A DNA stretch of 64,000 nt from Amia ocellicauda (lineage: Eukaryota; Chordata; Actinopteri; Amiiformes; Amiidae): assembly GCF_036373705.1 (NCBI RefSeq), contig NC_089869.1, positions 13,527,676 to 13,591,675 on the forward strand, read 5' to 3'. The notes under the pieces were generated by a model. The model made no database searches, had not been told where the DNA came from, and saw only the letters and a program-made list of their open reading frames with translations. A program made the translations under genes and the position numbers. Of this stretch, positions 1-64,000 are shown piece after piece; within the stretch, counting starts at the first letter, position 1, and each line of letters starts with the position of its first letter.

Positions 1-106
1 AGTCTGTGTGCCCTTATAACTTCCCTTGCTCTTTGCTTTTTTCCATATATAAGGGATTTTCTTTGTTAACGTCTTAAGCACAATATATATGAATGTTATT
101 TCCGTA

Positions 107-225
107 AGGGATAAACAACGAGAAGTGGTGAATCTGTAAAAAGACTCTAAGATTTTGAGTGCCATGAGTCATGAGAAACTGGATTGTCTTTTACAGATTC
201 ACTGCTTCAAGCTGTTTATTCCACT
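107..225. mobile_element. Short hairpin MITE (about 115 bp)
   Basis: Two arms of about 34 bp, at 111-145 and 186-219, are near-perfect inverted complements of each other. The left arm begins ATAAACAACGAGAAG and the right arm ends CAGCTTGAAGC-like on the opposite strand. They enclose a loop of about 40 bp. This is the shape of a non-autonomous inverted-repeat element. It lies in an intron of MARCHF8. The superfamily cannot be told from this copy. Confidence 0.6.
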
Positions 226-475
226 TAAAAAAATTCTTTCTAACTGATAATTAAAGTCAGCTGGTTGTATAGTAAAGGCTGCTTGGTTTGGTTCAGTATG
301 GGATTCTTATGAAAGGATCCAGCTTTCAGTTAGTTTGTCTCAATCCAAGGCTATTGTCTGAGTGGTCAAGGAGCGGATGTGCTGTGTTGAACGCAATGGA
401 CCATTTTTGTTGTTCAGTATCAGATTATATAGCAGCTCTGTAGCTGGGGAGTAGCCTACCTGTGTTAACTGATAA

Positions 476-665
476 GTAGCACTGAAGCAGCACTGTGGAG
501 TAGCAGTTAGGGCTCTGTTCAAATCCCGGGATTGGCAGTGCTGTTGTACCCTTGAGCAAGGTACTTCACTTAGATTGCTCCAATAAAATGCCCAGCTGTA
601 TAAATGGGTACAAATGTAAGTCGCCCTGAATAAGAGCATCAGCTAAATGACAAATGTAATGTAAA
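476..665 (+). mobile_element. tRNA-derived SINE, diverged copy
   Basis: The copy carries a box-B-like GTTCAAATCC near 516 and the block CCCTTGAGCAAGGTACTTCA. It ends with a tail resembling TAAGTCGCCCTGAATAAGAG followed by GCTAAATGACAAATGTAATG. This combination is the familiar body and 3' tail of fish tRNA-derived SINEs with a LINE-like 3' end. The head is degraded, so it is a fossil and not a tRNA gene. Confidence 0.75.
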
Positions 666-1009
666 TATACTTTCATTAAACATGATAGTTGTTTTACATC
701 AACCTTTTTTTCTTCAAAATGTAAAACAAATTCAAGGAGAAAATATTTTTAATTAAAGCATTTGTTTTGTATTTGAGTCCCGCAGTGCAAAATGGTAGTG
801 TAAGTGATGAACCTCACATTTAGTAATCAAGAAATCAAGAAAATAACTGATAATTACATTTCTTTAGAAGAGTGCTGTAGCCAATATAACAGAACAGATT
901 AACACTATTGAGACAACAATGCTGTTATATAACATTGATAGATTTGTGGGTAGCATTTGCCCTCCTCTTGGTGGTGTGATTTAAAAGGGCTCTTGACTCA
1001 ACCTCACAG

Positions 1010-1157
1010 TGGGAGAAGCTGCAGATGACGTCCAGCGAGAGACGGAAGATCATGTGCTCAGTCACCTTCCACGTCATCGCCATCACCTGCGTGGTGTGGT
1101 CCCTCTATGTGCTCATCGACCGCACCGCCGAGGAAATTAAACAAGGTCAGACCAGTG
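1010..1157 (+). CDS. MARCHF8: MARCHF8 exon encoding transmembrane segment 1
   Basis: The acceptor CCTCACAG precedes TGG GAG AAG. The exon reads [18 protein letters not shown], then the hydrophobic span and [15 protein letters not shown], and ends in phase 1 at a G before GTATGT. The sequence is nearly identical to mammalian MARCHF1/8 at protein level. Codon use is GC-rich relative to the surrounding intron. Confidence 0.93.
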
Positions 1158-4100
1158 GTATGTAGAGTCTGGTGCTCTTTCACCAAACCTGTCATTATAA
1201 AGTGACGGCAAGCTTAAACCAGCTTCATTGTGTATTGTAAACTCCAGTACCTAAACCCTGCTGTCTCGATTATGAATAACCCCTCATTGTTTTCTTTGGT
1301 GAATGTATATCTGAGGTCTTCCTGTTACATGTTCAGTAGTGGGTAGATGGAGTCAGGCTTAAAACAAATGTCATTTGAGGGTGTTTCTCCATGTGGGGGA
1401 GGTGGGAGATGAAAGCAAGATCTTGGGTAGAAAAGCACTTAAGAATATTCCAAGGTGCCGCAGACAATCGATGTCCCAGTCGACATCAAAGTGAAAGGGA
1501 ATGTGATTTTGGTGATTTCAGCATGGGTTGTCTTGTGATGTGGAGGTGACTGGAGTGTTCTGTTTGATGTGCGTCTGAAAAAAATAGTATTTGAAACTTA
1601 AAAAAAAAAAAAAAACAATTGCGGCTGCTTTTCCCTTTTAAGTTCTGCTTTTACCACACGAAACTTACCTATTTTGATGATTTAACTTACATATTTGATG
1701 ATGGGATTGCAGCTTGCCTCTTAGCAGAGAAAACTCCCATTTCCCCATTGAAGATACTTCTTGGGGGGAAAAAAAGCTGTGAAGGTAGGACAGGTAACAA
1801 GGTCAAAAGGGGCACATTTAAATATTTGAGCAGGAAGTCCATATTAAAGTAGTCTAGAGATAAAGAAGGATGCATTTGAGCGTTGCAGAGAAATTATTGA
1901 CTTGTCAATGGTTCACATTGATGATGTCTACTGATGAAGAACTACATTTTGTCAAGGGTGAACTGGAAGTTAAAGTAAAGAAGAATTTGCCACTATTTTT
2001 ACTAAATCAAATAATACTTTAATTGGTACAGAAGTATAATTTAAGAAGTTCTATATAAAAGTATACAAGCTTTTAAACGGTTTACTCGTCTTAAAAATAT
2101 CCATCTCTAATATTAATAATATAAAAAATTCTACTGCAAAAGTATAGTATTTGACAAAGATTGGATACTTCTGTTACTACTACAAAAATATGTAATAGTG
2201 TAATAGATTTTGATTTTCCTGACTTTCAATTAATGATGGGAGAAATTGAAAGGTTGTGGATATTGGGAAGCTGAATTACATTTTTCAAATTGTACTAATG
2301 AATTTAATATCTAAATCTGATCCAATAATAATACAATCCACAGATATCGGATTGTATTCTCTTGGTAACAGTGTTTCTTCGGCATTACATTATAACTAAA
2401 ACTTTTTTTAACCATGCAGCCGGAAGAATCCCAGGTAAATATTTTACCTTAATTTATTTTATTTTTTTGAGTGCTACACATCAAAAAGCAGTTTATAATT
2501 CCTTAAACTGGGTATGAAGGGATATATATTATACTTCAGTATTTTATTTAACTCTCAAACATTGAGAATGCACTCAATATATTGATGTAACTGCAGTAGT
2601 CCACTAATAACAGGAATACATTTTGCCAAGGTAAATATATTTTAAAGACAGATTGTGTATCCAGTATGTAAAAGCAATAGCTGGGGTCTCTCACGACATG
2701 AAAAAAAAAAAAAAAATCACAATAAACAGCAAAAGTCAGAATTGTATGCCTTTAGAACAAACAAATCCTTATGTAGTCCCATGTATTTCAGAGATAAGGG
2801 GGTTTATGGGCTTCTTGGGATTTGGCAGAATACATGACTATCAATGTAGTACACAGGACAAGTAAACAGTACAATGTAGCATTCAATAAATAAAACAAAT
2901 TACAGAATAATGAACTAAAGAAAACAGGAAATCAAATATAAATGTTTGATTTAAAACCCCCAAGAGCCAATGAATCCCACATCTAGCCCATTAATAAGCA
3001 TATAACAGGCCCTGTAGTTTTAGATATAATTATGTGCATTTTTATCCAGTATCCCCGAATTGTCAATTCCGTAATTTCAATAAGACATGCAGAGAATAGC
3101 TGTGCAAATCATGTGATCTCCACCAGACATCTTGCAACTCTGTTTTCTGTCTTAGTGGCATTATCTGTGGACATAAACGGAGACTTAAAGGCTATCTTCA
3201 ATACGCCAGAACTAGAAATAATGTAATATCACAATTTGGATAAAATATTCTGAATATTATTTAGCTGTTAAGATAAATTATAGATTTACCAGTATTGACT
3301 GAATATTGGGGTGTTAAAATAGTATATATATTTTTAATACAAAAACAATAATTAGAAAAAGCAGAATTTGTAAATATGACCTGGGATACAGATGACAATA
3401 GAAGCGATCTTACGGTTACATTTAGGTTGTTCATAAAGTGTCATTGCATAATTCAGCAAAATTGCAGTAAAATTAAGTGTAGTCCGAAAATTCTGGCTAC
3501 ATTTTGGTCCAGGCGAGGGTTAGAGACCCCAGTATACGGAGTCCATTAAGTTATTAAGGTTAGAATAGTGTTTCTACTGAGCTAACAGAATGTGGTGTAC
3601 ATTTGTATGGGCCAATCTAGAAATTGTAATGGGTGAATAAAATCTAATGTATTTTTTTTCAGGGCTTGTGACATTTTTATTGTACAAAGTTATTAACAGA
3701 ATTTTCCAATATTGAAATTGATAAGACTATTTTAGACATTTAGAACTGCTTTACAATTCCAAAATGTTGCTGCACCGGTTAGACAAGTTAGGAGTTGCAG
3801 AATTGCTATATAAAATAAAAAAATGTATGTATTTCCATCTCTGTGATTCTAAAACCTTATTTTTAATCTTATTTGCTCAAACTGTTTTGGTTACTGGACA
3901 GGTCACTCACCTTATGTAAGATCATTATCAGATCAGACTGTTGGGATTCAAACAATCTGATGTTTCAGGTTCCTGGAAACATTTCCACAAACAGCCAGAT
4001 AATACATTCTTATTGTAGGAAGAGCACCTGTGTGACATTACAAGTGTGTTCGGCCCATCAACCACAGCACCACGTGTTACACCAAGAGCTTTTATAAATA

Positions 4101-4939
4101 GTTAATGCAGAGTTATTACAAATCACATGAATGAGCATGACTGCTAACCATCTTCCCTGCCATTTGTTCAAAACCTGCTACTGCAAAGTCCAACCTGAAT
4201 GAACTGGGACTTGTACTTGGTCTGCAACAATCAGTCTTAGTTTTTTTGATATCAATACATCTTCAAGCCTACACACCAAGCACATGCTTCTGAATTAGTA
4301 GTGCGATTTAAAGCTATAATTATCTGTTCTGTTTTATTGTGATTAACAGGAGATAGTGATCATAAAATAATGTCGGACCTTATTTTAATGGTGTAAAAAC
4401 TTTTGTCACTAAAAACAAACAATTACTGCATTACTCCGCATTACCTGACCTTATCTTGTACATTTTGGACCATGTTCTCCCCTCCATTTCTCTATTTGGA
4501 AGACATATCTGCAGCTCCACTGCATACAGCACAATCAAAGTGTTGAGATGGTTTTGTACCTATACAATATTCAGATTGTTGTAAAGCCATGCCTGTGGTT
4601 TTTAACTTGTATCGTTTCTGAATTTCTGTTGCAGGGATTTTGGAATGGCCGTTTTGGACAAAACTGGTAGTGGTAGCGATTGGTTTCACTGGAGGACTGG
4701 TGTTCATGTACGTACAGTGCAAAGTGTACGTCCAACTGTGGAGGAGACTGAAGGCTTACAATAGAGTAATATATGTGCAGAACCGACCAGAGACCTATAA
4801 AAAGATAATTTTCGAGAAGCCTGCACTAATGGAGCCAAACTTTGAGAACAAAGAAGCGCTGGCTCCTCACCAGTCAGACACAAACTCTTCACCTTACACA
4901 GAGCCAGAGGACTACAGCGTGGAAATACTCAACGTTTGA
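1010..4939 (+). CDS. MARCHF8: MARCHF8, membrane-associated RING-CH E3 ubiquitin ligase, C-terminal exons only
   Basis: MARCHF8 is a two-span membrane E3 ligase of endosomes and plasma membrane that ubiquitinates surface receptors such as MHC class II, transferrin receptor and CD86. Visible coding exons are 1010-1157, a probable microexon 2420-2434, and 4635-4939 with the stop at 4937-4939. The first exon holds TM1 ([19 protein letters not shown]). The last holds TM2 ([20 protein letters not shown]), then the cytosolic block [16 protein letters not shown]. The tail contains EPNFENK and SDTNSS and ends [12 protein letters not shown]. These tail motifs match MARCHF8 rather than its paralog MARCHF1, whose tail differs. 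The RING-CH exons lie left of the window. The gene converges on the TIR-pseudokinase and ALOX5 genes, matching the convergent MARCHF8/ALOX5 order in human. Confidence 0.95.
2420..2434 (+). CDS. MARCHF8: Probable 15-nt MARCHF8 microexon
   Basis: The sequence CCGGAAGAATCCCAG is flanked by a T-rich tract ending ACCATGCAG and by the donor GTAAAT. The flanking exons meet in phase 1. Including the 15 nt keeps the frame and inserts five residues (AGRIP) into the luminal loop between TM1 and TM2, giving GQTS-AGRIP-GILEW. Skipping it gives GQTSGILEW, the arrangement in human. It is therefore likely an alternatively used microexon. The evidence is splice signals and phase only. Confidence 0.6.
3481..3640 (+). 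repeat. Unclassified dispersed repeat, copy A
   Basis: The block TACATTTTGGTCCAGGCGAG followed by GGTTAGAGACCCCA, and a later CATTTGTATGGGCCA block, recur with small changes at 62675-62850. The two copies share order and spacing, so this is an interspersed repeat with at least two members here. The class is unknown. Confidence 0.5.
4635..4939 (+). CDS. MARCHF8: MARCHF8 terminal coding exon (TM2 and cytosolic tail)
   Basis: The acceptor TTTCTGTTGCAG is followed by GG ATT TTG GAA TGG. The exon encodes [13 protein letters not shown]2, and the cytosolic tail with several tyrosines, including VYVQL and YNRVIYVQ. The open frame ends at TGA 4937-4939. The tail keeps the TEPED-like acidic end typical of MARCHF8. 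Confidence 0.95.
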
Positions 4940-7129
4940 TTGATGTGGGGGACCTTCCCTTTCACCCCAGTGGGACCACCTACTCCTGCGCTTGGACGGA
5001 TATTCTGTGATTCGCAGTCTTGTGAAAACGTGACCAGGCTCTTTTTGTCCCTGTAAATCTACGTTGGCTAATCTGTATGAATCAGTACACCAGATCTTGA
5101 ACACATCTAACTACTGCCATTTAACTGCTGTTATCTGAGCTCTTGAGATTCTCCTGATCAAGGTCTGGTAAAGTCTGTAGCAATGCATACAAGCACTTTT
5201 TTTTTTCCCCAAATCCTAACTCTCCTGTTTTATAATTATGGATGAAAAGAGAAATCCTATTGGTTTTTGTAACACAACAGATTGTGGATGAAATAAGGTA
5301 AAAAAATGAGTACACGTATAATTCCACATTTTAATTATCATTCCAGTTTTAAATAAGATTGTACACTTTAAAACTCAGTAAAACATAGTCTGTTGATTCA
5401 GACCTTGGGTGGAATTCATTGGTCTATAACCATAAAGGAAAAGAAAGTAACTTCAGTAACTTCAAACAAGTCAAGGGGCCCAATTTTTGCTTGACTTGCA
5501 CAACCATGAGAAGCATACCTTCTGATGTAAGAATGTAAACTTTTTACACTAATTTTTCTACCGATTTAACAGAGCTTTTCTGCTTAGGTTATTTCCACCA
5601 GTATCATGCAAACTTTCAAAATGAAATTGGTCTTATTTTTTATTGTCTGAATGATACCTCTTGTATTAAATGTGCTAGTTTTTTTTGTTTGTATTATTAT
5701 TAGTGTCAGGGGGTATTAACTCCAAATTGCAAGTGCTTAATTGGTGGAAATCAATGGTGCCATCCATGCTGTACGGGGGGGGTGGGGGAGTAATTCAAGG
5801 TTCCTTGGTCTTCAAGACATGTATACCTAACCCAACATTCCAAGAGAAGACAAGGAAAAAGGAAAAATTTCAATTTAAAAATGTTCACATCCTGCACGAA
5901 GACAGCTTAATTACTTGTTTCAATCCAGATCAATTTTCTAACTTTCCAGTTGACAGAATAAGGGATCTCCCATTTACTAGAAGGCAGGAGAATGGCACCA
6001 CCATCTAGCGTGAACATGGACATGATGGGGAGGGGCTTTGATTTGCATTACTTTCTATGATCACCAAAAGGCTCCACATAATCGGATCATGTGCATCTTA
6101 AAAGTGCAATTACCCTTTGTTGAGCTGATCATTTGGCTAAACATTTTGTATTTCATTGTGTATTGTGTACAGGTGGACTGGATACATAAGTATATATATA
6201 TTTTTTATTTCTGTTGTATTTATTGGGGAAAGAGTTTGTAAAGCGCACACAGTTTTGGTGTTTATCTAACACTTGTCGGAGTAACCCAGGTTTTATGCAA
6301 CTAACACTTGCTGTTCGAATCACAGCCCTCAAAGACTCATCACCTGACCCGGCTCCTCTTGTTTACACCGTTACCGTGTTGTTCTGCACCGCACACGCTG
6401 AGGTCTATGTCAGAGACTAACTGTCCTGGTATTTGCCCTCATTTCACTGCATGTGTATTACACCTGAACTTGTTTTTTTTTATTGTTTTTTAAGTGTTGT
6501 AGCATTTCCCCCTCAAATGATATTATTACATTGTGGCCATATTGCCCACTTCTGTATTGCTGTCATCCGGCTCTGAGAGGCTGGCCCTTTTAGAGAGTTT
6601 TGCGGAGTAACAGATGAGGCAACTTCACCCCATAGCTGAGCCACTTGTCACACACGGCCCAAAGACCTGTACAGCAGAGTGATGTCCCTATGCCTCTACT
6701 CTGATGTTTTTTAGATTTTATAGTTTTATTGAAATGAGATGCTTTCCAGTGCAGTGTGAACAGAGATGAGGACTTGTCAAGTAGAGAGATCTGAAGAGGA
6801 ACATGAAGTTGTGCATTTTGCCATGTGACATTTTTATAGCCAATCAACATTCCAACATTTTTTAAATCCATAAATCAAACCAAATTAGCATAAGGAGCCA
6901 AATAGTCTTTTAGAGCCATGCTAGCAGTCATTTACTACCAGGCTTTAGATTTTCTTTGGAAAAAGCGTTATTTGCATAAAATGATATAGTGTTTCATTAA
7001 TGACCACTTGCAGCAAATTAAGTTGAACCTCAAAAATACCACTCTGTTTAATCTCAGATTCCTTTTCTACACATCTGAATGTAAATTATGTTTGAAGTGT
7101 AATCATCAATTTGGGTAGCAGGACGTGGG

Positions 7130-7130
<1 letters not shown>

Positions 7131-7167
<37 letters not shown>
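7131..7167. repeat. (TA)n microsatellite
   Basis: An uninterrupted TA dinucleotide run of about 37 bp, read directly from the sequence. Confidence 0.95.
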
Positions 7168-7174
<7 letters not shown>

Positions 7175-9639
7175 CGTATGTATGTTTTGGTGGTAAATTC
7201 AGAATTATTTGTCCCCTATGAAAAATGAAAGAAAATTCATAAAGTGGTTCTCTAGTAGATATTTATCATTCGAAAATGTATCCCTCCTTTCAGTCAATTT
7301 AAATTTGCTCATTGAAATGACACTGAGATTATTTTATGTGAAGTGTGGCACTACACAATTAGGGCTTTCTGCAGCTCAATTATTATTATTAAGTTGGAGG
7401 TATTATAAGTAGTATTATAAGTTGGAGGGCCTGCTCCTTACACTGAGCTGAGGTGAAACCTAACAGCACAAGAACGAAGTTAACAGCTGACCTCACAGCA
7501 ACTTTAATTTAGCATAGATTGTGTGCTGTTTCTTTTTTCTTTTCAAAGGTTTGTGCTGCCAAGAAGAAAAAAAGGAAGGGAAGGGGGGGGTACCAACAAA
7601 GACATAACACTTCGGTCTTTCTTGCTTTCTAAATAGCTAAATATGATTGTTGATAAATGAAAACAAACAAATGTTGTAATTTAAATGTATAGTTTTGTAT
7701 TCTTTTATGTATGTTTATATATATTTTCTCAGTATTCTCTCTCTTTTAGCAGGTTGGCTCTTTAGTTTCCTATTGAAATGTAAGTGATTACGTTTGTGCC
7801 GTGGTTTCAAGGGGTTATTGATTGCAGCAATAAAAAATAAAAAATCTTTATTAAAAAAAATAAAAAAATCAACTCTCATTTGAAGTGTTAACATGTTGAA
7901 CTGGCTTGCATGTCTGTATCTGCCTTGGTCTCTCAAAAGATTGGTGCCTATTTAATTGTGACACCAAAATAACTCCTACAATACCAATGTGAGAATTCTG
8001 CAAAGTCTTCCTTCCAAATTGTGTTATTAGGTTTGATTAAGGATACAGGCAAATGTAGGAATAATTTGACATTATTGAATGATTTTCTTCACTTACATAT
8101 TTAGAATAATTGAATCAAGTCATCAATAAAAATCCTCTTACAGGCTGTCTGTATTCCATAACCATCAAACACGTTTACAGCAGAGAGACTTCTACTTAAA
8201 AAACTCAGTCTTTCTCTAAAAATAGTAGCATTTCAAAAAGGTGATTAATTCTCATGTAGATTTAGATTCACATGTCAAATGTGTTTTTGATTTTTGTTCC
8301 ATGTTCCATAATCTCAATTCAGCAGTGGTCTGCAAATCCCTGGATAATCAAACATGCGTTTCAGCTTTTGGGAATTAGCCAAGGTTCTAGTTACTGTGTA
8401 GGAAGCTGACATATTTCTTTTGCTGGCAGTCTGTAAAATCAGATCACTGAATTCTTAAAACAGATGCATTATTTCCTTAAATCAGAGGCATATCCATCTC
8501 ATTCGCTGTTTTATGCTAAAAATAACCAGAAAAGTGTGGCAAGCCAGGTTAGTGTATTGGGTTGGGGAGTAATGGGCATTTATTTAGTTATATTTCAGGA
8601 CTCACAATGTCAGACCACAAGTAATAGTTGAGGAATGTGTTTGCCCGCAATAAATTAGAAACACAGATCTGGCACAGACGCATATCCTGTGGTGGACAGG
8701 AAAGCAGGAAGGGCCTGAATGCGGTGTTATTGTAGATGACTAGAGATCCCACATCTGTGACGATAGGAGTACAATTCCTGGAGAATTAAAAGTAATATCT
8801 GTTGAACTTTTGGCACAATCTGCTCTTGCTTAACTGCTAGATTTATCTTTTATTGGTTTTGTATCCCTTTGTGTGTGTTCTTCACAATAGTCTCTGCTGG
8901 TTTGTGCATCAAATGTTTGCTGTTGTAAATCTTTCAACCGACATGTTTCGGGAAACCCTTCCTCCAGCTGTACTGTGAAGAACTGAGGTGAGGAAGTGTG
9001 TTCATGTTGCCAGCCCAGTGCATTGCCAGGGATCTACAGACTGCAGTCAGGGACGTTCTCCCATCTTTAAGGGCAAATGTTATGGATTCACACTGATATT
9101 ACTATTTGGGGAAATGTATATATGTACTCCAAGAAACCTCTTGACATCTGTAGTCTTCAAAATCCTAGTACTGTTGTGTAACACATGAGTGTGTGTTACA
9201 TTTCTACAACTTGGTTTCTACTAGACACTATAGTCATGGGTGTCTTAAGAGCTCCCTTCATAGCCCTGTATGCAAGTATTTTTTCCAGAAACATCGTGTT
9301 CATGTTATCTAGAATGAATGTTAAGTACAGCTGGAGGCTTGATTCAGTCTTACCCAGTACTTCTTTGCTTAAATCAAGAACACTTTATGTTGTGTTTATG
9401 GGACACTAGGTTCTCACAGTTGAGATATGATCACAGCATGTCAAGCAAAGTAATAATTAAAAATAGCTTTACCATCAGATCATTCATATTTCACATTGAG
9501 AAGTGTAACATTCCAGATGAAGACGTTCTAAGCCATCTTCAATATTTCACACCATGAAAAGATTTCCCATATTTCGTGTAAAATGACTAATTCACAACTC
9601 TAGGTGGGGAGATTAACTTTAGTTTTTTAATTGAACTAG

Positions 9640-10330
9640 CGGCAACGTTTGATCATTAAATCCCTCCCACCGGCACCTGTCACTCAAAGCGCGCAATTCA
9701 CTTGTGTCGTAAATAATTGATCGAGCAGGCTATTACCGTCTCCGTCTCCATTTCATTTTGTTTTTGCTCTGCTTTGCTTTAATCCGTTAGCACAACCAGG
9801 CAATATGGTACTCGCTGTCCGGAAAAAAATGCGTAAACCTGACAAACAAAATTGTAGATGTAACAACCCGTCCATTGAGTAGTTTCTTGATTGTCATCGC
9901 CGCTGCCTAATTCAAAGCCTATATCTGCCGGGCCATGAATGCATTTCAGCAACAGGATTTGAAACCAAATGGAGCTGTTGAACCACATTCCCGACGGGAT
10001 TGGAAAACCACAAAAAGTGTAGTCAGATCGCCTGCTACAAACGTATTTACAGCACTTTGATACTGATCTGTTGCTGTAGCGCAGTTGTCCGCAGCTCTGC
10101 GCTGCTCCACCAATGGGATCGGCGGGATTCTGCAGATCTGCGGAAATCTGCGCTACAGGGACACGGCCATTGTGTACAGTCGTAGTGAGCAAGAAAAGGA
10201 AACTACATTTGAAAGGACTTAGAAATACATGAAAGTGTGTAAACTGAATAAGAAATGCATTAGTACAGTGAGTAATCCTCACCGCCTTATTCAGTTTCAC
10301 TCTGTATTGCGATTTGATCTTCTTACATTG
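9640..10330. promoter_or_regulatory. CpG-enriched block with a CCAAT box, possible promoter
   Basis: CpG density is visibly higher here than in surrounding DNA (GCGCGC, CGTCTCCGTCTCC, CCCGACGGG, ATCGGCGGG). A CCAAT box (ACCAATGGG) lies near 10110. It falls inside a GC-rich hairpin whose ends CTGTAGCGCAG and CTGCGCTACAG are inverted complements at about 10074 and 10149. No recognised gene begins here. It may be a promoter for an unidentified transcript, such as the candidate exon at 10966, or an old mobile element. Confidence 0.3.
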
Positions 10331-10965
10331 TAGCTCGTTATTATTGTTTTTGACAGGATTTTTGAAACGTGTTAATTGATTTTAAAATGTATTGGTGCCA
10401 TAAGATTAACAACGGAAAAGTACTTAACTGTTGTAAATTGATCATTAGCCCTATCTTTCACATGATGTAGACCTTTAATAATTCATATAGCTAATGCTTC
10501 AATAATATAGGGAGGTAAAATGTGTGCCCGCCTGGTACCTTTTTATATCTGCTCCCATGCGTGGTTCTGGAGAGCCTGTTGAGTTTTGAATGATTTCACT
10601 GGACAAATGACTAGTCTCTTCTCATTAACCACTAACAACTAATAAAACCTGTAGGAAGCAAGTGGACACTAATGGGTATAAGGGGGAGATGCATTGGCAA
10701 GCTTTGAGAATGTAATGGACAACTAAATATAGAAGAAACTGGTTTACACAACCCTACTTTCACAGTTTTATAATTTCCTTCTTCTTTCATGCATTTCATA
10801 TTTGGGTTTTTGAACATTAGGCCAACTTGACTGATTTGCACCTTGAAAATAACAGTTTTTGCTTCAATAAAGCCTGTGTCTGTGAGACTGCTATGCCCTA
10901 ATGTATTTTTGGATTGATGCTGGGAAAGGACTGTTCATCATATCCTCCTATTCTGATCATTTCAG

Positions 10966-11124
10966 ATTGAGATGGAAGTGCCAGTGGAAGAGGTCTTGCA
11001 TGTTAATAAGATCTCTCCCAGCACACTCATAACGACTGAACCATCTTGAACTAATAATAAAGTAAAGTGGAATCCAAGCAACAGCAAGAAATACAGAAAA
11101 TGAGGACACAATTCAAACAATTAG
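10966..11124 (+). other. Candidate orphan exon
   Basis: A 159-bp segment is bounded by the acceptor GATCATTTCAG and the strong donor TTAG|GTGAGTAC. It holds a 25-codon reading frame starting MEVPVEEVLHVNKIS, then a stop, then about 80 nt of untranslated sequence. It lies downstream of a CpG-rich block on the same strand. It could be an exon of a non-coding RNA. Support is limited to splice-like signals. Confidence 0.22.
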
Positions 11125-11804
11125 GTGAGTACAATCATTGATTTTGTTTTGGGGAGACTAAATTGATCCCCTTAGAAAGATACTGTAAAGCATAGCTGTG
11201 GTTGCTAAGTGTTTGCACAACCTGGCACACAGGATTTCAGATTTAATACAATTATGTTTTTGCATTTGGATTTGTGTGCATGGAGGTGTTCATCTGAATT
11301 GTTTGTGAATTGTCAGATATGGGTATTTGTTTTGCTATTGCTATTGCTTTTACTGTTTAGCAACATTTGAATTTGTCTTGTTTGTGGTGTTGTGAAAGGT
11401 GGCCCATAAACCGTGGGTGTTAGCAAGTCAGGCTTTTGTGTGGAGAAGTGTCAGATAATGGTACTGATTTAACATGAGAAGAATCCAAACCTCATTTTTG
11501 GCAACGTGTGTGCTTCATACCATCCTTTTGTCGAGGGGTTTGATTGAGTTATTTTTTATTGTTTATTTGGTTGGTTGTCTTGGTGGCAATTTGGTTTTGA
11601 ACTCTGATCTTCAAGAACATTATTATTTTATTGGTTTCAAACATGCTTTGAAACAGTCATAATACCATACAAGCTTACAAGCAAATCAAATTATGACTAA
11701 TAATACTGATGTATAGTCTAGTAACACTGCTGGCTTAAAATATTAAGTTATTTGATCTCTTTGTAACAATTTATAGGTTTCAGAATTTAATAGTATTTTT
11801 AAGT

Positions 11805-11810
11805 TTTATT
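11805..11810 (-). other. Candidate poly(A) signal for the TIR-pseudokinase gene
   Basis: AATAAA on the minus strand, about 245 nt beyond the stop codon at 12055. A second candidate lies near 11618. Confidence 0.4.
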
Positions 11811-12054
11811 TAGTTAGGTTCATTTTATAGGCCGCATATACAGATCTTTGACCCATTATCAGTGTGTTAGGGTGCAAAGTCTTAATTTGACACAGTTATA
11901 AAAATAATATGACTGCAGTCTCTGGAGACCACACACATGCAAATTTGATTAAGACTGGCTGCTCAGGGTGCCAGGAACAGTAAAAGTGCCCCTCATTGGT
12001 TAATCTGCAACTCTTATATTCTTGCATGATTGTTAGAAAGGAGAGTCTCTTCTC

Positions 12055-12193
12055 TTAAGTTATGACATCCTCATACTCCAATATATTCTCATAAATATTT
12101 TCCTCGAAGTTGTAATCAATTTCATCGGATGTGCTGGATTCAGAACCGAACAACATATATTCCCTTGTGTTGGACATCATTGGTAATCTGGAT
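12055..12193 (-). CDS. Terminal exon: acidic tyrosine-rich tail with ITIM-like motif
   Basis: The acceptor TTTTTATTCCCAG precedes the exon, and the phase-2 join completes an Arg codon. The tail reads SRLPMMSNTREYMLFGSES, then STSDEIDYNFEENIYENI, then LEYEDVIT and TAA at 12057-12055. It is rich in Asp and Glu and has four Tyr. LEYEDV fits the ITIM consensus (I/V/L/S)xYxx(I/V/L), and YENI is a second Tyr-x-x-Ile. Such tails are phosphotyrosine docking sites in immune receptors and adaptors. A role here is inferred. Confidence 0.75.
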
Positions 12194-15100
12194 CTGGGAA
12201 TAAAAAGAGTAAAAAACAGTTTATATAGGTTAAATCAGGCACTACCAAATACATTCTTAGTCATCCAAAATGTATTCTCTCTTCATATTCCATTTCTTCA
12301 TCACGTTCTTGTTATGATGTTGAATCTTGACTGACATTTACCTGACTTCCCCAAATGTTTGTATTATCGAGTGAAAAGAAGGACGTTTGGTGGGATTTGG
12401 GTTCCAACAACTCTTCATGCACTGAAACAGGCCATCCAGGGGCCCATCAATGCTCTCTGGGAGATTTCTAGGGTTTACAGTATTTAGAACCTGCATCAAT
12501 ATGGGAAAATCAGTTATCATTAAACTCTGAATCCAGTGGGCACCATTTTACTTTATTTTACTGAATAAGTCCACCCCAGTAAGTAGACTATTGCATAGAA
12601 CTCTACAATATCCACTGGCTAAGTTCAAACTGGACACAAAAAACATGTTTCTGTAATGAAGACAATAATATATATCCTCCAGACAATGTATCAGTTCTGT
12701 AATTTGTACTATTTTATATTTTTGAGGAAATTAATTTAAAAAAACTGTAATAACTTCAACATTCTGAATTGTTATGCAATTGGAAATCGACAAAACAAAC
12801 GTACTAACATTTGAGAAATGGAGACTTGTTTATAAGGGTTTAAATATGTGAAACTACAGCTGGATAGATTATTCTGAATGTACAGTGATTTCCAATCAAC
12901 CCCTGCTATAGTTTGTGTGAATAATGTATCAATACTTGCACTAAACAAATCTAAGTATAGCAAAGTTAGTGTTGCCTACCTGGCACGAATTCACATTACA
13001 GAATGGCTTCAGGGCCTTCTTAAAGTAAATCCTGGGTATACCAAACACTAGTAAACTTTCCCAGATCATAATGCCAAACATGAAGACGTCCGAGGCCCGG
13101 GAATACACTCCCCCCTGCTGAACTTCTGGAGGAGACCTGATTGTGAAATAAACAGTAGAACATTAGACATTGGTCCAGGGTTTTGAAGACTTCAGTTCGC
13201 ATTAGTGAGATCAATGAAGTTTCTAATCCTACTGTGTTCATATTTGGCTGCACAGTATGTATAACTGAAAACATGAAAATGTAGAATGATTAATATTGTA
13301 ACCATATTAGGCATTCAAGATCACATAAGGCATAAACACAGTTAAAGTTAGATCAATATTTGAGGTTGAATTGCTGTGATGGGAATTTTAAATATGGCAC
13401 TTGATTCTGTCTAAAAACACATGTGGTTGTAAACACAATTACCATTTGACTGCATCTTCCGGCATTAATTTGTAGACATTTGGGAATGCTAAATTGTCCG
13501 ACGTCTTATTGGGAAGGTAAACGGCTCGTCCAAATCTGCCAACTTTCACTTTTTGCTGAAAAGAAGTTCGAAATTTGACTTCAGTGATGGAGTTTAGAAT
13601 TTTGTCTCCCTTCGCAACAGTTCTCGAAAGCAAATTCTTCCTTTAAATACAAATATAACAAACAAAACTACACATCAATCACCTGTTGTTGGAAGACGAA
13701 CATGTTACAGGCCCTCACGTCGCAGTGAATGATTGACAGGTCATGGAGGTTCCTCAGTGCTTGAGCGATCTGTTGCAAGTAGTCCAGCCGCTCCTGCAGC
13801 TCCACGCTCTCCATGGCAGCAATGTCAAGGAGGGTGAAATGGAAGTTCACCAGAGGCTCTGAACTCTAGAAAAGTGGCCGTGAAACAGTCACTTGTGTGT
13901 TTCTGTATCTGATAGTGTCGTACAAACACTGAAATCCAGTGTACAAGATCATGTCACTGAAGATTTAAGAGGGTGATTGGTCTTCAGATGCATATGACTT
14001 GAGACTGCAGGCCTAGGTAACAATTTTTTTTTTTTTGGTATGATGTATGTACCTTTATTATACAAAAATAACAAAAGTTACAATACTTTGCTCCCTATCA
14101 TTTATAGGCTTATTTTGTTAACTCAGTATACCACAGTGGGTCATATATGTTTTAACAGATGTAATTATATCCAGAAGAATAGTTTAGAGATTTAAGCCTA
14201 ATACAATTTATTATGCACTGATAATGTAAAAGACATGGACTTTTTAAGTTGTATTTTTAATTAAGATTTCTGTAATGCTAAAGGTATACATCTAAATTAT
14301 GAATTGGGATTCATTTAATTAAATAGTGTAACTTCACTTTATGATGCATTTCAAAAGCTGCAGTTACACTTACCAGAGTAGTAGAATAACTGTATGAGAT
14401 ATCGTCTATGCACAGGAAACTGGGTCCTGATAAACTCAGAAGGGCTTTCCTGGTCTCAAGGCTCATTCTTACAGAGACCACCTCTTTCAGATTAAAGCCC
14501 TGGATATACAAAATACACTGCATAACAAAAACATTTCCATACAGGGATAAGAAGGCCTGTTTTTAATGACTGGTGGAAAACTCAATAAGTTGATTTCATA
14601 ATACATATGTATCCACATGTAACCACATACAAAAGTGTATGGAGAGAGGGAAAAAAAAACTGCATTCGCACACAAACCGGTTGGGTAAATGTTAAAATAT
14701 GGATTCTTTCTGCTGTATGCCCAGCTAGCGTGCAGAGTTATCCAAGAAATATTCACCTTTGTGATCATGTCAGCACACAAGTCAGTTTTCTGAGGTTCAT
14801 CTGTTTTCTCTGGAACATAAATCCCTTTAAAAAGAGAAACAAAACAAAATGCACTATTGAGCCATTTTAATATCGGATTCATGAAAGCATTGCAGTAAAA
14901 TATTGTGAGTATAATATATACTAATTGTTTAATGTTGGTTGACTCATTGCTTAAAAGCAAAGACTATAAAGTAGGTTAAGACTATTGTCATGAAGCTGTA
15001 TTGCATAACTTGAAGTAGGTGAAGCAATATTTCACAACTACAGACAGAGGGCAGTATGTGCCTTGTTTCCACCGGCTACCTGAGCCAGCTGTAGTTCTAA

Positions 15101-18100
15101 AATAAGTTCTAAAAGTATTGCTGTAAAAAATAAAAAAGGCTGTAGAATTAATCTAACAAAGTCTATCCATCAAGCTCCTATGCAAACAGTCTTGGCTCTC
15201 ATCCATAGGTTAGAGTGTATTCTTAAATTAACAAAATATACGCCACATTTTTCAAGAGGTATTTTAATTAAATCGTATTAGATTAAATAAGTACACATAA
15301 ACCACAATCTGATTTGCTGGTGCTTGGTTGATTTGTGTGCTTCCTTCTGGCAATGGAATGGATCGATTGTCCATGCTCGCCTTCTTGCAGCCACCCTGCC
15401 GCACAGAGAGCACCACACACAACATGTGGGTTAGAAATGGTGGTTTTGCAGCATCAGTACAGATCCTGCCTATCATGAACCACCATCTGGTGTGTCCTCT
15501 CCCTTCAATTTGGAGATAAATGTCTGGAAATGTAAAGGATGTGTGTAGATGTTTTTGTGTGAAGCAGATCTCTGGATTGAACATTAGGATTTAAGTCCCT
15601 TACCATCATCATCCAAATAGCCCTGTTGAAAAAACAAAAGCAAAAGGGGAAAAACACAAACAAAACAATGAGACGCTACATTTTTATTCATATTTTTCTA
15701 GACAGACAACATTGGGAGTTTCTGAACTTCCTTACAGAAGTATACATCAGATTAAAGTAAACTATCTGACTACCTGTGTCACTGCACTTTCAAATATTAT
15801 TAACTATGTATGCTGGAGTGCAAATATAGGCAATTTATATTTTAGACATGGGATTGATTTGTACCTGATTATATTGCTTTTAAAATTATATTTGTCATTT
15901 AATTACACAACACCAGACTTACAGTTGTGTGTGTGTATGTGTATGTATGTATGTATGTATGTATGTATGTATGTATGTATGTATATAGGGCTTATATTTC
16001 CTCATTGTGTTTTATTGAACAGGTATTTACAGAAATGTGGACAGATAGTAAGATAAGACTCAGAAATGGCTTGTTTTCTTTCCTTATTTGTAATACATTA
16101 ACCACTGTGACAGTAATGAGTTGCACCTGGGGAAAAAACAAATCCTAATTATAGAGGTATTTTGACAAAGGTTATTGAAATTGAAACTTACCCTTTCAAT
16201 GTTACCTTCATCAATTGGAGGTGATATACAATCAGTAATGTGAAGCTTCGCAATCCTGTCTCCTAAGAGTGAAGAACATTAAAATCAGCGACCTGTATAT
16301 ACCTCAATATATTGGTTTAATATAAGTTTGAATGTAGTTAAAAATGTAATATTGCTTATTGCTGCTTACCAGAATATAATTTGTAATTCTCCAGCTTAAC
16401 CACTAAATCTTCAGCACTTGAACTGTTAATAGTCTCCAGGTCCAAACAACTGGCTATTATATCATATAACATGTCTGGTATGAAGATTAGCTTTTGTGCT
16501 TTATGCCCTTCTATTACCTATAAGGGAAATACAAATAAATAAAACATTTTATTGCATATAATAACCAGGAGCATACAGTCTGTACAGTTTGTCTTTACTT
16601 TTAAATGTAATCTTTGGCAAGAAGTGTTTACATCTGGGTCTGGAGTTTCCAGAGAGAGGCACTTGTTACAAATACATGCTTAATTACATTTAGTTATTTA
16701 CTGTTTTTATTTTTTGTAACTCTCCTCCTTGCATTTTTTTCTATTGCATTGGAGATTGTAATGATCCAACTACTACAACATATATGGAATAAACCTGAAC
16801 GATATTAATGGGCAAGTTGGGTAACCATCATTTTTTTTATAATTAAACAAACATAACAAGCTAAACAGAACTTTACTGAAGTAATTATAGTCCTCGTTAT
16901 GGTTTTCATCCCACATTTAAACCATAACTGACTGATTGTTGCATCCTCCCAGGAGCTTGGTAACAATCTGGCACCACCTCCCCACTCCTCCCTCCCTTGG
17001 ACAAAAAGAGAGAGTATACCTCGCTTATGACATCCTGTGTGTTCATGTGGTCTAACTCCAAATAGGGCTGCCTTCCATATGACAGGACAGAGAAGTATGT
17101 TATGGCAACCATCCATGTATCTGAGCCAAAGGAGAATTCGTGTTTTTTCAGAGACACCGGCGCACTGAAACGGACAGCCAGGGCTTCCTTCATGTCACCT
17201 GCAAGAGAGGGAATACTAACTTTATACAAGGATACTTGTCTGCACACCCACCAGTCTGTCCCTAGGCCTTTTAAACTTCTCATGAAATAATTCTTTGTCA
17301 GATAAAAGTGGAGAACGTTACTATATTAACAATATTTGATACTGATTAAGGGTGCTTTAAACAAGCAACCCCAATACATGTCTTAGTTAAAAAAAAATAC
17401 AAACAACAGCATTATATCTTTTACCCAAAGTCCAATGCTATGATTTTTGCACTGTTATTTTTACAACATGAGAAGAGAAGGATTGAACAGTACCATGGAA
17501 GGTTGCATCTGTATCATATTCACAGTCTGGATCGGAATAATAATAATTTTGATCCTTCACCACACTTCGTGCCATGAGGAAGCTTGAGAGCTTGACAACG
17601 AGCTGTGGCGCCAGGTTCCCAGTTCTCATTGATCCAGTGAAACTCGCCGGGGTTATGTCTCTCAGAAGGAGTTTGCGGTCATGGCAGTAGTGTACGGCTT
17701 TGGCCACCGAAAGGAAGATTTCCAACATGTTTGATAAATGGAGATGGTTTTCATTGTCATGCAGGAGTCTGAGCAGGGGCTGATGGTCCTCGAGTGCGTA
17801 AAAAGGCAAAGGACCACGGGGATTGGCTTTCCAGAGTTTCGCCACAAAATCGTTCTCACTGTCTTGACAAAGTGCCTGGGTAGTGAAGACTAGATCGTGA
17901 AATCGGATGTAAAATTCATCCGTGTGGTTTGTTTTCAAGGCATCATTGAGGGTCTGCTGCAAGCTCACGTATATCTTAACATCCCCTTGATATGTTGTGC
18001 CTCTGAGAACTAAAGTGTTCATCCTTTTCTGATGCTTGCCTTTGAAAGTAATACCTGAGAATTGTACTGCACAATGCAGGTATTTGCCAGACTTTCCTTT

Positions 18101-20218
18101 ATTACTGCAAATTCTTGACCAAGTCTGGAAACATTATATGTTGTGTTAAAGAACACTGTGGGGGCAAAGTAGTTCCTGACCTCTTTGACTGGGTGATAAA
18201 CTAACTTTTGGAAGAAATGTGAAAGGATAAGTATTTGATTGCTTTTCTTGGAACTCTTTTGCTGGCAGTATGTCCACAATCTCTCCAGTAATGCTTTGCA
18301 CTGATCCACGTCCGCTAGAATGATGGAAAAATAGTTAGGAAAATAGAATTGGGAAATAAACAAATAAGTAGCACAGAGAAACATGTGTAAAGAACGTGGA
18401 TTGGGTGAACAGTCTGCTATTGCTTTTTTTTAAGGTAAACAACTTCTAACAGATATGGTAGTAACATCTTTATAATTTAATTTCAGAGCAGATCAAATCA
18501 AATTTAGATTATTTCTATTCTAGCACATGATTTCATGAGTTTGAAACCTCTTTTTTTTTATGTATGGCGTACTGTCATATCCCATCTTAAGACTGCTTGA
18601 AAATATGCCATGAACATCCATCAAACATTGCCCAAGAAAGCAGACTTTTATTGTTGGATTTTCCATGGCAACAACACCAAGCACAGTATGCTAATTGAGG
18701 CACATGATACGGTTTTGTTTTCAAATGAGTAATCCGATCAATAATGCCTGAAAGTGGGTTTTCTCATTAATAAAGTTGAATAGCTTAATGTTAACATCTG
18801 TGACCACATTCTTTAATGATTCTCTCTAGCTTGGTTTTCAAAATGTTGAATAAGATACATGAGAAACGATTGTTGAACTCCAGTTGTTACTGTTTTGGTT
18901 TTGGAGGACGTGTGCTCCGATTGAGCTGCTGCTTACCATATGTGCGTCCCTTTAGCATGTAGTCAGTGACGCGTTCCACCACTCCCAGAAAACACCCCCA
19001 TTCCTTATTTCCCAGCTTTACACAGGTGTTTTGGAGAAATACCTTGTGCTGATTAATCTGATTTTCTTCAAAGATCTAAAATACATTTCTCAAATTAATT
19101 TACTTTAACACTAACATATGTTAAATACAAAATTCACTGAATTAAAATGTCAGATTTCTATAGCATGGTACATTTTAAGAAAACATTTACATTTATATTT
19201 GATGGACGTTACATTCTTAACCAAACAGAAAATGGCAGTCAGACAGTGGTATTGATGTTTGAAAAAAATGCTTATATAAAAAGACTTTTTTTTTTTCTAA
19301 AATTAGACTTGAGTTATCATGTATACATTTAGAAAAAAATACTTCTACAATTTTCTAAATTTACTTGGCTTAAATACTTAATTTGACCTGTGTTGATTTT
19401 AAAAGCCAACACCATCCATCACTTAGATGATACTTTTTCCTGCCTGTTTGTCATTGCTGTTTGTCTGGCAGTTGACCAAATGTGCCAACAGACCTTTAAA
19501 GGGTATAAAATGAAGTACCTTTTCAGTGATGATCACTAGGAAAATATTCCTGATTGCCCAAGGTAGCTTCTTCATGTTCCGTTGGAAGTCTTGGACCAGC
19601 AGATCTCGGCACGCAACCGAATCCATCTCTTCAAACAGTCGAGGAACTTTCTCCAGAAGGCTGATGCAATTCTGCACAATACTGCTGGTACTCTGTTGGG
19701 CACTCTCTAGGTTGGCATAAAGGGCTCCTCGGAATTTCTGGTAGAACCTTTGGCAGAGTGAGCTGAAGGTTTTCTTTTTTCTGGCAAATGAGAACCGCTT
19801 CCATGCCCGACGAGGAGATACCATCTTTTCTGGTATGTCTAGGTTTTTGGAGATGCAGGTGTTTAAGAAGAAAGCTGCCAGGATGTAGCAGTGTAACTCT
19901 TGCTGCCTGTACAACAGCTCTGGGTCAGCAGAGGTCTCTCTTAGAATAAGTTTCTGGACATCCTGTTCCAAATCTTTCAAATCCCTTTGTTTGCTAAATT
20001 TGATGAGGTTTCTCTTCAAGACTCTGGCCAGAGCAGAGGTGGCTTCCTTTCTTATTTTTTCATCTTCATTTTCAGTAGCTGCCGCCCACAAAACATCATC
20101 TTGATTCTTAGAGGCAGCCTGCTTAATCCTTTGGAAGATATTTTCTTTTGTCTCTACTTAATATTAACAAAAAGGTAGAACAAATTTGGTTTGTTTCCAG
20201 CCATCATCATCATCATCA

Positions 20219-20261
<43 letters not shown>

Positions 20262-23200
20262 TCCATTTAATGTTCTGCTGAATTTGTGTGGACTCAGATA
20301 TTCAGTCTTTTGTGGCCTCAGTGGTATTTACAGGATGGTTTAGTGAATAATCAAACACATTCGCTAGGCATTTCATCATTTTAAGTCTTCACACATACTT
20401 GTTGAATAATTAATCTGGAATTTGTCTGAAAGATTTATTGTTTATCTGTATTAGATTTACAGTTTTTTATTACTATAAGCATAACTCTAGCCATTAGAGG
20501 AAAGGTTTCACAGTTATTACCTTGTGCTGCTATTTCTGGAAATAAAGATTTTTTTCCTCTGAAAGATCCTCTCATGTAGTGATTTCTGTCGAAACTCTGT
20601 TTTAATGGATCTGTTAAAGAAGGAGTTTGTAGGATTTACTGAACCCATATGCAAGCAGGGGCTTGTAGCTGTAGTTATGCTGTCAGTTTTGTTTTTGCTA
20701 TTAAGTAGTAGTTCTGTGGCTCACCAAATATATATTGATGAAAACATCTTATCAATGAAATCAAAAGAAAAGTATTCCGTATGAAGTTTTTTTGTTTTAC
20801 CTGGTCTGTATTAGTACTGCTCAGACTTGGATAATATTAGCCTTACCTTAGATTATTTAAAAGCAATAACAATTAGGGCTAATCAAAACTTTGACCGACC
20901 TGCGAATCACAAATTACAAATGTGGTCAGAAGACACTTTCTACTGGTTTCTACTGCAGGTAGGTTAGTCTTTTTTAATGCTCATTACAGCAATATCAGTG
21001 AGCTGGTATACACTCACCTAAAGGATTATTAGGAACACCATACTAATACTGTGTTTGACCCCCTTTCGCCTTCAGAACTGCCTTAATTCTACGTGGCATT
21101 GATTCAACAAGGTGCTGAAAGCATTCTTTAGAAATGTTGGCCAATATTGATAGGATAGCATCTTGCAGTTGATGGACATTTATGGGATGCACATCCAGGG
21201 CACGAAGCTCCCGTTCCACCACATCCCAAAGATGCTCTATTGGGTTGAGATCTGGTGACTGTGGGGGCCAGTTTAGTACAGTGAACTCATTGTCATGTTC
21301 AAGAAACCAATTTGAAATGATTCGACCTTTGTGACATGGTGCATTATCCTGCTGGAAGTAGCCATCAGAGGATGGGTACATGGTGGTCATAAAGGGATGG
21401 ACATGGTCAGAAACAATGCTCATGTAGGCCGTGGCATTTAAACGATGCCCAATTGGCACTAAGGGGCCTAAAGTGTGCCAAGAAAACATCCCCCACACCA
21501 TTACACCACCACCACCAGCCTGCACAGTGGTAACAAGGCATGATGGATCCATGTTCTCATTCTGTTTACGCCAAATTCTGACTCTACCATCTGAATGTCT
21601 CAACAGAAATCGAGACTCATCAGACCAGGCAACATTTTTCCAGTCTTCAACTGTCCAATTTTGGTGAGCTTGTGCAAATTGTAGCCTCTTTTTCCTATTT
21701 GTAGTGGAGATGAGTGGTACCCGGTGGGGTCTTCTGCTGTTGTAGCCCATCCGCCTCAAGGTTGTACGTGTTGTGGCTTCACAAATGCTTTGCTGCATAC
21801 CTCGGTTGTAACGAGTGGTTATTTCAGTCAAAGTTGCTCTTCTATCAGCTTGAATCAGTCGGCCCATTCTCCTCTGACCTCTAGCATCAACAAGACATTT
21901 TCGCCCACAGGACTGCCGCATACTGGATGTTTTTCCCTTTTCACACCATTCTTTGTAAACCCTAGAAATGGTTGTGCGTGAAAATCCCAGTAACTGAGCA
22001 GATTGTGAAATACTCAGACCGGCCCGTCTGGCACCAACAACCATGCCACGCTCAAAATTGCTTAAATCACCTTTCTTTCCCATTCAGACATTCAGTTTGG
22101 AGTTCAGGAGATTGTCTTGACCAGGACCACACCCCTAAATGCATTGAAGCAACTGCCATGTGATTGGTTGGTTAGATAATTGCATTAATGAGAAATTGAA
22201 CAGGTGTTCCTAATAATCCTTTAGGTGAGTGTATGTTGGCAAGATTAAAAAAACAAAACAATCTTTACACTGAATCTGAAATTTTAAACAAAGGTTTAAT
22301 ATTGCACTTTGTATTGCTCTTATATTTTGTAAGTTGCCCTGGATAAGGGTGTCTGCTAATAATAAATAATATAAACCGCAGGACATTTTAAATCAGACTT
22401 TTGTTGTGAGCAGTAAGGATGCAATTTAGTATAAAGGTATGAGATATGCTTACCAGGAAGAACAGACCCATTATAATATACGTCCCCTGCAACAAAACAA
22501 ACAAGTAAGGTAAGTTAAAATGTTTATTGAAATAAATCACATTCAGTGAAAAATCTATTGTTACTTGCACCTGCTCTGGGTCAGTTAATATTACTTTAAT
22601 ATATACTTTATATGAAATGTAGCATAGCATCTTCAACTTATTCAAATATCATTAGCCGTTTCTGCGTGAAAGGATACTTACGACGGTCGGGCAAATCATA
22701 AACTGTGCAGAGTGAAGAATCTGAAATAAACCAACATAAAACTGAACAGATCTGAAGCAACTCGTGCCTAGTTGAACTAAACAGTGATCCACTAACAAAG
22801 CAACACATGCAGGTTAGGCCTATACTATAGTACAATGTGCCATTGCCATGATTTAAAAAACAAGATAAGCACTGAAGAGGGATGGGCAGCAGGTTTGTGA
22901 GGCATTGTGTGTGTGCTGGCGTGCCCCGTTTCCACTGGCTAAGCGTCCGTGTTCAGCGGCCGGTTAACTTGCTGCTGCTGGACGCGTCCGTCCCACTGAG
23001 GACGTGATTCACTGTGGGCAGCGGAGTGTGTGTTTGACGGAGACACATTGTGTCGGAGATATAACCTCAAGTGCCGAGTGCGATCACGAAGAAATTGCAG
23101 TTTTATTAGCAGCATGGAGTAAAATCCACGTACAGAAACAATGACTGATACAGTTAATATCCGTGTGTATTAACACAGCGCCTGACTAGTTAAAATAAAC

Positions 23201-26200
23201 TGAAGGATATTAATCGGATCAGCAGCCGATGTTATTAATACTGTATGACAGCTGGCCGGTGTTCAGGACAATCAGTATGAAGGCGAACACGATTCAGTTA
23301 ACGTGTCCATTTACAAGATGCATTAATGAATAAATAAATACAGCGGATCTGGGTTTCCCTCTAAAACATTAATAAATGCGTCCATAAACGGCATGACTGA
23401 GACGCGCACTTTAGTTCAATTATAACCGGCTATATTGTATCTGGATGATTCATCGTGAATCGTGTGTATTGTGTTTCAGCTGTAACTTGCCCGGGTTAAG
23501 GACGTCTGATAAGTACATTATAAATAATACGGCAAATAGTATCGATTGCAGTTACAAATCTGTAGTAAGAGTAATATGGGAGTCACGCTGTGCCGTTTAA
23601 AATACATATATACCAGCACAAATGGTGACGATAATAATAACAATACATATTTGCTATTTATTTTATTGTTGCGCATGGAAACGTATTCTTATGGGAACAC
23701 GCTTGTGTGAAAATAATGTTGTGTACACGTTCAGCTCTTCCTAATATCTCTGAACAGAAACGTGTATTTATTAGGCTGTTTGCAATCATATAAAGCAGAC
23801 ACACAAGTCCTCTCCACGTCAGGCTGTGTCGCTCGCAGTGTTTCCTGTCTCTGTTTTTAACACAAACCAAACCCACGGCCGCAGCTCCTCCATCACAGGG
23901 ACGGGTGACTGCGGCCTGCTTTACACACGCAGCCCAGACGCGTGTGAGGACGGCATGGCAGACACGACGCTTAAGCCAGTGGAACCGCAGTACTGTCTTT
24001 TGTGTAGCCTGGGATGTTTTGGCTGTAAAATGATTGGTGGTGTGTTACTATGACATTGATTAAAATGTTCAACTCAACAACCATGTTCTTGACGTAAATG
24101 CAGCAGTTTAAAAGGATTACTTACTTTCAGTTACTTCGTAATAAGTTGTTGATGACATTTCTGGGGGAGTAAAGAAGAACCCTAATCAAAATTGAAATCC
24201 ACCAAAGTGACTCGTACGGTAACGGTTAACTCAGATTCCATTAGGTATGATGCCATTCAAACATAGCCGAGATTATACCGGCATCCCATTGGATTGATCA
24301 GTTCAAAGTCATTTGTAGACCAGAAATGTCAACCTTTCCCCCTGTCAATCAGGTAAGAGTGAGCTGCAGTACACTGTGCACATCACTTAGTGCATCACCA
24401 GCACAAATCTCTTTATATAAGACTTCTTATAGGTTCCTAAAGATACAGACACACAAAGGAAAACAAATTAATCATTTTACATAGTTTCTGACATCCTCCC
24501 AATACTTAAGCATTTTTAAACTTGACCACATCAATGAACCTACTTTCACAACTTCACAAAAATAAGCTGTGTGGAAACCCACAAGAATTGAAATGATTTC
24601 TTACTTTTTTCCTTCTTCAAATGAAGGTGAAAGTTGCGTGGCAGTGATGTTAAAAGTACAGGTAACATACTTTTCTGGTCAGTGCTGCTTACCTGAATCT
24701 CTTTCTCCTTTAGCCAGTTGCAGACGTTTCTCCAGGGGGAACTTGGCCTTCTCTTTCTCTATTGTTTCACAAAGCTTTGGCAGCAATACTGCCATTTCAG
24801 AGTCTATTGCATTCAGACTGAAGCAGGTCTTTAAGAAGGGTGATTTGTGATCAATGGGTTCAAATAACAGGAGAACCGTTCTACGCAGTATGTTGCTTTG
24901 CATGAACCAGCTTTTCATTCTGGAGAACCACGGGTCCTGGTAAACTGGAAGAATTGTAACTGGGATGACTCTGAGAGGTTCAGTGAAGGCTTGCATATAT
25001 ACCCCTCCTCCAGTGTAGTCCCGGCAGCCATGGTAACACTTGTATCCTCTCTCTTCTAGTGGTTTGACAATTTCTTTCTCTATCCGATCGTCAATTTCTT
25101 CCTGTTTTTTACTTCGAGGTTCATTACCAGAAGGGATGTAGAGATCGTAGCAGTATATCTCATGGAACACCGAGTCACCTGTAGAAATTAAATGAACTGT
25201 GAAATGAAATGGACTATATATTCAACAAGCAGTAAGCTTATTAATTTGTGATACATGTGTATTCTCAAGGTAATCTAAAGTGTTCAGTGTTTGTTTTTTG
25301 TTGAATAGTTTGAAGCTGTAATTACTTGATTTTACATAGTGATGGTCTTGCGTTTTTCAGTGATTTCTGTGCAGTAGAGCTAGGATACTCAACATGTAAC
25401 AGCTCTCAAGTTTTCATTCCGTCAATGGGTGAGATTTTTCACTTAGAAAAAAGCGAGAGAAACAGGTCCCACTGACAAAACCAGCAGCCTGAGCGAGTGC
25501 AGTGCGCGTAGTTGTGGAGTGGGGGGAGGAGGGGAGAGCTATGTAACAAGGCAGATTTATTTCCTTATACATTAAGAGAAGGTACAAGACATGACAAGCA
25601 AAACAGCAGCAGCCCTGTTTTAACAAAACCCTTTTTTTGTTTTTAACAATGTTGTAGCATTTAAATTGGAATTTGCATGCTGTTGTCCCAGCCACCTCTG
25701 GTACAGCAAAGTGTGTTCGATTCTTTGTTACTGGTATTTATAAAAGGATTTACTACTCTTATAGTTATAGATATGTCTGGTCATTGTCTTAACCCACTGT
25801 TGGGTACATTTAGCTTTTCCTGATAAACTTTGTAGTTTGAGCTCTGTAGTATTTTGGGTTAGGATTGTAATCTGAAACCTTAAACAATACGTTTATAATG
25901 CTCCAAACACTCAAATCAAAGCAGAGTTATGGAATTTGCCATGTATCACACTACTCTCATACTATCATTGTTTTAATAGTAGGAAGGAAGTACAGATTGC
26001 TTATCACATAGATCACAGTTCTGCTTATCACCTCATGTGATATTATTATCTAGGCAGTTTGTGTTAAGTACCAAGCAGTCTGATTTTGAAGGGTGATTAG
26101 TAACAGAAAGGTTTCCTTTTCAATTACTGTATATAATTCCAAAAGAACAGTCTTCATGTCAATAATGTAGCAACAATAATAGTGGGTTTGGCTTTTAGCC

Positions 26201-26312
26201 AAATCATGAACTGTACAGTAATTTAGAGCAATATTATTTTTCATATAGAACGAAAGCACTTACCAAATTTTCTTGCCTTACAGTCCCTACAGTGATCCGT
26301 ATTGTCATTCAT
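12055..26312 (-). CDS. TIR / helical-repeat / tandem pseudokinase protein, about 1,216 aa, about 19 coding exons
   Basis: I do not recognise this as a named gene. Exons (minus strand, 5' to 3'): 26312-26264, 25178-24693, 22720-22682, 22486-22454, 20535-20521, 20156-19519, 19075-18937, 18314-17494 (frame break inside), 17198-17020, 16517-16370, 16262-16192, 15622-15604, 14824-14757, 14499-14374, 13865-13683, 13636-13443, 13136-12980, 12490-12342, 12193-12055. Every junction except the break agrees in phase. Domains by approximate residue: TIR 18-165; linker 179-207; alpha-helical ARM/HEAT-like region 208-550; kinase-like domain 1 555-850; kinase-like domain 2 880-1170; acidic tail 1171-1216. 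Both kinase-like domains lack key catalytic residues. The tandem layout recalls JAK JH2-JH1, but there is a TIR where JAKs have FERM and SH2. No signal peptide or membrane span is seen, so it is probably a cytosolic innate-immune adaptor or scaffold (inference). Confidence 0.8.
12342..14824 (-). CDS. Exons encoding kinase-like domain 2 (predicted pseudokinase)
   Basis: Exons 14824-14757, 14499-14374, 13865-13683, 13636-13443, 13136-12980 and 12490-12342. The C-lobe is clearly tyrosine-kinase-like. The catalytic loop is IIHCDVRACN, with HRD Arg replaced by Cys but catalytic Asp (about 992) and Asn (about 997) kept. The DFG position reads GRFG, with Arg (about 1038) in place of Asp. The activation-segment end reads WSPPE, followed by ASDVFMFGIMIWE (the SDVW block). 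The C-lobe end reads CMKSCWNPNPTKRPSF, matching the usual CW-xx-P-xx-RPxF signature. The N-lobe is poorly conserved. VVSVRM may be strand beta-3 with Lys replaced by Arg. Loss of the DFG Asp should abolish Mg-ATP catalysis. Confidence 0.8.
15604..16262 (-). CDS. Short linker exons between the two kinase-like domains (71 nt and 19 nt)
   Basis: Exon 16262-16192 encodes GDRIAKLHITDCISPPIDEG followed by NIER. A 19-nt microexon, 15622-15604, encodes GYLDDD. It has a poly-pyrimidine tract and CAACAG acceptor and a GTAAGG donor. It joins in phase 1 to the next exon to give DDDGIYVPEK. Phase agreement on both sides is the main support for the microexon. Confidence 0.65.
15925..15985. repeat. (TGTA)n microsatellite
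   Basis: A GT run grading into a TGTA tetranucleotide array, read directly. It lies in an intron of the TIR-pseudokinase gene. Confidence 0.95.
16370..18314 (-). CDS. Exons encoding kinase-like domain 1 (predicted pseudokinase)
   Basis: Exons 18314-17494, 17198-17020 and 16517-16370. The catalytic-loop equivalent reads YCHDRKLLLRDITPASF near residue 685, so HRD His is Leu and the Asn is lost. The DFG equivalent reads VKLSSFLMAR, with Asp replaced by Ser and Gly by Leu. The C-lobe is recognisable from AVRFSAPVSL (the APE region, with Glu lost) and FSFGSDTWMVAITYF, followed by LSYGRQPY. This resembles JAK JH2 in position but is more degenerate. The reading frame changes once between about 18150 and 18022. 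The flanking frames are both convincing coding sequence, so an undetected small intron, a base error or a real frameshift must be invoked. Confidence 0.72.
18055..20156 (-). CDS. Exons encoding the alpha-helical (ARM/HEAT-like) middle region
   Basis: Exons 20156-19519, 19075-18937 and the 5' part of 18314-17494. The large exon encodes charged amphipathic helices, including KENIFQRIKQAASKNQDDV, WAAATENEDEKIRKEATSAL and ARVLKRNLIKF. These resemble one or more ARM/HEAT repeats. Cys-rich helical segments follow (SLCQRFYQKF, SIVQNCISLLEKVPRLFEEM). Helical repeats next to a TIR are known in SARM1, where the order is ARM-SAM-TIR. Here the TIR comes first. The assignment to ARM/HEAT is from periodicity by eye. 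Confidence 0.6.
20200..20262. repeat. (ATC)n-(TTA)n trinucleotide array
   Basis: A short CAT/ATC run followed by about 14 TTA units. Intronic. Confidence 0.95.
20521..22720 (-). CDS. Three tiny phase-1 linker exons (39, 33 and 15 nt)
   Basis: Exons 22720-22682, 22486-22454 and 20535-20521 each have a pyrimidine-tract acceptor and a GTAAG/GTAATA donor. All are multiples of three, with phase 1 at both sides. Together they read DSSLCTVYDLPDRR, DVYYNGSVLP and EIAAQ between the TIR and the helical region. Any of them could be skipped without shifting the frame. A full Tc1-like element (21011-22231) sits between the second and third. Confidence 0.6.
20875..20930. repeat. Fragment resembling the arm of the palindromic MITE at 45536
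   Basis: The segment AATCAAAACTTTGACCGACC resembles the terminal arm AATCAAAACTTTGACCCATC at 45.55 kb. Only one arm is recognisable, so the call is tentative. Confidence 0.35.
21011..22231 (-). mobile_element. Complete Tc1-like transposon with DD36E transposase
   Basis: A 1,221-bp element. Its ends, CACTCACCTAAAGGATTA and the inverse TAATCCTTTAGGTGAGTG, are perfect inverted repeats, flanked by TA duplications at 21009-21010 and 22232-22233. It carries one uninterrupted transposase frame on the minus strand. It is inserted in an intron of the TIR-pseudokinase gene, in the same orientation as the gene. The intact frame and perfect ends suggest a young insertion. Confidence 0.95.
21043..22083 (-). 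CDS. Tc1/mariner transposase (346 aa, DD36E)
   Basis: A cut-and-paste DNA transposase with no internal stop. The N-terminal helix-turn-helix ([20 protein letters not shown]...[16 protein letters not shown]) binds the terminal repeats. The catalytic triad is seen as WSDESRF, FQQDNAPCH and LNPIEHLW. By direct count, 36 residues separate the second Asp from the Glu, where classic Tc1 and Sleeping Beauty have 34. This matches the DD36E (Incomer-type) group known in vertebrates. The C-terminus ends [13 protein letters not shown] 3'-truncated relative lies at 43.24-43.55 kb. Confidence 0.93.
   Translation of the reverse strand: MGKKGDLSNFERGMVVGARRAGLSISQSAQLLGFSRTTISRVYKEWCEKGKTSSMRQSCGRKCLVDARGQRRMGRLIQADRRATLTEITTRYNRGMQQSICEATTRTTLRRMGYNSRRPHRVPLISTTNRKKRLQFAQAHQNWTVEDWKNVAWSDESRFLLRHSDGRVRIWRKQNENMDPSCLVTTVQAGGGGVMVWGMFSWHTLGPLVPIGHRLNATAYMSIVSDHVHPFMTTMYPSSDGYFQQDNAPCHKGRIISNWFLEHDNEFTVLNWPPQSPDLNPIEHLWDVVERELRALDVHPINVHQLQDAILSILANISKECFQHLVESMPRRIKAVLKAKGGQTQY
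22325..22378 (+). repeat. SINE 3'-tail fragment
   Basis: The segment GTAAGTTGCCCTGGATAAGG followed by GTGTCTGCTAATAATAAATA is the tail of the same SINE type seen at 476-665. No head is visible. Confidence 0.65.
22928..23985. mobile_element. CpG-rich DNA element with terminal inverted repeats (about 1.06 kb)
   Basis: The left end GTTTCCACTGGCTAAGCGTC and the right end GACGCTTAAGCCAGTGGAAC are inverted complements, with one extra base in one arm. The interior is conspicuously CpG-rich compared with the flanking intron and has no transposase-like frame. It is best explained as a non-autonomous DNA transposon in the intron between the TIR exon and the next exon. The superfamily is unclear and no convincing target duplication was found. 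Confidence 0.6.
24693..25178 (-). CDS. TIR-domain exon
   Basis: The 486-nt exon (acceptor TTAATTTCTACAG, donor GTAAGCAG) encodes a whole TIR domain at about residues 18-165. Box 1 is CYDLYIPS (about 26-33). Helix A is DDRIEKEIVKPLEERGYKCY. Box 2 is HGCRDYTGGG (about 66-75). Strand D is VIPVTILPVY, followed by DPWFSRMKSWF. In enzymatic TIRs and TLRs this last site reads WCxxE. Here the Glu position is Met (about 104), so NADase activity is unlikely and a scaffolding role is more likely (inference). The spacing is typical of animal TIRs. Confidence 0.85.
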
Positions 26313-26340
26313 AGTTACCCAGTATCAAGGATCTGCACAT
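26264..26340 (-). CDS. First coding exon with start codon and overlapping uORF
   Basis: The exon runs from the acceptor TTTTACAG to the donor GTAAGTGC. Translation starts at ATG 26312-26310 (MNDNTDHCRDCKARKF) and joins the TIR exon in phase 1. An upstream ATG at the very first base of the exon opens an 11-codon frame (MCRSLILGNYE) that terminates at a TGA overlapping the main start. This may dampen translation. The acceptor implies at least one further 5' non-coding exon, which I could not locate. Confidence 0.72.
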
Positions 26341-29300
26341 CTGTAAAATAAATAGTGTCAATTTACTTCTAAATGTGTCAAGCAAAGGCCTTCCTTGATA
26401 TAAACATAGTTGAGCTACAAATATTTGTAAGATGTGGAAAAAGTAGCAAATCTAACTACATCTGGAGAAACATTACATTTTTAGTCTAGCTTGGTGCTAT
26501 GATTACAGTTGGCAATGGTCATGTGACAATATTGTTAAAGCATTTTTCCTACAATTCAGAAATTCAGCAAGCAAATAACATGCCAGAGAAGAGCTTATTG
26601 ATAGTGTTTTATTTTCACTAAAATTGTTTAATTGAGACATTAATGTTGTTTTTGCTGTTTTTCTTTAACTGGGGGCTTTTGAGACAATTCTTGTCCATTC
26701 AGAGTAAAGTCAGAGTTCTCCACAGGCTCGGCCACCCAGCTGTTTGGATGTCACTGCCCATTGCCCACACTGCATACGATACAGCCAGCCTTTTATTTCC
26801 AAAGGCAACTGATTTCACTGCTGTCAAACTAAGTAATTTAAATTGAATTTTAAAAATTGTTGAGTTTTCCTGTGTACTAACACTATATAAAAAATGTGCT
26901 TATTTTCCAATTCCATTATATAATATGTAGTGGTCTTGGCATTCAAAATGTAATTCCAATAATACCATTTTAAATTTTATGTATCATGATCATGTGGATT
27001 TAAAGTTTTCAACTCCAGTGTTTGAGAAGTGCAGAACATTGTGGGCCACCTTTCTCTAAATCATCTAGATAATCTCTGCTGAAGATGATGTTGTGGACCA
27101 GAAGAGCTGTGGCTTAGAACATCTGCATTGTCTTGTAACTTAATTCCTTGATGTCTGTCTGTAAAATGTGTCTTAGATTCTCCTTTACTTCTGCTTAGCT
27201 AAGCAGGCATCCTGGTTTCACCACAAGGCATCTGCTGCTCTGGATTGGTGATGTGAAATTGGCTGTCTAAAGACACTTTCTGCTGTAATTCTGTGGTGAC
27301 AGCCGTGGTTCCCTTGCCTAATCTGAAGTAGGTGGAGTTTGTCTACTGCAACATGTATTCATGAAAATGTCACACTGCTATACAGCCTTGTCTTATTCAC
27401 TAAATTTAACTGTTTTAATATACAAGCAGAAACCATAACAGATACTTATACAGAACACGTACCTGGATGCGTAAGAAGAAACAAACACAATACACAGGTG
27501 ATGCCAAGTTATGGTTTATGAAGTGGGAACACAAGGCAGCATGTTCTCTCTCTATACAGTAATACTAGTTCTTAATGCCCAACTAAAATGGTTTGTTAAG
27601 TGTAAATGTTACAAATGTTCACAAACCCCTAATCTCAACTCCTTGATTATATCTCTCATTTTAATTCCTTATCATCAGTACCTTGGAGTGACATTTTTGA
27701 ACTGGCCGTGTTTGTTATAAATAGCACCACAGCTTAGACTAACCTATTAACAGTGGGAAAGAACCTAAGTTTCTCCACACCGGAGAGCAGGTTCACATTG
27801 CACTTGAGATTCATTACCCTGTACAAAATATATGAACTAATCAAAACAAATTTGATTTAAACACCTAGGGGTGTGTGTGTGTGCGCATACATGATAGTTC
27901 AGATTGCAATATTTCATTTTAACACTCTTCATTCAGCCTTTTACAGCAATAAAACATTTTGGTTAAAATAGTCCAGAAATGGCAAAATATCTCTCTATAT
28001 GTGTATTATGTGTAGAACTTCAGTGGCTAAATATGAAAAGTATTTAAAGTTGAGATTCAAAATGTGAAGCATACATGCCATTTATTTATAATACTGATTT
28101 AAAGCTTTCCTAAATAGTCATTTTCAACCTCTACACTATAACCTAATATAAACACTTAAAATCAATCTGCAATTATAATTTAGTTTCAATAGTTACAATC
28201 TATATATACAAATCAGATCTTAGATTTACAATTCTTTGTAACTCTTCTAGTAATCTGGGGATATTTACACATTATTCATTATGATTTTTACGCATTCATA
28301 TCAAATACCATATATGTGTTATCTTCCCTGTATGGGAGAGAGAAGATTTATAAATCAATGACCCATATTTAAAGAAATGTTTATGCATTTGTAGCCGTTT
28401 CACATAAATGTGTGTTATGAAATGGTACATACCTGTTCTGAAAATTATATTATCCGTGTATGTTGAGGAAAGGGAGTTTTCTGTCTCTACAGCACATTGT
28501 ACTTTGCCTGTGCTTACATACCTACTTTTGTTGTCCAATTCACTAGACCCACCTATTCTCGTACATATCTGACTTCCTTATTGTACACTTCTCAGCAGTG
28601 CTTACTTTGTGTTTGTTCCGTATGAACTCAATACATACATGAATACACTATCATTCAGCATAATAAGGTACATCTGAGGGAGCATTTACCATTTAAAACA
28701 ATAGATCAAGTCCACTGTTGTGTAATTTTGAGATGCTGGTCAGCCGGTAGCTCCTAAATTCCGCAAAGAAACTGTACCATAGCATTTTTGCAAATCTGCT
28801 TTCCTAGTGCTGTTCACCTATGTATGCCTGAACAAATCTACTGTAGGCATTTGGATCAACAAGCAGATCTTCTCTTGTCTTGGATTAGCAGTGGGCAAAG
28901 TAATTAGTTAATACTGTCTCAGAGCAAGCATATTGTTATTTCCTGCTTTTGAAATAATGTTATGGTTTTACTATTTCACTCATGTTTCTGATTCCAGTAA
29001 AAGTTAGTTGCGAGGTGTGGCAGTTGAAACTAAGATCAGTGCAAACATGAGTTTCGATTGCTTTTGAGATAATGAAGTGCCTCCTCTAGGTCAGTCAACA
29101 GCTGTGGCCACACTGCAAAACTATGTACTTCTGCAAAACAGTAGGACAGATCTGTAATCTAACAGGAGTGATCATAAAGTGTAAGAAAACTTGAACTGTA
29201 AAGAAAGTTTGTAAGAAAACTTGTAATCAATGTGCAAAAAAGCACAAAAAGCTTATTTATCTCAGTTGGTGCACAAATAATGATTACATCCCTGTTAATC

Positions 29301-29349
29301 AGCATTTCTCCTTTGCCAAGATGGCATTTCAAGTCTGATTAGAAAGCAT

Positions 29350-29834
29350 GATCATTATACAGGTGGACCTTGTGCTGAGGACAATAAAAGGGCACTCTAA
29401 ACTGTCCAGTTTTTTCACAATAACACAGTGTCATAGATGTCACACATTTTGAGGCAGTGTGCATAACTGCAGGAATGGCCACCAGAGCTGTTGCCAGAGA
29501 ATTGAATGTTCATTTCTGTACTATAAGCCGCTCCAATGTTGTGTTAGAGAATTTGGCAGTACTTCCAACCAGCCTCACAATCGCAGACCACAATTTGGAC
29601 CACTGCCCAGGACTGCAGACACCGTCTCATCTGCGGCTTGTTGTCTTGACCTGACTGTAGTTCTGGTGGACATTCCTGCAGTCAGCAGGCCAGTCGCACG
29701 CTTCCTTAGAACTCGAAATCCTTAGATTAGGGCCTAACAAATTTATTTCAATTAACTGATTTCCTTATATGAGCTGTAACTCGGTAAAATCTTTGAAATG
29801 TTTGCATGCTGTGTTTATATTTTTGTTCAGTATA
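29350..29834 (+). mobile_element. Internally deleted, left-truncated Tc1-like remnant
   Basis: The right end GTTTATATTTTTGTTCAGTA with upstream ATATGAGCTGTAACTCGGTA is a well-known fish Tc1-like terminus. Inside are short traces of transposase N-terminal coding sequence (MATRAVARELNVHFCTISR). The catalytic part is missing and the left inverted repeat is absent. Confidence 0.7.
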
Positions 29835-32189
29835 TATTGTAATTGGTTGCATGTTGATGTAAGTTTAAGCTTCTTGAATATTCATTTAGTCTCATTCACA
29901 GATATCTAGAGAACCAGGATCACAAACACAGCATCTCTGTGGAAAATTCAGTGTCAATTAAGTGACTAAATTAAAATGATCTTTTGATGACTTGGAAATT
30001 CACCACATGAATCTCTAAATTGCAGACTTAAAAACTCAGAATACTAAAATGTTACCAATTTTGGCAATTAACTAAATCATACATATTCAGATACAATTTA
30101 CTGGAAATTAAAAATGTTTATCTATCTCTGATTTGTGTAATGGCCTTACTAGGGGACTGGCTGTAGAAAATATTGATTGATTTTTTTTTTTTTTTACTCG
30201 GTGGGTATTACTTTATAGCTGATGATATAACACTCCTTTTTTCTTTGTACTCTTTGTTAAGAAAAGTGGCCTATATTGCCATATAGTAAACTATATTGCT
30301 TATTGGAAACCTGTACCTTTAAACTTATGGTGGCTTTCAGTAACATTGTGACAAATTTACATTGGAGCAAAAACCTATGAAAAACTCTTTAAATGTGGAT
30401 ACACAGAAGGTGTAATTCAAGTAAAGTTTCCCTGTCCTTTGTTTTTAAGAATCTCACCTACAGGTTGACAAGTGTTATTTTTTTCCCCTCCAGCAGATGT
30501 CAGTGTAACTTTAGAATTTAAAAAAAAAAAAAAAAATGGAATGAATACTTTATGACTTAGACAAAAGCATGAACATCATTATATCGGTCAACAAACAAAA
30601 TCTATCCACTTCCCTGTTTCTTCCTGTTGACAGTAGGAATAACACTTAGGGACAGATATAGCAACACTGGTCACGGCAGGACTGACATGGTACCTCTCTT
30701 TCTATGGGCAGCTGCCTGCTAAGCTTGCAATCAGCTCTCTCGCCATTCTGTGATGAAGTTTTGGTACGTGCGTGTGCCTTGGATGCCTGCATTTGTAGCA
30801 GTGCAACAGAGCAAACATCTCTTTATTGACCTTTCTGAGATCTAACCAAAAAGCTCTCATTCCTAAGTCTGTGCTTGCTTGGGATTTCCTTCTTTATTAC
30901 AGATTGATCCCGAGCACACATCTGGAAGCAACCCAGGAGAGGAATTTGTGTAGAGAAAATGTCTGCTGATCTTGTATTTAGATATATCCCAACATCAGCC
31001 ACCCAGAAGCTTCATACAGAGATGTTTGAATTGTAAAATTACCTTTTTGTTATTTAGAGAGCAGGCTACAATTTGCGTAGGGTTTTGGTTAGATATTCCA
31101 CTTAGACTTCCATTGGGGTAAGGTATGCATTTCTGCTGCATTTACATAGATGAATTGAGTTGCTAAATGTAGTGTGTAGACGTTTCTTTTGGCATGGATT
31201 GGGGTTCTGGCTGCTGTTAGAGCTAATGAGGAATAGGTATCTTAACCCTAATGCCAATTTAACCTACTCACATTGAGGTAGGAGGGATTCTCATTGGAAC
31301 CTGCCATTGGTCTTTGGTTTGACTTCTTTTAGGATATGCGCTGTCTGTTCCTAGTGAGGTGGACTCAACCTGAGTCATGTAGTCAGTGTTAATTCAAGAG
31401 TGAGCTGGTGAGAGGCTAACTGTATTTAACAATGAAATAGGAATTAAACCAAACAGTGTGGAGCAGTTTGTGCAGATGTCTGCATTCACCACGTTGCGTA
31501 GATTGTTGTGTAACCCTGGCTTAATACTGGAAGATTGCAAACTTCACTAATTTCAAAAGGCTCTGACTGAATGCTGCTTGGGCAATATTTAATCCTGTGT
31601 CATACTTGTTTCCAGGTCACACAAAACGGAGCAAAACAAACAAAACCTCCTTCACAGAGAAAGCAGAGCATATGTTCAGCACCAGAAATACTTGACACAA
31701 CAACCTTACTGTGCAGACAGCAGCTTCCTGCCCTGCAAAGAGAGACTGTGGTATAAGACAGTACAGAGAGGAAGGAGAAGTCAGTTTATGAAGCAAGAAA
31801 GAAGAAATAAGAGGAAAAGTTTGTAAAATAGACCAATCTCTTTCTATATCAGCCTGGTTAATCAATCCATAATTTATCCACCTAGAACACAGTCTTAATT
31901 GAGTTTTTATTTACAAGAAGAGCTGAGCAATCCTTAGGAGATAATTTACAAAATTAATTAAAGCTTTATTTATTGGCTGTACAGAAGCCTTTTGGGCATT
32001 GCATATATATTTTGTTTAATACAAGCAAGAAGGAAATATGCTTGATGTCATGTTATAGGAATAGTTTACACACATGTGAGGTAAAAGCAGAACCAGAAAT
32101 GACCACCAAAGTGATCAATGTGCATGGCTGCAGAATTGTGAACCAGCTGGAGATTAGATACAGTGCATCCGGAAAGTATTCACAGCGCA

Positions 32190-32415
32190 CTTGCCACCAA
32201 GTACTAAGTCGAAGGGGTCAAATACTTATTTCCCTCATTAACATGCAAATCAATTTATAACTTTTTTGAAATGCGTTTTTCTGGATTTTTGTGTTGTTAT
32301 TCTGTCTCTCACTGTTAAAATACACCTACCATTAAAATTATAGACTGATCATTTCTTTGTCAGTGGGCAAACGTACAAAATCAGCAGGGGATCAAATACT
32401 TTTTTCCCCTCACTG
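32190..32415. mobile_element. Terminal fragment of a second Tc1 family
   Basis: This segment is the reverse complement of about 215 bp at 42114-42330. It shares AAATGATCAGTCTAT-type sequence and the terminus CAGTGAGGGAAAAAAGTATT. Only one end is present, so it is a truncated insertion or a recombination product inside the element at 32161. Confidence 0.8.
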
Positions 32416-32587
32416 TAAGAATTCACACAGCCTTTGTTCAATACTTTGTTGAAGCACCTTTGGCAACAGTTACAGCCTCAAGTCTTTTTGAGTATGATGC
32501 TACAAGCTTGGCACACCTATTTTTGGGCAGTTTCTCCCATTCTTCTTTACAGGACCTCTCAAGCTCTATCAGGTTGGATGGGGAGCG

Positions 32588-33395
32588 TCAGTGCACAGCC
32601 ATTTTCAGATCTCTCCAGAGATGTTCAATCAGGTTCAAGTCTGGGCTCTGGCTGGGCCACTCAAGGACATTCACAGAGTTGTCCTGTAGCCACTCCTTTG
32701 TTATCTTGGCTGTGTGCTTAGGGTCGTTGTCCTGTTGCAAGATGAGGTCCAGAGCACTCTGGAGCAGGTTTTCAACAAGGATGTCTCTGTACATTGCTGC
32801 ATTCATCTTTCCCTCGATCGTGACTAGTCTCCCAGTTCCTGCCACTGAAAAACATCCCCACAGCATGATGCTGCCACCACCATGCTTCACTGTAGGGATG
32901 GTATTGGCCAGGTGATGAGCGGTGCCTGGTTTCCTCCAGACATAACGCTTGCCATTCAGTCCAAAGAGTTCAATCTTTGTTTCATCAGACCATAGAATTT
33001 TGTTTCTCATGGTCTTAGAGTCCTTCAGGTGCCTTTTGGCAAACTCCAGGCGGTCTGTCATGTGCCTTTTACTGAAGAGTGGCTTCCGTCTGGCCACTCT
33101 ACCATACAGGCCTGATTGATGGAGTGCTGCAGAGATGGTTGTTCTTCTGGAAGGTTCTCCTCTCTCCACAGAGACACACTGGAGCTCTGTCAGAGTGACC
33201 ATTGGGTTCTTGGTCACCTCCCAGTGTGGCCGGGCGGCCAGCTCTAGGAAGAGTCCTGGTGGTTCCGAACTTCTTCCATTTACGGATGATGGAGGCCACT
33301 GTGCTCATTCCCAAGATCTGTGCCTCGATACAATCCCGTCTCGGAAGTCTACAGACAATTCTTTGGACTTCATCGCTTGGTTTGTGCTCTGACAT
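32588..33395 (-). pseudogene. Tc1-like transposase pseudogene (DD34E)
   Basis: The N-terminal part (33395-33099; [38 protein letters not shown]) and the catalytic part (33217-32588) are in different frames. Catalytic motifs [21 protein letters not shown] and [11 protein letters not shown] are present with 34-residue spacing. The usual NPIEH is NLIEH. Frameshift and premature end make it non-functional. Confidence 0.9.
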
Positions 33396-35756
33396 GCACT
33401 GTTAACTGTGGGACCTTATATAGAAACATCTCGAGGATGATCAGTGGAAACAGGATGCACCTGAGCTCAATTTTGAGTGTCATGGCAAAGGCTGTGAATA
33501 CTTATGTACGTGTGATTTTTTTGTTTTTTATGGATAAAAGTTTCTGTGGCAGCTGTGCTCACACCATGAAAGACGAGCAAAATGTGAGATTAACAAATTA
33601 TGTTTTATTGGTAGAATTTAACTTTTGTACCAGTAAAGTGCAGTTTACTGGTAACCCCAAATATTTTAACCAAAATACCAGTGTCAATATGTTTTTGCAA
33701 TAAGATTGTAATCTATCAGGATGTCAAGGCTTTGTACACATAGCTTCTGTTTGTTGTTTCATTCTATGGTTACTTGAAATAACTTTAGACTTCTTGTATT
33801 TCAGTGTTATATTTGCTGGTTTGCAGTACGCAGTTATCAGTCAGTTTTTTCTCTTCAAGCAAAGCATGAAAGAAAGTGTATCAGGCTTAACAGAAGTGAA
33901 GCATCTTAAACCTAACAATCATAAGCTGCAGTGCGACCCTTGTTTCCAATGTGTCCCCTGAATGTGTGTGCCTGGGATGGTATCTAGTTTACAGGGATCT
34001 ATTTCTAAAGAGCTTTAACGCATGGCACTAGTGATTTGAAAGAAAAAAAAAAGATTTACAAAAAATGTCAGCCTCTAAAATCAAGTCATAAAATTCTCTT
34101 GCAGTATGCTGTTTCACAAATGATTGATTTGCCTGCACTGTGTAACTTAGGCCTGTTTGTTTTTAAAGCTTTCATTTGGATAACACAAATTAATATACTT
34201 TCTCATTTACTTCCTCGTGTTTGTTTTCAACCTTCAGTCTGTTTTTTTTAACAATGTGACCAGTTGATACATTGGCCTCATCCATTTTATTTAAATCATA
34301 TTTACTGTAGATAAAAAAAATCTTACCTTTTATGATTCTGCACAGAAAATTGTTAGAATGTGAATGTATTGGCAGACATTGTAGAAATCATTATAATGTC
34401 AAGTTGTCATATTGGTTATAAAAGATAATGTCTTTGCTTAAACTTTTTTCAGAGTTCAGTTGTGTGTGTAACATCCCTGTTTCTTGATAAGTAAATAAAA
34501 ACAGAATAACAGTAATCTGTTCCTCAAGCCTGTTCAAATTTCCCTAGCCATGCAAACTGGCCCTTGATGAGGCCACATCTATGCAAACGCTGTCTGTGCA
34601 AGATAGGTGCTCCAGTGTGTTCCCTGTAAGAACAGCCCCATCCCACTCTCCCAGGCAAATGATAAACAAATGTGTTTACTAGTTGCTCTGAGAGAGAAAA
34701 GTCAGAATGAGTATTAGATGAATAGAAAGGCATTGTTTCTCTGGCATAAAGTTTAGCTTTATTTTTAGAAACCACTGCAGGCTCTTACATTAATCTCTCA
34801 GCAACACGAACAATAGAAACATTGAGTTGAACAAGCAGGAACTTTGATGAGTCTTCAATGTCCTGTAACATTTCATTCTGTTATATTAAGCATCACACCA
34901 CCATATAGGCTTCCAATGATAATTAACAGTTGTGGTATTACTACCATAATGCATTCAACATGAAGGATTCTTCCAGGATTACCATTTATTGTACTGCAAT
35001 AGAGAATGTTACAGCTTGTGGATCTAGTGAATTCTCAGGGTGTTTAGACAAAGAAATACAAAAAGTGAAAATGACATGCCAGTAACCATGTGTGACAACT
35101 AAAGCAAATACTATGATTATTAGTATTAAGCAATATGTAAGTAAATTAGTAAAGTAAACAGGAAATTATGCATCTACTGAAGCAGCACAGCACAAGTAGC
35201 TAGATAATGATGAAAGCTATAAATACTGAACAAAAGCTTGCTTTACTTCGGCTCTAGTAAACTGCACACTCGGGCTAAATGTGTTCCATTGCGGTTATGC
35301 TGGTTCGTATTTTAAAATGTATTTATTATTCACAATATACCATTTTGATAATTTTTTGTTAGATAAGTTCAATTTGAAAGTAGCTGAGTGCATGTAGAAA
35401 CAGAGGGTTCTTAATCTTCCCTTATATGTAAATAGAAACTGTAACTGTAATTGGTTTGAACAGCAGGAATATTAAGGAATAAAAATGTACAATGTGGTTT
35501 TTATTTTAAACTGAAGCTTCAGTGAATGCTTCCTGATTTTTGATTAAAAAATAATACATTTTAAATGTAAGCATTTTTAAATACGAGTTGAGCTTGATTG
35601 TCTTGATTGCAAATATACAGGCCTACAAAATACAAGGAATTTCACAACCACAAAGCATAAAAACATAGAAAATGCTATTAATTCCAGTGAACAGCAGTAA
35701 ATTAAGCAAGGTTGGATGTCCATAAAAAAATAAAATAATAAGGAGATAAAAGGGTT

Positions 35757-35783
35757 AAGTGTGTGTGTGTGTGTGTGTGTGTG

Positions 35784-35822
<39 letters not shown>
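35757..35822. repeat. (GT)n-(AT)n microsatellite
   Basis: A GT dinucleotide run passing into an AT run, read directly. Confidence 0.95.
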
Positions 35823-35826
<4 letters not shown>

Positions 35827-36149
35827 TATATATATATGTTTGGTATTTAAAATACTACGTTTTAGACTCTGGGCTTAAATAATAATAAAAAAAATTTAAT
35901 CATATAGCATAGTGGATGCAAATTCTTCAAAATGTAGATTTAGTTTTAGGACATACATTTAAGTGTAGGACATACATTGGATTTCTGATTTGGTTATTGA
36001 CCTTCCATATCAGCCTTCAATATATAAAATACATAATTTATGGATGAATTAGAAATACATTAAATTGAGTATCCAAATTTCTTAAGGCATATATAATTGG
36101 TGTCCTAATCCAATGGAACTTAAGCCAGACTGAACCTTTTCAATATATT

Positions 36150-36152
<3 letters not shown>

Positions 36153-36240
<88 letters not shown>
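36153..36240. repeat. (TA)n microsatellite of about 88 bp
   Basis: The longest pure TA tract in the window, just downstream of ALOX5. A shorter TA tract follows at about 36428-36448. Confidence 0.95.
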
Positions 36241-36241
<1 letters not shown>

Positions 36242-36811
36242 CTGCTTGGCTAATTGTCAAGCAAGCAATTTGTGTAAAACACAATATCACACTTTTTATC
36301 CAGGTAAAAATGTTCCTAGAATACAAATATGAGAGTATATTGTTAGCTGTTTTTTTTTGTTTTTTTTGTTTCTTGCTTATTGTTCAGTTCAAGCATGAAT
36401 TACATGTATATTTCATTGTGTGTATGTGTATATATATATATATATATAGCCTCAGCTCATTGGGGTGAGCCTTTTAAATAATAATTTGCAATGTTTGTTA
36501 CAAAGAAAGACATTCTATAAATTGTTGACCATTATAACACTAATAATGAACAAAATAAGGCTTACTGTAGAAATCCATATATGAGCACCTTACTTTCGTG
36601 CCATTTTAATCACCTAAAGAAAAAAAAACGACATCATACACATTTCAAGCCTGAATTACAACAATGAACTTTGTCAATTATCCAAATATGGTGTGTTTTG
36701 AATCCACCATTTCAAATATAAACACCGCAAACAATCCAGATTTTTTTTTTTTTTTTATCAATTTTTTTTGCTCTCTAAGACTTGGTAATCAAAATCTGCT
36801 CTCTCATACAG

Positions 36812-39800
36812 TTAAACGGCAACACTGTTTGGGATCCTGTCCGGTGAGAGGTAGTAGTAGGGAAGCTTCTTGTTCTTGTTCCTGTCCTTTATAAAGCTGG
36901 AGATCTCATCCAGTTTCTTCTGGAACTTCTCAATGGCCTTCTTCACTGGCTTCTCGATGAAATGTTCATCAGGGTACATGCCCAAGAACAACTGAAGAAA
37001 TAAAAACATAGATTTTCACTGCCAGTAAGATATTAAGTAACAGTTAAAGGTAAATCTCTAACTTTTTGAGTTTCTCACACTCTGTTTTCTGACTATACAG
37101 CAGTATCCTGGCAACACGGGAATAGCGAATTTGTAAGGATGTATTGCTAAGATACCATGCCTTGCATTAAAAGCACGTGTGGGGCTGTCTGGTCCTGAGT
37201 TCGACCTGGTCTCTGTATTATTTATTTCTTAGTCCTTGTCCAGGGCGACTTACAAAACATGTAATAGTTAAGAGATGGGGTGGTTAGCCAAGTGGCATCT
37301 TACGTTGGCTTGCTGACTTACTTCATTTTCCTGGAACTGGCTAAGGGCCCAGACAGCTCCCAGATGCCAGCAGGACCGGCCCCGGTCAGGCAGGCTCTCG
37401 ATAATGTACTCAATGGTGGTGACACCTTTCTCTGTGGGCGGGGGGCGGCGCATGGTGGGGGGAGAGTTGGGAATCCAGGAACACCAGTCGTACTGCAGGA
37501 AGAGATCATGCAAATTATATGCTTAGATCAGTTTTTTTACATTACCTTCCTTGAACATCCCCTCTCTATTTGTTACAAAAAAAATTGAAACAACTCGGTA
37601 GGTTAGAGTGTTGTTATTTTTTTTTGTTGTTATTGGGAGAATCAGAAATTATTTTTCAGTACTATTAAGGAGGTAACTTCAGTCTTCTTGGACCCAGGAA
37701 GAACAGGCTCAATATAACCTGAAATAGTGTGGAGTTGTGACCGGTATTATTACCCACTGTCCAGATGAGAGGCATTGGTATTAACTGTGTCCTGGTTTTG
37801 TCTTAACAGAACACTATTAACCTACTGCTAGTCGGTCATCTTTTGGTTTCTAATTTGAAATTACATAGTTTGCTCTGCAGTGTCTTGGGGTTGTTGAACT
37901 TTATCTTATTCAGAATCACACACCGATAGAAACCGTAGTGGTTGAGTTAATTTGTGCTTCCTGTGATGAACACTCCTTTTAGCACTTAACAGATTAAAAA
38001 TGCAGAACATGATAAATCCAGCTCTCATAGTTTTAGGTACAAATACATATTGTATTCTTACTCTGAATTTGAAGAAAATAGGCTTTTGAAACACAAGTTG
38101 TGTTAACTGCACTTCTCAGAGCATGCATTGGGGGGGTAGAGGGGAGCACGGTAGTGCTAGTGGTACAGTTCAATGATTGTAACCGTAAACTTGGAAAGTA
38201 CTTACATTATGTATTTAAAAATATTGAACAGTGCTTCAATTAGAATGAATAGTTATTTTTAGATGCTAAAGTAGATTAATACTCAAAAAAATACAGTACT
38301 TCCTATTGTACACACTACTCCTTCAGAACTGCAGAATTGTACAATAGTCACATTCACATTTATAGATGTCTGGAAATGATATGATACACCTTCATACAAA
38401 TTAACCTGATTGATTGATTTGTTTTTCATTTAATTACTTTATATGTAATGGTTATTTTTTCCTCTTTGTTGTTATTTTGATATATTTCACATAATGAATT
38501 AAGAAAATGTTAGACCCAGAGCAGTCACCTACCTGCCCAAAATTGACAGCAGCATGTTGTGCAGAAGCAGTGAAAATCACCACAGTCACATATTCAATTA
38601 GCTTCTCTCGGGTTTTAATAGTCTTGGGAAACTCTGACAAACATATGTATAAATGAGAAGGGAAAAAGAAACATATTGATATAACAATTTCTTAATCGCA
38701 CTGTCCTGCTGTGGGTGTTCTGTGATTCATCTCTTGTTTGAATCTTGTTCTGATTCTGACCTTTTAATGTTTGACAAATTCATTATAAAGTTATAACTAT
38801 AATTATAAAAATATAATTGAAATATGTTAGAGCTCAAGTTGAAGGTAAACAGGAATGAGCTGTGGCCTTCCACTACCACAAATGAAGATCACCAAAGATT
38901 ACCACTAAATAGTCTGTGAAAGACGTGTCAGGATTGACTACTGGGATATTTATTGGGTAAGCAGGGTAGTCCTGCTCAGGTCTCAATGAGTTTTTGTTAT
39001 TTAGCCTGCAGGGTTCAACAGGGGGATGCTGTTTATTCTAATTTTGCAAAAGACTTTTCAATAGCCAAGTAAGACATTTAAATTGAAATGCACTGTTTTC
39101 AACGTCTCTGTTGAAATGCTCCCTATTCATACAATGTATGTTAAAATATAATATCAGTCCCTGACCCACACGGCAGCAAAGCTATTGTCAGCTGGACTGG
39201 AGCCCCTTTCTAACTCCAACAAACAAACCCAGCTTGATTTAGAGGAAGTCAACTTCTGACTGAAAATAGAGGAACTTTGTTTTGAAATTGCGTTTGCTGC
39301 AGAGAGGGCTTTGGATTTCCTTTACACTGTGTCATCCTCCTGTCTCTGAACTTTCTAATGTATAAAATGGCCTCTTATAAAACAAACCACATCCCATCTT
39401 ATTGTGCAATCAGGTTGCATAATACAGATTATCTCTTAATTAAAAGATGAAATTCTGTTTATATTGAATTTGTTTTAACTATATCTAGTTAAAACTTAAA
39501 GCCTATCGATGTAGATCTGTTCTTTCACAACTGAATTTTAAAGAATGATCTCTTATACAATGAGATAAAAATATATGGATTTATATTCATAAAGGAATAA
39601 ATTAAACTAAAAACCAACCTGAATATTCATTGTCCTGCATCCCAAAGACGCACACATCTTTAACAAAGGCTTGGATCTCTTCATCCTTCTGTACCATTTC
39701 ATCGCTTTTGTAGTACATATTCACAACCTCTTCCACAAAGCTGTAGAGAGAACATCACATGTTTTTTTTCAAGCATATCTTTTACAACTTCACAATAAAA

Positions 39801-40922
39801 AAATATCAGACCTAAAAATAAGAGCAGCTATGTAAAGGGTTGTCATGATAATTGTTGGTGTAATGTTCTTCAATTTCAGTTAGGGGAGGGCAGTATACCG
39901 TTATGAATGTGAATACGTTGTGAATACTATATTGTGGATATCGTGATAAATTAATTAATTAAAAATACATTTAGGCCTATATTGTCAAGTCAAGTCAAGT
40001 GATAATTACATATTTTTTGCTTTTACTATAAATATACTGAAGCAAAACCAAAAACACACTCTCTCTGGTAGTCTATTTATGTGCCTCCCCCCCACCCATT
40101 TTTTTTTACCAATAGGGGAATTTGGAATTTGGAGAGAAGTCTCTGGCAACCCTGTTCATCACCCACAATGGACAATAAGACAATAAGATCAACAAGTAGT
40201 GAAAACACAATTTATAGTCACCAAAGCCACAATATATCATAAGCTGTGCTAAAACAAATAGCGCTATAATAATCGTATAACAGATACAGTACATATTCAC
40301 TTACAAATTACATAAATAAAAGGTAAATAGCACTATGAATACCCATGGCAGTTGTCTGTTTTTCAACTCTTTAATCTCAAGTTATATCGATAACTCCAGC
40401 TACATGCCTGTAAGCAGACTTCCTAAAGAAAACTACCAAGCCTAGAATTCATTGTTCTGTCGGCATGTTTACATTGCACATATTTTCATCATTGTGCGTA
40501 GAATCTGTGCAGAATATGACCATTAACCCATTACACTGTGCCCTATTATTTTTGGATCATCCAGCATTCGAGAAATTGTATTTTTATCAAAACTACAAAA
40601 TATGCAGACGGCTTTTAAGAAATTTGAGATCGGAGGCTTCTTCATACATTTTGGGTATTTCTAGCCTGAGCTACAGATGTGCGAAATCACCCATTTCTCA
40701 AAGTGTACAGGACTAATTTGCATATGCCTGCATTTTTATTTTTTTACTCAGTCGATTAACCCTTTATAATACGAAAGGCCAGAATTTTTTCTTTCATTTG
40801 ATAGAAGAAATGCATGGCACAAGGTATCAAGGGGCAACACACAAATAAAGAGGAAAATAACAGGAAAAATGGGGCAGAGTGTAAAGGGTTTTTAAGCCCA
40901 TGAATGCTCAGACATTATTTAA

Positions 40923-40971
<49 letters not shown>

Positions 40972-43900
40972 ATTACTATTATTTCAAGGCCTCTTTTTTG
41001 TATATCGTGATATCATATCATTATTGTCCAGATTGTGGAAAAAAACTGATCTGATTTCAGTTAATACCATTTCTCTGAGTTACCTCGGCTCCTATGAAAT
41101 TTCTCGTGATCATACTAATTAATGCCTAAACTGATCCTTAATGAAATACCATTAAGAAAACAATGTTAATCAAGGTTTTAAAATATCAATGTTTGGAAAT
41201 TTGGATTATAATAATACCTTAGTGGTGCTCAAATACAAAATAAAAACATGTTTGTTTGTTTGTTTGTTTAAAACATTTTTAAGACCACATAATTTGCCTG
41301 GTGCAGAAACTAGCAGTTTTTAAAAGCATGATACTCTACCTCAAGGTGGCCTCCCAGACTTTTAACCCATCATCTCTGTAAAAATAATAGGGGATATCTT
41401 CCTGGCTTTCCAACCCTCTCATTTTTATGGATTCAGGAAAACACATGGATGTGTACGTGAATTCCTTCATGGAGCGCTGTACTAACTGAACGTGGCCCCC
41501 TCCACCTGTTGCGTTGGCCTACAATGTAAACAAACAGGTTGTATTTTTGGGCCCTACCATTTTCATCCAATTAATGATTTAATGGTGAGGAACATATGAC
41601 AGAAAAGGGACAATACTTTTTTTATTATTATTTCAGAAATTAACCATTAAAATGTCTCAGGCTTTATTTTTTGCTGAATAACACATTGGTGGTAGAGAAG
41701 CTGGTGAAATTAATTAAACCTAAAACAATCAGCAAATGCAGGAACAGATATTCAGTTTGTTTGAAAGTTATGTTGTGTTTGGTGTGGTTAGCCTTTCAAG
41801 TGACTATTTCAGTTCAGTTGTAATTGTATAAAGAGCTACAAATGTGTGATAGATGTGGTATTTCTTATCTCAGTCTGGTCCAAGAGCATTAAAGCCTTTG
41901 ATGATTACTTTGATGATTACCCAGTAAATGTTTCAAAGGTATGGTTTTAAACTGGCATAATCATTATTAAACAGTTAGGATTTGTTTTTACCATTTAAAG
42001 GGGGTATACTCAGTTGTCATAGTGGCCAGCTGGCTAATGGAAGACAAACATAGGCGGGTGTGTAGTAACCGTGAATTAATTAGCACGGACAAAAGCACCA
42101 TATACACCATATACAGTGAGGGAAAAAAGTATTTGATCCCCTGCTGATTTTGTACGTTTGCCCACTGACAAAGAAATGATCAGTCTATCATTTTAATGGT
42201 AGGTGTATTTTAACACTGAGAGACAGAATAACAACAAAAATATCCAGAAAAACACATGTCAAAAAAGTTATAAATTGATTTGCATGTTAATGAGGGAAAT
42301 AAGTATTTGATCCCCTATCAATCAGCAAGATTTCTGGCTCCCAGGTGTCTTTTATACAGGTAACGAGCTGAGATTAGGAGCACTCTCTTAAAGGGAGTGT
42401 TCCTAATCTCAGCTCGTTACCTGTATAAACGACACCTGTCCACAGAAGCAATCAATCAATCAGATTCCAAACTCTCCACCATGGCCAAGACCAAAGAGCT
42501 GTCCAAGGATGTCAGGGACAAGACTGTAGACCTACACAAGGCTGGAATGGGCTACAAGACCATCGCCAAGCAGCTTGGTGAGAAGGTGACAACAGCTGGT
42601 GTGATTATTCGCAAATGGAAGAAACACAAAATAACTGTCAGTCTCCCTCGGTCTGGGGCTCCATGCAAGATCTCACCTCGTGGAGTTTCAATGATCATGA
42701 GAACGGTGAGGAATCAGCCCAGAACTACACGGGAGGATCTTGTTAATGATCTCAAGGCAGCTGGGACCATAGTCACCAAGAAAACAATTGGTAACACTAC
42801 ACCGTGAAGGACTGAAATCCTGCAGCGCCCGCAAGGTCCCCCTGCTCAAGAAAGCACATGTACAGGCCCGTCTGAAGTTTGCCAGTGAACATCTGAATGA
42901 TTCAGAGGAGAACTGGGTGAAAGTGTTGTGGTCAGATGAGACCAAAATCGAGCTCTTTGGCATCAACTCAACTCGCCGTGTTTGGAGGAGCAGGAATGAC
43001 CCCAAGAACACCATCCCCACCGTCAAACATGGAGGTGGAAACATTATGCTTTGGGGGTGTTTTTCTGTTAAGGGGACAGGACAACTGCACCGCATCAAAG
43101 GGACGATGGACGGGGCCATGTACCGTCAAATCTTGGGTGAGAACCTCCTTTCCTCAGTCAGGGCATTGAAAATGGGTCGTGGATGGGTATTCCAGCATGA
43201 CAATGACCCAAAACACACAGCCAAGGCAACAAAGGTGCTGGATGTTTTTCCCTTTTCACACCATTCTTTGTAAACCCTAGAAATGATTGTGCGTGAAAAT
43301 CCCAGTAACTGAGCAGATTGTGAAATACTCAGACCGGCCCGTCTGGCACCAACAACCATGCCACGCTCAAAATTGCTTAAATCACCTTTCTTTCCCATTC
43401 AGACATTCAGTTTGGAGTTCAGGAGATTGTCTTGACCAGGACCACACCCCTAAATGCATTGAAGCAACTGCCATGTGATGGGTTGGTTAGATAATTGCAT
43501 TAATGAGAAATTGAATATTTGTTCCTAATAATCCTTTAGGTGAGTGTATAGTACTGTGCAAAAGTTGTAAGCAGGTGTGAAAACATGCTATAAAATAAGA
43601 ATGCTTTCAAAAATAGACATGTTAATAGATTATATGTATCAGTTAACTAAATGCAAAGTGAGCAAACGGAAGAAATATCTACATCAAATCAGTATTTGGT
43701 GTGACCACCCTTTGCCTTCAAAACAACATAAAAACTTCTACACAGTACTGTATATCATCAACAATGAATTTAAAAATGTAAAAGTAGTTGCCATTTGCTA
43801 AACATCAACGAGGCAGTACTCACCTTATCAAAGAGCCCACACTCGCAGATAAGCTGCTCTCGAGCCTTTGTATTAATCGCAATTGTGAAGCGCACATGGG

Positions 43901-46900
43901 GAAGGAGCAGCTGTGAAGTGAAGACAGACACTGAAATGTTAAACAACAGGTTTTTTTTAAGCTGTTATATCACAGAGGAATTTAAATTTTTACTGAAAGT
44001 ATTTTTTTAAAGATCTATTTAAGAATGAATTGCTTAGATGCCAGTAAAGAGAAGCACATTAGCCTAGTCATTGGGACCAGACAGCCATCAATACAGAGAG
44101 AGAATAGTGAATTACTTTACAGTCTGGGGTCACTAGACTATGAGGTTAAAGTCCGGTTGACCGTGTTCAAATCGCACCTTGAAGATGGGGTGGACAGCTG
44201 GAAGTTGGCGAAACATGGCAATCCCAAAAACCTCTGAAATCAGATGTGTCCGCAGGAGATGAGTGACAGTTTGGTGAATGTGGAAGTCGGAAGATCGCAC
44301 CCATATTTTTGCCAGAATCCAATCGTATTTTGCATCACTTGGCAAAAAAATTGGATTGTCGTCTCCTGGGGTTTGACCCAGCTGTTAAAAAGAATTGGCA
44401 TGGCTTTTTAATATTCTCCACATAAATATATATATTTGATTTCCCCCCTGAAAATACAGATTTGTCTTTAAAATAAGTTTTAAGATGTCTTATTACTGTT
44501 GTTACTTATAACTTGAAACCTCAATTAGGAATATTAGTTAGGGTAAGTGTACCTATTAAGCCCAGCAAAATCTAAGTTGAGACATTTTAAAGACATGATT
44601 CACTGGCTTCTGGAAGAGAAGTGATGAGAAAATGAAGGATGAATCTCTCATGTGAAGTTATATTACTCAACTTTTATATTTTCAAAATAAAAAAATACAT
44701 ATATTAGTGGAAAGTTCTGACTGGGCTTAATGGGTACCCGATGTACCAAATAAGCCCACAACATGAGTTTTGTCAATACATCTATTTTAATTAATACATT
44801 AAAAGTTCAAAAACATTTGAATTTGAAAGTGTTAACTGTTAAAATCAAATAAAAAAGTAAAGTGGCACACACCATTTCAAATGGCCATTTGAGCAATTCT
44901 TGGGGAGATGTGGGGGGCATGGCCATCAAGAATGAGGATCCTTGGAGAGCTCATGTCTTTTTACATACACAGTCTATGTAAGTGGGCTTAAAAGGAGCAC
45001 ACTGGGCTTAATTGGAACAACAGTAGAATTTGGTAAAAAAAATAAAAAAAAACATTGTATACATCTCTATGGATTATGTATTTGGAAAACAATTGTTTGG
45101 GCTATAAATAAATACTGTAGACTACAACATTATGCAAAATGTAATATTCATCTTATTTTCATTTACATTCTACTCCGAAGCACTGTTTTTTGTGGTACTG
45201 TACCATTAAAGCCTACCTTGGAAAACTATGAATTTTACAAAAACTATAGATATGTACTACTATTCAAGGTTCATTTAAGATAAATATAGGACAAAATGCA
45301 TTGGAAAATGCAAGCCAGTAATACTAGTCATTGATATTGGTGTTGTACACAACTTATGTCCCTAACATGTTGACTGTGACATGTGGTACATCGTGAACTC
45401 TCTAAACCAATCTTTTGATTTAGCTAGAAACTTAAAACATGTTTAAAAAATGTTTTTCTGGGGTCCCCTGCACAGCAAAGTTTTTTCTTCACTTTCAAAA
45501 TGGCTACTAGGAAGTGACAGCACTTGATGAACCATGGGCCAGATTAAATCAAAACTTTGACCCATCTACTAATAGAAAACTACAGAACTGTACTCAGTTG
45601 CCGCTTCATTTTCACTTTCTTCTAATCATAAATGTAATCGCTATCATGTACAGATTTGTAGTTTTCTATTAGCAGGTGGGTCAAAATTTTGATTTAATCT
45701 GGCCCCATATCTTAATAAATATACATCTGATTGGCTTAAAATAAAAACTGGGATGGAAATAAATGCATGCATTGGTGGAGATATCAAGCAGCAGAACATA
45801 GCATACTTTTTCTTTTTTATTTGAGTCAAACATGGTAGTGGGCTTAATAGGTACACTTATCCTATGATCCCAATAATTCATTGTTGATCTGTAATTCTTA
45901 ATTTAGCACTGGTAATGCTGTCATTGATGTAGGCTACACATTTTCATGAGCATACTATACACATTGTAAAATAGTCTTCCCATGGTGCAGGAATGTACAT
46001 ACCTGAATAGCAATTGGAAGCATTTTGTTCTGTAAATTATTGTACAGAAGGCAAATGGGGGCTGCCAAATACTGAATGGTGCATGGATCGGTACAGTTTG
46101 CAGAAACACCATCTAGAAGTTCATAGTCTGCAATAAAAATATTGCCATTCTGCAAAGGAAATATTTAAATAGAACAAGGTCAATGTTTCCATGCAATTGC
46201 AAATCACAGACAATGTATATAAAAATGCTTTATGATCCATGGAGTGCTGAATGTTAGAAATTTTATGTCACATTGGCTTTTTTAATTGCATACTTCAGAT
46301 TTAGTTTTAGACTGTGTTCATTTAAATGCAGGCATTAATAACCAATGTGAGCCTATTTCTGCTTCTTGAGCTGAACTGTGGGGGCTATTTGTTAGTAACA
46401 TGTGGTTGCAATGGATTCCACCTAAGTGGTTAAAGAAAGGCACCTTCATTACAGGATGTTTCTCACGCTTTGGTATAAAATAAGATTTGTGATTGTGTGT
46501 GTGGCAAAGTGTTTCACTGTCCTGGTCCAAGGGACTAACTGTGTATTCTGGTTTTGTTCCAACTAAACATTTAATTGGGAAGGCTTCACTCACTCATTTG
46601 ACCGTTTTCTCAGTTACATATTTTTTGCCCTTGGTCCAATGTTTCAAACATACTCCACTATAAGTGTGCTTTTGTCGAGACATTGATCAAACATAACATC
46701 AAACATGTTCAGTCAGTCCTCCACTTCAATTAATGTTTGCTCCTTAAAAACTGTATAATTTACTCTTAAGTTACCAGTTCATGATGCTCAAACACAAACT
46801 TTAATAATTTCACTGACACACTATAAAGATGATCTGTGTGTATGTATATGTATATTTGCAATCTGGTAGTCATGTACAATTACAAGAAAACATAAGTACT

Positions 46901-49900
46901 ATATAAGTGCATGATCATCCAAGCAACCACACTAGAGTGAGGGAAAGGAAATAGTTGATGAAGAAAATGCTTTTGATCTGTTTACTGTGCTAATATTTTG
47001 TTCATGTTTGAAGTCATCAGTGTGAACTGTTTAATTTATTTATCTTCCACCATCTGACTGGAGAAGTTCAAATACATGTAATATGGAAAGGGTCTCCCTG
47101 CCCACTCAACCAGAGGTGGAAGGTTCTGCATAAGGCCATGCTCAGTTTTCAATTTACTGCCTTTTTTTCTTACACACTTACCTTTATTTCCTCCTCCAGA
47201 GTGAGGTTTCTCTCCAGGCAGAACTCCACCATCTCGTGGGTGACTGGAAACTTTTTGGGCAGCTCAGTACATTTCTTTATCATGACAGGATTGCAGCCAT
47301 TCAGGAACTGATAGCCAAGCATGAAATCCTCCTGCCAGTGCTGCATGACATACTCTACAAAAGTGAGAGAAATATCAAGATCTATAATTTACCAAAGCAG
47401 GGTTAACTTCACTTTAAAAGCTGTCAATTCATATTTTTGGTAAGACTTAATTTACAAGTACCGGGAGTTGACTCGTTATAAACATATGCTATATTAAGCA
47501 TTGATGCCTTGGGATAAATAATATTGCTGATGGACTTGCAAACTTAGAAAGTCTGTTTATTTAATAGTTTATTGTGTATATTTGGAAAGAAACTAAATTG
47601 CGACATCTGATGAGAATAGAAATAGTGAATGTGAAATAAATATATATAGAACTCAGTTTGACTGCAGATTCAGGTCATTCTTGTAAATGAAAATAAACCT
47701 TCTTCTTAACCACCGTATAATCTACATTGACCATCTTGCATACAGCAATGGATACACCCCACAGTTTAAAGAGGAAGTCACTAATTGTTAGTCAAAAATG
47801 GAATCCAAATACATAAGAATGGGCTTAACCCGTAAACGTCTTGTATTTCCTGTGAATTTGAATGTTGATCACATCAGAGGTATGATTAGTGCTGGCATTT
47901 AGGTCCCAATACTAGTCTGGATTTCTAGAGTAACCTATATGATTCAGAAACTCTTCTTGTGGTTTTTAGCTAAAATTCACCCTGATGTTACATCAATTAA
48001 TGCAAAGGGTAACCAATATATTTTCAATGAACTCTGAATGCAATTACCATTTTGCTGGATAAGTTAAATGGTTCTACCCCTGTGCACCAACAGTTTTCAC
48101 ATACACAAATAGTGGTTTGCAAGATGATGTTATCTATAGCTCATATTGTAGTACAGGGCTGTTCTCATTTGTTTCTCACAGTTGTACTTACAGATGCACA
48201 AAAGGTGTTTGAAAAGTCTGAATTGCTCCCTGTTAACGAGCAGTAAGTTTCAAGAATATCCATAGTGTTATAAAATCTCTTCTCTGATTATAGTTGGTCT
48301 AATCAAACTAAGGATGCATGTACAGAAGGATTTGAAATAAGGCTGTAAGAACTGCTTGAGTAACTTGAGCATTTAGTGATCTGCAGGTGAAAAAGCCTGC
48401 TAAGACTCTTCGTCACGATGCCACCCACATGAAGACAACTGTCAAGCAATTACGTATTTTCTGACAAATTGTAGAGTTTGTTTTAGTGGCTAAATAAAGT
48501 AATGACTCTGATGTGAATGTGACACTGTGTTACTTCAGTTTTTAAGTATGAGTCATGAAGTAGAGTGGGAGAGGAAGGGGCCATGACAAGGTGATAGATA
48601 ATGCAAGCAGACCTTCCACTTGATGACTTCACGTGTTAGACATTAGACCTCAACATTTCATAGTTTTTCTGAGGAAAGTACTTGAGGGGGCATTTCCAAG
48701 AAAAGGATGTTGTTTTATTGTAAATCTTAAAAATATCATCTTGTCACTAGCTTAAGAGCAACATCTGCCACTTCCACTAAGGGTGTTTGCTTAACAAAAA
48801 CCTTGCAGATTAATAACCTCTCTTGTGGGAGAATTTCTCTGAGCCTCATTTGATCCTTCAACTCAGGGAATACAGAAGTGAGAATCCGCTTTCCATTTCC
48901 TTTCTGGATAATGGATATCTCAGTTATGACACTATCAGGTCATCTCATAGTCTGAATGTGAGCCAGTTGCCCCCAGGCTGTAAAGTTCATGTTGCACCCT
49001 GAGGAGAGCCTTTACTAAACAAGACTCAGCAGACACTTCAGAAAAAACAATAAAATAACCAATCAAGATCAGCATTCAAAGTTAAGGCCATGTTTTCCTC
49101 ACCTGAGATTGTGTTACTGATCCTCACAAAGATCTGCTCAAAGTCTGCAAAGTCACTCCAAGATGACTGGAACATGTGCATGAACCGATTGACATAGAGG
49201 TTCTCAATCCTGGGGAAATTCAAAGCAGATTGGTTATTTTAGCAGGCTGGAATTAATGCATTTGCTATTACTGTGAGCTCACAATTCTCTGAAAATGTTT
49301 TGTGGAGTCATTAATATTGGAATAAAGCCATGATTTATCACATCCTAAGATGGGAAGCCTTAGGGTACATTTTATATTTTAAAGTAGTTTTTCCATTCTA
49401 ATAGATAATACCTGCAGTCTTTTATTATTTTCATAATTATATATTTTCATATTTTGTAGCTAATGGATATTCTGTGGCTGCTATTTTTATCTGTGGCTGC
49501 AGACTCTTACCTAAGTTTTTATTTTTGTGTAGAAAATGTACCATCGAGTTGAAATTCATTACAGGAAGTGAAAACCAACAATTGGTAGTTAACACTGGCA
49601 ATACATTGTGATAGATAGCCGTTACAAAAGAGATATCTGTAGACCTGGCAGAGAAATTGGCCTCAAAATGATGTGCAATAAAAAGCAAATACTGTATGTA
49701 TATTCTGTGCATCTTAATAAGGCATGACAATTTTATGTTATGTGATTTGTAGTCCAAAAGCAGTTATATTGGAAATGTGTCAAAGCAAATACTAAAAGCT
49801 TCAAGGTGTCTGTCACAGTCACACTTTTTATTTTTGCCAATTAATCAGATGCAAGAATTAGCTGAAATAGAGCAAAACTGTTTTTGCTCTCTCTCTCTCC

Positions 49901-50877
49901 CTCTCACTCACTCTCTTCCAAGTCATGTCCAAACATATCCTTATTCACTAAGTCACAGAGGTCTATGCATTCCTTATTTTCAAAACCAGTAAATCTATCA
50001 CCACCAGCTGTTCTCTCTTTACTTTGCAACATATAATGCTGTATAATCTTCAATAGAGCTCTAACTGATCATTATGGATGAGAAGATGAAGTTAGTAAGT
50101 TTGTCTTCAATGCCTAAGTGTACATTTCATAAAGGGCTTGTGTTTCATTATTTGCTTAACCATACCAGTGATGATATGAGTTGATATGAATGCAAATAAG
50201 TCTTGCCATAAATACGTTTACAGAAGATGGGGGTAAATATAAGAGGTTATATTAATGACATATATATGCCTCACAGCTACACCAGTTAATTTACAGAATC
50301 CAAAATCCAGAATCCATATGAACTAAGTTTACACATTCCTGGCACAGTTTATCGTGTGTATCATGCAATTTTGTAACATCTTTTGATCTTTATCATCTTG
50401 GCTCCCTAACAATTACCACAACATGCTACCCTGAGGGGACTATCTTTTCTGACAGGATATGCGTCTGCAGATATCGTGAGCGCTCACATAATAATTTTTG
50501 GCAGATTATTGAACAAATTGAACTTTCTAAATAAATACAGCCTTAATAGATATAATATGAAAACATCTAATTTTAATTTTTATTTTTTTTAATGGGTCAT
50601 TATGCAGCAGTCCAATTTACAATACATGTACATGCATGTACCTTTTATTAGATTGTGTGGAACTTTTTGCTATTTGAGTACTATGCTATGCAAAAACGCT
50701 CTAATCCCTTTGTGTTTGTGAACTGAAAGTGTAAATCAGCGTGAAAATACTCACGCTTTTGTGTAGTTGAGGATGAAGTCCACTCCTTTTTCACTATCGA
50801 ACTGAATGTCACGGGGAAGCTCTTTGTGAGCATTGGCGTCTATGCTCATGGGGAATCCTGGGTGCCACTCTTTCCAC
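36812..50877 (-). CDS. ALOX5: ALOX5 exons 4-14: lipoxygenase catalytic domain
   Basis: Exon sizes 123, 107, 173, 147, 204, 87, 179, 122, 101, 171 and 180 nt follow the mammalian gene. Regulatory sites differ from human. The MK2 region reads [10 protein letters not shown] (Thr for Ser271). The PKA site around Ser523 is absent (MQDNEYSEFPK). The ERK-type LSP near the C-terminus is kept. The 5-LOX-specific Lys triplet reads KNK in [13 protein letters not shown]. Introns hold a piggyBac-like MITE, a chimeric Tc1 and a pogo-like element. Confidence 0.95.
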
Positions 50878-52078
50878 CTTCAAGAAAGCAAAGAATCCAG
50901 ACTTTCACTGATTAGGACACATCATTGACCACAATAAACAAGAGGAAGTAACTGATGTACAAGCTTTTATGAATTTCCCCTACATGCAGTGCTTTAGCTA
51001 CCCCCGTGAGTGACAATGCCATAGATAGGTGAAGGAAACGAACAGTTAAATGTATGCCAAAATTATATTTAAAAACAATCTTTCAGTGTATCTGGCACTA
51101 CCCAAATAATTTAATTTTTCCTTCCAATTTAATTAAAGTAATTGGATCTTGCACACAAACTCAAAAATAACTAATTTGTGAATTCAGTTTCAATATATTT
51201 AGTGTTCCATGTTGCTTTTTTCCTCCATTTTAGATTTCAAAAAGTCTGCAAGTCAGTCAACAATATCTAATAAATGCAAATTATTAATACACTGTAATCA
51301 TGGGGAAATTTATCATGAGAGATTTGATCAGATTTTTAAATGTAGATTTTTATGGGGAAACAGTCCAGACCTTTTTACAGCCCTGAATTGCTGATTGCTT
51401 TAATAGTGTGCCTTAAAAGCATGTCCTATCACTGTGCCTTGGATTGATTCACAGAAACTGGTACTAATGACACACCCGCTGTAAGGATTAAAAAAGTTAA
51501 TGGCATTTGAATCTACATTAATATTCAGTCTTAATTTTGAGCATTCTGTTTTAAAGTGTAATGTGAGATTTCTTTGATAATTATAGTTTGACTTTTTGTG
51601 TGCATTTCCTAAATCCTTAAAATTTGTTTCTAAAAAGAGCTACTTATTGCTTAGAAATGTACACAACCCCGTTGAAGCATTACAAGCTTTAGTGTGCGAC
51701 TATTCTACTTCATGCCATTTCCTGTCATCAAGCTTTGAAAGACACTAGTTTGAAAAAAATAAAAATAAATTGTTAAAGTGGTCCTTGAATACTTTTAAGA
51801 AAACATGCATTGATATTGTGACAAGGCCTTTGCAATTGTGAACGGTTTGGAGAACATTGCACTCAAAAGGTAAAGGTTATTTAAGCCAGAGCCGGAGTGT
51901 GGTGTGTGGATTGCAGCATTTTCAGGGTCACATCACAGTATGATTATCCCTCTATTAGAATTAAGGTTTATATGAGATTACAGTCAGGGAGTGTCTTCCT
52001 CTCAGCTTCCTGGTCTGAATGGTGCTTGGCTAGTTGTTTCAGAAACCAAAGTGAGAAAACAAGGGTCTGCTATTAATG

Positions 52079-52116
<38 letters not shown>

Positions 52117-55100
52117 GTTTTGCATGACTGAAAGAGAAGCTATGGGCAGAATAAATAAATAGTAAACCTGTTTAAGCTAATTCACAACAGCATTGAAGGA
52201 GCTAGCTTTAAGATATTATATATTATGATTCAACTGTTAATGCATCATGTTTTGAGGATGATGGATATTATTTATATATGTATTTCATATTAATGGTTTT
52301 GATTTTGCACATTCCTCGTTTTATTTTCCTTTGAGTTAGTTTAGCTTACAGACGTCAGTCTTCATGATATGAGCTGGCGGGCTGCATTTTGATTTCTGAA
52401 CAGAACTGGAAGCAACATTTAAAGTATCCTATTTGCTCACAAAATGCTTCCTTTCTTTCTTCTTAGTTTCGGTTCCCCTGCAATTTCATAGTATTCTGAT
52501 TCAATTGTAGCATGACAGTATAGAGCCCAAGCAGTGATAAACTGAAAGGATTGTGATCCACATTTATAATTATTTTTAACAGTGCCTGCAGGCTTTTACG
52601 CAAATTACACAAACCATTCGCTGGCAAGCAATAAAAAAAACTATTCCACTTGAGATTTCCATCACGCTTTTAAATAAGTTAGTAATTTGGAGAATAGTCT
52701 CATATTTAGAACGCAGAATAGATTTAAAACATGTGAATCTGTTCATTTAGTCAACTATTGGTATTCCAGTATTAATAGAGACTTAAGAATCGCACCTGTA
52801 CAGCTTTTGTCTTGTTTCCAGTTCTTTGCGTCTGTGTTCCTTCGCCAGTCTCGTTTTGTCATCCTGGGCCAGCCGTGCTGCAGATTGCAGAGATAAAGAA
52901 CAAAGTACGCACTGGTTGGTTTGAAATGAAAGCGCATCAGAAACCTGTCAAAATGCTACCATCCTTTGGAAGAGTGGCTTCAGAGAATTGAAAGTAATGT
53001 TTCAAAACCTACAGTTGCAGATGTAGACATATTGCTTGGAATATGTCTAGCACATTCATGGTAAAGCAAGAAGTAGGCTATGTTTTCTTGGCTTGGATTT
53101 CAAATAGTTAAAAAAACATTAGGACATTAAATAATGTTTAAACTTTGCATATAAATGTGCTCATCTTGTACTGTATATGAGCCTATTATGCTGCTGCCTA
53201 GAGTTTAGGGTAGTGAGGTTAGTCACGGTGTAGATCAGGCACTTTGGAGGTGCAGACACTACAGTGGTTAAGTACTTTATCGTATATCAGTTGCTGTTGA
53301 CAGCATGATGGGGAAAATGGCAACAGTGTTCTGTGTGTATATAAACCTGCTATGGTGACATCACCAACGGTGTACACATGCCCCTATCCCTCTGTTTGAG
53401 CTGAGTGACTTAAAGGCATGCCTGTGATGGTGATCTGAATTGGGGGTCTGATATATTACCTTACATATTAATAATAGAATTTATAACTACAGTAGTGTGC
53501 AAACGTTTTAGGTGTGAAAAAATGCTGTAACGAAAGAATGCTTTCAAAAACAGACATGTTAATAGATTATATTTATCAATTAACTAAATGCAAAGTGAGT
53601 GAACTGAAGAAAAATCGACATCAAATCCATATTTGGTGTGACCACCCTTTGCCTTCAAAACAGCATCAATTCTTCTAGGTACACTTGCACACAGGTTTTG
53701 AAGGAACTCGGCAGGTAGGTTGGCCCTAACATCTTGGAGAACTAACCACAGTTCTTCTGTGGATTTAGGCAGCCTCAGTTGCTTCTCTCTCCATGTAATC
53801 CCAGACAGACTCAATGATGTTGAGATTAGGGCTCTGTGGGGGCCATACCATCACTTCCAGGACTCCTTGTTCTTCTTTACGCTGAAGATAGTTCTTAATG
53901 TCTGTCGCTGTATGTTTGGGGTTGTTGTCATGCTGCAGAATAAATTTGGGGCCAATCAGATGCCTCCCTGATGGTATTGCATGATGGATAAGTATCTGCC
54001 TATACTTCTCTGGAGACCATTGAGGAGATCATTAATTCTGACCAAATCTCCAACTCCATTTGCAGAAATCCAGCCCTAAACTTGCAAGGAACCTCCACCA
54101 TGCTTCACTGTTCACACTCATTCGTATACCGCTGTCCAGCCCTTCGGCCAAAAAACTACCTTGTGCTACAGCCAAATATTTAACATTTTGACTCATCAGT
54201 CCAGAGCACCTGTTGCCATTTTTCTACACCCCAGTTTCTGTGTTTTCATGCATAGTTGAGTCATTTGGCTTTGTTGCCACGTCGGAGGTATGGCTTTTCG
54301 GCCGCAAGTCTTCCATGAAGGCCACTTCTGACCAGACTTCTCCAGACAGTAGATGGGTGTACCAGGGTCCCACTGTTTTCTGCCAATTCTGAGATGATGG
54401 CACTGCTGGATGAAGGGAAGTAAGTATGATGCGTCTTTCATCTGCTGCTGTAAGTTTCCTTGGCCAACCACTGCGTCTACGGACCTCAACGTTGCCCGTT
54501 TCTTTGTGCTTCTTCAAAAGAGCTTGGACAGCACATCTGGAAACCACTGTCTACCTTGAAATTTCTGCCTGGGAGAGACCTTGCTGATGCAGTATAACTA
54601 CCTTGTGTCTTGTTGCTGTGCTTAGTCTTGCCATAGTGTATGACTTTTGACAGTAAAGTGTCTTCAGCAGCCTCACCTTGTTAGCTGAGTTTGGCTGTTC
54701 CTCACCCAGTTTTATTCCTCCTGCACAGCTGTTTCTGTTTCAGTTAATGATTGTGTTTCAACCTACATATTGAATTGATGATCATTAGCACCTTGTTTAA
54801 TCATACACCTGATTATGTGCCTACAAAATCCCTGACTTTGTGCAAGTGTACCTAGAAGAATTTATGGTGTTTTGAAGGCAAAGGGTGGTCACACCAAATA
54901 TGGATTTGATGTAGATTTCTCTTCTGTTCACTCACTTTGCATTTAGTTAATTGATAAATATAATCTATTAACATGTCTATTTTTGAAAGCATTCTTACTT
55001 CACAGCATTGTTTCACACCTGCCTAAAACATTTGCACAGTACTGTACATAAACTACTGTACTGCTGTAAATATTTCACAATTGTAAAACATAGCTGAGAC

Positions 55101-57586
55101 CCATCAAGAATCATCTGGATGAAGTTCTTACATCAGTAAGTCTTGCTCCCACATTCCCAGGTGATTAAATCCAGGGTCACTGACATTTTAAATCTATCCT
55201 AACATTGAAGTTGGTAAATATATTTCTGTATTTGTATTTTGTATTAATGTCATACGCCCTGCTTGTTTGACTCAATCCAGTTTTAATGCTAATTCCTGAA
55301 ATAAAACATTTCTTTCAGACAGCTGAAATGTTCTCATTCTTGAGCCAAGCTTTTTGTTCTTGTTTTTTCCCATTCCTATTTGAATGCTTATGCCTACCTT
55401 TGCCATCTCTGAGTACTATCTCCTTGTCATCAGTGACCCATCTATAGCATGGAAACTCGACATAGTCCCCCTCCGGAGTTTTCACTGTGATGTACTTGCA
55501 GTACCAGTCATCCTGCACCCAGTACTTGCGCTTCTCGATTTTCACCAGCTGGATTTCACCCAGGTTTTCTGCTACATTAACATCATAGGAATCAACCTAG
55601 AATAATAAGAAGTTGAAGTTTTTAGCCAATACTGTACAGACATTGGTTGAGCAGAAAGTTGGTGAAATAAGGTCAGTCATGTCCGGCAATCAGTCTTAAG
55701 AATGGGTTTTAACACAGACACAAAGAACTGGAAATAAGACAAAAGCTGTACAGGTGTGATTCTTATGTCTCTCTTAATACTGGAATAGCAATAGTTGACT
55801 AAATGAACAGATTCACGTGTTTTAAATCTATTCTGCCCTCTAAATATGAGACTATTCTCCACATTACTAACTTATTTCAAAGCAGGATGGAAATTTCAAT
55901 TGCAATAGTTTTATTTGACTTAGAAGAAAAAATTAATTAAATATTTAAACCTGTTTTATGGTTTTATTGGACTGTAGTGTGTACATTGTGAAAACTCTAG
56001 AAGGGTTTTCTAGACTTGTGTAATTACTATTATTTTTAAAACTTGATATTACCTAATATACTTCCTTTTCTGAATCCTAGAATGTAGAAGATCTTTAGTA
56101 TAATTGCATAAGACCATCAGTCCAGACCTGTCGTCAGTCTTGTAGGATCACAGTAGCCTTACAGCTTTGTGGTCAGAATTAAGCATGTTTAAATTCAATA
56201 AGTGGAACTATACATTACAGAATTTGAACAGCACTAGTATAGTACAATCCAGTGTGTGTTTGCAACCTGCTATGAACCTAACTATGTGAAGTTGTAGAAA
56301 AAGTCATTGTGAATTTTGCTTTCAAAAGAATTAAAAAGTTTAATTCAGGTTTCATGTGAGCGATCCTGCTTGCAAAGTGTGACTGACAGCTCGATTTCCC
56401 CTTTTAGTGTTATCGCTATCCTTTCATTTCCTTCTGGCAAAACCACAGTCTATGTATCTTACTATATTTAAGTTTATGCTGAAACTGTACATTCTAGTAA
56501 TGGAACTCTTATTCTGGTTAATAACAGATATAACAGAATGGTTTTCAACATGACTAGTAAGTGTTGCAAGAAACAGCTGGGAGGATTAACTGCACATTTG
56601 CTTTCTGAAGAATGGTATTTCAGCTGCCGTCGGCAATTGCACAGCAATCCTCCATGTAGCCTGTCTCAGACCGTGTTGCCTCTAAACAGGTTAACTGTAC
56701 TAAAGTATGGTTCATTTAAAGATAACTTCTTTGGTCTGGAATAAACTTTGTAAAAGTTTGTAAGTCTAGATATGATGGCTATTCTGTGAATTGTACATGT
56801 TGGTGTCCCTTATAATAAACCTAGATCATATACTGATATCTCCTCTCTCTGCCTTGGAGAGAACAGGCAGGATTAAGTTTGGTGAGCAGGGTTTAGATAC
56901 TCCCCGGTCACGACTGTGTTCCCCCTTCCTGAAATGAATGTTGAAATGAACTAAAAATGCAAGGTGCAGAAATAATATTGCACACATTTGCGTTGAAACA
57001 GGCATTGCCTTACTGTTTAGTTCCTGTACCTGTAACTTACCAACATCATTTTAAACTTACGAGTCCAAGGAGAGAAAAGAAAGATATTCTCCACTTTATG
57101 GCAGACTATTCGTACAATACTTCTCCTATCCCAATAAAAATAAATACATTCTAAATACAAATTTTGAAGCAGAAAATCATACATGACACAAACACAAACC
57201 AAACAAAATCATCTGAACTTTCAGCCTATTATTTCTGTTAATGTACCTGTTACATGTCCTACCCCCAATAACACATTCTCTCTAAACTTAATAAAATGTT
57301 CCTGTTTTTTTTTTTTTTATATTAATTGTTTTGGTCTTCAAAACCATTGTATTACTAAAACTATGCCTATTTCTTATTACTGTCAATAATTTCAATTAAA
57401 CACACCAAAAGAAGCATGAGGAGAATAAATACTTACAGCCCCTCTCTCAAAGTCATTATAGAGTGCTTTATCCAGCAGAGACTTCTCACTGCATCCTTCA
57501 GTTCCCACCAGAGTCAGATAAATGTAATCATCGGTCCCAGCAAACCACTGGCTACCAGTTGCCACAGTCACAGTGTAGCACGGCAT
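36812..57586 (-). CDS. ALOX5: ALOX5, arachidonate 5-lipoxygenase, complete, 14 exons, 674 aa
   Basis: ALOX5 oxidises arachidonate to 5-HPETE and LTA4, the committed step of leukotriene synthesis, at the nuclear envelope. Exons: 57586-57437, 55596-55398, 52877-52796, 50877-50755, 49209-49103, 47354-47182, 46149-46003, 44381-44178, 43910-43824, 41518-41340, 39740-39619, 38633-38533, 37492-37322, 36991-36812. They sum to 2,025 nt (674 codons plus stop), the human length, and all phases agree. The N-terminal PLAT domain ([20 protein letters not shown]) is followed by the catalytic domain. Iron ligands are visible: HLLRTHL (two His), [13 protein letters not shown] (His and Asn) and the C-terminal carboxylate. 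The Phe/Tyr cork (DFILNY) is kept. It ends [12 protein letters not shown], with Val where human has Ile. The start is ATG 57586-57584. Confidence 0.97.
37205..37262 (-). repeat. SINE 3'-tail fragment, reverse orientation
   Basis: The segment CCTTGTCCAGGGCGACTTAC is the inverse of the SINE tail GTAAGTCGCCCTGGACAAGG. It lies in the last intron of ALOX5. Confidence 0.6.
40527..40888. mobile_element. piggyBac-like MITE (about 360 bp)
   Basis: The left end TTAA|CCCATTACACTGTGCCC and the right end GGGGCAGAGTGTAAAGGG are inverted complements with two mismatches. TTAA immediately precedes the left end and lies three bases beyond the right end. CCC...GGG ends at TTAA are typical of piggyBac. No coding capacity is seen. 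It is inside an ALOX5 intron. Confidence 0.55.
40918..40970. repeat. (ATT)n microsatellite
   Basis: About 17 ATT units, read directly. It lies just beyond the piggyBac-like MITE. Confidence 0.95.
42114..43546 (+). mobile_element. Chimeric Tc1-like element: two families joined head to tail
   Basis: The left part begins CAGTGAGGGAAAAAAGTATT after a TA and carries a plus-strand DD34E transposase. At about 43236 it switches to the terminal 310 bp of the DD36E family seen intact at 21011-22231, ending GGTGAGTG|TA. The chimera therefore has non-matching ends. A near-perfect long hairpin (about 42344-42442, arms near 45 bp, TACAGGTAACGAGCTGAGAT) lies in its 5' region. It is in an ALOX5 intron. Confidence 0.85.
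42481..43236 (+). pseudogene. Tc1-like transposase pseudogene, frameshifted and 3'-truncated
   Basis: The start [20 protein letters not shown] is followed by the paired-like DNA-binding region ([32 protein letters not shown]). A frameshift falls near 42805. The catalytic core continues with [26 protein letters not shown] and [15 protein letters not shown]. It is then cut off before the catalytic Glu at the chimera breakpoint. Confidence 0.9.
43549..43735 (+). mobile_element. Terminal fragment of a third Tc1 family
   Basis: The sequence from TAGTACTGTGCAAAAGTTGT through GTGTGACCACCCTTTGCCTT matches the left end of the element at 53490-55044. It abuts the chimeric element directly, sharing the TA. 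It stops inside the coding region. Confidence 0.8.
44875..44950 (-). pseudogene. pogo/Tigger-type transposase fragment
   Basis: The minus strand reads [19 protein letters not shown], followed by AQMAI and a stop. (L/I)LDGHxxH is the motif around the second catalytic Asp in pogo/Tigger/Jerky-type DDE transposases. The rest of the enzyme is missing. Confidence 0.6.
45536..45705. mobile_element. Palindromic MITE (about 170 bp) nested in the pogo-like element
   Basis: Arms of about 55 bp start GGGCCAGATTAAATCAAAAC and end with the inverse, GTTTTGATTTAATCTGGCCC-like. They face each other across a loop of about 55 bp. A possible relative lies at 20875. Confidence 0.75.
52082..52114. repeat. (TA)n microsatellite
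   Basis: A pure TA run of about 32 bp in an ALOX5 intron. Confidence 0.95.
52630..52843 (-). repeat. Inverted duplication, source copy (end of ALOX5 exon 3 plus intron 3)
   Basis: This about 210-bp segment contains the last 48 nt of exon 3, its splice donor and intron 3 sequence. It recurs in opposite orientation at 55705-55915 with scattered mismatches. Confidence 0.85.
52796..57586 (-). CDS. ALOX5: ALOX5 exons 1-3: PLAT/C2-like domain and start of the catalytic domain
   Basis: Exon 1 (150 nt) ends FERGA, exon 2 (199 nt) carries [20 protein letters not shown] and [11 protein letters not shown], and exon 3 (82 nt) reads [20 protein letters not shown]. The membrane-facing Trp residues ([18 protein letters not shown]) match those implicated in Ca2+-dependent membrane binding. 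Intron 2 contains a Tc1-like element. Intron 1 contains an inverted copy of the end of exon 3. Confidence 0.95.
53490..55044 (-). mobile_element. Defective full-length Tc1-like element (third family, about 1.55 kb)
   Basis: The ends CAGTAGTGTGCAAACGTTTT and the inverse AAAACATTTGCACAGTACTG are flanked by TA. The transposase runs on the minus strand but is broken. Fragments such as [15 protein letters not shown] and [16 protein letters not shown] lie in the N-terminal region. The C-terminal end [20 protein letters not shown] sits near 53.6 kb. It is in ALOX5 intron 2. Confidence 0.85.
55705..55915 (+). pseudogene. Inverted partial copy of ALOX5 exon 3 and intron 3, in intron 1
   Basis: The plus strand reads ACACAGACACAAAGAACTGG, AAATAAGACAAAAGCTGTAC and AG|GTGTGATTC. 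This is the end of ALOX5 exon 3 with its donor site, opposite in direction to the gene. Similarity continues about 160 bp into the neighbouring intron. The copy begins abruptly in mid-exon. It cannot be spliced into ALOX5 in this orientation. Confidence 0.85.
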
Positions 57587-60500
57587 CACGGATCAACGGA
57601 AAAACAGAACAGAAGTCACTCTTAGAAACTGAATATTTCAGCCAGGCTTTATAGTCTGTCTGTTATTCTGAAGTTCTCTGATTTGACTGTAATGTCAAGC
57701 TACCAAATGATTTCCTCTTTCCCAGAGGTGAAACATCTTCTCACTTACTTGCTCGCTCACTCACTCTCTCTCTCTCTCTCTCTGTTGCATTGAAACCACA
57801 GGCCATGCAAATAAATAAACATGGCTGACTAATGTACTGATAAAACTGTAGTGGTTTCATAAATTCTCAGGATACACTGATGAAGAAGTTTATTTTACAG
57901 GAAACAAATACAGGTTAACGCTTTCCCTCTCACATGAAGTGAAGCAAAGACCTAGAGATGTGAGTTGGAAGAAGCCTTTTTGTATTTTTAGATTGACAAT
58001 AGGTTACAGTCTTATCTATCAGAAGTAATTACATCTCAGTCAAATCCAGTTGTACCAGTTCAATCCAGTTGTACAAATTAAATCAGTTGAACAAGTCCAG
58101 TTTACCCCATGCATACTAATACAGTCGTTGATGAAGTATTCAAAAGACAATAGTTGGTTAAAGTACCCTCTCCGACAGTGGTTGTATACAATTCAAGAAA
58201 CAATTAACCTTAAGGCAGAGGCAGGTTAACATGACTTCGGTAGATTTCTGTAGCATCCACTATAGACCAAAATGCTTTTTCAAACTATTGAAGTAGCTTC
58301 CAGACAGGGGTAAATACAAACTAATGATTTGTTGTTAATTCAGTCAAAACTGAATTAACAACATTTTAAAATTTATAAAGAAAATAATAAAAGTATATTT
58401 TCCCACTACAACTGTATATTAGCGTACGACGTGTGTGTGCAGCCCTAGTAGGTTGATGCCTACACTTTTCTGCGAATGTAATAAGACTGCTTCATATTTG
58501 TGACTTCCAAGAATGATGCAGGATCATATGATGTATGCACATAGTAAGTTTATAAGATAAAAAGGAAGTGTTTTTTTATTTCACCATATAAAAACCATCT
58601 CTTGCATAAGTAGACGAGTGATGCTGGTGTTTCAGGTCACCTGAGATAATTAATTATTGTTAACCATTATACTAAAACCTTGTTCTCAGAGATTGCGTGG
58701 CTCTCTGCAGAATAATAATTGGGAAGATGAACGTTAGCAATGTTTGCCCTTGAATGTATACCTTTTTTATACCTTATTCTCCCCATTCAGCAGCTATATG
58801 TAAATCAGTCTCATAGTGCCTTTCATTCCTATTTCAAATTCATTATGAGAACACTGCACCATAATTGTAATAGTACCAGGTTTAGTTGTAATAGGTGCGG
58901 GGAAATGGAAATATTATATGCTGCTGTAGCTTTTATTTGCCCAGGCAATTAGTTAATATTAATCAATTCATCCCACTCTCTGTACTTTGCTTTTTCTCCC
59001 AACAATGTATTTAATGTTTGACCTTGCTCATCAAGGAAGGTAAAATACATATAACTGGCTGACAGACAAGAAACAGTCACTGTTATTCTACTTTCCACTT
59101 TTGTAGAGAATCAATTTATTCACACTTTTTCATTTGCTTTAACATAGAAGGCCACAGTGAAAATGGATAAAAGAAAAAAAGACTTGTGTATAGTGTGCTC
59201 ATTGATATTGTACAATTACACAAGATACACACCACACTTTGATTGAACTGACTTGTTCTATGTACAAGCAAAGACATTCCCATAGAGACTGGTTGATGGA
59301 ACAAGTTCATTTTGGTGCATCTGCAACTTAACATCAGAGACCTTTAAGGTAAGCAACAGTGCATCATTAGAAATTAGAATTCAGCATATAATGTTACAAG
59401 ACAGAGTTTCCAGGTGCAGATATAATCAGTCACACACCACAAATATGTGTTGCAAGTATAAAGCATAGAATGATACATGTTTATCAGCAATTTGTAATTT
59501 GACAAGTTTGGAAATTAAAACTGTGTACATAGTTTTATAGGTTTTAGTGACAGCAGCACAATTCTAAACCGATGACTGATGAAATACAGAAGATCAAGAA
59601 CATTCTCCAAAACCATCACGTATCCACTATCTACTTTGCATACAGCAGACATATTTAACACCAGAATGAATATGTACAGTTTTACAATTTACATAATTAC
59701 ATTGAACATTACCCACTGAGTTTCGTTACATATTGAAGAAACCATATCTTTCCAAGAATTTCCTTTTAATGTACTGATTTTGCTTCATACGTCTGTCTCA
59801 CCACATTGTACAAACTGAAATATTGTAACTTTCTACAGTTTAATTACATTGTTTTAAATGTATTTCCCATAAAACTGATTCAGATAATGTAAATTGAAAT
59901 TCTGGCACACACCCACCCAAATTTTAATAAAGGTCTACAAAAATTATGTACCAGAACTACACACGTACAAAAAAAAAAAAAAAAAAAAAAAAAATGCGTG
60001 TATACACATCAAAGGACTGTGGGCCCACAAGCTTCTGAGATGAACAAGAGTCTTTGCTTTCAACTGTTGTTTTGGATTTACAATGATCAAATGGACAATT
60101 GTGCTCACTCTTGAATATCCCAATGTATAAACTAGAACATCTTTTTATTCATTTACATTTCACAGTTATACTGAACTTTTACACAAACAAATAGAAGACT
60201 GCAAAAGATGTGGAATGAAAAGACCACACCAGAGTGATTAAAAGCTATTAAGAGTGATCTCTCAATAGTGTAAATTTAGTAACGTACCTCTTTTTGTTTC
60301 ATATTTGTTACAGAAACTGATTGTTGCGGATTACATTGGTTGAACCAAAACATTACAAGGGTATTCCCTGTACTGTTAGTACATACCATAATTAGCATGA
60401 AGTGGTACTGCAGCTATGTCCTTAGTGGAAAATACATTAGAAACCAAATGGGTGTGAATTGATTAATCATAAAAATAAAAAAAATCCATTCTAGAGAACA

Positions 60501-61750
60501 TAATGATATTTTTCATAAATATGTACATGTGACTAATAGATTATAATCATGAATATATACCGAAGATAGAAGACCTTCATTGCAGTACAAGATTACACTG
60601 TACATCTGCAAGTTAATCTGATCATAAACGCTTTGGAGATGCAAAAAAGGCAAATATCGCCCCCATGTGGGCATTACACCTAAAACCTTTTACAGCCACA
60701 GTCTATCCATACTGGGAGTGCATAGCCAATTTGCAAATACACATACATATACAGCTCTGGAAAAAATTGAGACAACATAACATTGATTTCTGAACTTGGA
60801 GTGGTCTCACTTTTTTTCCAGAGCTGTGTTTGAAGATGCTTTTGCCATGTCTCAGCATTTGTTGTGTAAAGCAGCCTTTGGTAGAATAAAGCCAAAACAA
60901 GGGTATCTAGGCCATTATAATCCACACAAGTCCTTATCATTTAAACCAAATATTTACATGAACAGTAAACACACAATTAACCTGAATGTTTGCATTTAGG
61001 ATATGCATAGAATAGGAAAGAATTAAGCTCAGTCAAGTTAATTTGCAAGAGGGGTTCTCTTTTTTTTCAACAAAACCCTTCAAATTAGCCACACAGTCTA
61101 TAAATTGAGAAATTCATGATCATGAGAAAGCATCTAATTTTTCAAAACATAAAACCATTTTAATTTACCAGGTGCAGGATAAAATAATTAAAGCAGGCAG
61201 TAGTGGAAGAGATTCTCAAGTGTAGCCAAAACCATTAAAAACCCAATAAAGCCCCCTCAGAATTTAACAAAACATACAAAGGACAGTGATTAAAACCAAG
61301 GCAAAATACAGAAACACTCCTAGTGCAATTCAAAAGGTTTGATCTCCCTCATTTTCATTTCCCCACTAGTTAGTGTAGAAGGTGGTGGCCCAGCAACACA
61401 GAAATCAAAGCACTACATACCTAAAAACGTACAAATTGTAGATGGTAAAGCTAACCACAGATTTCACCTGGTAGCTTATAGCACAGTGCCACTCAAACAC
61501 TCGCTTCCTTGTAGAGAATAAATAAAAGGAAACCCTATACATATAAAAATAATCAATTCAGTGTATAAGAGTCCAGTCTATGCCACAGAAATCAGGGCAA
61601 TTCAAAATAACCGAGTACATGCTTCTTGTTAAGGTGATTTTACAGCAATGGCACAATCATTCTGCATTAGGGGTAATAAAGCCAAAGGGAGGTTTCTTGG
61701 CCTCACTCTCAACAGAATTGGGGGTTCCTTGGTTTCTGGGAAATCGGTGA
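57587..61750. other. ALOX5 upstream region and SLC25A16 3' flank
   Basis: No protein gene is supported. The left part is the ALOX5 5' flank, with a (TC)n tract at 57763-57783 about 180 bp above the start codon. The right part may be SLC25A16 3' UTR. Minus-strand AATAAA candidates lie near 60143 and 59115. An A-run of about 26 bp is at 59969-59994 and a small MITE at 60751-60827. Confidence 0.55.
60751..60827. mobile_element. 77-bp MITE with Tc1-type ends
   Basis: The left end ACAGCTCTGGAAAAAATTGA and the right end TTTTTTTCCAGAGCTGT form a hairpin, following a TA. The CAGCTCTGGAAAAAAT terminus is a familiar Tc1/mariner-derived MITE end in fish. Confidence 0.8.
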
Positions 61751-64000
61751 TCAATTGAGGTGCAGCACCTGCTTCATGAGCTCATAAGTGGTGAAGGCCA
61801 CAGCTTGGGAGGGCACACAGCGGATGTAGTTCAGAGACAGACCACGATAAAGTCCTCCTTTTACTCCATATTTGGTGTACACATACTTCAGGGTCTTGGT
61901 CAAAGTACTGAGGAAGAGGGAAAAAAAAAGCCTCAGCATTACATTTTCTTTAGCAATTTCCAGTGATCTGCAGGTTTCTGCTTCTAAATGGGAGACATTC
62001 TTGTAACATCGTTAATTGCCGACAATTCACCTTAATTGTAGATCCATAGCAAGAGATGCTGAATAAAGTCATAATATGTAGTAAATTTAAATGTATACTT
62101 CCATACTGACCATAATATGCTTTAAAGAAATTACATCCTGTTGGATCGCTAGTTCTTTTTTTGGCTTGAAAATGTAGTCACTAACTGCTCTAAATCATCC
62201 AAATTGCACAGAAATGCAGATCCTGCATGTACAATACAAAATGCTTTCCCCCCCAGACTACTCCAATTGTATCTGTACCGTTGTGCATTTTTAATGGGCT
62301 ACAACCTACAGGTACTTACAGACACTTTTCAGAGTCTGGAAGGATTGTTCCTAACTGCATCCTACGGCGAGCCACGTCCAGCGGATATCTGCAAAACATT
62401 CTTGCATGAGGGAACTCATCTGGAATTAGGCACTGCATGACAGTATCACATTTATGTTCAGGCTAGGTTATAGTCACACCTGTATTAATGGGAGATTTGG
62501 ATGTCTAAAAATAATTCACAATGTGTTTTTACCATTACATTCAGCTTGAAATATTCCACTATAAAGGGGAAGTCTTAATTGAGGATACAGACGTAGGTAG
62601 GAATGGACTAATTACATTTAAGTGTCTTATAAAGTATCATTTTGAATAGGTTTGCTAAATTCTGTATTTAAATTAAGTAGGGTTACATTTTGGTCCTGGC
62701 AAGGGTTAGAGATCCCATTAAACGTTTTTTTTGTTGAATAGTTTAGGGTTCTTTTTCTAATGCCAACTGAAATCGGGTATAGATTTGTATGGGGCCACCT
62801 TGAAATTTTGGTGTTGGCTAAGGTTGGGATTCAGGCTGCCATTTGACCTTAAAATATAAAGAACATTTAAGCGTTAGGCTAATTTACAATCTCTATCAAA
62901 TAATCACTAAACATAGCTGCTGCGGGAAAGACAAGTCCCTTGCACTTTAGATGTAGTCTTTTCTGCGGTCAGGCAGGTACTCCTTTACGGTATTTCCAGA
63001 AGCCATGATTGTGACTGAAGTTATACGTTTTAAAAGTTACTAAAATTATAGAATGGAACCGAAAGATACTTATACACTCCTAAGAATACATATAAACTCA
63101 TGTTTTGGCGACTGTGCTAAGTTCCCCTTTAAAGCAAGTGATTTTATTTTTCAGATTACACTGTTGGGAATGGCATGTGATGCATGAAACCAATGGTGAA
63201 AAAAAAAAAAAAAAGTTAAACATTTTGAAATTGCTAAAAGTTTTGCCAAGCACGTTACATTTGTCCAGTCCGGCAAAGATATGAAAATGAAGCCGAGTGG
63301 CGTTTTGCAACAACTTACGAAATAGTCTGTGCAATTGCTCCAGCTATCCCTCCACAAAGCAGGTTCACGTGAGCTTTCAGAACTAAGACATCTGGATTGT
63401 CGGACGATGGCTTTCCCAGGAGCTCAGGAGCGTGAGCGAGGCCCAGGCTTTTCAGTGTGCCAAAGGTAAAAAAGGAGAAGCCTGCAAGAAAAATAGCACC
63501 ACAGAAAGTCAAACTGTAGACTGTGTTCCCCGCCATTTTCAATTCAGAAAATGAGAAGTACATCTCACCTGCATACGGTGCCATCCCTATGAGGGTGGGC
63601 GTTAAACCTCTATAAAAGCCTTTGACACCCCCTTCCTTTAAAAAAGGAAAATAAATAAAAATGCATGTTTTTTCAATGGGATATCTGCTCAGTCATTTAG
63701 CAGGTTAAATGGTTTATCAGTTATACCAGTAGAAATTGTAAAGGAACAAACTAACAGGTTAAGAGTTAAATCTTTATTCATTGATTTGTTAAATACATTT
63801 GTTAAAAACAAAAATGCAAAAACGGGCATGAGTTATTCCTGCTGCGATGTAAAACTACAGTCTACAGTACAGCACAACATGCGGAATTCAGATTGCAAAC
63901 AGTTTTGTGTACAAAACGCTCCATTTCCACAGGACGTACATGCTTGTAGATGGTCTGAAAAGCGTTGGCAATTCCAGTGTATCCGTGTTCCCCTTTAACT
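61751..64000 (-). CDS. SLC25A16: SLC25A16, mitochondrial solute carrier, 3' exons (partial)
   Basis: SLC25A16 is an inner-membrane carrier linked to mitochondrial coenzyme A transport. Exons in the window (minus strand): 64000-63940 (continues off the edge), 63635-63569, 63481-63319, 62388-62320 and 61907-61751 (stop 61753-61751). Phases agree at each junction. Motifs: GEHGYTGIANAFQTIYKH; KGFYRGLTPTLIGMAPYAG; HVNLLCGGIAGAIAQTISYP; LDVARRRMQLG, the third carrier signature (PxDxxRxRMQ); GLYRGLSLNYIRCVPSQAVA; and the end YELMKQVLHLN. These match human SLC25A16 closely. The N-terminal carrier repeat lies right of the window. Confidence 0.95.
62675..62850 (+). repeat. Unclassified dispersed repeat, copy B
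   Basis: The segment TACATTTTGGTCCTGGCAAG followed by GGTTAGAGATCCCATT, with a later GATTTGTATGGGGCCA, matches the copy at 3481-3640 in order and spacing. It lies in the SLC25A16 intron between the 62320-62388 and 63319-63481 exons. Confidence 0.5.

Follow-up and report, generated by a model that had tools for sequence, protein, structure and literature searches.

To our knowledge, the TIR proteins of vertebrates have been regarded as a complete set of receptors and adaptors, none of them with a kinase-like domain. BCAP (PIK3AP1) and BANK1 are tyrosine-phosphorylated adaptors with a divergent cytosolic TIR, and we know of no kinase-like domain in either. In choanoflagellates, Kinase TLRs and Kinase TIRs were described, the architecture of the Kinase TIRs being called unique to choanoflagellates (PMC6040629). 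The LRR-TIR-Kinase proteins of lancelets are presented, in the available part of another source, as RIPK2 homologues (PMC11747288), and for amphioxus 28 TIR combinations are given, 20 of the 28 being specific to amphioxus, again in the part of the source available (PMC2575513). Here we describe a gene from the window, that is, from the whole stretch of 64,000 nucleotides analysed. It is a real gene and one vertebrate gene.

The gene is encoded on the minus strand and was assembled from stop-to-stop translations and splice sites into 18 coding exons, running from 26312 down to 12055, with all introns of the GT-AG type (Table 1). The start codon is at 26312 and the stop codon at 12055-12057. A good acceptor ends at 26341, upstream of the ATG; the gene therefore probably has an untranslated 5' exon still farther in this direction, and exon 1 itself, as judged by eye, probably starts right after this acceptor, at 26340. 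The encoded protein has 1,185 residues, including one placeholder residue at a frame break. A sequence-only reading of the window had counted about 19 exons and about 1,216 aa; both figures are corrected here. It had also called the exons phase-consistent, which holds outside exon 7, with no further stop or frame break across the 18 exons, but not within exon 7, whose 821 nt change frame near 18030-18060. The protein is laid out as an N-terminus with a CxxC motif (residues 1-17), a TIR-like domain (18-168), a linker (169-206), a helical region (207-547), pseudokinase 1 (549-845), a second linker (846-904), pseudokinase 2 (905-1140) and a tail (1141-1185).

Table 1. Features located in the window; the kinase-like domains are named as predicted pseudokinases.
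Feature	Position	Strand	Evidence
Exon 1, ATG, CxxC motif, probably reaching 26340	26264..26312	-	donor GTAAGTG; N-terminal alignment to toad P0001
Exon 2, TIR-like domain (residues 18-168)	24693..25178	-	39.6% identical to the toad protein across 149 aligned residues; profile-profile TIR match
Exon 3, linker	22682..22720	-	splice-site model
Exon 4, linker	22454..22486	-	splice-site model
Exon 5, putative helical middle, first part	19519..20156	-	helices in low-confidence toad model
Exon 6, putative helical middle	18937..19075	-	splice-site model
Exon 7, helical end and first half of pseudokinase 1, frame break, 821 nt	17494..18314	-	toad alignment
Exon 8, pseudokinase 1 C-lobe	17020..17198	-	Pfam and splice-site model
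Exon 9, pseudokinase 1 C-lobe end	16370..16517	-	Pfam and splice-site model
Exon 10, inter-kinase linker	16192..16262	-	splice-site model
Exon 11, micro-exon, 19 nt, GY(L/V)D motif	15604..15622	-	toad alignment
Exon 12, inter-kinase linker	14757..14824	-	splice-site model
Exon 13, pseudokinase 2 N-lobe, glycine loop not recognisable (by eye)	14374..14499	-	splice-site model
Exon 14, pseudokinase 2, HCD motif	13683..13865	-	Pfam and splice-site model
Exon 15, pseudokinase 2, GRF in place of DFG	13443..13555	-	Pfam and splice-site model
Exon 16, pseudokinase 2 C-lobe	12980..13136	-	Pfam and splice-site model
Exon 17, pseudokinase 2 C-lobe end	12342..12490	-	Pfam and splice-site model
Exon 18, acidic tail with tyrosines and stop codon	12055..12193	-	splice-site model, stop located
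Presumed MARCHF8-like last exon	4622-4936	+	no Pfam match
ALOX5 exons	between 37271 and 57592	-	PLAT and lipoxygenase matches in Pfam; match to 5-lipoxygenase structure, E 9.2e-18
Tc1-type transposon in intron 4	21008-22234; ORF 21043-22083	-	Pfam HTH_Tnp_Tc3_2 and DDE_3
Tc1-like transposase piece, apparently broken	32588-33304	-	by eye
Tc1-like transposase piece, apparently broken	42364-43398		by eye
Tc1-like transposase piece, apparently broken	53587-54739	-	by eye
Mitochondrial carrier gene exon	63318-63692	-	PF00153

In a search of 5.77 billion proteins, the toad Pelobates cultripes was found to have a protein of 1,193 aa (P0001) that matches 96% of the query at 31% identity (E 3.7e-150); the order of regions is identical over this span, and the C-terminal tails differ. 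Each protein search scored 8,000 candidates. The first used as query the 1,166-aa joined protein made with a 56-nt intron variant (discussed below) and matched P0001, a shorter toad form (P0002) and one distant kinase. A profile of the two species added four further distant kinase-bearing proteins, and a search for shorter relatives with the first 547 residues returned the toad isoform P0002 only. The sole match to a profile of these 547 residues was an engineered repeat protein at E 0.13, and phmmer run with the TIR region gave no match. The source label of P0001, "insulin-like growth factor 1 receptor", is misleading, as it fits the kinase-like parts only. Thus, the protein search suggested by the sequence-only reading did yield a full-length relative in annotated form, but under a misleading name.

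The identity between the window protein and its toad relative was 39.6% in the TIR-like domain, 29.3% in the helical region, 34.7% in pseudokinase 1 and 39.1% in pseudokinase 2, compared to 19-24% in the linkers and tail. We consider the exons to form one gene because of this region-wise pattern and the pair of toad isoforms. The end-to-end match to the toad protein is far beyond chance, and chance, or two unrelated transcripts, would be a very unlikely source of the model. The earlier view that a TIR-like part, a helical part and two tyrosine-kinase-like parts belong to a single gene is supported, and P0001 and its shorter isoform argue against separate transcripts for the TIR and kinase exons. 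With introns between exons reaching ~2.3 kb, one may suspect that two neighbouring genes, one for a TIR protein and one for a kinase, were joined by mistake; we find this hardly credible given the toad match within one annotated protein, the two isoforms, and zero in-frame stops between the TIR and kinase parts.

The genome search covered the window's own genome alone (988 Mb, 385 contigs). There, the toad protein produced 8 matches, made up of the gene's own exons and three other places (39 of the 48 candidates scored); we take genome match L004 to be a ROR kinase and L006 to be titin. The 25 pattern matches in viral contigs contained no relatives.

Exon 7 (17494-18314) is the one place where the model is disturbed. 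Its reading frame switches near 18030-18060, and the toad alignment runs on through both frames. Both neighbours of the exon require phase 1, so that a length divisible by three is expected of it. The best fit is the loss of one base (or the gain of two) near 18030-18060, which would be an assembly error, a rare allele or a recent lesion. A frame-restoring 56-nt intron inside the exon (18125-18180) was ruled out, since the stretch removed is coding sequence conserved in toad; in the Pfam scan, too, the third segment begins according to this variant. A total of 364 GT/GC-AG pairs could restore the frame, and finding one of them therefore carries no weight alone.

We observed that P0002 is shorter than P0001 by 274 residues (822 nt), in a block whose ends align to the exon 7 junctions (the toad introns themselves were not seen). 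The window gene without exon 7 keeps an open frame of 911 aa, and the exon 7 sequence occurs once in the window's own genome. We infer that exon 7 may be skipped in the window's species, and the skipped form could possibly be a regulatory switch. One may also read the frame break as the mark of a recent pseudogene or a disabling allele in the window, with function only in orthologues elsewhere. This is an unlikely reading: the 18 exons are otherwise free of stops and frame breaks, exon 7 lacks just one base for its length to be divisible by three, the result expected of one assembly error, and without this exon the gene retains the 911-aa frame that resembles the toad isoform.

Pfam PF07714 matched both tyrosine-kinase-like domains above the gathering cut-off of 23.1, domain 1 with 65.9 bits (E 4.7e-18) and domain 2 with 92.9 bits (E 2.6e-26), as the sequence-only reading had anticipated. 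Motifs were placed by alignment to PYK2 and EGFR. In domain 1, HRD is replaced by LRD in the window and LRN in toad, and DFG by SSF and SNF, respectively; in domain 2, HRD reads HCD in both species, DFG reads GRF in the window and GYL in toad, and at the position of the VAIK lysine the window has R where toad has K. Because the DFG aspartate is missing from each domain in window and toad, both are predicted to be catalytically dead pseudokinases, which agrees with the earlier assignment. Domains 1 and 2 are similar to one another in the C-lobes (hhalign probability 93%).

For domain 1, the top solved kinases among the best 60 matches listed were PYK2, BMX, TrkC and ZAP-70. For domain 2, the best 60 of 1,445 matches to the two-species profile included a two-copy EGFR construct (81.1 bits), JAK1 (74.9 bits for the full-length chain, a score that may include its second kinase-like domain), JAK2 (67.3), PDGFRA (65.2) and FAK (63.5). 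The window sequence of domain 2 alone scored 57.3 bits with IGF1R, ~55 with EphB and 52.5 with JAK1. The JAK-like tandem platform proposed earlier is therefore not clearly supported: the EGFR construct outscores JAK1, the single sequence prefers IGF1R and EphB, and domain 1 prefers PYK2 and BMX. One could still imagine a JAK-derived protein, acting in JAK-STAT, in which FERM-SH2 was swapped for TIR and helical repeats, as there are two kinase-like domains in tandem and JAK1 and JAK2 lead the listed profile matches of domain 2 once the two-copy EGFR construct is set aside. Among the single-kinase chains listed, however, JAK2 is ahead of PDGFRA by ~2 bits and of FAK by ~4; IGF1R and EphB pass JAK1 when domain 2 of the window is scored alone; pseudokinase 1 prefers PYK2, BMX and ZAP-70; and pseudokinase 2 has no DFG aspartate, in contrast to JAK JH1, which is an active kinase. 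We consider a JAK origin quite improbable. Pfam found neither FERM nor SH2 in the four segments scanned.

Exon 2 is probably homologous to TIR, a view that depends on how its sequence profile is compared. Pfam at E up to 10 gave no TIR match in exon 2 or in either toad protein, exon 2 was not among the 46 matches to PF01582 or the 3 matches to PF18567 across the genome, nor was it detected when TIRs of the same genome were used in a plain HMM search. In profile-profile comparison (hhalign), on the other hand, exon 2 scored 27.8 against TIR, compared to 21.0 for the best of 300 shuffles and 27.6 for a TIR_3 control, the BCAP/BANK1-type TIR of the same genome; exon 2 is thus seen as a TIR equally strongly. 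The match spans the first half of the domain only, with boxes 1 and 2 aligned in order. The TIR profile was made from 21 of 30 loci fetched (from the 46 PF01582 matches), the nine partial-domain loci being left out beforehand; two loci had an internal stop, for which the longest open piece was used, and several were near-identical. Compared directly with two TIR_3 domains of the same genome, exon 2 scored 12.1, and 100 shuffles reached up to 19.0, i.e., there was no direct resemblance.

Among the structural neighbours of a low-confidence model, TIRs were the commonest (13 of 50 rows), while response regulators, caspases and Rossmann folds tie. This tie, the low confidence of the models and the missing Pfam and plain HMM matches are what one would expect if the N-terminal domain had some other flavodoxin-like fold and the pseudokinase scaffold worked outside TIR signalling. 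We hold that to be rather unlikely, as the profile-profile score equals the TIR_3 control and exceeds all 300 shuffles, boxes 1 and 2 are in order, and TIRs are the most frequent structural neighbours. The N-terminal TIR of the sequence-only reading therefore stands with profile-profile and weak structural support, but Pfam and plain HMM search see none. WCxxE is the motif of the catalytic glutamate of TIR NADases (SARM1-like); by eye, no clear WCxxE-like glutamate was present in either species, where the TIR alignment stops within the first half of the domain.

For the middle region, the toad model (pLDDT 33.5) showed helices as the sole elements of residues 230 to 553, which would fit a helical repeat, whatever its type. 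Taken segment by segment, HMM and structure runs thus confirmed the two kinase-like domains by Pfam, but gave no Pfam TIR and models of low confidence.

Two smaller features are shared with toad. Cys 8, 11 and 26 and His 22 (from 26264-26312 and 24693-25178, minus strand) are conserved, and they may form a small metal-binding site ahead of the TIR-like domain. The 19-nt micro-exon (15604-15622) keeps G, Y and D, with GYLDDD in the window and GYVDNE in toad.

The gene sits between ALOX5, for which two further exons without a Pfam match were recognised by eye, and a gene that we take to be MARCHF8-like from its exon at 4622-4936. In human, ALOX5 adjoins MARCHF8, and this gene is not known to lie between the two; loss of the TIR-pseudokinase gene in mammals would fit this adjacency. 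The Tc1-type element in intron 4 looks young; it has an open transposase frame of 346 aa and inverted repeats with 32 identical bases. The broken piece at 43129-43398 (minus strand) has an N-terminus common to this intact copy. Rfam gave no matches at the gathering score.

We assign a probability of about 60% to the reading that the product is a probably cytosolic protein of TIR-like, helical and tandem-pseudokinase parts that serves as a signalling scaffold without kinase activity. We infer its cytosolic location, assembly, partners and immune role. Through its TIR-like domain the protein would self-assemble or join other TIR proteins, and its two pseudokinases together would bind an active tyrosine kinase, or some other partner, and regulate it allosterically. 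Tyrosines of the linker and tail could be phosphorylated by such a partner, and the linker tyrosine (in the conserved GY(L/V)D) and tail tyrosines may serve as docking sites. If exon 7 is skipped, a second form would arise that lacks the helical end and the first half of pseudokinase 1. More tentatively, at somewhat under even odds, the gene may represent an unrecognised family of vertebrate innate-immune scaffolds, shared by at least the window's species and a toad, and lost by mammals from the interval between ALOX5 and MARCHF8. In such a family, the tandem pseudokinase platform would be under the control of TIR assembly, and exon 7 skipping would act as an on/off switch. The interferon-response motif was not enriched.

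The literature, judged mostly by titles and abstract openings, gave no description of a vertebrate TIR-pseudokinase protein. The architecture is "undescribed", as the sequence-only reading put it, in this sense, but the toad orthologue is already public under its misleading name. A conserved protein that combines a TIR-like domain and two pseudokinases would be a new node of signalling in vertebrates, and TIR-plus-kinase fusions would then not be confined to choanoflagellates and lancelets. It would offer a natural system for the control of pseudokinase pairs by an oligomerising domain. The gene is also an example of conservation hidden under a misleading automatic name.

As cytosolic TIR adaptors, BCAP and BANK1 are the nearest conceptual relatives, although exon 2 has no direct resemblance to the BCAP/BANK1-type TIR_3 domains of its own genome. 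For the logic of tandem pseudokinases the nearest are the JAKs, which have tandem kinase-like domains in common with the window protein; the latter differs in that no FERM or SH2 was found in the segments scanned and its second domain has no DFG aspartate, and there is no clear sequence affinity between the two. The gene is a new form of the TIR-plus-kinase theme known from choanoflagellates and lancelets. Like the window protein, the choanoflagellate Kinase TIRs are described, in the available part of the source, as combining TIR and kinase without a transmembrane segment; that part, our comparison being by description only, does not mention tandem pseudokinases or a helical middle (PMC6040629). 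The lancelet LRR-TIR-Kinase proteins likewise join TIR and kinase in a chordate, but, compared by description only and as far as the available part of the source goes, they have LRRs and a RIPK2-like kinase rather than two tyrosine-kinase-like pseudokinases (PMC11747288).
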